Positions 1 to 64,000 of a DNA stretch of 64,000 nt are shown one piece after another. The position numbers and the translations under genes were made by a program. Position 1 is the stretch's first letter. Each line of letters begins with the position of its first letter. The notes beneath the pieces are model-generated. The model saw only the letters and a program-made list of their open reading frames with translations, was not told the DNA's origin and did not search any database. The stretch comes from Prorocentrum cordatum (taxonomy: Eukaryota > Sar > Dinophyceae > Prorocentrales > Prorocentraceae). The stretch lies in NCBI GenBank assembly GCA_963575745.1, contig CAUYUJ010001403.1, positions 356,501 through 420,500 of the forward strand, written 5' to 3'.

Positions 1-600
1 CTTGTGCAGTTGCCTGTCCGTTCCCTCATCCCTCCCCACCTCCTTCCTTTTCTGCCCTTTCCCCCTTCTGCTGTCGCCCCCTCGCCCTCTGCAGTCTCAC
101 CGCGGTCGACGTGTTCTTTTTCTGGTCATCTCTTCTCTATCGTCCTCCTCTCCGCCATTTTCCCTTCTCTGGGATGTGAAACATGCTGCCGCTGTTCGAT
201 CCCAAACGGTGTCTTTACCCCGGGCGGACATCGGGCTCGCGTGGGCGTCTCCTCCTCCTCCTCCTCCTTCTCCTCCTCCTCCTGCTCCTCCTGCTGCTCC
301 TCCTCCTCCTCGTCCTCCTCCTCCTCCTCCTCCTCCTTCTCCTCCTCCTCTTTGATCAGGCTGAACATGTCTTCCATCCCTTCATCCGCATCCCCCTCCC
401 GGGTTTCTATATCACGGCGGCCCAGCAGTGGCGCGGCCACGTATGTGATCGCCATACTCGGCGTGTGGATTTGAAGCCTTACCGCCCGCCGCATTCTAGT
501 TTTGCGAGAAAAAGGTGCCGCTGAGACGGAGGGGGGGAAGCGAGGAGTGAGGAGGATGCGCGAGGCGACCATGGAACGACACCATTGATGGCTGCAACTT
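1..600. repeat. Pyrimidine-rich DNA with a TCC microsatellite
   Basis: The plus strand is strongly C+T rich. A nearly pure TCC/TCG/TGC trinucleotide run covers roughly 249-355. Long open frames here encode only serine, leucine or glutamate runs, depending on frame. I take them as products of the repeat, not genes. Confidence 0.85.
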
Positions 601-1340
601 CTTGTGTGCCAGACACATCGAAACGACTTCCATTCTGCATCAGGCTCACTGATGTAGGGTTTTACGCAAGCATGCAGGGTTTATATGTGGGTATTGCGTG
701 GGGATTTGCTCCGGCAGCAAGGAAACACTGTCGATACGATGTTTTGGCTCCAACACCGAGGCGATGCAAAGATTGCAACGCCTTGCTGACGTAGGAGCTC
801 AATAATACAAGCATGGAGAGCCAGCTGAGCAGGAGGCATGGGTAACAGTAATGATATGTTCAGCGAGTGGTGGAGAGCAAACCTCCCATGATACACATAG
901 GCTTAGCATGTCGCGTAGCACTGATGCAACGCCATCTCAGCGATGCACCCAGCCCAATGCAGTTTCCCTCAGCGCGGGGTTGCTGCAGTCTGCATGCCAG
1001 TAGGACAGCAATGGGCCCCAAGAGGCCCCACGATAATCGAATGAACGCCCTGAGCCGTGAACGCGTGTAAACAGCAGCAGGTTCAGCACATTGGCATGTT
1101 GTCAGTCCCCCCTTTCCAACTCAAAATGCCTCGGACACAACCCCGTGCACGCAGTGTACGATTGCTTGCCACGTTTTGGGCTTGCGCCCATCGCGTGTGC
1201 AAGCAGAACGCCGCTGCAAGGGAAAACAAACAACGGTGTTATAGAGTGAAGTCGTGCGCTTTAGAAAAAACCGAGCATATGCATCGGACGCAAGCCCCAG
1301 ATCACACTGTTTACGGGGGACCCTGCGAGTCTTCAAGACG
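600..1340. other. No recognisable feature
   Basis: I see no domain, tandem repeat or inverted repeat that I can support. Only short open frames of ordinary composition occur. Confidence 0.5.
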
Positions 1341-1490
1341 CCCCTAGACGCCCTCAAGACTGGCCAAGGCGGTGCCAGAGCCTGCCTCAGGACCCAAGGC
1401 CGCCCCGAGAGCCCCAAAGACGCCACAAGGGCCTCGCCCTCCAAGATGGCCCCAACGGGCCCCAAGGGGCCCCGAAGTTGCCCCAAGAGA
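1340..1490 (-). repeat. Short block of the CTTGG-type minisatellite, inverted
   Basis: Degenerate CCAAG / GGCCCC steps such as GATGGCCCC and GGCCCCAAGG recur over about 150 bases. They are the reverse complement of the array at 3.1-4.3 kb. This is one of several dispersed blocks of that family in the window. Confidence 0.6.
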
Positions 1491-1499
1491 TTCCGAAAT

Positions 1500-3080
1500 G
1501 TTTAGGTAGGCATCGGTGTTTTCACTGAATGTTTGACTTCTTCTTCTCGCCAGTACTGAGAAGAAGCCAAAAGTCAGGCCAGAAAGAAATCCGAAGAGGT
1601 GTTTTAAGGCCGTTGCAAAGTATATGTTCGAGGTGTACGACTGCATGTCTCAAGGCGTTTGGACCGCAAGGACGCTGGCGAGTTCGGTTTTGTGGGAACC
1701 CGCGTCAAAAGCGCGAGGAGAAAATACTTGCCAGAAGAAACACCAGGTTGGCCTAAAGGTTTGGGGATGTGTGCTGCAGACAATGTGCACTCGAATGATC
1801 TCGGTAGGCCTCATTCCCAGGCCGCTTTAACCTTCATCAGTGGCCGGTCTTTGGGCCTCGCTCGCAACAGGTCCCATTCTCAACCGAGAAGAAGCAAAAC
1901 AATAAATAAAACATGTTGGGCATTTCGGGTTCACGGAGGGTGGATTTGGAGACCACGAGGACTCAGGAGGTGCGTTGCCGAGTTCGCCCCCTTTCCTTCC
2001 CCACAAAGATTTCGGCCCCCAGGGGACGGCAAAAGGGAGATAAGGGACAGACAGCTAAAAGCCTCACACGCCTTTCGCCCCGCGGCAAGCGGGGATTCGC
2101 AAACCCATTGTTCGGTTACAGAATTGGAGCAGAACCGAGGCTTTGCAGTGTCATGTGAACGTGTCGGTGGCGACGGTCCGCCGATCAAGTAATCTCGAGC
2201 ATTCCCGTTCCTTTGAAAATTTGGCAGATGTTCTGCAATAGCCTTTGGATTTCATGCCTGAGCATCGCTGTATTCGCGTGCGCCCGGGGCCTGAGGACCA
2301 GAAGGGCCGCGACCAGTTCCGGAAGAGGGAGCAGGCGGCCAGGGCCACCAGGCTTGGGCAAGAGGACCGTGTGCGTGTCGTCGCGCACGTCCGCCCCTCT
2401 CGCCATACGCCTCACCGGCGCGCAGTTGTGGTCATGGAGATCATACGGAGCTCCGACGTGACTTGAAATAACATGGAGTCGTACTTGATATTCGGAACAC
2501 CTTTGGTTCGGGAGGGGGCCGCGGTTTCTTGGCCGGTCCCGGGCCGACGTAGGGACAGTTGCTTATTGTCGAGATTCGCTTGTTCATGGAAGCCCCTGCG
2601 TTCCCGGTTCTGGTGGTCTGATGGCAAGGCGCCGACTGTATCACACTAGTGTTGTTCGTCTGGTTGCATGTGCCGCGCGAGCGCCCCAGGGCCGCGCTTC
2701 TTTCTTGGCCTGCTGTGTGTTCTTCGAGAAGCCGCAGCGGCGCACGCGTGCAATCAATAAAGCACAGGCGTCATGACAGGGTCTTCACCTTGCTGTCGGC
2801 ACCCCCACTTTCCGTGCTGCCCTGGGACCCTATTTAGGCTCTTGTGGGGGCGTCTCGGAGGACAGCGGGGCATCGGGGCCGCCTTCGGCCATGTCAGGAC
2901 TATCGAAGACGCCTACGGCGAACCACCTGCCCCTTTGAAAGCGCCTCTGTGGCCGACAGCTGGGCCAGAGCTCGGCCAAGTTATCGGGCCAGTTGTTCCC
3001 CGAGTGAGTCTGGAAAGACTTCGGGGAACGCATGGGGGAGCAAGAAGAGGATGAGGGGGAGGAGGAGAAGAAAATGAGGA
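1500..3080. other. No recognisable gene
   Basis: Several open frames of 60-180 codons occur on both strands, but they overlap in conflicting frames and none shows a domain I recognise. The last about 70 bases become GGA-rich (3050-3100) just before the minisatellite. Confidence 0.5.
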
Positions 3081-3084
3081 CGAT

Positions 3085-4300
3085 GAGGAGGAGGAGGAGG
3101 CTTCTTGGGGCACTCTTGGGGCCTGCTGGAAGCTTCCTGGGGGCCTCTCGGATGGTTTTTAGTTAGGGGCCTTTGGGGGCCTCTTGGGGGCCTCTGTGCC
3201 CGTCTGAGGGTGTTGCTGGCTTGTCTGACGCCGTCGGAAGCCGTCTTGGGGGCCTGTCTGGGTCGTCTCGGGGCCCTCTTGGGGCATATCAGGGGTTCTT
3301 AGAGGCCATCTTGGGCGTCTTGGAGGCCTCTGGGGCCATCTTGATCTTGGGGCCCTCTTAGGGCCTTCTTCGGGGCTTCTGGGGCCGTCATGGGGCCATC
3401 TTGGAGGCCTCCTGAGAGATCGTGGCGGCCTCTTGCGCCGTCTTGAGCTTTCGGAATGCCGAGAAGACGCCAATGCCAACATCTATCAACAACCTTAGGA
3501 AGAAACAAGGATGTGTGCCTCTTCGTGCCCTCCTGGAAGACCTCCTGGACACCTTTTGGACCGTCTTGGAGGCGTCTTGGAGGACTCGTGGGTCATCTGG
3601 AGGCCATCTGAGGCCGTCTTGGGTGCATCTTGGGCCGTCTTGGGGGCATCTTGGGGCCATCGTAGCCGTCTTGGAGGCCACCTTGGCCGTCTTGGACGCC
3701 TCTTGGGCCTTCTTGGGGCCGTCTTGGTGGCCTCTGCGGCCGTCATGGGGCCATCTTGGAGGCCTCGTGGGCGATCTTGGGGGCCTCTTGGGCCGTCTTG
3801 AACCGTCGGAATGCCGGAAAGAAGCAACTTCCCAAATCCTTCGAAAACCTTAAGAAACAATCAATGATTTTGGCCTCTTCGGGCCCTCCTGGAGAACCTC
3901 TTGGAGGCCTCTTCGGCCGTCTCGGAGGCCTCTTGGGGGCCTCTTGGGCCGCCTGAGGCCATCTGGAGGCCGGCTGAGGCCGTCTTGGGTTCATCTTGGG
4001 CCGTCGTGGAGGCATCTCAGGGCCATCTTAGCCGTCTTGGAGGCCATTATGGGCGTCTTGGAGGCCTCTTGGGCCGTCTTGGGGCCCTCCTGGGGCCGTC
4101 TTGGGGGCCTCTTGGACCGTTATGGGGCCATCTTGGAGGCCTCGCGGGCGATCTTGGGGGAGCTCTTGGGCCGTCGTGTGGTCTTCGGAAGGCCGAAAAG
4201 AAGCAAATACCCAAATCCTTCAAAAACCCACGGAAAACCAATGATTTCGGCCTCTTCGGGCCGTCCTTGAGGACCTCTTGGAGGCGTCTTGGGGGGCTCT
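3085..4300 (+). repeat. CTTGG minisatellite with higher-order structure
   Basis: The plus strand repeats short steps built from GGCCGTCTTGG, GGGGCCTC and GGAGGCC. On top of that, a non-repetitive spacer of about 100 bases recurs three times. Each spacer has a CGGAAtGCCGaaaAGAAGC-like core, an AACC/CTTA-rich middle and a GGCCTCTTCGGGCC end. The spacers begin near 3440, 3795 and 4170, a higher-order period of about 355-375 bases. Frames in both directions stay open through it and give repetitive W/L/G or P/R/K proteins, which I do not regard as genes. Confidence 0.85.
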
Positions 4301-4309
4301 ATGCAGCCC

Positions 4310-5535
4310 TGCAGCCCGGGTGGCAGCGCCCTAGAGTATTAGTGGGGCAGGTGTCTCATCAAGCTCGCTTCCTGGTCGCCAGGGCGCAGCAGGCCCACGT
4401 TCACCGCCTGCAGCGCCAGAGACCAGAGCGACACCTGAGGCAGCGCTTCGGTTATGTACTGTGGCGCGTGTTTCTGGGCAGATTCCCGAGCCAGAGCCCC
4501 TCGCAAAAGCGATTCTTGCACTGGCGAAGCATGATTGTGGGCCGTGCGTGCCCCCGACGATCAAACCACGCACAGAGCTTTTGCAGGCCAACTTGGCGCC
4601 AACGGCGCTGGCTGAGCAGGCAGTTTGGCTGGAATTCTGCGGTTGGAAAGCCAGCGTTCCTGGCTACGCGTCCGCGGTCCGCCTCTACGGGCAGGCAGCG
4701 CGTGCTTGCGGGAGCCGCCCGTGGCCTCCCACGCAGGTAGCGCTGGATTGCTTCGTTTGTTTATTTCGCAGCTGGTCGTCGTTGAGCCGGTACTTGTCCC
4801 ATCTCCGCACAGTGCTGTCGTGGCTGCTGCCCGACCTGCGGGTGCACTTCCCGACCTGCGGGAACGAGAACTGTGTGCTGCCCGACCTGCGGGAAGCACA
4901 TAGTGGGAACGAGAACCCAGGATTGGCAGTGGCCCCGGGAGGGCCTTTGCTGGCGCTGGGCGGTGCCGGTCGCCAATCCCGTGCCAACGCTGCGTACCAC
5001 TGGGGCGCCCATGCTAACGCTGGGCGGTTCCAGCCATCAGGGGTCCTTGCCAACGCAGGAGCGGCAGTGGGAACGAGAACCCAGGATCGGCAGTGGCCCC
5101 GGGAGGCGGTGGCGACGAGGAGGGCCCGTGGCGACGAGGGGCCGTTGCGGCGAGGAGCACCAGCAGCGTCCTGAACGCCAGAACGCACGGACGGGAGCCA
5201 GGAAGGCGACGAGGAAGGGCAGTGGCGACGAGGAGCACGAGCCACAACCCGAGCGCCCAAGAGCACGGGCAGGCGCGCCAGCACCCGACGACCCGCACAG
5301 GGGCACCACTGCCACCGCCAGCAGAAGGCGCGGTTATCCTCGCGCCCTCGCGCCTGGAGGAAGGAGAGGAGCAAGCGGCGTAGCATCCCCGCGCCCAAAT
5401 CCACCAGCCGCACGCGGCCACCGGCTGTAAGCACAACGATCCGCCGCCACGGGGGCACTGCCAGGCAGTGAACCAGCGTGATTCCACTGAGGCCACCGAG
5501 GCCAGGAAGCGAGGAGACCACTCGAGTCCTCCTGG
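4310..5535. other. GC-rich DNA with short direct repeats, no recognised gene
   Basis: The motif GCCCGACCTGCGGG recurs within 4830-4895. A segment reading GAACGAGAACCCAGGAT, then a G-C-rich continuation, occurs near 4910 and again near 5073, about 165 bases apart. Long frames on the minus strand (for example 4685-5752) follow from GC bias and show no domain. Confidence 0.45.
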
Positions 5536-5536
5536 A

Positions 5537-5580
5537 GATTTTCCTGCCCCCCAAACCGCTGCACGATTTAGGGGCGATGA
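5537..5580 (+). repeat. Dispersed repeat, GATTTAGGGGCGA type
   Basis: A segment of about 45 bases with CTGCCCCCCAAA, then CGCTG, then GATTTAGGGGCGATGAAAA. Related copies lie at 19940-19985 and 20317-20370. The AAAtCgctgc...GATTT part could form a short hairpin. Family and function are unknown. Confidence 0.55.
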
Positions 5581-5822
5581 AAACGCCTGAATTAGGAATC
5601 TGAACACCGAAACGCTCGCATGTGCAATCGGGGCCCTGAAACACACGAATCCGCAATCTAAGCGCTGAAACGTTCGAATGGGACATCTGAGCACCGAAAC
5701 GCCCGAATTGACAATCTAAGCACGGAGACGCGCGAATCGGCAATCTGAGCACGGAAACGTCTCAATCGGCAATATGGGCACGGCAACGCCTCAATCGGCA
5801 ATCGGAGCACTCAAACGTCCGG
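5573..5822 (-). repeat. 29-base tandem array, inverted copy
   Basis: Units resemble CGGCAATCTGAGCACCGAAACG. They are the reverse complement of the array starting at 13.1 kb. About eight units are present. Together with the neighbouring OTU fragment this block is an inverted duplicate of 12.43-13.35 kb. Confidence 0.85.
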
Positions 5823-5933
5823 CGCAGCTGATCGAAGATGTGATGTGATGATCTGTGTTCTCACGCCAGTTGCGCGGAATCATTGCCAAAGGCATTTTGT
5901 GTGAAACTGATGTGAAACTATAGATCGTTCTAG

Positions 5934-6510
5934 CTAAATCACAGATTCCTCCAATATTTTTGGATCCCTTGAGGTAGAAAGCCTGTTAATCCAAGCGATT
6001 GTGAAGCACTGGACGCACCTGTTGGCACTTCCCTGGGTGGCGTCGCTGGGAGCGTCCCATAGTAATGACTCACTCTGTTGTAGGCGAGCCAACAGGGTGT
6101 GTCGGGCACTGCGTCGTCGACGTCTGCACCAATGCTGGTAAACGTGCGAATGCTGCCGGCATTCACCACCACCACTGTTTTTTTCGCATATCCTCGCCAA
6201 AGTGCCCAACACAAGGTCGTCTGCGTAGTCCTCCCGCAACTGCTTAGCCTTATGCTGCTGCACAGTGCGACCAAGATTGGCAGCTGCCGCTGCTAGGGTT
6301 GCTGGGTCTGCCTCTTCCATCACACGAGCCCTCATGCGTGAGATGCTGTCGTCCGTCATCCCAAGTGTTTGGAGGGCGTGGAGCAGGCAGTGCCCGTCCT
6401 TCGGTGTCGACGGATCGCAGCGCTTGCCGTAGGGAGCCAGAGCCTCGTCGAGCTCCTCAATGCTGATCTCTGCATTTTTTTGTCTGGCACGTTTGCCGCG
6501 GGCCTCTTTC
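5934..6510 (-). pseudogene. OTU-domain cysteine protease fragment of a transposon ORF2 (broken)
   Basis: On the minus strand this encodes the same OTU-type domain as 12442-12993. The N-terminal half carries KDGHCLLHALQTLG, where the Cys-containing DGxC block corresponds to the catalytic Asp/Cys of OTU peptidases. The helix-rich middle through LVLGTLARI follows in the same frame. The frame then breaks near a T-run around 6178-6184; the end of the domain, including SHYYGTLP with the expected catalytic His, continues in another frame. The open frame extends upstream to 6557 because the adjoining inverted-repeat end at 6511-6597 is also open in this phase, so the predicted N-terminus is not native. 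The transposase half of the element is absent. OTU folds normally cleave ubiquitin or related linkages; a role here is inference. Confidence 0.75.
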
Positions 6511-6647
6511 GGTCCAAAACTGTCTACAGAAATCTTTGGTCGTTTAGACTGGTCCACCCCTTCTACAGGGGAATACCACCTCTGAAGGTTTCCCTGTCTA
6601 CAGTATCACAGTGGCCCTGTCTAAAGAGGTTTGCCAGGGGATTATTC
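6511..6647 (+). mobile_element. End of a terminal-inverted-repeat element (T1), copy 1
   Basis: Starts GGTCCAAAACTGTCTACAG and runs inward through CCCCTTCTACAGGGG to GGGGATTATT. It is nearly the reverse complement of 17164-17299, and a diverged relative lies at 14830-14914. It abuts GAAAGAGG (complement of CCTCTTTC just left of 6511), the sequence found at the other broken junction. In the core, CTGT-AG-ACAG palindromes and a CCCCT/AGGGG stem are visible. I read it as one terminus of a DNA transposon or MITE. Confidence 0.65.
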
Positions 6648-6754
6648 CCCACGTGCTTCGTGGGGTTTTGGTTTTCTTCCCACCCGCGCCGCGCCCGCGT
6701 CTCACCCACGCCCGCCCTCCTCCCCTCCTTCTCCTCCCCTCCTCTTCACGCACA

Positions 6755-7075
6755 CAGCGCAGCGCAGCGCAGCGCAGCGCAACACAGCACAGCACAGCAC
6801 AGCACATCGCAGCGAAGCGCACACAGCACAGCACAGCACAACACAGCACAGCACACACACGCGGCTTGGCACGCGCGGCACATTCTCGACGCCATAGGGG
6901 TCGTCCACGGCACAGCAGGTGCGGCAGTTTTGCACAGCACACTTGCACAGCACAGCACAGCATAGCACAGTACAGCACACCGCAGCACAGCACGGCGCGG
7001 CACAGCACACCACATCGCAGCACAGCTCAGCACAGCATAGCACACAGGGCAGGCGCGCAGGGCACGGCACGGCAG
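6755..7075 (+). repeat. GCACA/CACAG pentanucleotide-like repeat
   Basis: AGCACAGCACAGC-type repeats with minor interruptions run along the plus strand, separated near 6850-6935 by about 85 bases that resemble the following 89-base satellite. Frames over it encode QHSTAQHST or cysteine-rich runs and are not genes. Confidence 0.85.
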
Positions 7076-7079
7076 AGCG

Positions 7080-8692
7080 TGGCAGGGGTGGCACTTTCTC
7101 GACACAACAGGGGGTGCGCAGGGGGTGGTCCCTGAGCTCGGCCGCTATGCACGAGGGCTGTCCAGGCACAGCAGGCGTGGCACACTCTCGACACCACAGG
7201 GGGTGCGCGGGGGGTGGTCCCTGAGCTCGGCCGCTATGCACGACGGTCGTCCAGGCACAGCAGGCGTTGCACTTTCTCGACACCATGGGGGTGCGCAGGG
7301 GGTGGTCCCTGAGCGCGGCCGCTATGCACGACGGTCGTCCAGGCACAGCAGGCGTGGCACTTTCTCGACACCATAGGGGGTGCGCAGGGGGTGGTCCCTG
7401 AGCTCGCCGCTATGGACGATGGTCGCCCAGGCATAGCAGCACTTTAGAGGGGGTGGTCCCTGAGCTCGCCGCTATGGAAGACGGTCGCCCAGGCACAGCA
7501 GGCGTGGCACTTTCTCGACACCACAGGGGGTGCGCAGGGGGTGGTCCCTGAGCTCGGTCGATATGCACGACGGTCGTCCAGGCACAGCAGGCGTGGCACT
7601 TTCCCGACACCACAGGGGGTGCGCAGGGGGTGGTCCCTGAGCTCGGCCGCTACGCACGACGGTCGTCCAGGCATAGCAGGCGTGGTACTTCTCGACGCCA
7701 CAGGGGGGGGGTGCGCAGGGGTGGTCCCTGAGCGCGGCCGCTATGCACGACGGTCGTCCAGGCACAGCAGGCGTTTCTCGACACCACAGGGGTGCGCAGG
7801 GGTGGTCCCTGAGCGCGGCCGCTATGCACGACGGTCGTCCAGGCACAGCAGGCGTGGCACTTTCTCGACACCATAGGGGGTGCGCAGGGGGTGGTCCCTG
7901 AGCTCGGCCGCTATGCACGACGGTCGTCCAGGCACAGCAGGCGTGGCACTTTCTCGACACCATAAGGGGGTGCGCAGGGGGTGGTCCCTGAGCTCGCCGC
8001 TATGCACGACGGTCGTCCAGGCATAGCAGGCGTGGCACTTTCTCGACACCAAGGGGGTGCGCAGGGGGTGGTCCCTGAGCTCGCCGCTATGGACGACGGT
8101 CGTCCAAACACAGCAGGCGTGGCACTTTCTCGACACCACAGGGGGTGCGCAGGGGGTGGTCCCTGAGCTCGGTCGATATGCACGACGGTCGTCCAGGCAC
8201 AGCAGGCGTGGCACTTTCTCGACACCAGAGGGGGTGCGCAGGGGGTGGTCCCTGAGCTCGGCCGCTATGCACGACGGTCGTCCAGGCACAGCAGGCGTGG
8301 CACTTTCTCGACACCACAGGGGGTGCGCAGGGGGTGGTCCCTGAGCGCGGCAGCTATGCACGACGGTCGTCCAGGCACAGCAGGCGTGGCATTTTCTCGA
8401 CACCACAGGGGGTGTGCAGGGGGTGGTCCCTGAGCGCGGCCGCTATGCACGACGGTCGTCCAGGCACAGCAGGCGTGGCACTTTCTCGACACCATAGGGG
8501 GTGTGCAGGGGGCGGTCCCTGAGCTCGGCCGCTACGCACGACGGTCGCCCAGGCACAGCAGGCGTGGAACTTTCTCGACACCATAGGGGGTGCGCAGGGG
8601 GTGGTCCCTGAGCGCGGCCGCTATGCACGACGGTCGTCCAGGCACAGCAGGCGTGGCATTTTCCCGACACCATAGGGGGCGCGCAGCTGTAG
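7080..8692 (+). repeat. 89-base satellite, about 18 units
   Basis: The unit contains GGCACTTTCTCGACACCA, GGGGGTGCGCAGGGGGTG, GTCCCTGAGCTCGGCCGC and CACGACGGTCGTCCAGGC. Regular 89-base spacing is clear from 8160 to 8690. Around 7380-7800 some units carry short deletions. Because 89 is not a multiple of three, each frame cycles through all phases, yet frames stay open for hundreds of bases by chance; I do not call genes in it. Confidence 0.92.
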
Positions 8693-8812
8693 CATCATAA
8701 TCGTCATCATCATCAAGAATTGTAGCCACCCTGGCTCATGCGGGCTCAGACTGCTGGATATGTGAACGCGGACGGCCGCCGGTGACTCTCCGTTAAAGGT
8801 ACGGTCCCCCTC

Positions 8813-9480
8813 GTGGCGCCCAAATGCGGAATGTCTGCTTTGCCACCGCCTTGCGAGCAGCTCAAGAAATCAATGCAAGATATGGGCGCTGAGGTGAGCC
8901 TGGATGGTTTGCGAATATATGTTTTCCGGCATGGGAGCGCCTTGGTACGCGGCGCATTTGATGCTTACCACCGACAGCTGGCAAACTGGTGGCCTGACAC
9001 GCTCCTCACCAGGTACAACGAGCTGCCGCGAACAAAAGGCGCCGACGATGCCAGGAGGCAGTGCTTGACTAGGTACTTGCTGAACCCTTCGTCCGGCGGG
9101 TTCCCAGCTGATCAGCCGGGGGGGCGTGCGGAGGATGGCGATGGCTCGCCGTTGGCGAAAGTTCGGCGGGTCGGCGACGCCGGCAACGGGGGCGTTGCCA
9201 CGCTCGCGCAGGACGCGCCTATCAAGTCCACGCCCATGCAGCCTTTCACTCCTCAGCGGTCCCCAGCACTTCTGCTTGCTACCTGCGTTCGTTCCACAGG
9301 CGCCCTGAAGACCGCGTTTTCGTTTTTTTATCATTTGAGCGCTGCCGGAGGCTTTTCGCCGAAGGTTGCCTTTCATAACATGCTCCTTCCTTCCGCATCT
9401 GATCAGAAGCTTTTTGCCGAAGATCATTTTCCAAACTGTAGTGCCCGTCGCCTTGTGAACGCCGAACAATGTTTTCCAAC
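8813..9480 (+). CDS. Hypothetical protein or exon, unrecognised
   Basis: The first roughly 150 residues of this open frame have balanced, protein-like composition, for example EVSLDGLRIYVFRHGSALV and HRQLANWWPDTLLTRYNEL, unlike the surrounding repeat-derived frames. The frame continues past 9480 into trinucleotide repeats and ends at 10084, so the real coding end is probably earlier or at a splice site I cannot place. The segment 9310-9450 holds two similar stretches around CTTTTCGCCGAAG and CTTTTTGCCGAAG. I recognise no family. It could be a host exon or part of an unknown element. Confidence 0.3.
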
Positions 9481-9529
9481 TGCATCAAGCAAACATCTCT
9501 CTCCTCTCCACTCTCCTCCTTTCCTGGGA

Positions 9530-9968
9530 ATGGCGACGACGACGACGAACACGACGACAGCGACGACGACGACGACGGCGACGGCATGGGGCCTCCCTTC
9601 TTCCCCCCTCCTCTCCATCCACGGTGTCTCCTGCCCACTCCCTCCCCTTCCTTTCTTTCCCTGTCTTCTCGTTCTTCCCTCGCTCTCCTCCGCCCCCCCC
9701 CCTCTAACCTTCCCGCCTCTGCCTCCCTCCTCCATGCCGCTGCTCCCGCAAACGTCGCGTTCGTCGTCGTCGCCGTCGTCTTCGTCGTCGTCGTCGCATT
9801 CGTTGTCCTCGTCGTACTCGTCGTCGCACTCGTCGTCGAAATCGTCGTCGTACCTCCTCGTCGCACTCGGGGGCGCTCCTGCCCTCTCCGCTCTACATGC
9901 CCTCGACCATCCCTCTCCTCCCTCCTGCTGCCACTGCTCCTCCTCCTCGGAGGCCCGGGCGCCGCCGC

Positions 9969-10015
<47 letters not shown>

Positions 10016-10035
10016 ACGATTGTTGGGGTGACTCA
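9530..10035 (+). repeat. GAC / TCG trinucleotide repeats and C-rich tract
   Basis: GACGACGAC-type repeats (9533-9590), a CCTCCC-rich tract (9596-9740), then TCG and GCC trinucleotide runs (9755-10020). Confidence 0.9.
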
Positions 10036-10165
10036 TCTGGTTAGTTTGGCTGGTCTGCTTGACTGGCCTTGCTGGCTTGTCTGATTTCTTTGGCTGGTTA
10101 TGGCTGGAATGACTGATCTGACTGGTCTGGTCAGTCTGGCTGGTCTGGCTCAAAAAGGCGAAGCG
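10036..10165 (+). repeat. TGGTCTGGCTGG-type short tandem repeat
   Basis: Imperfect 5- to 10-base steps such as TGGTCTGG, CTGGCTTG and TCAGTCTGGC over about 130 bases, directly before the transposon copy. Confidence 0.7.
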
Positions 10166-10249
10166 GGATGTGACATGGTTCGTGAACACACGTGACATAA
10201 ATAAGTACGTGGGGTTCCTCGGTAGCGTAATTGGAGCACTCTGCGAGCG

Positions 10250-10575
10250 CTCTGTCAAGACTTTCAGAGAATTCTGAGAGGATTCTGACGGAACTCTGAC
10301 AGGATTCTGAGAGCATTCTGAGAGAAGAGCATTCTGAGAGGATTCTGAGAGAATTCTTAAAGGATTCTAAGAGGATTCTGAGAGAATTCTTAAAGGATTT
10401 GAGAGGATTCTGAGAGCATTCTGAGAGGATCTTGAGAGCATCCTGAGAGGATTATGAGAGCATTCTGAGAGGATTATGAGAGGATTCTGAGAGAATTCTC
10501 AAAGAATTCTGAGAGCATTCTGAGAGGATTCTGAGATTCAGATTCTGAGATTCAGATTCTGAGAGGATTCTGGAA
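10250..10575 (+). repeat. ATTCTGAGAG subterminal array
   Basis: About 25 degenerate 12- to 15-base units of the type GGATTCTGAGAGCATTC. Mirrored at 16780-17130. It lies between the element end and the transposase start. Such iterated subterminal motifs in other DNA transposons can be transposase binding sites; that is inference here. Confidence 0.85.
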
Positions 10576-10690
10576 GCATTGAGCGATTCCGGAACGATTC
10601 CACACCGATTCCGGATCGAGTCCAGACCGATTCCGGAACGATCCCAGAGCGATTCCGGGCCGATTCTGACCATGACGTACTCAGAGCGCG

Positions 10691-11991
10691 ATGGCTCAAC
10701 CTCCGAGTTTGACTTCGTGTCCTTACTGTGCTTTACCTGTACCTTCAGAACTGTTGTTCGCTCACCTCGCAACTCATGAAGGATGCGTGAATGCATTTTT
10801 TGGACGAGGTGGCTCTTCGCAGTCGCAATCTGCCCCGGTGCCAGCAGCGCCCCAAACGGGGCCAGAGTCACCTGCACGTCGACTCGTTCCACTTGCAGCC
10901 GAGCCAGTTGCGCCGACACAACCGCCGCCAATTCCTTTACATGATGCGCCGCGATCGGTAGGCTTCCACCGATGTTGTAGCATGCAGCTTCCCGAGCTTC
11001 TGCAACGCCTGGACGATCGGAAAGAGGCCGGAATCCTCCAGGACCTCCTTTCTGAAGGTGTTGTCCGTCCGCTTGGGCACTGTGGTTGCAACGCTTCTCG
11101 GCCTACCCTGAGACCATGTCAAAGAGCAAGCCAGGCAGTCAAAGGCAGGGGCCATGGCCCGATAGCCTCAGCCAGATGCACTCGTTGTCAAGCGCACGAC
11201 TCTGTCGATTTCAGTGGAACTCCGTTTGAGGGAAGCCGAAATAAACTTGGCTTGGTTACGACGTTCAACCTAGCTGCACATTGGTTGGGCGGGACGGGCG
11301 TCGGGAAAACCGCTCGGGCATTGAAGATATGTGAGAGCACGGCATCTGCAATGCGGAGCAAGCTGAGGCTCCCAGTGGCGTGGCAGCAGCAGAACTTACC
11401 CAGGACTGCCGACTTAGAGTGCATCGTGGACATCACGTGGGGCCCGCATCGGAGACAGGTTCGGCACGGCGTGCCAGCGCGTCCTCTGGAGTTCGAGAGC
11501 TACATCTTTCAAGTAGCAGTGGCATTCAGGGTCTTCCAAGGCGTCCAGCGATCCTACCTGGAACTCTTCGTGCGCAACGTGTCCTCAGCAAGGATGCCGC
11601 GCACAACGAGAACGTATTGCTGACAATGTTGGACCCTTCCTGCTCAATATTTTCGGACCAGGGCTCCGAATGGGCACGCCTTCCACATTTCTTCGCCCGA
11701 GCCTCAACAGTCAACCATGCAATAGAATGGGTATCGGCCGATGGTACAACAACAAATTTGGGAGAATCCTTCAATGGATTATTGAAGAGAATGGGCAGCC
11801 AGCTGAGTATGTGGAATGGCCGGGTTGCTGACTCAGAACTTGATGTCCGATGGCAGGAATTGGCTTGCGGAATCAAGTCAAACCTAAACACAAGCGTTGT
11901 CTCTTTTGGTGCGAAATTGGTCAAATATGTGGCAGTGTTGGCAGAATACCAAGCGAGTACCCAGGGGGAGACCACCAGCAGTGGTTCCTGA
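10691..11991 (+). pseudogene. Merlin/IS1595-like DDE transposase, single-base frameshift
   Basis: This copy matches the intact minus-strand copy at 15359-16660 almost throughout. It starts MAQPPSLTSCPYC, a C2H2 finger with Cys-x2-Cys and HLATH. It continues through the CTRCQAHDSVDFSGTPFEG block typical of IS1595/Merlin proteins to IVDITWG, the likely first catalytic Asp. Near 11551 the reading GCGATCCTACC lacks one T relative to GCGATTCCTACC in the other copy, so the frame stops at 11623. The rest, with FSDQGSEW, VNHAIEWVSADGTTTN and GESFNGLLKR, reads on in the frame that ends at 11991. A one-base deletion has therefore inactivated a 430-odd residue protein. Confidence 0.85.
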
Positions 11992-12011
11992 AGCGCGACG
12001 AGCGCCGGAAA

Positions 12012-12441
12012 ATGTCTCGAATACCTATCCCGACGGGGGAACACAGAGTGAGGCGATTTCCAGCGAAAAGGTCCGAGCTGCTTAAAGCTTGCTGGCGCAG
12101 ATTACGGGAGTGGCTACGGGGGGATGACGATACTTTGGAATTGGCGGGGCTTTCGAGGCAAGAGCGTTTCTATTGCACAGGTGGTGTGAGTGCTGGATTG
12201 GTATCAGCCACAGCTCCACAGGCCCTGAAAGCAATCGAGTTTTGTATCTCAAGAGAGCTTCAAAAGTATACCGTCGCCAGCTCCAGACTGAGGAGAACGC
12301 ACCCCGAGGGCGCGCAGAAATGTGACTCCGACCCGAGCGGAGACCAGGAAAGCTCGAGCGCCAGCATCGTCGACTCAGATGACGCGCCGCTGGTAGAAGG
12401 CGAGCTCTCGACCAAGCACCCGAAAGAGGCCCGCGGCAGAC
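12012..12441 (+). pseudogene. Transposon ORF2, N-terminal region upstream of OTU
   Basis: ATG at 12012 lies 20 bases after the transposase stop and opens MSRIPIPTGEHRVRRFPAK. The frame is basic at first (KRSELLKACWRRLREWLRG), then acidic and serine-rich (SSSASIVDSDDAP). I chose this start because the same ATG and following residues occur in the inverted copy. The text reads on open to 12473, but a two-base deletion near 12394 (GGTAGAAGG here, GGTCCAGAAGG in the other copy) shifts it out of the OTU phase. Repaired by comparison only, ORF2 would have run through RPSTRKRPAADVPEKN straight into the OTU domain. No family is recognised for this N-terminal part. Confidence 0.6.
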
Positions 12442-12993
12442 GTGCCAGAAAAAAATGTAGAGATCAGCATTGAGGAACTCGACGTGGCTCTGGCTCCCTA
12501 CGGCAAGCGTTGCGATCCGTCTACACCGAAGGACGGGCGCTGCCTGTTCCACGCCCTCCAAACACTTGGGATGACGGACGACGGCGTCCCACGCATGAGG
12601 GCTCGTGTGATGGAAGAGGCAGACCCAGCAGCCCTAGCAGCGGCAGCTGCCAATCTTGGTCGCACTGTGCAGCAGCATAAGGCTAAGCAGTTGCGGGACG
12701 ACTACGCAGACGACCTTGTGTTGGGCACTTTGGCGAGGATCTACGAAAGAAAAACAGTGGTGGTGGTGAATGCCGACAGCATTCGAACGTTTACCAGCAT
12801 TCATGTGGACGTCGACGGCGCAGTGCCCGACACACCCTTTTGGCTCGCCTACAACAGAGCGAATCATTACTATGGGACGCTCCCAGCGACGCCACCCAGG
12901 GAAGTGCCAACAGGTGCGCCCAGTGCTTCACAATCGCTTGGATTAACAAGCTTTTTAGCTCAAGGGATCCAAAAAGATTGGAGGAATCTGTGA
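12442..12993 (+). CDS. OTU-type cysteine protease domain of transposon ORF2
   Basis: A 183-residue open frame. KDGRCLFHALQTLG places Asp31 and Cys34 in the OTU catalytic DGxC position. The middle is helical with an Ala run. LARIYERKTVVVVN resembles the OTU strand that follows the LA motif. The end FWLAYNRANHYYGTLP supplies His142 where OTU proteins have their catalytic HY pair. About 180 residues is a usual OTU domain size. The native start was upstream in ORF2; the first codon at 12442 is GTG and only marks the end of the frameshifted region. OTU peptidases remove ubiquitin or ubiquitin-like modifiers; here the enzyme would be element-encoded. Function in transposition is inference. Annotation could also be a host gene fragment captured by the element, but two copies in element context argue for an element component. 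Confidence 0.75.
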   Translation: MPEKNVEISIEELDVALAPYGKRCDPSTPKDGRCLFHALQTLGMTDDGVPRMRARVMEEADPAALAAAAANLGRTVQQHKAKQLRDDYADDLVLGTLARIYERKTVVVVNADSIRTFTSIHVDVDGAVPDTPFWLAYNRANHYYGTLPATPPREVPTGAPSASQSLGLTSFLAQGIQKDWRNL

Positions 12994-13126
12994 TTTAGCT
13001 AGAACGATCTATAGTTTCACATCAGTTTCACACAGAATGCTTTTGGGAATGATTCCGCGCAACTGGCGTGAGAACGCAGATCATCACATCCCTTTTTCGA
13101 TCAGCTGCGCCGGACGTTTGAATGCT

Positions 13127-13707
13127 CCGATTGCCGATTGAGGCGTTGCCGTGCCCAGATTGCCGATTGAGACGTTTCCGTGCTCAGATTGCCGATTCGC
13201 GCGTCTCCGTGCTTAGATTGTCAATTCGGGCGTTTCGGTGCTCAGATGTCCGATTCGAGCGTTTCAGCGCTTAGATTGCGGATTCGTGCGTTTCAGGGTT
13301 CTGATTGCGCACGCGAGCGTTTCGGCGTTCAGATTCCCAATTCAGGCGTTTTCCGTGCTCAGATTGCCGATTCGGGCGTTTGCTCAGATTGCGGATTTGG
13401 GCGTTTCCGCGCTCAGATTGCCGATTCGGGCGTTTCGGTGCTCAGATTGCCGATTCGGGCGTTTCTGTGCTCAGATTGTAGATTCGTGCGTTTCAGAGCT
13501 CAGATTGCCGATTTAGTGAGTTTTGGTGCTTGGATTCCCGATTGGGGCGTCTCCGTGTTCAGATTGCAAATTGGAGCGTTTCAGGATTCAGATTGCCGGT
13601 TCCGGCGTTGCGGTGCTCAGGTTGCCGATTGAAGCGTTTCTGTATCCAGATTGCCGTTTCGGGCGTTGCACGGCGTAGATTGCCAATCCGGGCGGTTGAG
13701 TGCTCAG
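13127..13707 (+). repeat. 29-base tandem array, about 20 units
   Basis: The unit is close to GCTCAGATTGCCGATTCGG followed by GCGTTTC(C/G)GT. Spacing of 29 bases is exact over 13156, 13185, 13214 and 13243 and holds to about 13700. It has no unique spacers, so it is not a CRISPR array. An inverted copy of its first units lies at 5573-5822. Confidence 0.92.
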
Positions 13708-14790
13708 ATTGCAATTCTGGGCGCGCCCTCTGGGGGAGCACGAAAGCGAGCTCGGATTGCAATTCCGAGCGCGCTTGCTCGGGGGAGCGCAAGAACGAAT
13801 TCAGATTGCAGCTCTGTGCGCGCCTGCCTGAGAGAGCGCGAAATAGGTCACAGATTGCAATTCTGGGCGCGCCCGCTCGGAAAACATCAAAACGAGTTTC
13901 AGATAGCAATTCTGAGCGCGCTCCTTCGGGAGAGCACGAAACCGAGCTCAGATTGGAAATCTGAGCGCGCTCGCTCGGGAGAGCGCAAGAACGAGTTCAG
14001 ATGCTGAGCGCGCTCGCCTGAGAGAGTGCGAAATCGAGCTCAGATTGGAAATCTGGGCGCGCTCGCTCGGGAAGCACGAAAACGAGCTCAGATAGCAATT
14101 CCGAGCGCGCCCCCTCGGAGAGTTCAGATTGGAACTCTGTGCGCCTGCCTGGGAGAGCGCGAAATCGAGCTGAGATTGCAATTCTGGGCGCGCCTGCCTG
14201 AGAGAGCGCAGAATCGAGCTCAGATTGCAATTCTGGGCGCGCCGCTCGGAAAGCACGAAAACGGGCCCATGTTGCAATTCTGGCGCGCTCGCTCGGGAAG
14301 CGGCGAAAACGAATTCAGATTGGAACTCTGCGCGCGCCTGCCTGGGGAGCGCGAAATCGAGCTCATATTGCAATTATGGGCGCGCCTGCCTGAGGGAGCG
14401 CGAAACCGAGCTCAGATTGCAATTCTGGGCGCGCCCGCTCGGAATGCGCGAAAACAAGTTCAGATTGCAATTCTGAGCGCGCTCGCTCGGGGGAGCGCGA
14501 GAATGAGTTCAGGTTGGAATTCCGGGCGCGCCTGCCTGGGGGAGCGCGAAGCCGAGCTTAGATTGCATTTCTGGGCGCGCCTGCCTGAGAGAGCGCGAAA
14601 TCGAGCTCAGATTGCAATGCTGGGCGCGCCCGCTCGGGAAGCATGAAAACATATTCAGATTGCAATTCTGAGCGCGCTCGCTCGGGAGAGCGCGAAAACT
14701 AGTTCCGATTGGAATTCTGGGCGCGCTTGTCTTTGAGAGCGCGAAAACGGGCTCGGAGTGCGATTCTGGGCGCGCCTGTGCGTTTAGTTC
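13705..14790 (+). repeat. 49-base tandem array, about 22 units
   Basis: The unit contains CAGATTGCAATTCTGGGC, GCGCC(C/T)GC(C/T)(T/C), and GAGAGCGCGAAA(A/T)CGAGCT. Spacing of 49 bases is exact at 13753, 13802, 13851 and 13900. It follows the 29-base array directly and shares its CAGATTGC start, which suggests that one array arose from the other. Frames through it on both strands are open but repetitive. Confidence 0.92.
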
Positions 14791-14829
14791 CCTACACACT
14801 GTAGAGGTGCCCACCAGAGTATTTTAGAC

Positions 14830-14914
14830 GGGGCCAAAAATCTTTGAAGTGCGCGCTTCTCTGTAGGAGAGGTGGCCAGGTCTAAGCGACAACTTTCTTC
14901 TGTAAACTGGATCC
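14830..14914 (-). mobile_element. End of terminal-inverted-repeat element T1, diverged copy
   Basis: Reads GGGGCCAAAAATCTTTGAAG at its left and ends with CTGTAAACTGGATCC. It aligns along its length with 17213-17299 but is clearly older. On its right it meets GCCCCC and then CTCTTTCGGG, the complement of CCCGAAAGAG, where ORF2 of the minus transposon copy is interrupted. Confidence 0.6.
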
Positions 14915-15350
14915 GCCCCCTCTTTCGGGCGCTTGGTCGAGAGCTCGCCTTCTGGACCAGCGGCGCGTCATCTGAGTCGACGATGCTGGCGCTCGAGCTC
15001 TCCCGGTCTTCGCTCGGGTCGGAGTCATCTTTCTGTGCGCCCTCGGGGCGTGTTCTCCTCAGTCTGGAGCTGGCGACGGTGTACTTTTGAGGCTTTCTTG
15101 AGATGCAAACCTCTATTGCTTTCAGGGCCTGTGGAGCTGTGGCTGATACCAATCCAGCACTCACACCACCTGTGGCAGTAGAAACGCTCTTGCCTCGAAA
15201 GCCCCTCCAATTTCAAAGTATCGTCACCCCCCCGTAGCCACTCCCGTAATCTGCGCCAGCAAGCTTTAAGCAGCTCGGACCTTTTCGCTGGAAGTCGCCT
15301 CACTCTGTGTTCCCCCGTCGGGATAGATATTCGAGACATTTCCAGCGCTC
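14915..15350 (-). pseudogene. Transposon ORF2 N-terminal region, truncated and frameshifted
   Basis: MSRISIPTGEHRVRRLPAK begins just after the transposase stop, as in the plus copy. An extra base near 15172 (TACTGCCACAGG against TATTGCACAGG) breaks the frame. The following segment (VCISRKPQKYTVASSRLRR to DSDDAPLVQKASSRPS) continues in another frame and then enters the T1 end, giving an artificial tail that stops at 14784. The OTU domain is absent. This copy keeps the two bases lost from the plus copy at its 12394 site, so each copy documents the other's lesion. Confidence 0.65.
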
Positions 15351-15358
15351 GTCGCGCT

Positions 15359-16660
15359 TCAGGAACCATTGCTGGTAGTCTCCCCCTGGGTGCTCGCTTG
15401 GTATTCTGCCAACGCTGCCACATATTTGACACATTTCGCACCAACAGAGACAACGCTTGTGTTTAGGTTTGAATTGGTTATCCAGGCCAAGTCCTGCCAT
15501 CGGACTTCAAGTTCTGAGTCAGCAACCCGGCCATTCCACATGCTCAGCTGGCTGCCCATTCTCTTCAATAATCCATTGAAGGATTCTCCCAAATTTGTTG
15601 TTGTACCATCGGCCGAAACCCATTCTATTGAATGGTTGACAGTTGAGGCTCGGGCGAAGAAACGTGGAAGGCGTGCCCATTCGGAGCCCTGGTCCGAAAC
15701 TATTGAGCAGGAAGGGTCCAACATTGTCAGCAATACGTTCTTGTTGTACGCGGCATCCTTGCTGAGGACACGCTGCACACGAAGAGTTCCAGGTAGGAAT
15801 CGCCGGACGCCTTGGAAGACCCTGAATGCCACTGCGACTTGAAAGATGTAGCTCTCGAGCTCCAGAGGACGCGCTGGCACGCCGTACCGAACCTGTCTCC
15901 GATGCGGACCCCACGTGATGTCCACGATGCATTCTAAGTCGGCAATCCTGAGTAAGTTCTGCTGCTGCCACGCCACTGGGGGCCTCAGCTTGCCCCACAT
16001 TGCAGATGCCGTGCTGTCACATATCCTCAATGCCCGAGCGGTTTTCCCGACGCCCGACCCTTCCAACCAGTGTGCAGCTAGTTTGAACGTTGTAACCAAG
16101 CCAAGTTTATTTCGGCTTCCCTCAAACGGAGTTCCACTGAAATCGACAGAGTGGTGCGCTTGACAACGAGTGCATCTGGCTGAGGCTATAGGGCCATGGC
16201 CCCTGCCTTTGACTGCCTGGCTAGCTCTTTGACTTGGTTTCAGGGTATGCCGAGAAGCGTTGCAGCCACAGTGCCCAAGCGGACGGACAACACCTTCAGA
16301 AAGGAGGTCCTGAAGGATTCCGGCCTCTTTCGGATCGTCCAGGTGTTGCAGAAGCTCGGTAAGCTGCATGCTAGAACATCCGTGGAAGCCTACCGATCGC
16401 GGCGCATCATGTGAAGGAATTGGCGGCGGTTGTGCCGGCACAACTGGCTCGGCTGCAAGTGGAACGAGCCGACGCGCAGGTGACTCTGGCCCCGATTGGG
16501 GCACTGCTGGCACCAGGGCAGATTGCGACTGCGAAGAGCCACCTCGTCCAAAAAATGCATTCACGTATCCTTCATGAGTTGCGAGGTGAGCGAACAACAG
16601 TTCTGAAGGTATAGGTAAACCGCAGTAAGGACACGAAGTCAAACTCGGAGGTTGAGCCAT
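15359..16660 (-). CDS. Merlin/IS1595-like DDE transposase, intact
   Basis: A 433-residue frame from ATG to stop. Residues 10-29 form a C2H2 finger (Cys10, Cys13, His25, His29). A Pro/Ala/Ser-rich linker follows to about 85. Residues 130-183 hold a Cys-rich zinc ribbon (HCGC, then CTRCQ) leading into VDFSGTPFEGS, the block that precedes the helix-turn-helix in IS1595/Merlin proteins. The catalytic core shows IVDITW (Asp247), IVSDQGSEW (Asp323), VNHSIEW (341-347), ADGTTTN and GESFNGLLKR (Glu359). The VNHS...DGT.TN..ES pattern is diagnostic of the ISXO2-like/Merlin DDE group. The product should bind element ends and catalyse cut-and-paste transposition in the nucleus. No frameshift or stop is visible, in contrast to the plus copy. 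Expression cannot be judged. An N-terminal C2H2 finger is an addition I do not associate with the basic family. Confidence 0.88.
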   Translation of the reverse strand: MAQPPSLTSCPYCGLPIPSELLFAHLATHEGYVNAFFGRGGSSQSQSALVPAVPQSGPESPARRLVPLAAEPVVPAQPPPIPSHDAPRSVGFHGCSSMQLTELLQHLDDPKEAGILQDLLSEGVVRPLGHCGCNASRHTLKPSQRASQAVKGRGHGPIASARCTRCQAHHSVDFSGTPFEGSRNKLGLVTTFKLAAHWLEGSGVGKTARALRICDSTASAMWGKLRPPVAWQQQNLLRIADLECIVDITWGPHRRQVRYGVPARPLELESYIFQVAVAFRVFQGVRRFLPGTLRVQRVLSKDAAYNKNVLLTMLDPSCSIVSDQGSEWARLPRFFARASTVNHSIEWVSADGTTTNLGESFNGLLKRMGSQLSMWNGRVADSELEVRWQDLAWITNSNLNTSVVSVGAKCVKYVAALAEYQASTQGETTSNGS

Positions 16661-16779
16661 CGCGCTCTGAGTACGTCATGGTCAGAATCGGCCCGGAATC
16701 GCTCTGGGATCGTTCCGGAGTCGGTCTGGACTCGATCCGGAATCGGTATGGGATCGTTCCGGAATCGCTCGAAATGCTT

Positions 16780-17130
16780 TCAGAATCCTCTCAGAATCTG
16801 AATCTCAGAATCTGAATCTCAGAATCTGAAGCTCAGAATCCTCTCAGAATGCTCTCAGAATCCTTGAAGAATTTTCTCAGAATCCTTTTAGAATCCTCTC
16901 AGGATGCTCTCAGAATGCTCTCAGAATCCGTTCAGAATGCTTTCAGAATCCTTTCAGAATGCTCTCAGAATTATCTCAGAATGCTTTCAGAATTATTTAA
17001 GAATTCTCTCAGAATCCCTTAGATCTTTTAAGAATTCTTTCAGAATCCTCTCAGAATGTTTCAGAATCCTTTCAGAATGCTCTCAGAATCCTGTCAGAGT
17101 TCTGCCAGAATCCTTTCAGAATTCTCTGAA
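16780..17130 (-). repeat. ATTCTGAGAG subterminal array, inverted copy
   Basis: CTCTCAGAATCC / CTCAGAATGC units, the mirror of 10250-10575, somewhat more diverged (for example TTTAAGAATTC variants). Confidence 0.85.
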
Positions 17131-17163
17131 AGTCTTGACAGAGCGCTCGCAGAGTGCTCCAAT

Positions 17164-17299
17164 AATCCCCTGGCAAACCTCTTTAGACAGGGCCACTGTG
17201 ATACTGTAGACAGGGCCAAAAACCTTAAGAGGTGGCATTCCCCTGTAGAGGGGTGGACCAGTCTAAACGACCAAAGATTTCTGTAGACAGTTTTGGACC
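17164..17299 (-). mobile_element. End of terminal-inverted-repeat element T1, copy 2
   Basis: Reads TAGACAGGGCCA twice (17184 and 17208), then CCCCTGTAGAGGGG, and ends CTGTAGACAGTTTTGGACC. It matches 6511-6647 in inverse orientation. It joins the transposon end at 17162 with no gap, so one element has inserted beside or into the other. Confidence 0.65.
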
Positions 17300-17309
17300 C
17301 GGAAGGGCG

Positions 17310-17630
17310 GATATTTACCGCCGCCGCGCACCAAGCAGCCCGCGTTCCCGCGCGCACTGAGGGCGGAACGGATCGTGCAGCTGGCGGGCCTTGACCTGGG
17401 AAGTCCAGAACGGCCCCAAGCCAGCGGAACGCGGACAGCACATAGGGGGCCCCCCTGCAGTTGTGCGCGCCCGCAGAGCACAGCGCAGGGTGGAGTGGGT
17501 GGGCAATGAGACAACGCTGTGCACCAGGCACGCGCCCAGACCCACGCCGAGCGGCCACACGCCGCTGGCACGCACGAAAGTGCGCCAATCAACCAACCAA
17601 CCAGCCAGGACGGTGGGTGGTGGTGGTGGT
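17310..17630. other. GC-rich DNA, no recognised feature
   Basis: Frames on both strands are open but show no domain. It precedes the 442-base repeats. Confidence 0.4.
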
Positions 17631-19060
17631 GGTCACTGCATAAGGGAAACAGAATCCCGAGCAGAGCAACACGCACCACGACCACGACGACGCCGACGAC
17701 GACGACGGCGACGGAGACGAGGCGCGCTTACGATCCGCACCGAAGCACGGATTTGGGAAAGGGCCCACCCTGCAGGTTCGGTTAAACAGCAGATCGTTGA
17801 GCGGTGCTGCAGCCTCTCCTGAGCACAAGCCCCTCCCAGAGTATCAGCCAGACAAGTCGGGTTTGCACCCTCATGCCTCGCTGGACTCTGGGCGCGTTTC
17901 GGCACCCTCTCCCCCAACCTCGTCAGGACCACCGACAAGGGAGAGGGTGGCGGTGGCCGACGCGTCCCCGAAGAAGCACAAAGCGCCGCGGCTCAGAGAG
18001 CCGGGAAAACAGACAGACAGACGGACGGACGGACAGCCAGGCGGCGTGCAATGCCTGGCAAGCCAAGTGGGTGGTCACTGCATAAGGGAAACAGAATCCC
18101 GAGCAGAGCAACACGCACCACGACCACGACGACGCCGACGACGACGACGACGACGGAGGCGAGGCGCGCTCACGATCCGCACCGAAGCACGGATTTGGGA
18201 AAGGGCCCACCCTGCAGGTTCGGTTAAACAGCACATCGTTGAGCGGTGCTGCAGCCTCTCCTGAGCACAGGCCCCTCCCAGAGCATCAGCCAGACAAGTT
18301 GGGTTTGCACCCTCATGCCTCGCTGGACTCTGGGCGCGTTTCGGCACCCTCTCCCCCAACCTCGTCAGGACCACCGACAAGGGAGAGGGTGGCGGTGGCC
18401 GACGCGTCCCCGAAGAAGCACAAAGCGCCGCGGCACAGAGAGCCGGGAAAACAGACAGACAGACGGACGGACGGACAGCCAGGCGGCGTGCAATGCCTGG
18501 CAAGCCAAGTGGGTGGTCACTGCATGAGGGAAACAAAATCCCGAGCAGAGCAACACGCACCACGACGACGCCGACGACGACGACGACGACGGAGACGAGG
18601 CGCGCTTACGATCCGCACCGAAGCACGGATTTGGGAAAGAGCCCACCCTGCAGGTTCGGTTAAACAGCACATCGTTGAGCGGCGCTGCAGCCTCCGCACA
18701 AGCCCCCCCAGAGCATCAGCCAGACAAGTCGGGGCCACCGACAAGGGAGAGGGCGGCGGTGGCCGACGCGTCCCCGAAGAAGCTCAAAGCGCCGCGGCTC
18801 AGAGAGCCGGGGAGACAGACAGACAGACGGACGGACGGACAGCCAGGCGGCGTGCAATGCTCGGCAAGCCAAGTGGGTGATCACTGCATAAGGGAAACAG
18901 AATCCCGAGCAGAGCAACACGCACCACGACCACGACGACGCCGACGACGACGACGACGACGGAGACGAGGCGCGCTTACGATCCGCACCGAAGCACGGAT
19001 TTGGGAAAGGGCCCACCCTGCAGGTTCGGTTAAACAGCACATCTTTGAGCGGTGCTGCAG
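17631..19060 (+). repeat. 442-base tandem repeat, four units
   Basis: Units start at GGTCACTGCATAAGGGAAAC: 17631, 18073 and 18515 (442 apart), then 18879 after a shorter third unit (364). Each unit has a CGACGACGCC trinucleotide run, a TTTGGGAAAGGGCCCACCC block and a CAGACAGACGGACGG run. The fourth unit ends near 19060. An open frame conserved between units (SPPTSSGPPTRERVAVADAS) is visible in the second half of the unit. Conservation at the DNA level is equally high in other frames, so I do not call it a gene. Confidence 0.92.
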
Positions 19061-19939
19061 CATCCCCTGAGCTGCCCGACTTGCAGGCGTCTCCCGTCCT
19101 GCGCGGGCATTCCTCGCCCCGCCCTCCTGCGCGTGCCATGTCCGCTCTGCGGACTTGCGAATGGCAGTCCGCCCTGCCATAAACGCCGTGCCCGTCCTGC
19201 GGACGCTGCGGGCGCGTGCCCGACGCGCGGCCGCTCCCGCCCTGCGAATGCCTTGCCCGAACTGCGGGCGCTTCCCCTCCTGCGGGGACATTTCCCGGGT
19301 AGCAGAAAAAGCGGTCTTGCAGATGGCAGCCCGCTCTGGGGATGCTCTGCCCGCTTTGGCCACCGCGTTCTGCGACGTCTCGCTTGCGAGAGACCGCGAT
19401 GCCAACGTGAGGCCGAGACCCACCAGCAACAGGAAGACCTGCTCCTTGCCCAGGAGCTATGCAGAGAGCAGCCTGCCGCACGCCTGCTGCACTGTTCCGA
19501 CAAGGGAACCTTCTGTCGGCTGGTTCGCTTGGCCAGCCACCGACAGGAACAGGTATCACTGGCATTGCCCCAGAGGAGGTTGCCTCACCCGAGCCGGCGC
19601 CGCCTGCTCTCCCGTCCTGCGGGAGGCTCGGCGCCGCCTGTGCCTCGCCGTGGCGAGCTGCTGCCGCGCTGCAGGAGCTCCTGTGCGGCCGGCCCCTGTC
19701 ACGAGCGGGAACCTGGGCACCCTGCGCCCCCTGGCACCAAGGCTTCCCCCTCCCGCGGGAGCCTTCCGCCGCGCCTTGCAGGATGCTGGACCGAGCCGCC
19801 GACCAGCCAGCCGCGAGCGGGAGGTGGGGGGCTGCGCTTGCAACCCACGGCGCTCCACAGCGCGTTCATGGGGAACTGCAAAGAAGCAAAGAGGCCATAA
19901 GGCAAAGAGGCACCCATTTGGCACCGGTCACCTTTGGAG

Positions 19940-19985
19940 ATTCTCCTGCCCCCCAAATCGCTGCGTGATTTAGGTGCGATGAAAA
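19940..19985 (+). repeat. Dispersed repeat, GATTTAGGTGCGA type, copy 2
   Basis: CTCCTGCCCCCCAAATCGCT then GATTTAGGTGCGATGAAAA, closely matching 5537-5580. Confidence 0.55.
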
Positions 19986-20316
19986 ACAGAAGACCCTCCC
20001 GCCTCCTATCCCCATCTGCGACCTGAGTGCACCACCCAGGCCGGCAGACGGCGTCAGAGGGGCACGGGCGCACAGACGCAACCTGAGAGCCGCGCGCGCC
20101 ACGGCAGCGGCAGCGCCGCGGACGCGGGCGGACTTACATGGACAGACAGCCACGGACGGGCAGGGGGGGAATCGGCACCCTGAACAGGGCAGGCGTGAGC
20201 AAGAACTTCCCCTCCAAGTCCGCAGCCCCCGTTGGAAACTACCGGCCATGAGCCTGACGCCCGAAGCCATGAGGCCAGGAGGCCAGAAGGCTAAAAGTGG
20301 ACAAGAATCCCACTCC

Positions 20317-20370
20317 TCAAATTTCACTGCCCCTCAAGCCACTCGCACCTCGTGATTTAGGGGCGACCAA
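20317..20370 (+). repeat. Dispersed repeat, GATTTAGGGGCGA type, diverged copy 3
   Basis: CACTGCCCCTCAAGCCACTC then GTGATTTAGGGGCGACCAAA. It has an eight- to nine-base insertion relative to the other two. Confidence 0.45.
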
Positions 20371-20398
20371 ATAAATCCGCCCGCGGTGGATCGAATAT

Positions 20399-20775
20399 AA
20401 GTGGCTGGAGCTCAAATTTCAGGAGCCACACCAGAATTCCATGAGTTTCTCCAGAATCGGGGTCCCGCATGGACAGAAGGACACCAGTGCTCTTTTCTGG
20501 CAGGATGCCGGTCGGGAGCAGGGACTGACCGGACGGATCCGGACAGAGCGCCCTGCCCCGTTGCGTGCGGGTGTGGGGCCAGGGCGGCATCTCCACATTA
20601 AGGTATATGCCCCCACGTGCACGCAGCCGACACCCCGGGCGAACCAGTTAGTCGGCCCCCCCGTTCCCCCCCGTGGGCGCGGGCATCCCACGGGGAGCGC
20701 CGAGCCAGCAAACGCTTTGGACAATGTCCGCAAAAAGTGCTGACCCCGGTCTTGCTTCGCACTGCGCGCAACAAA
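20399..20775 (+). repeat. Left arm of a long inverted repeat
   Basis: Matches the reverse complement of 24655-25023, including GACCGGACGGATCCGGACAG, the GGGCGGCATC block and AGTGC-TGACC...GGTCTTGCTTCGCACT at its inner end. The arms bracket about 3.9 kb of tandem-repeat DNA. Confidence 0.8.
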
Positions 20776-20899
20776 CGAAGGCCGACCGCGACTGGCGAGA
20801 GCACGGCGTCGGCACGTGAGCGGCGCAGGCCGCGGATGCGCCCAGATGAGGGCGCGCCCCAGTGGCTGCAGAGCGGAGATGCAGCAATGAGGGAGCACC

Positions 20900-21720
20900 C
20901 AGAATACAGGGCGCGCCTGCACCGCAGCGCGGAAATGAGCCCCACATGCGATTGTTGGGCGCGCAGGCGCCCCCGACGCACGAATTCGCACTCGGATTGC
21001 GAAGCTGGCCCCAGAATGGGCACGGAGCCCAATGCGCAAAACCGGGCGCGCAAACGCCCCCCAGCGCAAATCTGAGCTCATGGTGCAAATCTAAGCGGTT
21101 GGACGCCAAAACGCAGAAATGAGCCAAGACTGCATCTGGGCGCACGGCTGTCCAGGAACGCGAACTTGCGCCCATAATGCGCACCCGGACACGCCTGCGT
21201 ACAAGACCTCACAGTGCAATTCTAGGCGCGCCAGCGGCCCGGCACGCTCCAGGCACTGCGCCCAGGCGCCAGAACGCAATACGCGGTCAAGAGTGAATTC
21301 TGGGCGTTCGGACGCCCTGCCACGGGCGCGCGTGGCTCCCACATGCGGAAATGAGCCCTGCAGGCAATGCTGGGCGCTCACCCGCCCCAGAGCGCGAATT
21401 TGCACTCAGATTGTGAACTGGGCATCCCGGCCCATGAGCGCAAAACCGCACAGAATGCAAAACTGGACGTTTGTGTCTGGCGAGCGAATCCGCGCCCAAA
21501 CTGCAAACACTGAGCGCCCCCAGGCGCCAGACTGCGAAATCGAACACCGAGCGCGCGCGCGCCCCAGAGCGCAAACGCGGACGCGATTGCAGATCCCAGG
21601 TGCGCTTGGCCGCGCCTGAGTCGAACTGCCACGAACTGGGGGAACGACGCCCAAAATGCAACAACAGGCGTGCCTGCGCCAGAAACCGTGGAACGGGGCG
21701 GCCCTGTGACAATGGGCGCC
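20900..21720 (+). repeat. Degenerate array related to the 49-base satellite
   Basis: Loose units of roughly 50-60 bases with GCGCGCC..CG, TGCAATTCTAGGCGCGCC, AATTTGCACTCAGATTGTG and GCGCAAAAC. The motif content resembles the 13.7-14.8 kb array, but spacing is irregular and divergence is high. Confidence 0.5.
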
Positions 21721-22510
21721 TATGCGCCCCCAAAGACGCAACTGCAACTGCGCCTGAGTGTGCCGGCGCGACTGCGCCCACTGCGCAGGAACGCCTCCAA
21801 ACGCACATGCGCCCGCAAGCCCACATGACGCGCCCGGCGAAATACTGGGTGAGCCGCCCATCCTGGACGCGCCTGCACCAGATTAACTGCCTCGCGGCAG
21901 AAGCCCACGTGGCCGAAAATGCGGAGCAGCTTGCGCTGCTGCGCTTGCTAGCAGCAAAACCCCACGGGAAAGGCGAGGCGCCCAACGGTTTGCCGAAAGG
22001 CAGGGGCCGCCTCCAGCCAGTGCTGCGAACAGGGGTCATCGGCATTGCCCTTGCCAGGTTGCCTCGCCCAAGCCGCGCCCAGGGGCCCTCGGCATTGCCC
22101 ATGTCAGCAGCTGGTACCAGACCAGCCCAAGGAGCCGCTCTCAGCGGCCCACCGAGGGAGCGCGCCGCCTGCGACCAACGCCGCGGACACCATGGCCGCG
22201 AGCGCACGGCCACCTAGCCCCTGAAACGGGATTGCGGCGCCATCGCCCCAAAGGGCAAATGCGACCGCCACGACAACGACGACAGGCAGACAGACAGACA
22301 GGCAGACAGACCAACAGCCCAGAAAGACCGACGGACGACCGCGACCTCGCCGAGGCCCCCAGGCGCGTGAGAAGCAACGCGGCCGACGGGAAGCGCCGCC
22401 AGGCACCGCCAGCTCCACCAGGAGCACCCACTTTGGGATAAGGCAAGTTAGCAGAGAAGCGGAGGAGTACCTTGACAACTCTGGCCGATCGTTGTTTTCT
22501 CGCGCTGAAA
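21720..22510. other. GC-rich DNA with a CAGACAGACAGG run, no recognised gene
   Basis: A GACAGACAGACAGGCAGAC run is at 22283-22312. A segment GGGGCC..GGCATTGCCC(T/A)TG recurs near 22035 and 22083. Nothing else is recognised. Confidence 0.4.
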
Positions 22511-24620
22511 ACGCTTCGCGTTTTCGGGCGGCTGCGCGTCGGCCAGCCTGCGCCGGCGCAGCGCGCGCCTCAACGCTACAACCGGCATCCCTGTGTCGCT
22601 CAGGTTCCCTCAGCTCGCGCAGAGCGGCATGGGGCAATGCAATTGGGTCGCGCTGCGCGTCGGCCAGCCTGCGCCAGCGCAGCGCGCACCTCGACGCTGC
22701 AACAAGCAACCCTGTGTCGCTCAGGCGCCGTCCTCTCGCGCAGAGTGGGCGGAGCAATGCGTTTGGGTCGCGTTGCGCGTCGGCCAGCCTGCGCCGGCGC
22801 AGCGCGCACCTCAACGCCACAACAAGCAACCTTGTGCCGCTCAGGCGCCGACCGTTCGCGCAGAGCGGCCCTGAGCAATGTAGTTGGTCGCGCTGCGCGT
22901 CGGCCAGCCTGCGCTGGCGCAGTGCGCGCCCCAGAGCTGCAACAAGCAATCCTGCGTCGCTCAGGCGCCGTGCGCCCACGCAGAGCGGCACGGGGCAATG
23001 CATTTAGTCGCGCTGCGCGCCCGCCAGCCTGCGCCGCGCAGTGCACACTTCAACGCCACAACCAGCAACCCTGTGTCGCTCAGGTGCCGTCCGCTCGCGC
23101 AGGGTGGCGCGAATGCGTTTTGGGTCGCGCTGCGCGTCGGCCTACCTGCGCTGGCGCAGTGCGCACGCCAGAGCCGCAACAAGCAGCCCTGTGTCGCTCA
23201 AGTGCCGTCCGCTCGCGCAGAGTGGGAGCGAGCAATGCAGTTGGTCGCGCTGCGCGTCAGCCAACCGGCGCAGTGCCCACCTCAACGCTGCCATCAAGCA
23301 GCCCTGTGTCGCTCAGGTGCCGTCCGCTGGCACAGAGTGGCATGGGGCCATGCTTGCAGGTCGCGATGCGACCTGGCCAGTCTGCGCCAGCGCAGTACGC
23401 ATCTCAACGCTACAACAAGCAATCCTGCGACGCTCAGGTGCCCTCAGCTCGCGCCGAGCGGCGCAGCGCAATGCATTTGGGTCGCGCTGCGCGTCGGCCA
23501 GCCTGCGCCGGCGCAGCGCGCACCTCGACGCTGCAACAAGCAACCCTGTGTCGCTCAGGCGCCGTCCTCTCGCGCAGAGTGGGCGGAGCAATGCGTTTGG
23601 GTCTCGTTGCGCGTCGGCCAGCCTGCGCCGGCACAGCGCGCACCTCGACGCCACAACAAGCAACCCTGTGTCGCTCAGGTGCCGTCCGCTCGCGCAGAGT
23701 GGCGCGGAACATTGCATTCGCGTCGCGCTGCGTGTCGGCCAGTCTACGCCGGCGCAGCGCGCGCCCCATCGCCACAACAAGCAACCTTGTGTCGCTCAGG
23801 CGCCGTCCGCTCGCGCAGAGTGGACGATGCTCGCGTTCACGTCGCGTTGCGCGCCCGCCAGCCTGCGCCGGCGCTGCGCGCACCTCAACGCTACAACAAG
23901 CAACCCTGTGTCTCTCAGGCGCCGTCCGCTCGCGCAAAGCAGACGGAGCAATGCGTTCTGGTCGCGCTGCGCGTCGGCCAGCCTTCGCCAGCGCAGCGCG
24001 CATTGCAGCGCGTGCACAAGCAACCCTGTCTCGCCCAGGTGCCGCCCGCTCGCGCAGAGCGGCGCAGAGCAATGCAGTTGGTCACGCTGCGCGCCGGCCA
24101 ACCCGCGACGGCGCGGCGCATCTCAACCCTGCAATCAAGCAACCCTGCGTCGCTCAGGTGCCGCCCACTCGCACATAATGGCACGGAGAAGCGCATTATG
24201 GTTGCGCTGCGCGCGGGCCAGCCTGCGCCAGCACCGCGCGCGCCACTAAACAACCAGCTCAGGAGCTGTCCGCTCGCGCATAGTGGCACGGAGCAATTCG
24301 TCTGGGTCGCGCCAGCCCCCAGCCAGCACGCGATCAAAGGCAATCTCACAACGCCCTGGCGCCATCCGCTCGCTGTTTGTGCGAGGCGCGATCGGCCAGC
24401 CTGCGCCAGCGCAGTGCGCCAGCGCAACGTGCACACAGCAACCCTGTGACGCTCAGGTCTTGTCAGCTCGCGCAGCGCCGCCGCCCACTCGTGGAGAGTG
24501 GCAAAACCCAGCCCCGTGCGATCGCCCAGCCTGCGCACGCACCTCAGCACTACGATAAGCAACCATGTGACTTTCACGCACTGTCTGCTCGCGCAGAGCA
24601 GCACGGATCATACGTTTTAG
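22510..24620 (+). repeat. 120-base satellite, about 17 units
   Basis: The unit contains GCGTCGGCCAGCCTGCGCC, GCGCAGCGCGCACCTC, ACAAGCAACCCTGTGTCGCT and GTCCGCTCGCGCAGAG. Spacing is 120 bases at 22657, 22777, 22897 and 23017. Because 120 is a multiple of three, three plus-strand and several minus-strand frames stay open for up to 568 codons. They conflict with each other and repeat every 40 residues, so I treat them as satellite frames. Confidence 0.93.
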
Positions 24621-24654
24621 TCGTGTGCGCGCCGTCGGTCTGGATTCTGCGAGT

Positions 24655-25023
24655 AGTGCGAAGCAAGACCGGGTCAGCATTTTTCTCGGACATTGTCCAA
24701 AGCGTTTGTTGGCTCGGCGCTCCCCGTGGGATGCCTACGCCCACGGGGGGGGAAGGTGGGGCCGACTAACTGGTTCCGCTGCAGTGCCCGATACGTGAGG
24801 GTGAGGGCATATACTTTAATGTGGGGATGCCGCCCTGGCCCCACGCCCGCCCGCAACGGGACAGGGCGCTCTGTCCGGATCCGTCCGGTCAGTCCCTGCA
24901 ACCGACCGGCGCCCTGCTGGAAAAGGGCATTCTTCTCTACCGTCCATGCTGGGCCCCGTTTCTTGGGTAACTCAGAATTGAATTCTGGCGTGGCTCGTGA
25001 AATCTGGGCTCCGCCACCTAAAA
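24655..25023 (-). repeat. Right arm of the long inverted repeat
   Basis: Reverse complement of 20399-20775. Its outer part is also the start of the first 1601-base tandem unit, so this arm sequence recurs at 26422 and 28023 without its inner end. Confidence 0.8.
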
Positions 25024-25104
25024 ATCTGAAGCCAGTATGGACGGATTTCTGCGACTTTCGAAAATCGTTCCCCTGCATCTGCGGAGAATGGATATCTGGT
25101 CCAA

Positions 25105-25793
25105 GTGAGGACTTTTGACGGGGGGCGTGGGCGCAGCCCTCACGCGAGCTCGTCGCCCTCGTCTGGCTGTAAGCTTGCGCCCATGCACGCCCGTCTGGCC
25201 CACTTGCAGGATGAGGTGCGTCAGGCGAATGCCTCCCTGTCTTGGTGGTGCGGCACGCGGGGCCTCGCGCTTCGGTTGGACAGGCTGTCTGGCCTTGGTG
25301 CCACGTCGGATTTCTTGGACAAGCGGGCAAAGGGACAGCCTCTAGACGCTCAGCCTAGGGCGCCGACGCACGTCCCGAATCACGTCTCGCTCGCTGCCAA
25401 CGATTCCTGGGCGGAGGCCGAGTGGAACAGGCTGGAGCGTCTGGGCACAGTGCACGCGTTTCCTCGGGGCCAGCTGCGCCCACCGCAGTTGAACATCGAT
25501 CCTTGCGCTTTGCTTTTGAAACCAAGAGAGGGCGTCGACGATTCTGCGCCCGAACAGGAACGATGGAAGGCAAGATTCATTTTAGATCTCCGGAGAGGTC
25601 GTGTGAATGAACGGCTTCCCGAGGTCGGTGTCGCCTATGGAACATTGGACATGGCTGTGCCGCGCATCCGGCACGGCAGGTTCATGTTCGTCATCGACCT
25701 CCAAGGTTGTTTTTTTCAACTGGAGGGTCGATCCAGCCGACGCCGACCTCCTGGGTTTCTATTGTCCAACACGCCAACAATTTGGTCTGGAAC
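25105..25793 (+). pseudogene. Truncated reverse transcriptase, unit 1
   Basis: The frame holds KARFILDLRRGRVNERLP (residues about 155-172) and MFVIDLQGCFFQLE, reverse transcriptase block A with Asp198. ATG at 25183 (MHARLAHLQDEVRQ) is a likelier original start or inner Met than the first codon. After a T7 run at 25710-25716 the expected sequence NWRVDPADADLLGFYCP continues in another frame, so a one-base slip has broken it. At about 25793 coding similarity ends and the minisatellite begins, so blocks B to E, with the YxDD active site, are missing. The layout RFILDLR...DLxxCF.xWxVDP...LGF resembles DIRS/Ngaro-class reverse transcriptases; the family assignment is tentative. Confidence 0.75.
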
Positions 25794-26227
25794 CATCTGG
25801 AGGCCAGCTGAGGCCGTCTTGGGTGTATCTTGGGCACCCTTGGAGGCATCATGGGGCCATCTGAGCCGTCTTGGAGGCCACTTTGGCCGTCTTGGAAGCA
25901 TCTTGGAGGCCATCTTGGGTCATCTTGGAGCCATCTGGGGCAGGATTACCCTCGACAACCACCTCTGGAAGATCCTGGGCAGTCCTTTCGGTTGGCCGGC
26001 GGGACGCGCCGAAGCCCCAGGGAGAGTTCTTTTGGAAAAATACCAAAACCAAAATCGAGAGGATTCAGCACGCCAGGCACCCCTGCGATGAATCGACGGT
26101 GTGCGGCGGATCCAGCTGTCTTCGGCAAGTTCCGTCACCGTGCCAGCCCGGCAGTCTGGGTGGGGTCCGTTGGAGGGGGATCAGGAGGCCGTCACGTGTG
26201 ACACTTCGGGTCTCCAGGCTTGGGAAA

Positions 26228-26402
26228 GCTGTGATGAGGATGCGTATGATTATGTGGATGATGGGGATGATGACGGTGACCGGTGGTGATCCTGATGACC
26301 ATGGTGGTGGTGATGATGATGGTGATGATGATGACGACGATGATGATGTTGATAATGATGTTGATGATGCTGGTGATGATGATGGTGGTGATGATGATGA
26401 AT
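26228..26402 (+). repeat. GAT/GGT microsatellite
   Basis: GATGATGGTGATGATGATGA-type run. Equivalent runs are at 27829-28004 and 29340-29478 in the other units. Confidence 0.9.
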
Positions 26403-26705
26403 CCTGGTCGCTGATTCCACTGTGGGGATGCCGCCCTGGCCCCACGCCCGCCCGCAACGGGACAGGGCGCTCTGTCCGGATCCCTCCGGTCAGTCCCTGC
26501 AACCGACCGGCGCCCTGCTGGAAAAGGGCATTCCTCTCTACCGTCCATGCTGGGCCCCGTTTCTTGGGTAACTCAGAATTGAATTCTGGTGTGGCTCGTG
26601 AAATCTGGGCTCCGCCACCTAAAAATCTGAAGCCAGTATGGACGGATTTCTGCGACTTTCGAAAATCGTTCCCCTGCATCTGCGGAGAATGGATATCTGG
26701 TCCAA

Positions 26706-27394
26706 GTGAGGACTTTTGACGGGGGGCGTGGGCGCAGCCCTCACGCGAGCTCGTCGCCCTCGTCTGGCTGGAAGCTTGCGCCCATGCACGCCCGTCTGGC
26801 CCACTTGCAGGATGAGGTGCGTCAGGCGAATGCCTCCCTGTCTTGGTGGTGCGGCACGCGGGGCCTCGCGCTTCGGTTGGACAGGCTGTCTGGCCTTGGA
26901 GCCACGTCGGATTTCTTGGACAAGCGGGCAAAGGGACAGCCTCTAGACGCTCAGCCTAGGGCGCCGACGCACGTCCCGAATCACGTCTCGCTCGCTGCCA
27001 ACGATTACTGGGCGGAGGCCGAGTGGAACAGGCTGGAGCGTCTGGGCAAAGTGCACGCGTTTCCTCGGGGCCAGCCGCGCCCACCGCAGTTGAACATCGA
27101 TCCTTGCGCTTTGCTTTTGAAGCCAAGAGAGGGCGTCGACGATTCTGCGCCCGAACAGGAACGATGGAAGGCAAGATTCATTTTAGATCTCCGGAGAGGT
27201 CGTGTGAATGAACGGCTTCCCGAGGTCGGTGTCGCCTATGGAACATTGGACATGGCTGTGCCGCGCATCCGGCACGGCAGGTTCATGTTCGTCATCGACC
27301 TCCAAGGTTGTTTTTTTCAACTGGAGGGTCGATCCAGCCGACGCCGACCTCCTGGGTTTCTATTGTCCAACACGCCAACAATTTGGTCTGGAAC
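26706..27394 (+). pseudogene. Truncated reverse transcriptase, unit 2
   Basis: Same frame as unit 1 with a few substitutions (for example Trp-Lys for Cys-Lys near residue 22, NDYWAEAE for NDSWAEAE, GKVHAF for GTVHAF). It carries the same T7 frameshift and the same join to the minisatellite. The shared lesions show that the fragment was already dead when the unit was duplicated. Confidence 0.75.
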
Positions 27395-28306
27395 CATCTG
27401 GAGGCCAGCTGAGGCCGTCTTGGGTGCATCTTGGGCCGCCTTGGAGGCATCATGGGGCCATCTGAGCCGTCTTGGAGGCCACTTTGGCCGTCTTGGAAGC
27501 ATCTTGGAGGCCATCTTGGGTCATCTTGGAGCCATCTGGGGCAGGATTACCCTCGACAACCACCTCTGGAAGATCCTGGGCAGTCCTTTCGGGTGGCCGG
27601 CGGGACGCGCCGAAGCCCCAGGGAGAGTTCTTTTGGAAAAATACCAAAACCAAAATCGAGAGGATTCAGCACGCCAGGCACCCCTGCGATGAATCGACGG
27701 TGTGCGGCGGATCCAGCTGTCTTCGGCAAGTTCCGTCACCGTGCCAGCCCGGCAGTCTGGGTGGGGTCCGTTGGAGGGGGATCAGGAGGCCGTCACGTGT
27801 GACACTTCGGGTCTCCAGGCTTGGGAAAGCTGTGATGAGGATGCGTATGATTATGTGGATGATGGGGATGATGACGGTGACCGGTGGTGATCCTGATGAC
27901 CATGGTGGTGGTGATGATGATGGTGATGATGATGACGACGATGATGATGTTGATAATGATGTTGATGATGCTGGTGATGATGATGGTGGTGATGATGATG
28001 AATCCTGGTCGCTGATTCCACTGTGGGGATGCCGCCCTGGCCCCACGCCCGCCCGCAACGGGACAGGGCGCTCTGTCCGGATCCCTCCGGTCAGTCCCTG
28101 CAACCGACCGGCGCCCTGCTGGAAAAGGGCATTCCTCTCTACCGTCCATGCTGGGCCCCGTTTCTTGGGTAACTCAGAATTGAATTCTGGTGTGGCTCGT
28201 GAAATCTGGGCTCCGCCACCTAAAAATCTGAAGCCACTATGGATGGATTTCTGCGACTTTCGAAAATCGTTCCCCTGCATCTGCGGAGAATGGATATCTG
28301 GTCCAA

Positions 28307-28995
28307 GTGAGGACTTTTGACGGGGGGCGTGGGCGCAGCCCTCACGCGAGCTCGTCGCCCTCGTCTGGCTGGAAGCTTGCGCCCATGCACGCCCGTCTGG
28401 CCCACTTGCAGGATGAGGTGCGTCAGGCGAATGCCTCCCTGTCTTGGTGGTGCGGCACGCGGGGCCTCGCGCTTCGGTTAGACAGGCTGTCTGGCCTTGG
28501 AGCCACGTCGGATTTCTTGGACAAGCGGGCAAAGGGACAGCCTCTAGACGCTCAGCCTAGGGCGCCGACGCACGTCCCGAATCACGTCTCGCTCGCTGCC
28601 AACGATTCCTGGGCGGAGGCCGAGTGGAACAGGCTGGAGCGTCTGGGCAAAGTGCACGCGTTTCCTCGGGGCCAGCCGCGCCCACCGCAGTTGAACATCG
28701 ATCCTTGCGCTTTGCTTTTGAAGCCAAGAGAGGGCGTCGACGATTCTGCGCCCGAACAGGAACGATGGAAGGCAAGATTCATTTTAGATCTCCGGAGAGG
28801 TCGTGTGAATGAACGGCTTCCCGAGGTCGGTGTCGCCTATGGAACATTGGACATGGCTGTGCCGCGCATCCGGCACGGCAGGTTCATGTTCGTCATCGAC
28901 CTCCAAGGTTGTTTTTTTCAACTGGAGGGTCGATCCAGCCGACGCCGACCTCCTGGGTTTCTATTGTCCAACACGCCAACAATTTGGTCTGGAAC
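28307..28995 (+). pseudogene. Truncated reverse transcriptase, unit 3
   Basis: Near-identical to unit 2 (NDSWAEAE as in unit 1, GKVHAF as in unit 2). It has the same frameshift and truncation. Confidence 0.75.
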
Positions 28996-29498
28996 CATCT
29001 GGAGGCCAGCTGAGGCCGTCTTGGGTGCATCTTGGGCCGCCTTGGAGGCATCATGGGGCCATCTGAGCCGTCTTGGAGGCCACTTTGGCCGTCTTGGAAG
29101 CATCTTGGAGGCCATCTTGGGTCATCTTGGAGCCATCTGGGGCAGGATTACCCTCGACAACCACCTCTGGAAGATCCTGGGCAGTCCTTTCGGGTGGCCG
29201 GCGGGACGCGCCGAAGCCCCAGGGAGAGTTCTTTTGGAAAAATACCAAAACCAAAATCGAGAGGATTCAGCACGCCAGGCACCCCTGCGATGAATCGACG
29301 GTGGGCGGCGGATCCAGCTGTCTTCGGCAAGTTCCGTCACTGGTGGTGATCCTGATGACCATGGTGGTGGTGATGATGATTGTGATAGTGGTGATGATGA
29401 TGACGACGATGATGATGATGTTGATAACGATGTTGATGATGATGGTGATGATGATGGTGGTGTGATGATGATGATTCCTGGTCGCTGATTCCACTGTG

Positions 29499-29640
29499 CG
29501 CAGTGTTCAGGTTGCAGTGTTTGGCATGGCTCACACGAGACCGAACCTTACGCGGTTGAGCGTGTGTGCCCGCGCAGGCTCATGAGCACAAAGGAAACTA
29601 CAGTCTGGCCTGACAGAGTTTTACCCAACTGAATAAAGCC
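29499..29640. other. Short unique stretch after the 1601-base units
   Basis: No feature recognised. Confidence 0.4.
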
Positions 29641-30790
29641 CAGAATCGAGCGCCATATTTGGGAACTTCATTGTCTGAGACAACGCGCACGATGATGGCC
29701 TCCAGGGAGCTGCAGAAGACCGAGGGCAGCACTCATCAAGAGTGGAGACTCTCCGTTCACACGCGCAAGATAATGTTGCACAGCTCAGTGTCCTTATCGC
29801 ATGGCCTGCAAAATGTGGCCTCCCGACCGTCCGACTCATGATGCTTCAGAGTTATTGTTTGTTGCCGTGATTGCGGCTCATAACGGCTCTGCCCCTCCAG
29901 TCAAGTACGAGATCAAGATAAGATCAACATTCTCCACAACAAGGTCGCGCGCCGTGACATGCATCTTCCATTTTGCAACAGAGTGCGCGTAACGATGCCC
30001 AAGATGTAATCCAATGCCAAGAGCAAGAACAAAGTTGAGCTCTCTCATGATGTACACGGCGGTGCGGATCGCATACCCCGCATGTGCTACCACGGTCCAG
30101 GCCATATTCTTGACAACCTCGCAGGGAGGTTCGGGTCGATGCGCTTCTCCTTGGGCTTCGGGGGGGCCATGTCTTGGCCCACGTCCTTGATGATGAGGTC
30201 CACGCCTTTTGGGACCTTCACATTCGACCATTTCTTGTTGGTCTTATCCTTGAGTTCCTCCATCGTGCCGCTCTCCAGCTTGAAGATGTGGCCGCACTCC
30301 GCGACGATGTAGACAGGTTGGGCAGCTGTGAGCGTAGCAGCCGAGGTAACCACCGACGGCGGCACTGGCGGGACAGGATGCGGTGGGGCCGGCGCTCTGG
30401 CCGCAGCTGCTGGCACGATGGCGCCAGCACGGGGCACCGGCCTGGAGCGTGTTGGCGGTGATGGCGGAGGACAGCTGTGGGGCGATCGCGTCTGCGCTGA
30501 TTTTGCCTTGTCGTTCGCATTCCTTGATGCGAGCAGCTCCCTCCTTGGATTCCACGAACTTCTTCTAGTGCTCGCTATGTTTCAAGAGCAACCGATCCGC
30601 AACCTTGATCTGGCCGTTTGCTCGAGCTGCTCGAACGATGCTTCTTCTTCATCTTGGAATCGTGTCGATCACGATCACGATGGCGGTCGACCTGTCTGGG
30701 CTGCCATGTCGGCGGCCAAGCACCTTGGCCGTTGCTGTTGACCACGGCCGCCACGAGATCTGGCCATCTCTTAGCTGCTTCTGACAACGA
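29640..30790 (-). pseudogene. Possible decayed gene, unrecognised
   Basis: Minus-strand frames with protein-like composition follow one another: KRWPDLVAAVVNSNGQGAW and HRDRDRHDSKMKKKHRSSSS (30787-30575), KKFVESKEGAARIKECERQG after an in-frame stop (30560-30480), YIVAECGHIFKLESGTMEEL and KDKTNKKWSNVKVPKGVDL (30350-30140), then AWTVVAHAGYAIRTAVYIM (30120-29880). Frame changes and a stop separate them. This fits a dead or spliced gene. I recognise no family. It lies just downstream of the reverse transcriptase remnant on the same strand, so it could be part of one old element. Confidence 0.35.
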
Positions 30791-30858
30791 TGCAGAGACA
30801 TCACGTACCTTCGGGCCTGAACAGCTGCAGGAAACGGAGGAATAGCACGGGCCAGCGA

Positions 30859-31740
30859 TCAGATATATGAGATAGGATGTTGCAGCCTCAAAATTCCAAA
30901 AGGAAGCAGTCCACGAGCCAAATCCAATGAGAAATACTTAGAGAGACGCCCCAACAAATGGCCTCGAAGTCTCGCAAAAGGCGGGGGGGACTGATCAAGC
31001 CGTGGGAGCAGGTTGCTCTTCTGCTTGGGTCCACGGCCAAACATCCAAGCACGATTCGGGTTCTGGGTCAGTGAACCGGGTTTCTGCGCGAGCGCATGCA
31101 ATTCTAGGCCGAGCCCTTCACATATACAGGGCTCGTCAAAACCACTGCAACAGCTCTCGAGCACGAACGATAAGAGCTCATAATGCACCGAGGCGAACAG
31201 AAACTTGACACAGCCAACGCAGCAAGTGTTCGAAACACCAATGATGTCATCGACGAATCGGAGCCCAGAGTAATGCCCGAAGAAACTTCCCTTGGGAAAA
31301 CCAACAGGAAAACCTGGGACCGCGACAGCACTTTCCAAGAACAGTGCCTTCTCATCGCCAAAAAAGACGTTCGCTGCGGCAGCGGGTAGAATTCCGCCAA
31401 GTGATTATCCAACAAGTTCAAGTTACCAGTGAGCCGGACGCGACTAGGTTTAGTCCGTGACCCCTATAGATTTGCAGCACAAGCTACACCCCGAAACGTT
31501 AGGTTCAATACTCTTCAATCCATCCTTTATAAGCGGCACGGCGTCTCGCACATCAAACACTTCACGCGCACATGTGGGGATCTCGACAACTGCACGCACA
31601 CCTCGGGCTACCGTCCACAAAGCTGCAGGGAACGGCATCAGCGACATCTTCATGAGACATGAATGATTTATCCGTAAGGGCTTCCCCCCCTGCCGCCGGC
31701 CCCCTCTCTCGGAGAATGGGCTATGCAAGAGCTGAATCAT
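30859..31740 (-). pseudogene. Decayed reverse transcriptase with FVDD box
   Basis: Read on the minus strand, 31740-31450 gives a stretch with REVFDVRDAVPLIKDGLKSI and ending CKSIGVTD. Then NLLDNHLAEFYPLPQRTSF and AMRRHCSWK (31421-31330) follow in another frame. Then VPGFPVGFPKGSFFGHYSG and LRFVDDIIGVSNTCCVGC (31330-31190) follow in a third. LRFVDDI fits the catalytic block C of reverse transcriptases (normally YVDD or FADD), and PVGFPKGSFF before it fits block B. Two frameshifts mark it as dead. It is not the same family as the 25-29 kb fragments or the Copia element. Most likely a LINE-like or related retroelement. Confidence 0.6.
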
Positions 31741-31829
31741 CGCCGTGAAGCAGCATCGGCAAGAGAAAGTGGAATTCTGATGATATTGCTAAACTCAGTG
31801 TTGCATTTTGAACCTGCCCCCGTATGCTG

Positions 31830-32600
31830 TGCACTGAGGTTTCCCATTGAATTTTGGACATGTGGCAAATCCCATTGGTTTTTCGACCCTGACCCTGCTG
31901 ATCTGCGTGAGGGGTGCCGCCGGATTTCCAAAATGGAGCAAATCCCATGAATTGTTCGACCCTGACTCCGCCGATCTGCGTGAGGGGTGCCGCCGAGTTT
32001 CAGAAATGTGGCAAATCCCATTAGTTGTTCGGCCCTGGCCCCGCCGATCTGCGTGAGGGCCGCCGCCGAATGTCAGAAATTTTGTAAATCCCATTGGTTT
32101 TTCGGCCCTGGCCCCGACGATCTGCGTGAGGGGTGCCGCCGAATGTCGGAAATGTCGCAAATCCCACGACTTTTTTGACCCTGAATCCGCCGATCTGTGT
32201 GATGGGTGCCGCCGAATTACCAATGAGGCAAATCCCAGCGCTTTTTCAACTCTGACTCCGCCGATCTGCGTGAGGGGTGCCGCAGAATTTCAGAAAAGTG
32301 TCAAATCACATTGGTTCTTCGACCCTGCCCCCGCCGATCTGCGTGAGGGCCGCCGCCGAATTTCAGAAATGTGGCACATCCCATTCGTGTTTCGGCTCTG
32401 GCCCCGCCGATCTGCGTGATGGGTGCCGCCGAATGTCAGAAATGTGGCCAATCACATTGTTCTTTCGACCGTGACCCCGCCGATCTGCGTGAGGGGCGCC
32501 GCCGAATTTAGAAATGTCGCAAATTCATAATTTGTTTGACCCGGCGTGAGGGGTGCCCCCGAATGTCAGAAATGTCGCAACTCCTTTGTGTTTTTGGACC
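31830..32600 (+). repeat. 73-base satellite, about 10 units
   Basis: Unit: CCGATCTGCGTGAGGGGTGC, CGCCGAATTTCAGAAATGTG, GCAAATCCCATTGGTTTTTC, GACCCTGACCC. GATCTG recurs at 31900, 31973 and 32046. Units diverge moderately. The 3' end passes into the GATCGCAACC repeats. Confidence 0.9.
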
Positions 32601-32609
32601 CTGACCCTG

Positions 32610-32830
32610 CCAATCGACCGCGAGCACGACCGATCGCAAACACTTCGGACCGATCGCAACCACTTCGGACCGATCGCAATCGGTCCGAAGTGGTTGCGAT
32701 GTTGTTGGGTCGTTTCGATCAAGTTTCGATTGAGGAAGAGATCATAAGAGCGCTGTTGTGTGCAATGAGCTCCTTTAAGCCGCCCAATGGAAATCTGAAA
32801 ACGCGGTTGCGATCGGTCTGATCACCGACG
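32610..32830 (+). repeat. GACCGATCGCAACCACTTCG iterons with a perfect 22-base hairpin
   Basis: Direct steps of ACTTCGGACCGATCGCAA precede a perfect inverted repeat: arm 32653-32674, spacer CGCA, arm 32679-32700. The same core in the other orientation, CCGAAGTGGTTG.GATCGGTC, recurs at 33736 and 34057. Confidence 0.85.
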
Positions 32831-32960
32831 GCCGATCATGACATCAGCTAAACACATGCACTTGCGCTCGAACGTGGCCATGATCCGTATACGGTTCCGA
32901 TGTGATTCGTATACGATTGAAAGCGAAACTGAGCAAAAACGCTTGGTGTGAAACGGATTG
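32831..32960. other. AT-richer unique stretch
   Basis: Contains CCGTATACGG-like and GATTCGTATACGATTG palindromic steps. No gene recognised. Confidence 0.35.
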
Positions 32961-32964
32961 CATT

Positions 32965-33175
32965 TCAGGAGGAGGAGGAGGAGGACGAGGAGGAGGAGTG
33001 AGGACGAGGATGAGGAGGAAGAAGAGGAAGAGGAGGAGGAGGAGGAGGAGGAGGAGGAGGGAGGGAGGAGACGGAGGAAGAGCAGGAGCAGGAGGAGCAG
33101 GAGCAGGAGGAGGAGGAGGAGGAGGAAATGGAGGAGGACTGAGGACAGGATGGCAAGGCGGAAAGAGGCGGCGGC
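32965..33175 (+). repeat. GGA/GAG microsatellite
   Basis: A near-continuous GGAGGAGGA purine run. Frames give Glu/Arg or Gly runs. Confidence 0.92.
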
Positions 33176-33489
33176 CCAGGCCCCCAACATCATGACTATT
33201 CCAGAACGTCGACCCCCACAGGTCTGGACGAATTACCCTACGGTAGGTTCGCGCGGCGTCGGCACTCGCAAGGCTTTTGGCACCGCGTCGATCGTTCAAC
33301 CTTGAATCGATCGCGGCCCCGATCGTTCAAGATTGAATTTCTTCGGGTGCAGTGGCCCCACCGTGTCCCTCGGGGCTTCCGCGTCGCAGAATGCAGCCTT
33401 GAACGCCTTTGCCAACGTCGCCGGCGTGCCAACGCCTCATGAACCTACAGTAGACCAACATTGCATATTGAGTCGTTTTTGGACGGCCC

Positions 33490-33930
33490 CTGGGCCCGGA
33501 AACCACAAAACCTGTGGGACCTGTGGGGCCTGCGGGGCAGGCGGGAACGGTGGGATCCTTGGGACTTGCGCGACCTGTAGGAATTGTGGACTTGTGCGAC
33601 CTGTGGAACGCGCGGGGCCTTCGAAAGCTTTGGGGTCTTTTGTTATCACGATTAGAACCCTCTAGCGCAAAGCAACCAGGAACAAAAACATCTCAGGATG
33701 AGGAGACTTCTCGGACCGAAGTAGTTCCTGAACAGTCCGAAGTGGTTGTGATCGGTCTTGTTCCGGGGCCGCGAGCCGTTGAAAGGTTTCAGAGAAGCTT
33801 CTGAAAGGCTTCAGAGAAGCCTTTGAAAAGACTTCAGATAAGCCTCTGAAAAGCTTCTGGAAGGCCTCACTGAGGCCTCCCAGAAGCCTCGCTGAGGCCT
33901 CTCAGAGGATTCGCTGAGAGCTCTGCAGAA
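33490..33930 (+). repeat. Short tandem steps: ACCTGTGGGGCC and GGCTTCAGAGAAGCCTCTG
   Basis: 33490-33640 repeats GACCTGTGG / GGCCTGCGG steps. 33780-33925 repeats GAAAGGCTTCAGAGAAGCC-type units, which are internally palindromic (GGCTTC...GAAGCC). Confidence 0.7.
33713..33764 (+). repeat. 52-base direct repeat, first copy
   Basis: GACCGAAGTAGTTCCTGAAC, AGTCCGAAGTGGTTGTGATC, GGTCTTGTTCC. The second copy lies at 34034-34085, on the other side of the GAGAAGCC steps. Confidence 0.7.
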
Positions 33931-34033
33931 GCTCAGCATCTCCTCTTGGTTCGGTTGCAATCCGCTGTTCTCCAGAAAAGTTTGTACAGGAATCTTTTAG
34001 GTTGCGATCAGTCCGTTCCCAATGTCTACAATC

Positions 34034-34085
34034 CGACCGAAGTAGTTCCTGAACAGTCCGAAGTGGTTGAGATCGGTCTCATTCC
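34034..34085 (+). repeat. 52-base direct repeat, second copy
   Basis: Same as 33713-33764 with GTTGAGATC for GTTGTGATC and CTCATTCC for CTTGTTCC. Confidence 0.7.
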
Positions 34086-34089
34086 CAGA

Positions 34090-35200
34090 AATTCTGAGAA
34101 CCCTCCCAGCAGACGCTAACCAGGGCACTTTCCGGCTCCCCCCCTCGCGCGGTCTACAACAAGGAACAGTAAAACAGCGAGACGTAAAACTGTAACAGTG
34201 GAAACTGGAAACTGGAACTGGCGCAGGGAACAGCAAACCCTCGTCCTACAGCCTGGTGGCCCCACAAGGAGGCCGGCGGATTTTCTGGCACTTTCTCTCG
34301 CCCTCGTCGGTGTACTACTCCAACGTGGTGAAAGCAAGAAGGGCAGGAAGCGCGAGTGGCCCTGCTCCTCCTCTCGGGTTGCCGCGAAGCCAGACAGGCA
34401 GGGCGGCGCGTGCTCGACCAGCACCTGCAACGCCCTAGTCTGGGACAATCAGATATTCGCCTTGATCGCACTCGTTACAAGCATAGCTGCAGCGTAAGTT
34501 TACGCATCACGCGATGGTACGACCGGCTGCTGTTGCGACGTCGCGGCGGAGACAAGAGTGCTCGCAGAGCAAACAGAGGAGCAGTTGATGCCCCCCGAAG
34601 GTTAGGGCCTGCACGACGCCGAGAGGCCGTCGGGCAGGGACATCTTTAGCCGTTGTCAGTTCTTGATATTCCAGCCGTGCTGATCGCTTGCCTCGCGAGA
34701 CCCCGCAGGGGCAGATCTCGCCCCAACAGCTCGCAGAGGCCATCATCGCGCGTCTCGGGTGCATCCTGGGCCCATCGTGGGGCCTTGGTCTCGTTGAGCG
34801 ATCCTGGGGGCATGTAGGGACCTCGAAGTGCCACGTTGGGAGAATCGTGGTATCTCTGGGCCTGTGAAGAGCATGCTTGGCATATCTAGGGTAGAAAGCA
34901 AGCGGCAAGCAAACCGTTCCGCAAAACACTATGGCTGTATATTTACTTGGGCTCTCTCGGATGGCTGGTGCAACCCTCTTGAAGGTGTCTTGAGATCCTT
35001 TGGGTCCGTCTTGGGGTCGTATTGGGGCCTGTTCAGACCACTCACCAGGGAGGGGGCGGAACCAAGTGGGTCTGCCCATCCCCTTGGTAGATGATTGTTC
35101 CCAACCATCCTGTGGTGTTGGGTCCTCGTTTTGAAGAGACAGCGCCCCGCGTTCACTCCTTCTCCCGCTGCCCCCTCCCTCCTGCCATCATCATCGGCAC
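34090..35200. other. No recognisable gene
   Basis: Several 60-190 codon frames on both strands conflict, and none shows a domain. 34975-35030 has a few CTTGG-type steps. Confidence 0.45.
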
Positions 35201-35204
35201 ACCC

Positions 35205-36220
35205 ACACCCACTTCGGCACACCCCTCACACGTTTCGTGGCCCCATAGGGAGCTCCAGCGAAGGCCCCAGTGGCTGCGCTCCCATGCGCCCGCCGCACAG
35301 ATTTCGGCACACCCCTCACACGCTTCGTGGCCCCATAGGGAACTCCAGCGAAGGCCCCAGTGGCTGCGCTCCCATGCGCCCGCCGCACCCATTCGGCACA
35401 CCCCTCACACGTTTCGTGGCCCCATAGGGAGCTCCAGCGAAGGCCCCAGTGGCTGCGCTCCCATGCGCCCGCCGCACCCACTTCGGCACACCCCTCACAC
35501 GTTTCGTGGCCCCATAGGGAGCTCCAGCGAAGGCCCCAGTGGCTGCGCTCCCATGCGCCCACCGCACCCATTTCGGCACACCCCTCACACGTTTCGTGGC
35601 CCCATAGGGAGCTCCAGCGAAGGCCCCAGTGGCTGCGCTCCCATGCGCCCACCGCACCCATTTCGGCACACCCCTCACACGTTTCGTGGCCCCATAGGGA
35701 GCTCCACCGAAGGCCCCAGTGGCTGCGCTCCCATGCGCCCGCCGCACCCATTCGGCACACCCCTCACACGCTTCGTGGCCCCATAGGGAGCTCCAGCGAA
35801 GGCCCCAGTGGCTGCGCTCCCATGCGCCCACCGCACCCACTTCGGCACACCCCTCACACGCTTCGTGGCCCCATAGGGAGCTCCACCGAAGGCCCCAGTG
35901 GCTGCGCTCCCATGCGCCCACCGCACCCATGCACACCCCTCACACGTTCGTGGCCCCATAGGGAACTCCAGCGAAGGCCCCAGTGGCTGCGCTCCCATGC
36001 GCCCGCCGGCCCCAGTGGCTGCGCTCCCATGCGCCTACCGCACACCCCTCACACGTTTCGTCACACGTTTCGTGGCCCCATAGGGAGCTCCAGCGAAGGC
36101 CCCCGTGGCTGCGCTCCCATGCGCCCACCGCACAGATTTCGGCACACCCCTCACACGTTTCGTGGCCCCATAGGGAGCTCCACCGAAGGCCCCCGTGGCT
36201 GCGCTCCCATGCGCCCACCG
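35205..36220 (+). repeat. 90-base satellite, about 11 units
   Basis: Unit: TTCGGCACACCCCTCACACG, TTTCGTGGCCCCATAGGGAG, CTCCAGCGAAGGCCCCAGTG, GCTGCGCTCCCATGCGCCC. Spacing is 90-91 bases. Around 35930-36060 units are shortened. Open frames up to 361 codons repeat every 30 residues and are not treated as genes. Confidence 0.93.
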
Positions 36221-36221
36221 C

Positions 36222-36262
36222 ACTACTACCACTACTACCACTACTACTACCACTACTACCTG
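36222..36262 (+). repeat. ACT/ACC microsatellite
   Basis: ACTACTACCACTACTACC run directly after the satellite. Confidence 0.9.
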
Positions 36263-36600
36263 CATATGGTTGGGTCATTCGCCAGGCTAATGTTGTCCTT
36301 TAACGCCCATGCCACTTCATGCTCAGAGCCAACTTCGAATCCAGGGGGAGGGGGGGTAGGCGTCAGGGGGGGTCAGTATGTTGTAATTCTATGCGGTTCC
36401 CCCCCTCTCCCCCCCCCTCCCCTCCTCCACCCCTCTTCCTCATAAGTAGTTCGCCCCCTGTCGCATCACCAGGCGTGTGCATAGGCCAGGCTGGGCGCTT
36501 TGCTTCCTCCCTTTCAAATTCCAGCCCTGAAGCCAGAGGCATCCATCAGCTACACGGATGAATTTGGCGTGACCCCAATAAGGGAAATGATTCGTTTTGC
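36263..36600. other. G- and C-rich unique stretch
   Basis: GGGGGAGGGGGGG and CCCCCCTCTCC tracts at 36340-36430. No gene recognised. Confidence 0.4.
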
Positions 36601-36614
36601 ATGGGCCCAGTGAT

Positions 36615-36765
36615 TGTCATTGCTTGGCATTGCTTGGCATTGCCCGAGGAACCCGAGAAGGCCTAGGAACCCGAGGAACCCGATAAATCTCCGGGGAACG
36701 GGCAAAATAGCCCCCCGAAGCACCAACCTCTGACCAAGTAAGACTCCCTTACGTAAGCCTAATTG
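36615..36765 (+). repeat. Dispersed repeat with CATTGCTTGG and AACCCGAGG steps, copy 1
   Basis: CATTGCTTGGCATTGC, then GGAACCCGAGGAACCCG steps, then TCTCCGGGGAACGGGCAA, CCCCCCGA, GACCAAGTAAGA and CCTTACGTAAGCC. The larger copy 2 at 37395-37745 has the same modules in the same order. Confidence 0.75.
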
Positions 36766-37394
36766 GGGAATGATGTGCCAGTGGTTTTCAAGTGTGGCTC
36801 TCGTTATAGCGCCGTGCACTTTCGTTTTGAACGTCCCACCAGTTACAATGATGGAGGACTGGTGGTATTCAATTGTTGGTTCCCTGGCGTGTGTTTGTAA
36901 GTTCCCACCTGTCACCAGCAGCTACAAGGATGGAGTTGAAACGCCTCTCCAAGAAAGTCGCGCAGACCTCCGCACGTTTTTACGCATGCAGTGCTCTTCT
37001 TTTATAGCAGGCACACCAGAACATCATATTAGAGATCGGCCTGCCAGCAGGTGCCCTACTGACTAGTTTTATCCGCCGATGGCCCCAGGGACCGCCAGAA
37101 GCACTTGAGCACCTTGGGGAGCACATCGACCGACGTGGAATGCGCACAGCAAGATCAAGACATCTCTTCGGTCCCAGCTTCTCTTGTGTTTGGTGCCGTC
37201 TCCTCGAAGTGGAGCGACGCAGTCAGGCAGTACCGTCATTTCCCCTCCCTTCTTTGCTCTGGCGCGAGCGTGCAAACAAATGGGAGGGCAAGGGCCGTAG
37301 CCATTTTTATTCATGCCAATCCGAAGATGCGACGTGGTCGCCGAAAGCTTATCCTGAGCGCTTGAACATGAACCTGGCGCGGCCCAAATCAGCG
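36766..37394. other. Unique stretch between two dispersed repeats
   Basis: No domain recognised. Contains the spliced-leader-like 14-mer at 37294-37307. Confidence 0.4.
37294..37307 (+). other. Spliced-leader-like 14-mer
   Basis: GCCGTAGCCATTTT equals the first 14 positions of the dinoflagellate spliced leader (DCCGUAGCCAUUUU...). The next bases, TATTCATG, do not match the leader's GGCUCAAG. It could be a truncated relict of a retroposed, trans-spliced mRNA, or chance. Confidence 0.3.
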
Positions 37395-37745
37395 GCAAGC
37401 CTATCGCATGGGCGCATCGCTGGGCGCATCGCTTGGCATTGCCTGGCATTGATTCGCATTGCTTGGCATTGCTTTGCATCGCTTTGCATTGCTTGGCATG
37501 GGTTTGCATTGCTTGGTATTGCTTGGCATTGCTCGGCATCCAGGGAACCCGAGGAACCCGAGGAGCCCCAGGAAATCAGAGCAACCCGAGGAACACAAGG
37601 AACCTGGGGAACCCGAGGAACCCGACCAACCCGAAAAACCCAAGGAACCAGAGAATCCCGAGGAATCTCTGGGGAACGGGCAACGTTCCCCCCGAGGCCC
37701 GAGTTCTTCTTGACCAAGTAAGAACCCCTTTAAGCAAGCCTGAGT
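37395..37745 (+). repeat. Dispersed repeat with CATTGCTTGG and AACCCGAGG steps, copy 2
   Basis: About a dozen CATTGCTTGG/CATCGCTTTG steps (37420-37545), then AACCCGAGGAACC steps (37548-37660), then TCTCTGGGGAACGGGCAA, CCCCCCGAGG and GACCAAGTAAGA, as in copy 1. Confidence 0.8.
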
Positions 37746-37755
37746 GTGGAAAAGG

Positions 37756-37939
37756 GGGCTACAGTCGACCCGCATGGTAAGGATGGCAGCCTTCCCAAGG
37801 GTACCCTTGCATCCTCCCCTCCTCGGCCCATCCTTGGCCACTCGCGTTGACCGCGCCCCGCTCGAAAAGCTTCGAAGTGGGCTTCCAAGGCCCTTGCATC
37901 CTTATCGCGCATCCTTATGATACAGGTCGACTGTAGCCC
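37756..37939. mobile_element. 184-base element with perfect 15-base terminal inverted repeats
   Basis: GGGCTACAGTCGACC at 37756-37770 and GGTCGACTGTAGCCC at 37925-37939 are exact reverse complements. The interior (TGCATCC..., CTTATCGCGCATCCTTATGA) has no coding potential. It starts a few bases after copy 2 of the dispersed repeat. No clear target duplication is seen. MITE-like. Confidence 0.5.
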
Positions 37940-38955
37940 GATCCAGGCTTGAGATCGTCATTCTCGTATTGTCGCACGTGGCTGCTGTTGTGCTTCCTGC
38001 TTCTGCCCCCCGTCCGCAGCCGTGCGCCCTGCCACCGAGGACGGCCTCGGCGAGGAGGATGACGAGCCGCCCCTGCCGTGGGACGAGGAAGAGCTGATCG
38101 ATGAGGAGGGGGCACCCGCCCGCGCCTCTCACCGGACGGGGGGGGTGACGGGGGCAGAGGAGGCTGAAACGCCAGGCATCGGCGGCTCGCCGAGGTGTTC
38201 GGACGTTTTGGTCGCAGACTCCCGGCGGATTTCCAGCGCTTGGCCAGAGCACGGCTGCTCATCGAGGTTCCAGGTTTCCAGACGTCTTCGTAGATGATGG
38301 GCGGTTTTCCGGCCTCGGGGTGTGCTTTGGCAGCTGCGCCTCGCCGAGAGGCGTCCCGCGGGGGTGACCAGATCGTCCCGAGCGGCAGCCGGAGAGGCGA
38401 GGTATGACCCGAAAACCAAACTCGACGGCACGTCGAGGGGGGAAGCGAGAGGAGGGAGGCAGGCCTTCTCAGGCGGCGAGGTGGTTTCTCAGAAGTCCCC
38501 CTGCTCCTGAGGAGTCCCCTGCAGCTTCGAGGGGAGGCTGAGAAACCTCCTCGGGAGGCTGGTGGGGGCCTTTGAGAAGGCCAGCGCCCTTTGCCTTCCC
38601 CCCTGGGCGCGCCACCGACGCCCGCTCGCCGCCTTGGGTCAGGCCCCTGGGCCGCAGCCGCGCGGATACGGGGTGTTCTTGTCCGCGGGTGCCCCGCGCG
38701 GGCCGTATCCGTGCGACCGCATATCCGTGGGATCGCGCCGCGGAATCCAGACCGCGAGGGCGCGGATGAGGATATGTTCGGCGCTCGAGTCGTCGCCACG
38801 AGCCACGGCAGGCGTCCATGCGCAAAGGGCAGGACGGTCTCCTCTGGGAAGGGGCAATGGGCGGCGGCCTCGGACAACCCGGCATCAGCAAGCCGGCGCG
38901 AGGGCGCCGTGGCCAAGCCTCCCCCCGCCCTCGGTCACGCGCAGAGGGGGGTGGG
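37940..38955. other. GC-rich DNA, no recognised gene
   Basis: Long conflicting frames on both strands (for example minus 37915-38916) arise from GC bias. A TCCTGAGG / GAGGCTGAGAAACC segment near 38490-38590 resembles 48.6 kb loosely. Confidence 0.4.
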
Positions 38956-38959
38956 CGGA

Positions 38960-39014
38960 GGGGGGAAAGCTTCTTATAGAAGCGCCGTGCCTCTTCGAAG
39001 GCGCGGCCCCCCCC

Positions 39015-39051
<37 letters not shown>

Positions 39052-39490
39052 GGCGTTACAAAAGTTTCGTCATAAGATAAAAGTCGACCACCTTGCATAA
39101 GCAAAGACAAATCCCGCCCCGGCGGGATTTCTAGAACCGCGTGAACTTACGCCGGGATTTCAAAATGTCCCGTTTTAAATCTATACTGTTATAGTAAGGG
39201 ATGAAATCCCACTTTTAGAAATCCCGGATCGTTGATCCGACCGCTCTTGACTCAGTCCGCTAGGATTCTAAGGGGAAGGGGGGGCCAGCTCGGCGCGGCC
39301 AGGGCAGTGGTCAGCCTCTGCCCGCGCGCTCACGCGGAAGGAAGACACGAAACCCATGCCACCTTCAAGCTCTCATGAAACGTGACGAACTTTTGTAACG
39401 GCGTAGTATATAGACGAAGGGCCAGCGCCCTGGAAGAAGCAGGGGTGCTCCTGAGGAGCCTTTCCCCCTCCCCCTACCCCCCATCTGCGC
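38960..39490. mobile_element. Inverted-repeat element with a central hairpin cluster
   Basis: The left arm (about 38960-39072) and right arm (about 39383-39490) are imperfect reverse complements. Both contain GGGGGAAAG, a small hairpin (GCTTCTTATAGAAGC left, GCTCCTGAGGAGC right), a GGCGC.GGCCC block and CGTTACAAAAGTT.CGTC at the inner end. Between them five hairpins follow each other: 39109-39130 (AAATCCCGCC/GGCGGGATTT, 2-base loop), 39153-39172, 39181-39194, 39198-39210 and 39226-39238. The left arm includes a TA microsatellite (39019-39046). No coding frame is supported. Confidence 0.55.
39019..39046 (+). repeat. TA microsatellite
   Basis: About 14 TA units after a C10 run. Confidence 0.95.
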
Positions 39491-39582
39491 GCCGCCAACA
39501 CGGCTTCGCGTCGTGAAACAATCGTGAGAGACGGCTTTTCGTCCTTTGTCGTTGGCCTCCCGCGGCCGTTCACGGACCCCGA

Positions 39583-39604
39583 GGCCGTCAGAGAACGACT
39601 CGGG
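39583..39604 (+). repeat. Dispersed repeat GCCGTCAGAGAACGACTC, copy 1
   Basis: The core is shared with 49025-49046 and 52169-52190. Here the flanks match less well than between the other two copies. Confidence 0.55.
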
Positions 39605-39659
39605 ACGAGAAGGTGGACCCACGAGAGGGCAGCGAATGCGGCCCGCGCTAGCTGGAACG

Positions 39660-40260
39660 AATGAAGTCAGCAGATGTCCAGGTACCCAGGTACGGGTATC
39701 AGATAAGAGAGTATCGCGTCAAGCGTTGTTGCGAGGTTGTGGCGTGCGGGGCCAGTTTCGGGCCTTCCAGCTACCACACATAGACGCTCCATGAAAGCCG
39801 CCCAGAGGCTCCTCCGACAGGTGGCGACCTCCCCCCCCACCCCTGCGGACATTCCCGTGGCGATTTGCTCGCTTGGTTGCAGTGACAGCATCAGAAGCGA
39901 GGAAGAGCGGATAATGTATGCGCTTGGGCATCAAAGTGTTTCGCTTCGAGAGGCCTACAAGTACAACTTCACACAGGTGGCGGTGGCGGTGCAGTTCCTG
40001 CCGCGCTGGTCTCCGGAAGTTCCTGGAGACTTCCAGAGGCACAGCAAATCCAGAGTGTTCAAACATGACGGACTTCGATCCTCGGTCCTCGACCTGCACC
40101 GAATGTGTCTATCAGCATTTGTCTCTTCTCTCTGCCTGCCGAGAGGACTACGACGAGAGCCCCGTCGACAACGGCACGATCCTCGCGGAGCTCTGCGCGG
40201 CCGCCGACGGGACAGGCTACTTCTCGCCCCTTGTTCCGCTCCCTCCACCCGAACCCCAAA
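39660..40260 (+). other. Possible coding segment, unrecognised
   Basis: Two overlapping frames alternate in protein-like composition: NFTQVAVAVQFLPRWSPEV (39965-40022) and then TDFDPRSSTCTECVYQHLSL with ACREDYDESPVDNGTILAEL (40066-40195). This could be a frameshifted or spliced gene. No family recognised. Confidence 0.2.
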
Positions 40261-40735
40261 CCCCAAGCCCCTGCTATTCTTTGCTCTTCCTGCCTCTCAT
40301 GATGCTATTCTCCCTTCTCCTCGCCCCTCCCCTTTACTCCGCTCCTCTTCTTACGTTGTCCTTTCCTCGCTCACCTTCCCCCTCCTTTGCCTTCGCGCCT
40401 TCCTGCTCACCACTCTTCCCGTGCTCTTCCTCCTTCATCGCCCCTCCTCCTTCCCCATCCGCTCCTTCTCCACTTCCTGTCCTCTTTCTCTCTATCCTGC
40501 ACCTCCCCTCTACCCAGCTCCCCCTATTCTCTCCTCCGCCTCAACCTCCCTTCCTCCAGGCGCGGGAGTGGGATGATTCTTGGCGATTTGATGCCCCTCA
40601 GCACGCTGCTCGCGCTCCGTGCGGAATTGGTTTTCCCGGCGATCCAGACCCCCTCTTCCGCCTCCTCCTCCGCCGCAGCCCCCCCGCGTGGCCCCGACCC
40701 CCGGCGGGGGTAGGAAGGGCGGTTTTGCGAGAATG
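40261..40735. repeat. C+T-rich low-complexity DNA
   Basis: CCTCTTCC/CTCCTTCC-type sequence. Frames give Ser/Pro/Leu runs. Confidence 0.75.
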
Positions 40736-40740
40736 TGTGT

Positions 40741-40802
40741 ATACATACAGACATACAGACATACAGACATACAGAACTACAGACATACAGACATACAGAC
40801 AT

Positions 40803-40865
<63 letters not shown>

Positions 40866-40868
40866 CAC

Positions 40869-40905
<37 letters not shown>
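40741..40905 (+). repeat. ACAT-ACAG and TA microsatellites
   Basis: ACATACAGACATACAGAC units (40743-40805), pure ACAG units (40806-40868) and about 16 TA units (40872-40903). Confidence 0.95.
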
Positions 40906-40907
<2 letters not shown>

Positions 40908-41400
40908 GCGCAGTGCTTCACCATGCAATTCAACTTTGTTCGCTTGCTCCCCTGCCGCTATCATGCTCCGGCCTTTTGCAGCGGGTGGCCACCAGCGCAT
41001 CGCTCTCCTCCGTACCTTCCTCCTCTCACCAAAAAAAAAACAGTCTCAACTCCACATCTCCAGAGGTCCGCCCTCCGCAGGATTTCCGCGGGCACCCTGT
41101 TTGAAGGGTGCTAACCTGTGCAGCCTCCCTTTTGAAGGGGGGCGGGGTAGCCTGCTTGCACGAGACACGAGAAGGTTAGCCTGACGGTCGCCGCTCTTGC
41201 CAATTATTCCTCGGCCTGCACCGGTTTGCGCGCTGAGCAGGGGACAATAGTCCAACCATGGTCTCATGCACTTGCATGGGGGGGCCACAATGCCTTGGGC
41301 CCGCAAGGCACCACGGGGGGCCGCCCTAGGGTCACACGGGACTACGGTCTAGCACCGCATGGGTAGATGGGAGGCCCCTAGCAGCGAAACCGTCGGAGCG
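40906..41400. other. No recognisable feature
   Basis: A segment GTTTGAAGGGTGCTAACCTG / TTTTGAAGGGGGGCGGGGTA with similar halves lies at 41097-41160. Nothing else is supported. Confidence 0.4.
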
Positions 41401-41404
41401 ATTT

Positions 41405-41760
41405 CACAAAATTCGGCAATGGGGCGGCCGAAACCACGTGGGGAAGGGTTCCCGTACTTCCCCGCTTGGCTTTGGCTGCACGGGTCATCCCCGGCGGCCT
41501 CGAGCGTCTCCCGGGGGCAGTGCCGGGCCCTGTCGGCTCGGACTGGGTCCCTGCGGGCCTTCGCCAAGGGGCCGCAACCATGTGGGGAATCGCAGCAGCG
41601 TTTCCCCAGAAAGTCTCGGCGCCATGCGGCGGCCCCCCCAAGGGCGTCCCGCGGGGGTGGCCCCCGCCTTCCCCGAGGCGGGTTCGGGACCCAGCGGCGA
41701 CCCGCCAAGGGGCCGGGAACAAGTGGGTAAACGAGGCTGCGTTTCCCGACCTGACCCGGC
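41405..41760 (+). repeat. Degenerate repeat of about 145 bases, three units
   Basis: GGGG(C)GGCCG.AA.CA.GTGGG followed by G.GTTTCCC occurs near 41420, 41570 and 41710. The spacer between them is GC-rich and diverged. Confidence 0.5.
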
Positions 41761-42400
41761 GCTCCGTCCTTCGCCCTCCCTGGTCCACGCTGGTCGTCCA
41801 GAGGTTGGCCCTGGTGGCCCCGGGGGGGCCCGGGGGGCCCTGCGGCGAGTTCCCCTGGAGTTCTGTTTGTGCTCTCGTGGGTGGGGGGAGAGGCGCTCGG
41901 TTGGATTTGGGGCCCAGCACCAAATATGGCACTTCGACCTAGATACCCAATTCCCAGGCGAGGTTTTGAACAGTCCAGATATGTCTGTCGGTTTAGAGTG
42001 CTATGTTTAAGCGCTCTGGAAGTTCAGGGCTCCCCACCAACAGACACTGCCGCGTGCAGGGCGCTGGTACCGCACAGCCCTATCGCCGGTTGCTGGCCAG
42101 GGTTCGCCCTCCTTAGCAACCGACAATAACAGGCTGCGAGTGGGGGATTCCCCAGGTAACGAGTGTCCCCGTTTGGCGATCCCTCTTCTGCCCAGGGGTT
42201 CTGCAAAGGCGGCTCGCTCGCAGTCCTGGCTGGTCAGTGAACCTCCCTTCCTCTATCTCCTCCATTTAGTCCCTCTTCCTCCTCGTCCCCCATATTCCTC
42301 CTCGCCCTCCCCCTCCTCCTCCTCCTCCCCATCCTCCTCCATTCCTATTCCTCGCAGATGACTTCTTCACACCCCGAGGCTAGTTTTTAGAGCGGTTTGG
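41761..42400. other. No recognisable gene; C+T-rich at 42240-42350
   Basis: The short frames have no domain. Confidence 0.4.
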
Positions 42401-42404
42401 GGGT

Positions 42405-42790
42405 TTCGCCTGAGCGTTTGGTTCTTGCATTAGCGCCGCGCATCTTCGTGTTCGAAATTCGCAAAATATTCCCGGATTGAGGGCGGCACTTTTTCAAAAT
42501 GTAGTTCTCGCTTTAGCGCCGCGCATATTCGTTTTTCAAAATTAACAAGAGCTTCACTGATTGAGGGCGGCACTTTTGCAAAATGTGGTTATCGCCTTGG
42601 CGCCGCGCACATTCGTTTTACACGTTCGCAAGAGCTTCACGGATTGAGGGCGGCACTTTTCCAAAATGGGGTCATCGCCTTGGCGCCGCGCACATTCGTT
42701 TTACACGTTCGCAAGAGCTTCGCGTATTGAGGGCGGCTCCTTTTCAAAATGTGGTTGTCACTCCAGCGATGCGCAAAACATTGCAAGAGT
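42405..42790 (+). repeat. 83-base satellite, about 4.5 units
   Basis: GCGCCGCGCA recurs at 42433, 42515, 42600 and 42683. The unit also has CATTCGTTTTACACGTTCGC, AAGAGCTTCACGGATTGAGG and GCGGCACTTTT.CAAAATG. Confidence 0.9.
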
Positions 42791-43905
42791 TCCACGGATT
42801 CCCATGTTCAGCGTACCAGAAATGGTGTTTTTTGAAGGATTGTGGTTTTAGGGGTGTGCAGCATTTTCGCTGGTTCGCGGCGTGGAAGCCCCAGGAAAAC
42901 GGCGCTCTCTCACGATCGAGGACCGTCAAGACGCAGCAGTCAGGTTGATCCGTGCCGTTGGGCTTCAGAGAACGATGCTTTGGCATGCGTCGGGGTCTTC
43001 AAGCGGTTGCTCTCCAACGAGGCAGGTCCCTCGGTGGAAGTGAGCCCGTGCAGGGGCTCATGGTGAGGGAGCTTGGAGGGAGGGTTTCATTCCAACATCA
43101 GTGATGACTCTTGAGTTTGCACTGGTCCTCCTCCTTCTCCTCCTCTTCCTCCTCCTCCGAATTGCAAGCGGAAGCACGACAAGGACATTGCTTACCAATG
43201 TTCGCAGATAAAGAGGTTAACGAGGAGGGCCTTCACCACTTTGCATCGCAGCTCGCCCCTTCCAACGCGATTTCCACGAACTTAATGATGCCACCGGCAA
43301 AGGCCACTGCCTGAGCGCGCCTCTAGTCTTCTCGCTCTTCCGGCCTCTCATGGGGCACAGCTGACTGGACCGCGGCCCGGCAAGAAGCTGGGCGCTGCGT
43401 GGTCCGTTCACGCCGTTGCCCAGACGAACCACAAGCTTTTGCAGGCGCACTCCCAGCACATCCTGCCTCTGCGCGCCCGTGTAAGGCAGTGCCTCGCACC
43501 ACAGTAGCTGGGGCGGCCTCCTCTGGGGGGGGGGGCGAGAAGACGCGCACTCCTCGAGCGAGGAGGCCCCCGACGCCTTGAGCGCACGTGGCCCTCGCGC
43601 CTCGAGCGAGGCCCTCGCACCAAAGGCGCCGCGCGCCTCGAGCGAAGCGCGGCCCGCGAGGCGGCGGCGCCCTTTGCGAGGACGAGCTCCGCCGGCTGGT
43701 CGCCAAGGCCCGCGGACCACCGAGCGCCGCGGCCGCCGCAGCCTCTGCTCCGGTCGCCGCCGCCGCCGCCGCCGCCGAGCGCCGCCGCAGCCAGCGCCAC
43801 GCCAGGCCGGTGAGACGCCTCTCCTGAGGAGATTCTGTTGAGAGGAAATCCTCGAGCATCATAAAACCCTCCAGCGAAACGGTATCGGGAGAAAAATAGA
43901 CGCTT
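42791..43905. other. GC-rich DNA, no recognised gene
   Basis: A TCC run is at 43125-43160 and a GCC run near 43750-43790. 43540-43660 repeats GCGCCTCGAGCGAGGCC-like steps. Frames on both strands are open because of GC bias. Confidence 0.45.
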
Positions 43906-43944
43906 GCCTGAAGAGGTGTTGATGATTTGTTGCGTCGCGGAGCG

Positions 43945-44125
43945 CTCTTGGGAGGCTTCTTGGGCCTCCCTCGGGCATCTTGGGCGCCTCTTCAGCCGTA
44001 TCCAGGCCATCCTAGGCGTCTTGGACATATCCTTCGGCGATTCGGGGCCCTCTTGGACCGTCTTGGGGGCCTCTTGGGGCGTTCCGGGCCCGCCTGGGGG
44101 CCCTTCGGGGTCAACAAAAAGTCAT
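43945..44125 (+). repeat. CTTGG minisatellite block
   Basis: GGCATCTTGGGCGCCTC, GGCGTCTTGGACATATCC and GGGGGCCTCTTGGGGCG steps, the family seen at 3.1-4.3 kb and in the 1601-base units. Confidence 0.7.
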
Positions 44126-44369
44126 TCGGGAAGACGCGCCTGGGCCCGGGTGCAAGCGACAAGCTCCGAGCGATTTTGAGAAGTTGGTGCCCAGGGCCCT
44201 TAAAGAATCTTCAGGGTTGGGGGCTGAGGCTTGAGGAATTAGGTCAATGACCTGAGGACACTCCAACTGGTGCCTCAGTGCACGGTATTTTTGTGTGCAC
44301 AACGACATGTAGAGTCACAGTGAGATCGATCGGTCGTGAGTGCGGAAGTGTGTGTGTATAGAAAGTTAC

Positions 44370-44407
44370 AGGTATATACATATTTATATATATGATGTGT
44401 ATACGTA

Positions 44408-44442
<35 letters not shown>
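44370..44442 (+). repeat. TA-rich step and GA microsatellite
   Basis: TATACATATTTATATATATG then a GA run of about 14 units (44415-44442). Confidence 0.9.
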
Positions 44443-44446
<4 letters not shown>

Positions 44447-44689
44447 CTCTACATTGATATTGACACTGGGATCTAGTGCAAGCCAGATGTACTTAGGAGT
44501 TCGCGTATATAATTCCAGACAATGTTTTTTTTGCCAGCTGGTTTTTGAGTCGGTCGGAACTTCTCCAAATGAAGCTCCCGTTGCTGCGCTGGCCCCAGTT
44601 CAAGATCGACGCTGTGCTTTCTTTGTTCAGAACGGCGCTCTCGCCCCTGCGCGGGCCACATTTTTGCATCCCAGTCTCTCCTCGTCGTT

Positions 44690-44818
44690 GTAATCCCGCT
44701 CCTGTTCCCCTCCTCCGCCTGCCCCTGGTCCTCCAGTCCTCCTGCTCCTGCCGCTCATTCCTCCTCCTGCTGCCGCTGTTCCTCCTCGTCCCCCTTCCCC
44801 CTTCATCATCATCATCAT

Positions 44819-44871
<53 letters not shown>

Positions 44872-45005
44872 TCAGCAACAGCATCAGCAGCATCATCAAC
44901 ATCATCTTTATCATCATCATCAGCATCAGCATCAGCATCATCATCATCATCCTCTTCCTCCTGCTCGTCCTCTTGCTCGTTCGCCACATCCTCCTCATCC
45001 TCCAG
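44690..45005 (+). repeat. CTCCTC tract and CAT/CAG trinucleotide repeats
   Basis: CATCATCATCATCAT with CAGCAGCAG interruptions (44803-44955), flanked by TCC-type sequence. Minus-strand frames give Asp/Met runs. Confidence 0.9.
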
Positions 45006-45580
45006 TGTACGCAGCGTCCCTTGTTTGATTGTGCGCAACACGATACGACTCTCCCGGGGTTCCAGATCAACTATGACACCCTTCGGTGGATAGAGAAAAG
45101 TCCGCACGATGGGAAGGGAGGGGTTGGATGTCAGAGATGGCGCGCGCGCACCCAGCTTGCCACCCACCCTCCCTGCCCTCCCCGTCCCATCCAATCCCCA
45201 CTCCTGCATCATCACTGCCTTCACCTTTCCCCACAAGGCACGTGTCCCCCCAGACCCCCTTGCGACTTCCCACGTCAGATTTCCCAGCCGATCGAGGGGA
45301 AGCAGTGGAGGAGGTCGGCCGGTACTCGCCGTCTGATCCCAGTCATGCCAGTGCGTGAACATAAGACGGATCGGCGCTCGCAAGACTTGCACTGTGCAAG
45401 CCCGCGTTGCCAAGCATTCTGGGGGCGGGTCCCAGCTGGCCTCTAGGGATATCATGGCAAAGTTGGGTCGGATAATTAGCCAGCCTACGGACACATTGCC
45501 TGCTTCTGTTGCTGCCCCGCGCGGAGCCTGTACTGCGCCTCCGCATCCTCATCCAGTTTGTCTTCGTCGTCATCGCCATT
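45006..45580. other. No recognisable gene
   Basis: Short conflicting frames only. Confidence 0.4.
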
Positions 45581-45930
45581 GTCCTCCTCCGCCTCCTCCT
45601 CCTCATGATCGTCCTCGTCCTCATCGTGCCGTCTTTCTCCTCCTCCTCCCCCTCCTCCTCCTCCCTCCCCGTCCTTCTCCTTTTCAGCCTCCAGTTCCCT
45701 TTCATGTTCTTCCCATTTCGTTTTCTCCCCTTCATCCCACCCATCCTCCAGGTGCTCCTCAATCGCACGGGCGCTCCTCAATCGCACGTGGTGGCGCAGC
45801 CTTGCTGTGGTGATCCGCTATGCTCTTGAATCGTGGTGTCTTCGTCGCCTGTGGGGAGGGAAACAAAATCCTCCCCCTTCTCCTCCTCCTCCTCCTCCTC
45901 CTTCTCCTCCTCTTCCTCCTCCTCCTCACG
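45581..45930 (+). repeat. TCC-rich low-complexity DNA
   Basis: CCTCCTCCTC runs at 45588-45700 and 45872-45930. GGGCGCTCCTCAATCGCAC is duplicated at 45756-45788. Confidence 0.85.
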
Positions 45931-46775
45931 GGAGACGGCAGTGCGGTCCTGTCCGCAAGCAGGAGGCCGCCCGCAAGACAGGCGGCCAAGAGAGTTTGAC
46001 CACTCAGACTTCCATGCAGACGAGGCTGCGATTTTTCGCACGGAGTCATCGAGTAGACGCCCGAACTCCACGAGCCCGATCCCGATCCCGATCCTTACGG
46101 GGGATTGTGCTCCTCCTTCCCCGCGCTCGCCTTGCCCCCGCCGCTCTTCTCCCGCACGCCTGCCGCACCTCTACAGCTCGAGGGTCGGCTGCAGCATGCC
46201 TAAATAGGATGTTACAGTCCATCAGTCTCCAAGGTCGATTGCCTCCGCGTCCAGTGCGGGCTGGCATGACAAGTTGGAGCATGATAACATGATGCTTGCA
46301 TATTTGCGGCTCGCATGTGTGATGCCAGGCTCTCAGGAAGCCATCGCTTGAGGGTCTCGTACTGCTCCCCTCTCCCCTCCCTCCTCCCCTACCTGGTCGA
46401 CGAGTAAGCTGTCGAGTCGGCATTGTCAAGAGGGTATACCGCCATGCTGCGAGACCGGAAGCAACTGTAATAGGAAGGGGGAGAGGGCAAGAGGAGACAA
46501 GAAACGTGGAACAGGGGGCATGTTGTGATGTCATCCCTTGTCGCTCTGGTCGGAGGCCGTGTTAAAAACACCCGCATCGACGGTTCAATACCGCTGCAGC
46601 GGCTGCGACCCTCATGGCAGCTCGAAAGGGGCGGGCGGAAGAACCGCCGACAAGCGGCATGGATGCAGAAAGCGAACTTGATGTTTCTCGATTGGGGTTG
46701 CGCATTTCTGTGGACGAGGGCGCACGTCTCGAAACAAAAATCGTGACGTCGAAGTCTGAGGAGGGCGGAAGGCAT
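45931..46775. other. No recognisable gene
   Basis: No domain is seen in any frame. A GATCCCGATCCC run lies at 46077-46098. Confidence 0.4.
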
Positions 46776-46779
46776 GGCG

Positions 46780-48035
46780 GAGCTTCGCATTGGGAGGATG
46801 GCTCCGGAAAAACGGGCTGGACCACCTCGCGAGCGGCATCTCGGAGCTCAGTATCGGAAGGATGTCCCAAGCGAAACGGGCCGTTCTACCTCTCGCTTCC
46901 GTTGGGTCCTCTCATGCAGCTCTCTTCCTCCTTCATCCTTTCCCTCCTTCCCCCTTTTCCTCCTCCTCCTCCTCCTGCCTGCTCCCTCCTCCTCCTCCTC
47001 CTCCTCCTCCTCCTCCTCCTCCTCCTCCTCCTCCCTTGCATCTCTTGGTAGTGCTCTTGCTGCTTCTCCACCAACTCTTCCTCCCGAACGGCATCTAGGA
47101 GCTCAGAGTTTCGAACATGTCCACGGCGAAACGGGCTGGAACACCTTTTCGCGCGGCATCTCGGAGCCCAGAGTTGGGAGGATGCCTCAGGCGAAACGCG
47201 CCGGACCACCTCGCGAGCGGTACCTCGCAGCTCAAAGATTCGAGGATTTCTTAGGCGAAACGGGCCGGACCACCTCACGCGCGGCATATCGGGGCCCAGA
47301 GTTGGAAGGATGTCTCAGGCGAAACGGGCCAGACCAACTCGCGCGCAGCATCTCTGAGTCCCGAGTTGGGAGGATGTCTCAGGCGAAATGGGCAGACCAC
47401 CTTTCGCACGGCAGCTCGGAGCGCCGAATTGCGAGGATGTCTCATGCGAAACGGTCTGGACCACCTCGCGCGGGCCATCTCGGAGCCCCGAGTTGCGAGG
47501 ATGTCTCAGGCGAAACAGGCCAGACCACCTCGCGCGCGGCATCTGTGAGACTCGAGTTGCGAGGATGTCTCAGGCGAAACGGGCCGAACCAACTCGCGCG
47601 GGGCATCTCGGAGCCCCGAGTCGTGAGGGTGTCTGAAGGTAAACGGGCCGGAACACCTCTCACGCCTGAGTTGCGAGGATGCCTCAGATGACACGGGCTG
47701 GACCACCTCGCGCGCGGCACCTCAGAGCTCAGAGTTGCGAGGATGTCTCCTGCGAAACGCTCCAGACCACCTCGCGGGCGGCATCTCGGAGCCCAGAGTT
47801 GCGAGGATGTCTCAGCCGAAACGGGCCAGACCACCACTCGCGCGGCATCTCGGAGCCCCGAATTGCGAGGATATTTGAGGCGAAACGGACGGGCCGGACC
47901 ACCTCGCGCGCGGCATCTCGGAGCCCGAGTTGCGAGGATGTCTCAGGTGAATGTCTCAGGCGAAACGGCCAATCCCGGCCAACTCAGAAACGAGAGTTAT
48001 GAGGATGTCTCAAGCGACACGGCCCAGACCACCAG
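46780..48035 (+). repeat. 63- to 64-base satellite interrupted by a TCC run
   Basis: Unit: GAGTTGCGAGGATGTCTCAG, GCGAAACGGGCCGGACCACC, TCGCGCGCGGCATCTCGGAG, CCC. GAGGATG recurs at 47370, 47433, 47497 and 47561. A TCC microsatellite splits the array at 46955-47035. The unit is close to a multiple of three, so frames run open on both strands. Confidence 0.92.
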
Positions 48036-48139
48036 ATTTGTTTGAGGATGTCTCGGCTCCGCTTTCCCTCGGCCGGAACTTCTATAACAATCGCACCCCG
48101 TTCAGCAAGCAGTTTGGGGAAAAACGGACGAGGCACTCC

Positions 48140-48530
48140 CGGTGCAAACACTGCCCTCCTCCTCCTCCTCGCCCTCCTCCACCTCCTCCTTCTCCTCCCT
48201 CCTTGCCTCCTTGCCTCCCTCTCCCTCTCTCCCTCCCTCCTCCACTTCTCCCGCCTTGCCGAAGCTGGCGGCGACCCTGGAAACGATGGGCGCACGATTT
48301 TTCTTCGCTTCTCTCAAGAGGCGACGATACGCAGGTGCATCAGTCAGCGCCCGCCCGCGGGCTCTTGAGAAGCCTAACTGGCGCTTCAAGTCTCACGACT
48401 CGGGCCGAGAAAACACGGGCTGACGGGATGACCGGGGGGGGTAGAGGAAGAAAGGGTGGAGGGACGGAGGGGGGAGGGGAGGAGGAGGAGGAGGAGGAGG
48501 AGGAGGAGGAGGAGGAACAGAAACACCTGA
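48140..48530. repeat. TCC/CCCT tract and GGA microsatellite
   Basis: CCTCC-type DNA at 48150-48250 and a GGA run at 48478-48516, with ordinary sequence between. Confidence 0.85.
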
Positions 48531-49755
48531 ATCGTCGCAACTCGGCGGCGAGCAAGGGGGGGGAAATGAGAAGGAGCAGGACTTCTCAGATGGCGATGGG
48601 ACTTCTCAGGAGGCCTCCGACCTTCTGAGAGGTTTTCTGCGTCTTCGGGGGAGGCTTGGGACATTTCTCCGAAGGTCGGGGAAACTCCGAGCCTTCTGAG
48701 AAGGCCCGCCCCTCCGAACTTCCCCCCTTCCGCTCGCCGCCGAGTAGCGCCTACGCGGGCGCTGCCCTTGCGCGGAGCACCGGCACGTCGCATGGCCCGT
48801 GCCGTCGGTACTAGCGGGGCCCCTCGGCAGCCGCCGCCGGCGACCCTCCGAGGCAGTTTTGGCTCGGGCCGGCCTCGGCCGAGCGGGGGGCCGCTTGCCC
48901 AGCCTGGCCCACGGGCGTGGCCGCAGGGGCGCGCGCGGCGGGGGGTCGGCGCCAGGAGAGAGACGGGTCCTGAGGGAAGCGGGTCCTGAGGTTTTTCGCC
49001 GCTTTGGGGCCTTCGGAGCCCTCCGCCGTCAGAGAACGATTCAGGATGAGAACCTCGTCCTGAGGGAAAGCCCCAGAGTCCAGGATCCGATTCCCTCAGG
49101 TCCCGCTTCCCTCCGGACCGAAATTCAGAGGAGGAAGACCTTCTCCCCGTTTTCCAATTGTTTGTGCGGCCTCCTAGGAGGAGGCCCTCGCCACCACGGC
49201 TGGATTCGCCTCGAAGTCCGGGTTAGAACGCACTTCCGGAGAGGGCCGCGGAGTGGCGGCATCGGTACCTTTCCCCAGGGTTGCGTGCCGCAGGTTCGCG
49301 TTTCGACGCGGTGGCGGCCTCCGCGCGGGCGTTCTGGGTGGAACGCCGCCAGTGTCGTCGAAGCGACCAATCGTGAAGGATCTGCGCTGGCTATTGGGAG
49401 CGCGCGCTCGCTCAAGCCGGAAGGATCCACGCGGCGTCGGAAGCCAAATGCCGGGGTCGTGAAGACACGCTCCTCGCTCCGAGGAGGAGGAGGAGGAGGA
49501 GCGAAGAGCGAGGAGCGAGGAACGCCTTGCTGTAGGAAAACATTGGGACCGAAGGATGCCAGCAGCTTCTGCCCGTTTCGAAGCGGGGTTCGCTGTCGGT
49601 GCCGCAGCGGGCGCTGCGCACTCGAGGCAGGAGGCCGCCTGTCCAGCGGCGGCCGCTGGTCTGTTTCGGGCAGCACTCGCGGATGGGCTCGCAGCCGTGC
49701 TTTTGTCCCTACTCACGCCAGGCGTCCACAGGAGAGGACGATCCTCCTCTCCTCC
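48531..49755. other. GC-rich DNA, no recognised gene
   Basis: Long conflicting frames. A GCGG.GGC..CC.CGCGCGGGCGTTC segment at 49300-49336 recurs at 50505-50540. Includes the dispersed repeat at 48960-49085. Confidence 0.4.
48960..49085 (+). repeat. Dispersed repeat with GGGTCCTGAGGGAAGCGGGT, copy 2
   Basis: Aligns over about 130 bases with 52085-52225, including GGGTCCTGAGGGAAGCGGG at the left, GCCGTCAGAGAACGA.TC in the middle and GTCCTG.GGGAAAGCCCC at the right. Confidence 0.7.
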
Positions 49756-49825
49756 TTCTGCTCCTCCTCCTCGTCCTCCTCCTCCTCCTCCTCCTCCTCC
49801 TCCTCCTCCTCCTCCTCCTCCTGGC
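49755..49825 (+). repeat. TCC microsatellite
   Basis: About 20 CTC/TCC units. Confidence 0.95.
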
Positions 49826-51455
49826 AGGGAGGAGTTCCCACCGATCGCTTCTGGTGCGGGAGGAGTTCGTGGGGGGCCGCTGGCCCAGGGGAGAAGCGCT
49901 GACCTGGAGTCGGCGACGCATCGTCGATGACTGGGCGACAGGCCCGTTCCTGGGCGGGGTGGGCTGTCAGGCCCCTGTCTGCGATGAGCAGGCGTTTGGA
50001 TGTCGATGCATTCCCCCCTGAGCGTGTCCCCCCCTGTCGGTGCCCCTGACCCGCAGAGCAGGAGGGAGGGAGGGAGGAGGGAGAGAAGGGAGGCTGGGAG
50101 GGAGGGGGGATTTTTTTTGGGGGGGCGACAGGAGGGAGAGAAGCAACTAGAATCGTAGCAGGATCCGTCGGTTGACAGCGTATTATTCCACATGATCCAT
50201 GTTTAAGTCGACCGACATTGCGCGTGCCATGGAACTAAGAAAACGATAGAAGCAAGATAAGTACCCAGACTTCCGGCGGATTCATTTTTGTTTGCAAGTT
50301 GACCCCGTCCGCAGGGCCGGTCTTCCATCATGGATAGCTTTCGGATGGCCCCAAGGCACACAGCGACCCTCGTACAGGCCGCAGCGGGCGAAAGACGCCA
50401 GGAACAAGCAAAAACAACAACGCCGGAGGGCTGGTTTCCTGAGGTCCCCAGAGGACTTGGCCAAAAGCGTCCAAGAGGGAGTAGGAGTATGGCATGTTCG
50501 CGCGGCGCCGACGCGGCGGCGACCCCCGCGCGGGCGTTCAAGGTTGAACGTTGCCACACGCGGCAAAGAATCAGCCAGCATCGGGCGATCTGCTCGACCA
50601 GACCGCCGCGATCGTCGAAGGAGCGGAACGACCCGCACGGGTGGCAGAAGCCAGCGCGCGAGCCGACACGACCGCAGCCTGCCGCACAGCCAACACGACG
50701 AGAAGCGGAGCAGCTCGCTCACGGCAGGGGCCCACTGCTCCCCCCGGGCCTCTCCGGTGGTTGCTCCTCCGGGCGTTCCTCGGGCACCCACGCGCTCCTG
50801 GGGGGGGGGCCTGGGGAGCAGCTTCGAGCGGGTGGCAGGGAGGAGGGGTGGGAGTCGAGGTCAGGCATCGAGGAGGGGGGGAGGAGGATAAAGGAGGAGG
50901 AAGGATGAGGAGGAGGAGGAGGAGGAGGAGGAGGAGGAGGAGGAAGGATGAGGGGGGGATCCCGCCCCATGTTCATTAGTATAGCAGCTTGGCTGTACGA
51001 GGTCCGCGTGGAGTTCCTGGATCGGCGCCGGACCCTCCTGGCGGCGCCTCAGGCGCCGGTCTAGAGTCTAGCGCCGATCCAAGGCATCCGCGCGAACTTC
51101 GGAGATGCTGCGCTGATATGTTTCGTCCGTCTTCTAGTAGGACGAGGACGAGGGGGAGGTCACCCCGCCTTCTGGAGCGCCACCCTCTGTTCTCTCCGTC
51201 CTTCCACACGTCTCCCAACTTGATTCTCCCGGGGGCAAACGCGCATGGGATGGGGTGGGAGTGGCAGCGCCCCCTGAGATCCGACGTTTCAAAAAATACG
51301 GCGTCATGAAAAGCACACCACGGCGGAAGTCCTGGACCCCACCTCCCCGCTGCATGCCCGAGCGCCGGGTCCATCTGCGGGGGCCCCGGGGCCCGACGCA
51401 GGGCGACAGAACCCCTGAAGCGACAACAGCTGCAGCGCCCGCCCCATCCCTCTCC
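49826..51455. other. GC-rich DNA with GGA runs, no recognised gene
   Basis: GGAGGGAGGG runs at 50060-50110 and GGA at 50905-50950. No domain in any frame. Confidence 0.4.
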
Positions 51456-51459
51456 TCCC

Positions 51460-51615
51460 TCCTCCGCTCCTCCTCCTCCCCTCCGTCCTCCTCCTCTCCT
51501 CCTCCTCCTCCTCCTCCTCCTCTCTCCTCCTCCTCCTCCTCCTCCTCCCTCCTCCTCCTCCTCTCCTCCCGATCCGATCCGGCCCGATCCGATCTGATCC
51601 GATCCCATTCGATCC
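51460..51615 (+). repeat. TCC microsatellite followed by GATCC steps
   Basis: CTCCTCCTCC runs to 51567, then CCGATCCGATCCGG-type steps to about 51612. A few CGATCCGATCCGAG steps recur at 51840-51852. Confidence 0.9.
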
Positions 51616-51663
51616 AATCTTCACTCGGGGGCGGCAAAGAGAGGGGTGATGACTGGAGGGGGT

Positions 51664-51691
51664 GGATATCATGGCGTGGGCCATGATATCC
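51664..51691. repeat. Perfect 11-base inverted repeat
   Basis: GGATATCATGG (51664-51674), spacer CGTGGG, CCATGATATCC (51681-51691). Confidence 0.8.
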
Positions 51692-51830
51692 CTCCAGGTT
51701 TCGCGGCGGTTCTCTTAATTTCATTATGGCCTTGGCCCCCCGTTGGGCCGCGCACATGCCGCCGGCCATGATTTGCACCCCCCCCCTCTTGGACCCCCCC
51801 CTCTTGGCCACCCCCGATTAATACAATCCG

Positions 51831-52100
51831 ATGCTCCTCCGATCCGATCCGAGGAGGGTGCGGAGGGCAGCGGGCGGCCCGCGCAGGCGGGGCTGCCCCG
51901 CCCCCCTGGCGGGCATGTTCCGCGCCAGCGACATCTTCGGCCGCACGGCCGGCGGCGCGGAGAGGCCCTCGGTGGTCAAGACGGCCTCCGACGCCCCCGG
52001 CGGCAAGCGCCTGCTGAGCACCGGCAGCGCGGGGCCGGTCTCGCGGACGTCCAGGGCAGCGTCGGGGGCACCTCGCCACGGGGGGAGGAACGGGTCCTGA
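51831..52100 (+). other. Possible coding segment, unrecognised
   Basis: MFRASDIFGRTAGGAERPSV (from the ATG at 51915) and KTASDAPGGKRLLSTGSAGP have protein-like composition in one frame, unlike the neighbouring repeats. No family recognised. Confidence 0.2.
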
Positions 52101-52225
52101 GGGAAGCGGGTGTCCTGAGGTTGTTCACCGTGTTCGGGCTTTCGGGGGGCCCCTCCACGGGCCCCGGGGCCGTCAGAAAACGACTCGGGATTAAGACTCC
52201 GTCCTGGGGGAAAGCCCCCGTTTTC
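52085..52225 (+). repeat. Dispersed repeat with GGGTCCTGAGGGAAGCGGGT, copy 3
   Basis: Matches 48960-49085. Core GCCGTCAGAAAACGACTC at 52169. Confidence 0.7.
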
Positions 52226-52572
52226 CTTTGGGCCCGCTCCACTCGTGCTAGTCATGGAGGTCCCCTGAGATCCGGGCGTCTTCCTCCGCTGCGCTGCGGG
52301 CCCCAGGACCCTCACAAATATTGACCAGGCTCGGGAGATACATGAAGGGGTTTCCGGGGCTCCAGTCGTGATTCTTGGCGATGTCGCAATAGTTTTCGCC
52401 ACGGCGGATCTCAGGGAACGAGGCTTGCATTCACTTTCGCATTCTCGGCGTTCTGGGGCTGCCCAGATCGTTCCGAACGAACGTTGGAGACCCTAACTGG
52501 GGCCCGGAAGTTGAGGGGTTTGGCCCAGGAGCTCGAAAGGAGGCTGGGGCAACGGCGAGAGATAGCGAGCGT

Positions 52573-53180
52573 TTGTCCGCGGCCGTTTGTTCTCAAGCGA
52601 CCGGCCGCCAACATATGATTGCGCCTCATCGCGAGGCACGCTACTTGCCAGCGAAACCGAAAACAAATTCGCTTGACAGGCCCGTCGCTCCCGCGACGAT
52701 CTCCTACTTTTTGGACTATCGCTATTACGGTGCGACAGAGTTGGAGATGGGTTTCGACATAGGCGAAGCTTCTGGTTGGGCCTCCCAACTACCTCCAAGC
52801 TTGATAGCGGAGCTGGTTTACGGTGGTCAGCTCTAGCTGTACTCCTCACCATCCACTGCAAAATCTGGGGGACTACTGGTATGGTGGAACATCAGGGTGC
52901 AGTGGGTCTGCTCGGAGGAGTGTACATACTTACGCACAACCGCAAGGACACTTGCAGCGCGACCTCCGTTTTCGCGGAGGCTTCTTACATGAGCCCCACC
53001 TCATTGCGATATTACAATCCTGAAGTCCACCCTCCTACTCCAAGTGGATACGACTTTGAAGACGCAATGCATGGCGACATGCGATACGTCATTGTGCCTC
53101 GTCCACCTCCACGCAGGTTCACTACAACACATGACAACCCCCAGCCACGAACGTCCGACCACGACCTAAGTGGCCACTAG
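52573..53180 (+). pseudogene. Gag N-terminal region (broken)
   Basis: One frame (to 52836) ends with YRYYGATELEMGFDIGEASG and SLIAELVYGGQL. A second (to 53180) carries ASYMSPTSLRYYNPEVHPPT, PSGYDFEDAMHGDMRYV and a Pro/Thr-rich tail ending DHDLSGH. Tyr/Pro-rich text of this kind precedes the gag core in the dinoflagellate Copia polyproteins I know. At least one frameshift lies between the two parts. Confidence 0.6.
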
Positions 53181-53217
53181 ATTGGTATTACCATCTTCGG
53201 CTTCCTGTGGGTATTAA

Positions 53218-53953
53218 TTGGGGCATATGCAGCGTGGCGGAAACGACAAACGTACAACCGGCCCCCAGTGGGACCCTGCCGGTAATGTACCTTTTTTTCA
53301 CGAGTTCGTTCGCGACGTACACGCCTGGATTAACGTGACCATAGGCAGTATGAACCCTTCCAAACGGGCCGCACCACTACAGCGTGGTCTGGGAGGGCTC
53401 GCAAGGATCATAGCCATGAGAGTACCTTCTGGAATTATCAACTTTGGCGTCAACATCGGTGGTCGCCACACTGACGGCGCCACCTACATTATGTTCCCTC
53501 TCAGCACTAATTCGAACATCTAGAGGAGGAGCGCCAACTAAATTCAGGAACGGCTTTCATCGACTTTCGCGTCCATGCGAAGAGCGGATCGACCAGACGT
53601 TAGCATGCTTTGAGATAGCCCGCTTAGAGGCCGAGAAAGCGTGCTTCAAGATCCCCAATTTTCAGGTCCTAACAGTCATCATGTTCAGGGCTTTGGGAGT
53701 GGGTACGTCGCGTGCACAACAACTACTACAACCATGCAGCCACCAAATGCCAAGGGCCCAGCAACAATTTCACCCTCGACTAGAACGCATGAGGTCTTAT
53801 GCTCTCATTGTCGAGCGAACCCCTGGCCACATGGGTGTACATTTACCCGCGGTCATCGCGCCGAAACTTTTCACACTGATACCAATGCAGGGCAACTCGC
53901 TACCAACGTATGAAACGATGATCCACAACCAACAGAAGCCACCACCTCATTAG
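53218..53953 (+). pseudogene. Gag core (broken)
   Basis: The first frame (to 53523) has FHEFVRDVHAWINVTIGSMN and LQRGLGGLARIIAMRVPSGI. This is the F..W..D..AW...T......A......L.G.AR pattern of retrotransposon gag. A frameshift near 53520 leads into ERIDQTLACFEIARLEAEKA, FRALGVGTSRAQQLLQP and RSYALIVERTPGHMG (to 53953), which fits the second half of the same domain. Gag would have formed the particle that packages element RNA. Confidence 0.7.
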
Positions 53954-53989
53954 CTCAGCATGGTGGCCAGCCTACGGGGTCGCAAAACT

Positions 53990-54573
53990 CCTGGACTCGA
54001 TTTCACGGACCGCCGGCCACTACCCTTGTAGGCCCAGCGGGGCAAACCGCCGAGTCTGAATTTGATTTTGGTACAGACACCGACGCCTCATCATGTGACG
54101 GAACTGGTACCCTAGATTTTTCCGACATGCTTTCGCATCTCACAGAAGAGCAACAGGCGCAGATGAGATTTCTGGATACCAGAAACACACGCCTCTGGAG
54201 ACGCTTTATGAAGAAATCAGTTCGTAAGATACGACGTACTATCCGACGGGCTGCCAGAGCAAAGGGAAAGGGTAGCGGCAAGGGCACCGGCAAACGACGG
54301 CGACGACATGGCAGAGGTATGTTGGCATTCCTGGCATCCTTTACTGGACCACAATGCGAAGACATGTTCCTGGGGGCGGGTCGAAGCCGTCATTCCAACA
54401 AAGAATCTTGCGCACATGAATTTGAAAACCGGAAACGCAGCAACAGAAAACGCAGGCGCACCTCAGGGAAGGGCAAGGGGCGCCGGGGCAACCCGAAAGA
54501 TGCCGCGCCATCGCTGGGCGGCGCATCCAGGGGGCCCTCCTCGCAGCGAGATGAGGGTGAGAAGGCGCTGTAG
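53990..54573 (+). pseudogene. Gag basic C-terminal tail
   Basis: DFGTDTDASSCDGTGTLDFS, then LWRRFMKKSVRKIRRTIRRA and ARAKGKGSGKGTGKRRRRHG, ending KGKGRRGNPKD. The acidic-then-basic Lys/Gly/Arg tail is typical of the RNA-binding end of these gag proteins. A CCHC zinc knuckle normally follows RR.NP.D; instead the frame changes to Ala/Pro/Gly-rich text and stops at 54573. An open segment at 54583-54771 (EITRCQCRDIREKKK) may be a ruined knuckle. Confidence 0.65.
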
Positions 54574-55060
54574 ACTGCGTCAATGGCACCGGGGGCTGCC
54601 CCAGAGATTACCAGATGTCAGTGCCGCGACATCCGCGAAAAGAAGAAGGCATCTGAGAGTGCAAGGTCATCTGCAGCGCCCGCCGCGGCTGCGATCCTTG
54701 CAAGGGCGCCCGCTGAACCAGCCGTTGCGCCTGCTGGGCAACCTGCCACTGCCCTTGAACTGGAGAAGTAAGCGGGCGATTCTGGGAGACCTTGGAGGTC
54801 AACCCAGCCTACAGGCCCCATGCCCCTGACGGCTCTGACCGTTGCGGGGCGGTGCACGGCAAAGTAGAGCGCGCCGCCACGCGCGCTGATAACGATGCTC
54901 TTGGCCGTCAGCGCGCCCGCAATATTTTGCGGAAAGAACTTGCCCATGGTTTCGCATCCGAGGAGGAACACTTAGTGCAGATACTGCATGGCGCGCACAT
55001 CGCACGAGGCCCCCGAGCGAATGCGACGAGCGTCGCTGCTCGGAGCGGCTCACCACAGCC
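54574..55060 (+). other. Unassigned part of the element between gag and the KptA-like module
   Basis: Short frames only. Contains a palindrome copy (54733-54746) and ALGRQRARNILRKELAHGFA in one frame (54895-54955). No domain recognised. Confidence 0.4.
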
Positions 55061-56723
55061 ACGCGGCACAAGCAACTTCGCCACGACAAGCTCTCCGAAC
55101 GGTTTATCAGCTGCGGCACCTCGTACGACGAGTTTGACGGTTGGGCGGGCCTCGGACCTCGGAGACCTGCTGGAAATTTGACCAGAAAGACGCGAGCTCT
55201 GGCACATTAATCACCTGGGCGTCATCCAGAAATGCCTCCGAGGCCAGCACTGGGCACATCAAGCAGTGGCTGCGCTCAACCTCTGCGGAATGATCGACCG
55301 CAACTCCGGCGCGCAGGAGGACGGACATCAGGTGAAGATGCTCAAGTTCTGCCGGAAACCCCGCCCGACTTACTTCTTGCGCCCCAGGAGCGGACGCAGC
55401 AATTCAGGCATCAGACGCCCGGAAGGTCTGCACTCACGGGTAACGGACCTGAGCAAACCGGGAGCGCCATGCTACTTCATCCACGGTGCGCAATGGGCAA
55501 GCGCCCCGAACATGCTACACGATGGTCTGTCGTGCCGCAGCGAGGACAATGCCAATTGGAGAGGCAGGCAGATGATTCGCGGATGCCTATGCTTACCTGG
55601 AGATGGGCGGATTCAAACAAGCCTGCGGATGGAGCCCGAAGTTCTGATCATGGTGAGCCTCGAGAATCTACTTCGCGACAACATCCCGGTTTGGCGGTCT
55701 GCCGACGACGTCGTCGTGGCGTCGGGTATCCGTGGCAGGATTCCGCCAAGCCAGATGTTTAAAGTTATTTCCATTAAGATTAACCGTGTCCAGTGCAAAT
55801 GCGATCGAGTTGGACACGCGTGGGTCAACGAATGGTATCTTGAAGACAACCAGCGGGGCAACCTGCGTGCTTCCACTTCTGCGCCAAAGAAGTACTATGA
55901 ATATCCATGCGATGCGCCTACATTGAAAGGGCGGATTGCGCCTGGGACTCCCTGCTACCTCAAGGTTCCAGTCTCGACACCTGCATCTGAGGTAGAACGC
56001 GCATCTGTATTCACGATGCAAGAGGCGCGTCAAGCGGGGGCTCCTGCGGGAGGCTCGGATGGGTCATGGATCCAACCTGATAGCGGAGTCGCGCTGAACG
56101 ACGGACAGTATGCGAGCGATCCGAGGCGCAATAAGGCACAGCAAATGCCGGCACCTGCGGGGCCACCAGCCGCAATCGCTCCCACGCGCAGGGCCGCGAC
56201 CCCATTCGGCACTCCGCGGAGCGCTGGCAGCACCGACAGTCTGCAGGCCCGACTCCACAGCATCCGGATGGATCCTCAGCTCGACCAAGCCATGCAAGCG
56301 ACATCGCCATTCGCATCTCCACGTGCTGTTGCGGGGCAACCTGCGCGTGCAGACCAGGGGCCCGCCCAAAGGGCCGAGATCCTCTTGGGCAGCAGCGGTG
56401 GATGCACAGGCAGATGCTCGAGGCGATGGAAAACATGGGGCGGGGCGGCATTGGCCTCCCGAGCGCCGACTGGACTCGCCCCTGGGAATTCTTTCCCAGT
56501 CGCGAATCCATCACCTGATCAGTCTAACAGGTATGGATACATACCAGCATTCTTCAGTCACCCGACGTACGAGCCGACAGCTGCTGAAAGGCCTGCTGCA
56601 CCACCTATGGCTGCACCTGCGTTTCCTGAGTATTACGCTCAGGAGACGGGCATTCCTCGGGTCGGCATTCTACCCGGGAACACGTACGTTCGGGCAACGG
56701 CCGGTGACTTCTATCGGTCCTAG
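55060..56723 (+). pseudogene. KptA/Tpt1-like RNA 2'-phosphotransferase module with C-terminal extension (broken)
   Basis: Tpt1/KptA enzymes remove a 2'-phosphate from RNA with NAD+. The N-terminal wing is visible at 55070-55181 in two frames: KQLRHDKLSERF, DEFDGW, then LGDLLEI, compare LRH...DGW...LL of the family. The main frame (55266-56723, 485 codons) has RSNSGIRRPEGLHSRV (family IRA.QGHS region), YFIHGAQWASAPNMLHDGL (family HGT...I...GL; His73), GDGRIQTSLRMEPEVLIMV and VWRSADDVVVASG followed by GRIPP (family F.RS.NGV......G.VPP; Arg144). After residue 172 comes an extension of about 310 residues, Ala/Pro-rich in the middle, which I do not recognise. HGA instead of HGT and RRPEGLH instead of RA.QGH suggest an inactive or decayed enzyme. 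It sits between gag and protease, where I know of no such domain in standard Copia elements. Confidence 0.65.
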
Positions 56724-56905
56724 TTAACGCGGGGAGCCGAATGCGAATCGGGCATCCCAGGCCAGGCGCCCCGTTGCGGTCCTTGGCAGCTCCCATGGAC
56801 CAGAAGGTCAATCATCACGGGCCAGAGCTGGTGGCACCCACTTCTATGTGAGAGCTGCATAACGAGATTTGCGCCATCCACGAGGCGCAGCAGGCCAACC
56901 TCTCA

Positions 56906-58327
56906 ATGCGACTGGCTCGCCAACGACGCAATCAGCAGCGACAGCTACGCCGCGCGATGAATCGCGCGGGGGCGCCCGATGCTCCTACAGCTGCGGGGCA
57001 GCCCGCCACGGGCCTATCAGCAGCGGTTGCGATGGGATCAATGCCTGCGGGGGCACGCGCGCGTGGAGCGACAGCTGGAGGGTGCACAAGTGAGGCACCT
57101 TGTGCCATTTGCAGAGGCGTGGGCCCCATCACAGCTGAGCTTCATCATGCCATTGCTGGGGGGCAAAATGCAGCGGATCGACATGGAGACATATTCAGCG
57201 GGGCAAATGAACTCAGATACTTCCGCGAAGAGCTGATCCGCATCGCGGCGATGATGGCAGGCGCTGCAGCTGCTGCAGAGCCACCAGCTGCATCTGCGGG
57301 GCAATCTGCTGCATCCTCCTGTGCGCGACAGGATCCAACAGCCACGATGCCAGCCCCTGAAGTGCAAATGCTTCTGGTAGCCGAATCAGCAGCTATTGCA
57401 GGGGCACCTGCCGCAGCGACGCCAGCGGGGTTGCCTGCCAATCAGGCATGGCTGAGGCGTATAGAGAGATCCACCGAAGCAAGCACGCATTGGCTTCGCA
57501 CGCCGCATGGCAGCGCGCGGGGCAACCCGCCAGGCGCGCGCAGAACCGAGAGCCCAGCAAGCGCGCGTGGCGGTGCCAGTGCCATATCTGAACGTGACAT
57601 GCTACGCGCGGTGCTGATGGCCATTGCAGATGGGCAGACAACCGTGCGTCCTGACGAGGACATCTTTGGGAACGTGCCGCTTACTCCACAGCGTCCTCGC
57701 ATGTATGACGAGTGCCCGTCTCCATGGACCCCCCAGAAACATCCGATCACAGGCGACGAAACCAGGGAGTGCATGTACGCCATTGCATCTGCGAGAGGGA
57801 TCAGCGGGCGTTGGATCAAAGGCGCCGTAAAGGGCATGCACGGCACAACCCTGTCCGCTGTCCCAGGCATATCCGGCGAACGACATGACATAGCCCTGGC
57901 AGCGAACAGTGGAAGCATGGCGGATGAAATGCTGACTATGTTCTTTGACATTGGCAGCAACATCAACATCATTGGTTTGAAAAATGCACAGACATTCAAG
58001 CGAGCTTCACGCTCCCATGGTCATGACATCAAGAAGCTGGATCTGACAAAGCGGCTGTATGTGTCTGGAGTGGGGCATGGAGCCGCCGCTTGCGAGAAGC
58101 CGTCGCGCTGCAAGATTGCGTGCAAGGAAAGGGGTGACACCGCGGGGGCACCCGCTATTGTCAGGTTAGACACTTACCCAGCCAATGTGGCAGAGGGATC
58201 TGGCGAGAATATCTTTGCAATTCTGGGTTTCAGGAACATGTCAAACATGCGCGCTATCTTGATCCTTGAACAGGGGCGAGAATCTGATCATCCCAGGCGC
58301 AGACATGCACAGGCTCCTCCATGGTAA
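56906..58327 (+). pseudogene. Copia aspartic protease region
   Basis: A 473-codon open frame. The first about 310 residues are Ala/Gly-rich and contain seven or eight copies of the AGxPA-type insert. The protease signature is FFDIGSNINIIGL with the catalytic Asp at residue 348 (codon at 57947), the D-[TI]-G-[SA] motif of retropepsins. It is followed by LYVSGVGHGAAAC and NIFAILGFRNMS, matching the flap and second half. Near 58275 the frame shifts; ENLIIPGADMHRLL and LIKTPSGHLAMTVDEYG continue in 58266-58904. The protease would have cut the polyprotein. Confidence 0.7.
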
Positions 58328-58904
58328 AGGCGCCGGGGTGATGGACTTGATAAAGACGCCATCAGGGCACTTGGCGATGACGGTCGACGAGTATGGGTTC
58401 GCAACAGAGGCACATGGCTCGACGGCGTCTACAGCCACAGCCAACCCTCGGCGCGAGGAGACGCCCGCACACATCAAGGAGGTCGCAGATGTGGAGCCGA
58501 TGGCGAGGCAAGCTGCATTCAGCAATGCGGGGGCACCCGCCACTAACGATGCCAACACTTATATGATGTCGCATGACATAATGGGGCATTGCTTATCCAT
58601 CAACGAGGAGGCGTTTTGTTACACGGCGCAGTGTATTGCGAACAACACCCTCAAGACCTGGCATCGCAGGAATACGACGTATGGGAACAGCCCCACGTCT
58701 GCCGATGAGGACCTCGCCTTGCGGAAGTTGCAGGCGAAGGTCTACTGGGCGATCTACGAGGAGGGCAGCAAGTGGGCGCCGCCCGACGATGCCGCGGGGC
58801 AACCTGCTGCAGAGAGCGACACTGCTGAGAAGTGCGACATCTTTACTTCGAGCATTGGTTCAGGGGCCCGCGACACGGGCGTCGGGGCGCCCCCCATCGT
58901 GTGA
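58266..58904 (+). pseudogene. Continuation of the protease region after a frameshift
   Basis: Begins in the overlap with the previous frame. LIIPGAD and KTPSGHL are conserved end-of-protease landmarks in dinoflagellate Copia polyproteins. Further on, NDANTYMMSHDIMGHCLSIN and EEGSKWAPPDDAAGQPA carry two more palindrome copies. Function past residue about 40 is not known to me. Confidence 0.55.
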
Positions 58905-60135
58905 AAATGAGCGACGGGGGCGGCCGCGCGCCACGGCCACTCGTGCTTTCCCAGACAGGCCAAACACAGAGGTGCTGTCTTCAGGCGCGGGGGCACCTGC
59001 ACACTTTCCCCAGGCGCCGGCTGTGCGCGCCAGGGGCAGCGGCGGACCCGGCTGCGCGGCTGCCGCAGAAAAATAACGCTCGTCTCATCATCATTATTCT
59101 CGTGCCCATGTTTTTGAAGATACGCGATCAGCTTGAACTCCGAGCTCGAGGATACATGTGTGTTCGTATTACACGCGCAGAGATTACGACCTCTACTGGT
59201 ACACCGTATTTGTGTGGTCCACTATCAGAACATTACCAACTACTGTGGGTGGCAACGCCCGCTGGATGGCATGTACGACTGCCTGGAAAGAGGGCGGGAC
59301 CATATTCTCAATGTATCCAAAGTCTTATGATCAAAGGTCGAGCTCTACGTATGTCGATGGTACTTGTGGGGCCTTCAGGATACTTCTGGAAGCCAGGTCC
59401 TATACGAGATACGATTGCAGATTTAGACTTGCAGGTCATGCGCATGCGATGTTGCCACTTCGGTCGGAAGTTCGACCGTTCAAGTCGTTTACCGAGCGGT
59501 GCATGCATGCAGGTAGCGACCGCCTGCGCGCGCATTCCAACCAGCCTGTTGAAATGCACGGTGCAAAGGGGCACGGACTTACGTACAGTTTCCTAGGGGT
59601 GGCCTTCAATTGGACCATGTGGCACACCGGGGGACGATGAATCTTGATGACAATATTATCATACAAGACATTCAGGTTCGAGATCAACCCATCGGGTATA
59701 ATTGCAACGCGCCGTTACCAAACGGTGCGACGAATATTAGTACTCGATTGTACTGGGAGCCTCCGGCGCCAGTCCTGGTCAGAAACGAGGGACAGCGACC
59801 GCGCCCAAGGCGGGTTACGACCGTCGATGACGATCGTCTTCCTCCCCACTCGACTGAGCGTGGCCACGCTACCACCTAGTCCTGAATTTCCGACCCCGGA
59901 ATCTCCGACACTTACTCCACCCGAGCAACAGACATCACTGCCAACGGATGCCCGGGTCACGCAAAAGATGCAGAAAGCTAACAATGAAGCTGGCATCGAA
60001 CCGCGCAAGATACCCAAAGTAGTCGAAGACGGCGACGACGACTGCAACGAGGGCCTCGGGCGTGGTGCCTACTACACCGACGTTTCCTTAGACGCCGACA
60101 GTGACGACGATGAGGAAACCTCCATCACCTTACCA
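58905..60135 (+). other. Unassigned coding-like region of the element
   Basis: Protein-like text alternates between frames: YYTRRDYDLYWYTVFVWSTI and CTTAWKEGGTIFSMYPKSYD (59158-59640), NLDDNIIIQDIQVRDQPIGY (59640-59700), then an acidic stretch VVEDGDDDCNEGLGRGAYY and SLDADSDDDEETSITLPAG (60020-60145). No domain recognised. At least three frame changes are present. Confidence 0.45.
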
Positions 60136-60149
60136 GCGGGGTTACCTGC

Positions 60150-60575
60150 GGTTTCACATGCCGATGTGTGTTCCATAATCCCAACCTTGTGTTACGGACG
60201 ACATAACAAGGTAGACATGCTGGCATCGTGTGGAGGTAATGGGGGAAGATCGCAGTTAGCCTGCAGCCGAGGTTGGTCCTCAGGTGGACCTTGTAAACAA
60301 GGAAGTCCAGGACGCAGTTATGCACTACTCTGACGCATGTTTCGTCTACGTTGTTATATTACAATCGAACTGCAGAACAACTGGATTGCCGCCCTACTTC
60401 ACTTTCAAATTCAAGCACGACACGTGGCATGAACACCACAAGAAATATTTCCCACACATCAAGTTATGTGGAAAGGCTGCCGTCTGTCAAAATGACCTCC
60501 GCCGGTTTCACTCACGAGAACAACCGGCGGGTACTTGGGCGGACGAAATACCGCCATGGACTACGTTGGCCTAGC
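60150..60575 (+). pseudogene. Methyltransferase-like module of the element (broken)
   Basis: CYGRHNKVDMLASCGGNGGR looks like the VDLLELCGG..GR SAM-binding start of a Rossmann methyltransferase. After a frameshift near 60285 come MHYSDACFVYVVILQSNCRT, TG and then DTWHEHHKKYFPHIKLCGKA, with FHSREQPAGTWADEIPPW at the end. The VVILQ.NCRTTG block sits where C5-cytosine methyltransferases carry their PC loop, here with NC in place of PC. I have seen this module in dinoflagellate Copia polyproteins. Activity is unproven and this copy is broken. Confidence 0.55.
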
Positions 60576-60915
60576 GCGAGGGCACTTGCAAACTAACATG
60601 GACCAATGTACTACGGGTCTTCGCGACCCCCAATAGGGTATTAATACGCAAACCTACTGAGGCATTGGCCAACCGCCGTCTCTTGCTGACGCTCTTCGAG
60701 AGGAAACGGTGCAAGGGCCATCATCATCACGCCTCGGTTTGCAACATGGAACTGGCCAGGGTGGCACAACGTGCTCCGACTATGCAGTCCCTCTTCGCCG
60801 AAGTTGTTCAAATTACACATGACATGTTCCTAGTGAATCGGGATCTCAACTATCCGTCGGCACCCCGACGGATCGATCCTGAGACCATCCTCAAGAGGAT
60901 GGGGATGTCCAGCAT
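60576..60915 (+). other. Linker between the methyltransferase-like and zinc modules
   Basis: EALANRRLLLTLFERKRCKG and QSLFAEVVQITHDMFLVNRD (60665-60922) lie in one open frame. No domain recognised. Confidence 0.4.
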
Positions 60916-60929
60916 GTGCTGACAACGTC

Positions 60930-61105
60930 AACACGCATTCCCCTTCACACGATAGGAGCCCTAAACACTGCAGGTGGTACGATAAGGAGGATTACCATTG
61001 GGAATGTCCAAACTGACAGAAGAACTACGGTCAGGCTAGACATGATCACTTACATACGCCTGGCAGATGTAAATTTGCCAAACCTTGGAAGCTGCCTGAC
61101 AACCG
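60930..61105 (+). pseudogene. Zinc-binding module with a Cys-to-stop change
   Basis: In one frame: SPKHCRWYDKEDYHWECPN, stop (TGA at 61012), QKNYGQARHDHLHTPGRC and KFAKP. The spacing C...WECPx[C]...H.H.H....C is that of a zinc module. The TGA replaces the second Cys codon of CPxC (TGC or TGT to TGA). Located just upstream of integrase, as expected. Confidence 0.55.
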
Positions 61106-61436
61106 CGGACAGGAGCCTCCAGCCCCCGCCGAACCGGCAGCACCACCACCTGTGGCGGCAGCAGCATCCGAGGCACCAGCCGCCCAGCACATTGCGCGGC
61201 TACGACCTCCGAGGCCTGGCTCCTAAGCTGGACCAACAGCAGGCACCAGCAGCCACGACATCACAGTAGGCAGACATGCCGCTGAACCGGCTGCAGGGCA
61301 ACCTGCCTCGAGCGGAGCCGGCAGCCTGGACGATCGCAGACGGCAACCACGCATAGTAGCCAGACGAAGTCGACAGCAAGGAGGGGGCCCACCTCCACCA
61401 CCCACCTGCGGGTGACCCTGCTGCTCGTCCAAGACT

Positions 61437-62022
61437 TCCAGACTGGTCACGGTTCGATGTGCAGATTCACTTACAGAACCTACGCAGCCTTGATATAAGC
61501 GTGGTAACGCGGGAGTTGCGAAATCTGCACTTACGGCGGTTCCACGCCAAAGAGCCAAGGATGAGACGCATTTTAACCAAGGCTGGTCTGGACAACTTCA
61601 GGCTGAACCTGATAAAGGGCGTCTGTGATACACGTCGGCGGCGCAGGGCTTGGGACCTGCCAGGGCACGCCGTTATGCCGTCTACTGCACGACCTGGCAA
61701 GACCAACGAAGAAGTCGAATGTGATCTAATGTTCTACAAGCAGGATCACAATCTATGTCCTAGAATTGATCGTTGCATTCGACATGGTGCTGTAATCGAG
61801 ATACCAAATACAATTATGACCAGCATCTTAGATGTGTATCATCAGTGCTGGGCGCAATTCCGACCTGCCAAAGTACTCTGCTCCGACGGAGAGGGTGCAC
61901 TTGACAACGGCACCACAAAGGCAGTCTTCAAGGCAAAAGACCTTGAGCTGAGGATACCTGCGCGTGGTCAACACGCTACGACAAGTGAAGCCAGAAACGG
62001 AATACTACGGCATGGGAGCTGA
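61437..62022 (+). pseudogene. Integrase (Copia DDE)
   Basis: DWSRFDVQIHLQNLRSLDIS leads into the zinc-binding HH part LRNLHLRRFHAKEPRMRRIL. The following CxxC has become CDTRRRR, so the second Cys is lost. The catalytic core shows Asp in VECDLMFYKQDHN, Asp in VLCSDGEGALDNG and Glu in GQHATTSEARNGILRHGS, giving the D-D-E triad. The frame stops at 62022 just after the third acidic residue; text continues in other frames. It would have inserted element DNA into chromosomes. Confidence 0.78.
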
Positions 62023-62420
62023 TCTCAACAGGTTAGAAATACCTCCTGTGTTCACATGTCTATTGCGTGAAGCCTTAATTTGCCGCCAGCGCGTTGACCT
62101 TTTTTTACAATGTGGCTTCTCCATGCAACGCGCTGTTTGGACGGTAGCCAGCGATGCTACCCGACTTGCGTGTCTTGCACCGTGAACGGCAGACGCAAAC
62201 ATGCGACCACTCTCGAGAACAGACTACCTGCCGGGTAAGCATTGAGGCTATCACTCAAGCCACTGCAGTAGCCAAAACCAATCGTGCACTACGGACCAAG
62301 ACTACTATCACGGGTCAGCAGTACTATGACGACGGAAACGTGGCTGACTACCAGCGCCCCACTACTACAATGGACGACGGGGGGGGGATGGAATGGCCCC
62401 CTCCCGGTCGTGCGAAATGA
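61964..62420 (+). pseudogene. Integrase C-terminal continuation (broken)
   Basis: EYYGMGADLNRLEIPPVFTC and LLREALICRQRVD (to 62185) continue the integrase after a frameshift. ISIEAITQATAVAKTNRALR with TKTTITGQQYYD (62235-62330) follows in another frame. Confidence 0.55.
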
Positions 62421-62836
62421 CCCCGACAGGGGTCGAGTCATCATCGGAGTGGGGAACCGCGATGTACAAGTCCAATACGGCGACGCACGACTTTCACTGT
62501 ACATCGAAGCATTGATCGCTCGAGAAACTGGCTCAGACAACGCTGCCCTAAGGACTGCGTTGACATTCGCAACCAGTCTTCCTGCGGGGCGACCTGCAAT
62601 GACATTTGATTATATCCCAACCAAAGAGAGAATGCTCCAGATGACGAGTGCGAGCCGACTATCTCCTAAGGTACTTCTTTCGCATCGAGAATTCAGTCTC
62701 CGTCAGGTTAGCTGACAGCAGTCACAAGCTACTTCCAGTGGCTTATGCTGGCACTTTTGCACTGGTGCACTATGACAACGACGTGGTTCCAGGCTTCAAC
62801 TATGACGAAGCTGAAGAAATTGTCTCAAACATTTAA
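62284..62836 (+). pseudogene. Integrase tail with W-GP-VV box and linker
   Basis: GGWNGPLPVVRNDPDRGRVI and VGNRDVQVQYGDARLSLYIE match the SH3-like GPxxVV tail found after the integrase core. LTFATSLPAGRPAMTFDYIP holds a palindrome copy. After a shift near 62690, FFRIENSVSVRLADSSHKLL runs to the stop at 62836. Confidence 0.6.
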
Positions 62837-62845
62837 TATATATTA

Positions 62846-63533
62846 ATGGGCCAGCACCTTCGAGGATCATCCAATGCCTGAAGTCAACGAAACCTCAGGC
62901 GGGCTTCGACCAAGACATGGCAAAGTTTGAAGAACTGGCTGATGCACCGACACAAGGCAACGACGCCAGAGAAGCCCCAGTAGCCGAAGCACCACAGGAG
63001 ACGGACTGCTTCCTATCACCCGTGAGGAATCAGAAGCGGACTTTGAGGGGCATATCATGGATGCGTTGCGCACAGATCTGCAGGAGGAAACAGGGCTACT
63101 GGAGGCAACACCACTAGTCGACCTCGACACTATACCCACACAGATGATCACCGACAGTAGTGCGTTGGTCAAAGTAGCTGAAGAACAGCGGGGGCACCTG
63201 CCTACGTGGGGCAATCCACATGGCATCGACACAACGGAGACAGATCACGTCCCACTGTGCTCCACGGACGAAGACGACACTTGCGGGTTGGGCGTTGACG
63301 ATCATGGGCACTATATAGAACTCTTCCTCACTGCAGACGCATCAAAGGTAGCCCCACTCGAACAACATCACACTATATTTGAATTCGGCCGCGTAACCAC
63401 TATGCGAGTATATGTGACCGCTGCAGCTAAACGAGCTGCAGTCGTCAATGAGGACGACCTCCCCGCGAAGGCCGACATCCAGGCGAACCCAGTCGAGGTA
63501 TCTAGAGCCCCCTGCTCTGAACTCAATAGATGA
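62846..63533 (+). pseudogene. Acidic linker before reverse transcriptase
   Basis: RIIQCLK-type text and an acidic stretch, then one frame (63057-63533) with DHVPLCSTDEDDTCGLGVDD, HGHYIELFLTADASKVAPLE and RVYVTAAAKRAAVVNEDDLP. This is the region that directly precedes the reverse transcriptase in this Copia family. A palindrome copy at 63189-63202 is read here as RGHLP, a different phase from the usual AGxPA. Confidence 0.6.
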
Positions 63534-63559
63534 CAACCAGTGATTTAAAATGTAAGATA

Positions 63560-64000
63560 CACCAAAGGCGTCAAACATCATGACTTCGTGATATGCATAT
63601 AAGTGGGACATTCGTCAAGAACGAAGTGGGCGAGATGGAGCGGACCATTGGACTACGCCTGGCAATTCAGGGTTACATGGACCTCGGAGCCTTCGACGCG
63701 GAGGCTTTCTCATCGACGGCGCGGCGGTCGAGTCAGAGACTGCTCGCGAGCACGGCTGCGTGCCAGAAGCAATGGATCATCGCTTCGCTTGACATCAACG
63801 TGGTTTTCCTGAGGGGATTTACCCATCAGGAACTTGTTGAAGCAAACGGTGAAAATAAACGCGTGGCGCGCTTTACGCTGCCGCTTGGATCAGCATCTGC
63901 GCTTAGCTTCCTCCCAGGATTTAAGCACCACGATGAGTCGAAGCACTGCTTGCAGTGCCTCAAACCAGGCATCGGCACCAAGGACGCATCGAGAGCCTTC
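63560..64000 (+). pseudogene. Reverse transcriptase, N-terminal part, runs off the window
   Basis: ASNIMTS, a TGA stop, then YAYKW (63565-63605) are followed by a frame change into FVKNEVGEMERTIGLRLAIQ at 63611, open to the last base. Landmarks: SSTARRSSQRLLASTAACQK, WIIASLDINVVFLRGF (Copia block A, with Asp in SLDIN), RFTLPLGSASALSFLPGF, HCLQCLKPGIGTKDASRAF. The K.L.G.KDA.RAF end is the Copia YGLKQAPR block. The YxDD block lies beyond the window. The stop and shift upstream mark the copy as dead, although the last 130 codons are open. Confidence 0.82.

Follow-up and report, generated by a model that had tools for sequence, protein, structure and literature searches.

The stretch of DNA analysed here (the window, 64,000 nucleotides) is GC-rich and carries a decayed copy, belonging to family A, of a group of LTR/RVT_2 (Copia-type) retrotransposons of ~16 kb. 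The reading frames of this copy are broken, and the element runs past the end of the window. Sequence comparison places the beginning of homology to the gag of family B at 52743, followed on the plus strand by a gag-like fragment (53914..54570) whose Arg-rich segment, LWRRFMKKSVRKIRR..., is kept in families B and C, and by a KptA/Tpt1-like open frame (55182..56720; PF01885, E 7.8e-5, 23.2 bits, which in the window copy does not reach the curated cut-off of 26). Further along the same strand lie a 491-aa open frame (56852..58324), lacking at 57050 ~210 nt present in relatives, and the start of an RVT_2 reverse transcriptase (63584..64000; E 7.3e-5, under the curated cut-off), truncated by the window end. 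The first-pass annotation was right to see a retroelement here, with an RVT_2 piece and others resembling KptA and gag. The spliced-leader sequence was searched for in the window and not found. All relatives compared with the window element come from the same genome, which is very large and rich in GC and probably belongs to a dinoflagellate.

The elements examined in families B and C are better preserved than the window copy. Their LTR pairs measure 289 bp (99.0% identity) in B and 253 bp (97.2% identity) in C, and both encode an RVT_2 reverse transcriptase above the cut-off (2.5e-11 in B, 4.4e-9 in C) and a Tpt1 domain far over it (PF01885, 9.4e-15 and 2.1e-19, respectively). The Tpt1 domain of C aligns with solved tRNA 2'-phosphotransferase 1 chains and retains the stretches RA-QGHS, HGT and GR-HIH. 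An Arg/Trp-rich Gag segment, RRWRRFxxKPVRxVRRxxRR, is conserved in all three families upstream of a CCHC-like knuckle, for which the zf-CCHC match (E 0.0022 in B, 0.0013 in C) narrowly misses the curated cut-off. No integrase family was detected in the scanned B and C frames.

The strict palindromic pattern GCRGGNNNNCCYGC occurs 18 times in the window against 1.09 expected, with a maximum of 4 over 100 shuffles, and 16 of the 18 matches fall within 55853-63201, all with the GCGGG or GCAGG arm first on the plus strand. About 20 copies in 9 kb, and none in the other 52 kb, had been claimed; the clustering stands, the count is too high, and the absence elsewhere is slightly wrong, as strict matches lie at 24213 and 41142. 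At 54037, the copy departs from the strict pattern by a single mismatch. Alternation of the middle stem pair among G-T, A-T and G-C was seen as described. Loops of the GNRA type had also been proposed; GCAA is the most frequent loop in family A, and the class as a whole is the broader GNNA/GNNG.

As noted earlier for most copies, the clustered strict matches usually read as AGxPA (13 of 16). Examples, all on the plus strand, are GCGGG[GGCT]CCTGC at 56034..56047 (AGAPA, with a T-ending loop), GCGGG[GCAA]CCTGC at 56331..56344 (AGQPA; strict in 13 of 20 copies), GCGGG[GCAG]CCCGC at 56993..57006 (AGQPA), GCAGG[GGCA]CCTGC at 57398..57411 (AGAPA) and GCGGG[GTTG]CCTGC at 57425..57438 (AGLPA; strict in 17 of 20 copies). 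These are followed by GCGGG[GGCA]CCCGC at both 58142..58155 (AGAPA; strict in 12 of 20 copies) and 58527..58540 (AGAPA), GCGGG[GCAA]CCTGC at 58794..58807 (AGQPA), GCGGG[GGCA]CCTGC at 58987..59000 (AGAPA in one open frame), GCGGG[GTTA]CCTGC at 60136..60149 (AGLPA) and GCGGG[GCGA]CCTGC at 62584..62597 (AGRPA; common to element L037). The remaining three lie in phase 2, namely GCGGG[GCAA]CCTGC at 55853..55866 (QRGNLR; strict in 10 of 20 copies), GCGGG[GCAA]CCCGC at 57517..57530 (ARGNPP) and GCGGG[GGCA]CCTGC at 63188..63201 (QRGHLP); the different phase of the last had been recognised, with its start placed one base off, at 63189. At some sites, such as 58987 and 61293, two or more frames are open.

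Two further strict sites are represented in subfamily A2: GCAGG[GCAA]CCTGC at 61293..61306, common to L037 and L039, and the palindrome GCGGG[TGAC]CCTGC at 61408..61421, whose loop is outside the GNNA class and whose A2 counterparts have the loops CAAC and TAAC. The plus strand also holds five-pair matches with other stems, comprising GCAAG[GACA]CTTGC at 52942..52955, with five Watson-Crick pairs and a stem that differs from the consensus first proposed, GCATG[GCGA]CATGC at 53069..53082 (five Watson-Crick pairs), GCGAG[GGCA]CTTGC at 60576..60589 (including one G-U) and, in the reverse transcriptase region, the hairpin-like GCACG[GCTG]CGTGC at 63750..63763, which has five Watson-Crick pairs and may be a chance match. 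A decayed hairpin at 54733..54746 (+) keeps four of five pairs and is a strict palindrome in 6 of the 10 copies spanning the site.

Across the families, the common form is a 14-nt sense-strand hairpin, GCNNG[GNNA]CNNGC, in which a stem of 5 bp closes a GNRA-like tetraloop. Between the LTRs, 32 paired hairpins were counted in B and 37 in C, one element being counted per family, and the 11-14 kb of B and C flank examined held no template hairpin. When the middle dinucleotides were left free, the internal region of C gave 39 matches (35 Watson-Crick, 2 wobble and 2 unpaired) using 11 of the 16 possible middle dinucleotides; there, the antisense form was found 0 times and each other loop class 0-1 times. 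The two middle pairs in C thus vary almost freely in sequence while staying complementary. With the full template, sense and antisense counts were 39 and 0 in C, 32 and 1 in B, and 205 and 2 in A. With the ends left free, each of two B copies showed 4 antisense TNNC hairpins against 0.65 in shuffles (largest 2), and C showed 0. All three reading phases are represented among the hairpins, and in C 3 of 35 lie outside open frames of at least 200 aa. The distance from one hairpin to the next in C is irregular (mean 444, sd 297).

Covariation also indicates structure. Among the 39 C matches (25 distinct), paired cells amounted to 97.6% against 77.2% after shuffling, and the covariation score was 0.513 versus 0.098, with 0 of 500 shuffles as high. 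At 26 homologous sites of elements L038 and L044, 125 of 130 pairs were the same, 3 showed two-sided compensatory changes, 1 was one-sided and 1 broken, and identity was 0.969 in stems versus 0.778 in flanks. Broken pairs numbered 8 of 110 (L038-L046), 4 of 115 (L044-L046) and 4 of 140 (L044-L045); in each of these comparisons, the sites were picked as hairpins in the first element of the pair. Template-switch repair could account for part of the compensatory changes. Genome-wide counts at pair 3-12, with the reversed-pattern control in brackets, were 30,980 (3,390) for G-C, 14,238 (1,509) for G-T, 13,618 (734) for A-T and 2,951 (938) for A-C, that is, a 9- to 19-fold excess for the first three and 3.1-fold for A-C. 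The GNNA form reached 45,218 matches versus 4,899 in the control (9-fold); the exact pattern first suggested for a genome search was enriched only 1.85-fold (144,794 vs 78,071). Chance or base composition is ruled out as a source by the shuffles and genome controls. One dominant orientation, together with the large surplus of G-T over A-C, fits action on a single (sense) strand, and the palindromes are almost certainly sense-strand RNA hairpins of this retrotransposon group, judging from sequence data. A DNA-level role, as a cruciform or a chromatin protein-binding site, would suit palindromic DNA as such; however, the same orientation bias with the full template and the same G-T surplus make it extremely unlikely. 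When 52-nt pieces were folded, 2 of 8, including that around 56331, did not give the drawn hairpin, 58527 folded as expected in context, and most pieces were not unusually stable relative to shuffles (z +0.03 to -2.50).

The frequent reading of AGxPA, in most window and B copies, could also reflect a repeat maintained at the protein level, for instance as linkers or cleavage sites. Codon use indicates otherwise. AGxPA copies in B use GCG-GGG-NNA-CCY-GC in 21 of 22 cases, whereas outside the 14-mer Ala codons are even (24-26% each) and GGG makes up 17% of Gly; codon use so sharply different excludes a plain AGxPA protein motif. Moreover, family C hairpins mostly lie in the other phase with other residues, and its strict phase 2 motifs (n=12) read R-G-x-P in 6 cases and Q-G-x-L in 6, with none mixed, so that R..P and Q..L switch in step, as required by the stem. 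Residues encoded by separate codons covary in a way that preserves the stems. Hairpins outside the long frames, and a codon bias confined to the 14-mer, likewise weigh against a protein repeat, whose probability we regard as close to negligible, and the AGxPA motif was rejected on phase use, codon statistics and family C. At the level of sequence comparison, these data demonstrate that the hairpins are conserved as structure (loop, end pairs and complementarity), not as protein, and the earlier suggestion of nucleotide-level conservation is borne out.

For coding palindromes, PMC6649704 discusses how repair and recombination convert inverted repeats, which would yield two-sided changes. Template switching or conversion at imperfect palindromes could maintain complementary arms without selection. 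This mutational bias leaves unexplained the fixed GNNA loop, the fixed GC ends, the C directly following 33 of the 39 template matches in C (in B, the base right after the 14-mer is free), the sense orientation and the preponderance of G-T over A-C; nor did the template reveal in C a comparable excess irrespective of loop and orientation. Such a bias has very little probability as the full explanation.

A selfish micro-palindrome inserting into coding sequence, in the style of Rickettsia palindromic elements, was also considered. Tandem duplications carry palindromes, two B copies differ by a 21-nt palindrome-bearing segment, loops are family-specific, B has a 5-residue gap facing the 58142 site of A, and the sequences flanking B hairpins show a modestly elevated similarity. 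However, exact filled and empty sites were not present among the A and C copies compared. Insertion of a 14- to 15-base unit into coding text, as first envisaged, found no match in the relatives: in family A, a gap of 14 or 15 nt at hairpins occurred in 0 of 4,105 hairpin-versus-copy comparisons (395 gap cases, of which 153 had net length 0 and were uninformative), and none was found in five C-type copies. Sites at 54400-60600 are common to relatives (19 other family-A copies compared) and those at 61293, 61408 and 62584 to A2, and this sharing implies that the sites compared are old. The AGxPA residues are ancestral at the compared sites, which counts against a mobile unit only. In addition, stems are diverse rather than copies of one unit, orientation is single, flank similarity in C is already at background a single base upstream and three bases downstream of the 14-mer, and on contig C1, a small part of the genome, isolated hairpins made up 4 of the 31 places listed, at 1.1 per Mb versus 1.2 in the control. 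An inserting palindrome is thus considered very unlikely.

The preservation of hairpin shape over protein sequence points to an RNA recognition signal. The hairpins would best be explained as RNA recognition sites scattered along the element, in all likelihood packaging signals bound by Gag, and we give this reading an even chance of being correct. Within the genomic RNA, they would be the targets of an RNA-binding protein, for which the Gag encoded by the element, with its Arg/Trp-rich segment upstream of the CCHC-like knuckle, is the likeliest candidate; Gag could bind many hairpins cooperatively and so select the RNA and condense it into particles, in the manner of the dispersed packaging signals of some RNA viruses. 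The link between Gag and hairpins consists of a juxtaposition of motifs, and the packaging role deduced from it would hold with a likelihood of about one half. An RNA structure or packaging signal, listed among the possible roles in the first-pass annotation, is supported as a possibility. Alternatively, host proteins or other element proteins could use the sites for export, localisation, translation or escape from silencing, which the structural evidence fits equally well, as no measurement singles out Gag. Sites spread over the whole internal RNA are nevertheless more in keeping with coating or condensation than with one isolated control element, and the element itself codes for a candidate binder, so that this other RNA-level role appears unlikely.

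The Tpt1 domains, well above the cut-off in B and C, suggest another scheme, in which an endonuclease cuts the hairpins and the element's KptA/Tpt1 removes the 2'-phosphate, finishing religation. This seems rather improbable, as no nuclease or RNA ligase family was detected among the scanned B and C frames, and excision is unnecessary given that long open frames run through the hairpins. Returning to recognition by Gag, a broader proposal, somewhat less than evenly probable, is a self-similar RNA folding code in which 30-40 interchangeable tetraloop hairpins extend through the genes and 3' end, are read by the element-encoded Gag and are perhaps serviced by the Tpt1 RNA-repair domain. To our knowledge, a genome-organising RNA system of this kind has no counterpart in LTR elements.

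Several known systems resemble these hairpins in part. The lambda-type boxB has a 5-bp stem and a GNRA-like pentaloop bound by the Arg-rich, Trp-containing N peptide, and works in few copies in transcription antitermination; the tetranucleotide GNNA loop found here differs from the pentaloop and does not qualify as boxB, and the likeness is one of shape alone. In retroviruses, Psi sits mainly near the 5' end, whereas here the sites extend from LTR to LTR. In RNA viruses, dispersed packaging signals are degenerate and have been disputed. According to PMC6281560, those of MS2, picornaviruses and HBV likewise comprise many motif-sharing stem-loops across the genomic RNA, with variable surroundings and an expected coat- or Gag-type binder; in contrast, the present case concerns an LTR retrotransposon with 32-37 copies per element and a 5-bp stem, GNNA loop and GC ends that are nearly invariant. 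Selection of genomic RNA by retroviral Gag via specific RNA structures is described in PMC8096270. According to PMC6649704, Rickettsia palindromic elements also lie within protein-coding genes without abolishing the protein, and coding palindromes of Nematomorpha mitochondria likewise keep secondary structure within coding sequence. The former differ from the 14-nt hairpins described here, which have one orientation, many stems, a single retroelement group as host and no insertion footprint found; the latter consist of inverted repeats, long and perfect, within genes of organelles, unlike this short repeated fold with its fixed loop. Comparable hairpins in retroelements were not found in the literature at title and abstract level, and the text of PMC5890265, on dinoflagellate retrotransposons with DNA methyltransferases, does not contain "hairpin" or "palindrom". 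Rfam gave 0 matches at gathering score in L038, L042, L035 and L040, and three scans of viral contigs for the pattern gave 8 matches with no confirmed relative.

These elements offer a natural case of one 14-nt fold that each element repeats over 30 times and that shows clean covariation, in which RNA structure overrules protein sequence in three reading phases, and the idea of dispersed packaging can be put to the test directly with sequence statistics and simple binding assays. For one form of the motif, the genome holds about 40,000 matches in excess of the control, and the element copies or remnants are estimated in the thousands. The hairpin can serve as a marker for tracing this large retroelement group.

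Sequence comparison shows the palindromes of this Copia-type element to be a structurally constrained fold of the sense strand, repeated throughout the gene regions and close to the 3' LTR. In the window, 18 matches to the strict motif GCRGGNNNNCCYGC were found where 1.09 would be expected, 16 of them at 55853-63201 in a single orientation, and permitting one mismatch adds further copies to this stretch, 54037 among them. The concentration of palindromes within the element, as described in the first-pass annotation, thus holds for 16 of 18 strict copies, while 54037 counts only with the mismatch. Read from open frames, 13 of the 16 clustered copies encode AGxPA, as had been claimed for most of them, and three are in another phase, this copy being frame-broken and some sites open in more than one frame. 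Similarity to the gag of the related family B begins at 52743, so the element starts ahead of the interval first assigned to it (54037-63202); it also extends beyond the end of the window. Two Pfam matches in this copy, a KptA/Tpt1-like piece (E 7.8e-5) and the beginning of an RVT_2 domain (E 7.3e-5), fall below cut-off, and the copy is shorter than its relatives by about 210 nt at 57050 and about 190 nt at 59560. On inspection by eye, the additional segment of the relatives at 57050 codes for the RING-finger part, which the window copy thus seems to have lost.

A DNA search with 55182-58901 returned 92 matches, including the window's match to itself; the remainder are 70-87% identical. Besides the window's own, 29 loci were found, of which 25 were used (four were omitted as duplicates or rearranged) and merged into 19 other copies, making 20 copies of family A with the window. 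Palindrome sites recur across these in strict form, at 57425 in 17/20, 56331 in 13/20, 58142 in 12/20, and 55853 in 10/20, and three sites are strict in one copy alone; among the matches listed, non-strict copies mostly carry point changes and sometimes larger gaps. The eight fixed stem positions differ between copies by 0.07-0.15 compared with about 0.20 in the flanks, at sites with at least four strict copies, where sites and rows were picked by motif likeness, favouring a low stem difference.

Two better-preserved LTR retrotransposons represent family B (L035 locus, 16.4 kb, LTRs 99.0% identical) and family C (L038 locus, 15.9 kb, LTRs 97.2% identical). Both have long open frames with RING finger and RVT_2 domains and a CCHC-like match below cut-off, and protein homology links B with C and B with A. 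The KptA/Tpt1 RNA 2'-phosphotransferase domain that they encode in addition to the RING finger retains conserved motifs (B, 9.4e-15, L035:2396-9313; C, 2.1e-19, L038:4504-7170). In both families (L040, L042), the 3' LTR is preceded by a GCGAGGAAACTCGC hairpin, whose start lies about 122-123 nt upstream, and a polypyrimidine, not polypurine, stretch adjoins this LTR on the sense strand.

With the middle pair left free, GCnGG....CCnGC pairs in 17 of 17 matches in C at L038 (G-C 7, A-T 6, T-A 2, C-G 1, G-T 1) and in 220 of 244 in family A (G-T 100, G-C 87, A-T 33; A-C 8), confirming the covariation noticed at first reading. The wider template GCNNG GNNA CNNGC, a 5-bp stem with a tetraloop, has 39 matches in the internal region of C, 35 Watson-Crick and 2 with wobble, using 11 of 16 dinucleotides; the same region holds none in reverse-strand form and 0-1 with each of the loops CNNA, TNNA, GNNC, GNNT, and GNNG, and the flanks of C hold none. 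The internal region of B has 32 matches (30 plus 2 wobble) with one stem dominant (25 GG), one antisense match, and none in the flanks. The 20 copies of family A gave 205 matches (76 plus 91 wobble; antisense 2) and 73 with a GNNG loop, 53 of them paired, and subfamily A2 (L037, L039) gave 25 (9 plus 13); window 1-52000 has a single, unpaired match. Once the ends are loosened, a few hairpins are present outside the LTRs as well. Compared with 20 dinucleotide shuffles, GNNA hairpins of any stem numbered 27 vs. 1.05 in C (9 kb), 28 vs. 0.7 in B (10 kb), 7 vs. 0.95 in window 53500-64000 (18 vs. 2.0 with G-U), and 6 vs. 3.85 in window 1-52000. Antisense hairpins, with TNNC loops, exceed the shuffled number in B (4 vs. 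0.65) and not in C (0 vs. 0.7). Five-bp hairpins with any four-base loop are twofold in excess in window 1-52000 (134 vs. 66.6 shuffled), without GNNA preference. On the 39 unfiltered C matches, 97.6% of cells were paired compared with 77.2% after shuffling, three of the five pairs being invariant as fixed by the template, and covariation was 0.513 compared with 0.098; neither value was reached in any of 500 shuffles, and sliding the 3' arm destroyed the pairing signal.

Five C-type loci (L038, L044, L045, L046, and L047), 69-98% identical, were aligned and hold about 30 hairpins in register. With sites chosen as hairpins in the first-named element of each comparison, L038-L044 (26 gap-free sites) showed 125 of 130 pairs unchanged, three two-sided compensatory changes, such as GCTCG/CGAGC to GCTGG/CCAGC, one one-sided, and one broken, with identity 0.969 in the stem vs. 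0.778 in the flank. L038-L046 (22 sites) had 96 same, 3 compensatory, 3 one-sided, and 8 broken (stem 0.914 vs. flank 0.674), a further stem or loop change occurring at two of the three compensated sites. L044-L046 (23 sites) had 106, 1, 4, and 4 in these classes, and L044-L045 (28 sites) had 135, 0, 1, and 4.

The hairpin is conserved at the nucleotide, not the protein, level, as had been proposed. In family B, 21 of 22 AGxPA motifs are written GCG GGG NNA CC[C/T] GC, and the sole non-palindromic one uses different codons; outside the motif, the four Ala codons are even, and GGG and CCC account for 17% of Gly and 18% of Pro codons, respectively. Immediately past the 14-mer, the third position of the final Ala codon varies freely (7 T, 4 C, 7 A, 3 G). 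Of the 14 strict copies in family C, 12 use phase 2; six of these encode RGxP and six QGxL, never a mixture, as required by the stem pair. The 35 Watson-Crick C hairpins are divided among phase 2 (23), phase 0 (6), phase 1 (3), and sequence outside open frames of at least 200 aa (3). Reading phase and loop preferences differ by family: the window copy and B mostly encode AGxPA and C mostly xGNxP, and the preferred loops are GCAA/GGCA in A, GNCA in B, and GAAA in C.

Across the genome (4.13 Gb, 21,875 contigs), the search advised in the first-pass annotation came out in favour of an excess, its pattern occurring at 144,794 places and the reversed control at 78,071. GCGGGGNNACCYGC was found at 45,218 places (control 4,899) and GCNNGGAAACNNGC at 38,124 (control 7,419). 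By middle pair, the excess was 9.1-fold for G-C (30,980 vs. 3,390), 9.4-fold for G-T (14,238 vs. 1,509), 18.6-fold for A-T (13,618 vs. 734), and 3.1-fold for A-C (2,951 vs. 938), the non-pairing combination being the least raised; its excess may partly reflect decayed copies. G-T is nearly five-fold over A-C, which indicates that the sense strand is the folding strand. Among the first 100 GCNNGGAAACNNGC places listed, 52 were clustered, of which 50 have Watson-Crick stems and one pairs with wobble, where shuffling the arms gave a mean of 8.6 and a maximum of 19. The other 48 were isolated, with 10 Watson-Crick and 6 wobble, some inside known elements. On contig C1, 27 of 31 GCGGGGNNACCYGC places listed lie within element B; the other 4 are isolated, a rate over 3.56 Mb close to that of the control.

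The drawn hairpin was formed by six of eight folded 52-nt pieces (z-scores +0.03 to -2.50) and not by L038:6962-7013 and window:56312-56363. In C, similarity between hairpins drops to background one base ahead of the 14-mer, and a cytosine directly follows it in 33 of 39 matches; among 37 paired hairpins, it is present in 21/24 in phase 2, 6/6 in phase 0, 2/4 in phase 1, and 3/3 outside long frames. Family B hairpins lack this base, and their flanks are somewhat more alike than in C. The suggestion that a 14-15-base unit had been inserted found no sign in its favour: 4,105 hairpin-versus-copy comparisons in family A gave no gap of 14 or 15 nt (lengths 0, 6, 9, 27, 34, 35, or 40 and more), and seven gap cases at hairpins in C-type copies span 34-88 nt. 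The two B copies (L035, L036) differ by tandem duplications of 24 nt and 30 nt, each with a palindrome in it, and by a 21-nt palindrome-carrying segment, and opposite one family A site the B protein has a 5-residue gap.

The hairpins would be recognised by a protein, for which Gag is the best candidate, since all three families conserve its Arg/Trp-rich segment, which lies, in B and C, upstream of the CCHC-like knuckle. Some Arg-rich peptides read GNRA-type hairpins, as lambda N does with boxB. A role in RNA cleavage and repair, in keeping with the Tpt1 domain encoded by the element, is rated lower than such recognition. Dispersed packaging signals in RNA viruses have a common recognition motif in varying sequences (PMC6281560), and such signals are the nearest known kind to these retrotransposon hairpins. 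Rfam had no matching family, and the titles and abstract openings found by literature search mentioned no comparable hairpins in retroelements. If they are not packaging signals, they would be a feature of no known kind, to our knowledge. Elsewhere in the window, at 25105-29293, three 328-aa ORFs are spaced 1,601 bases apart, which suggests a tandem array.
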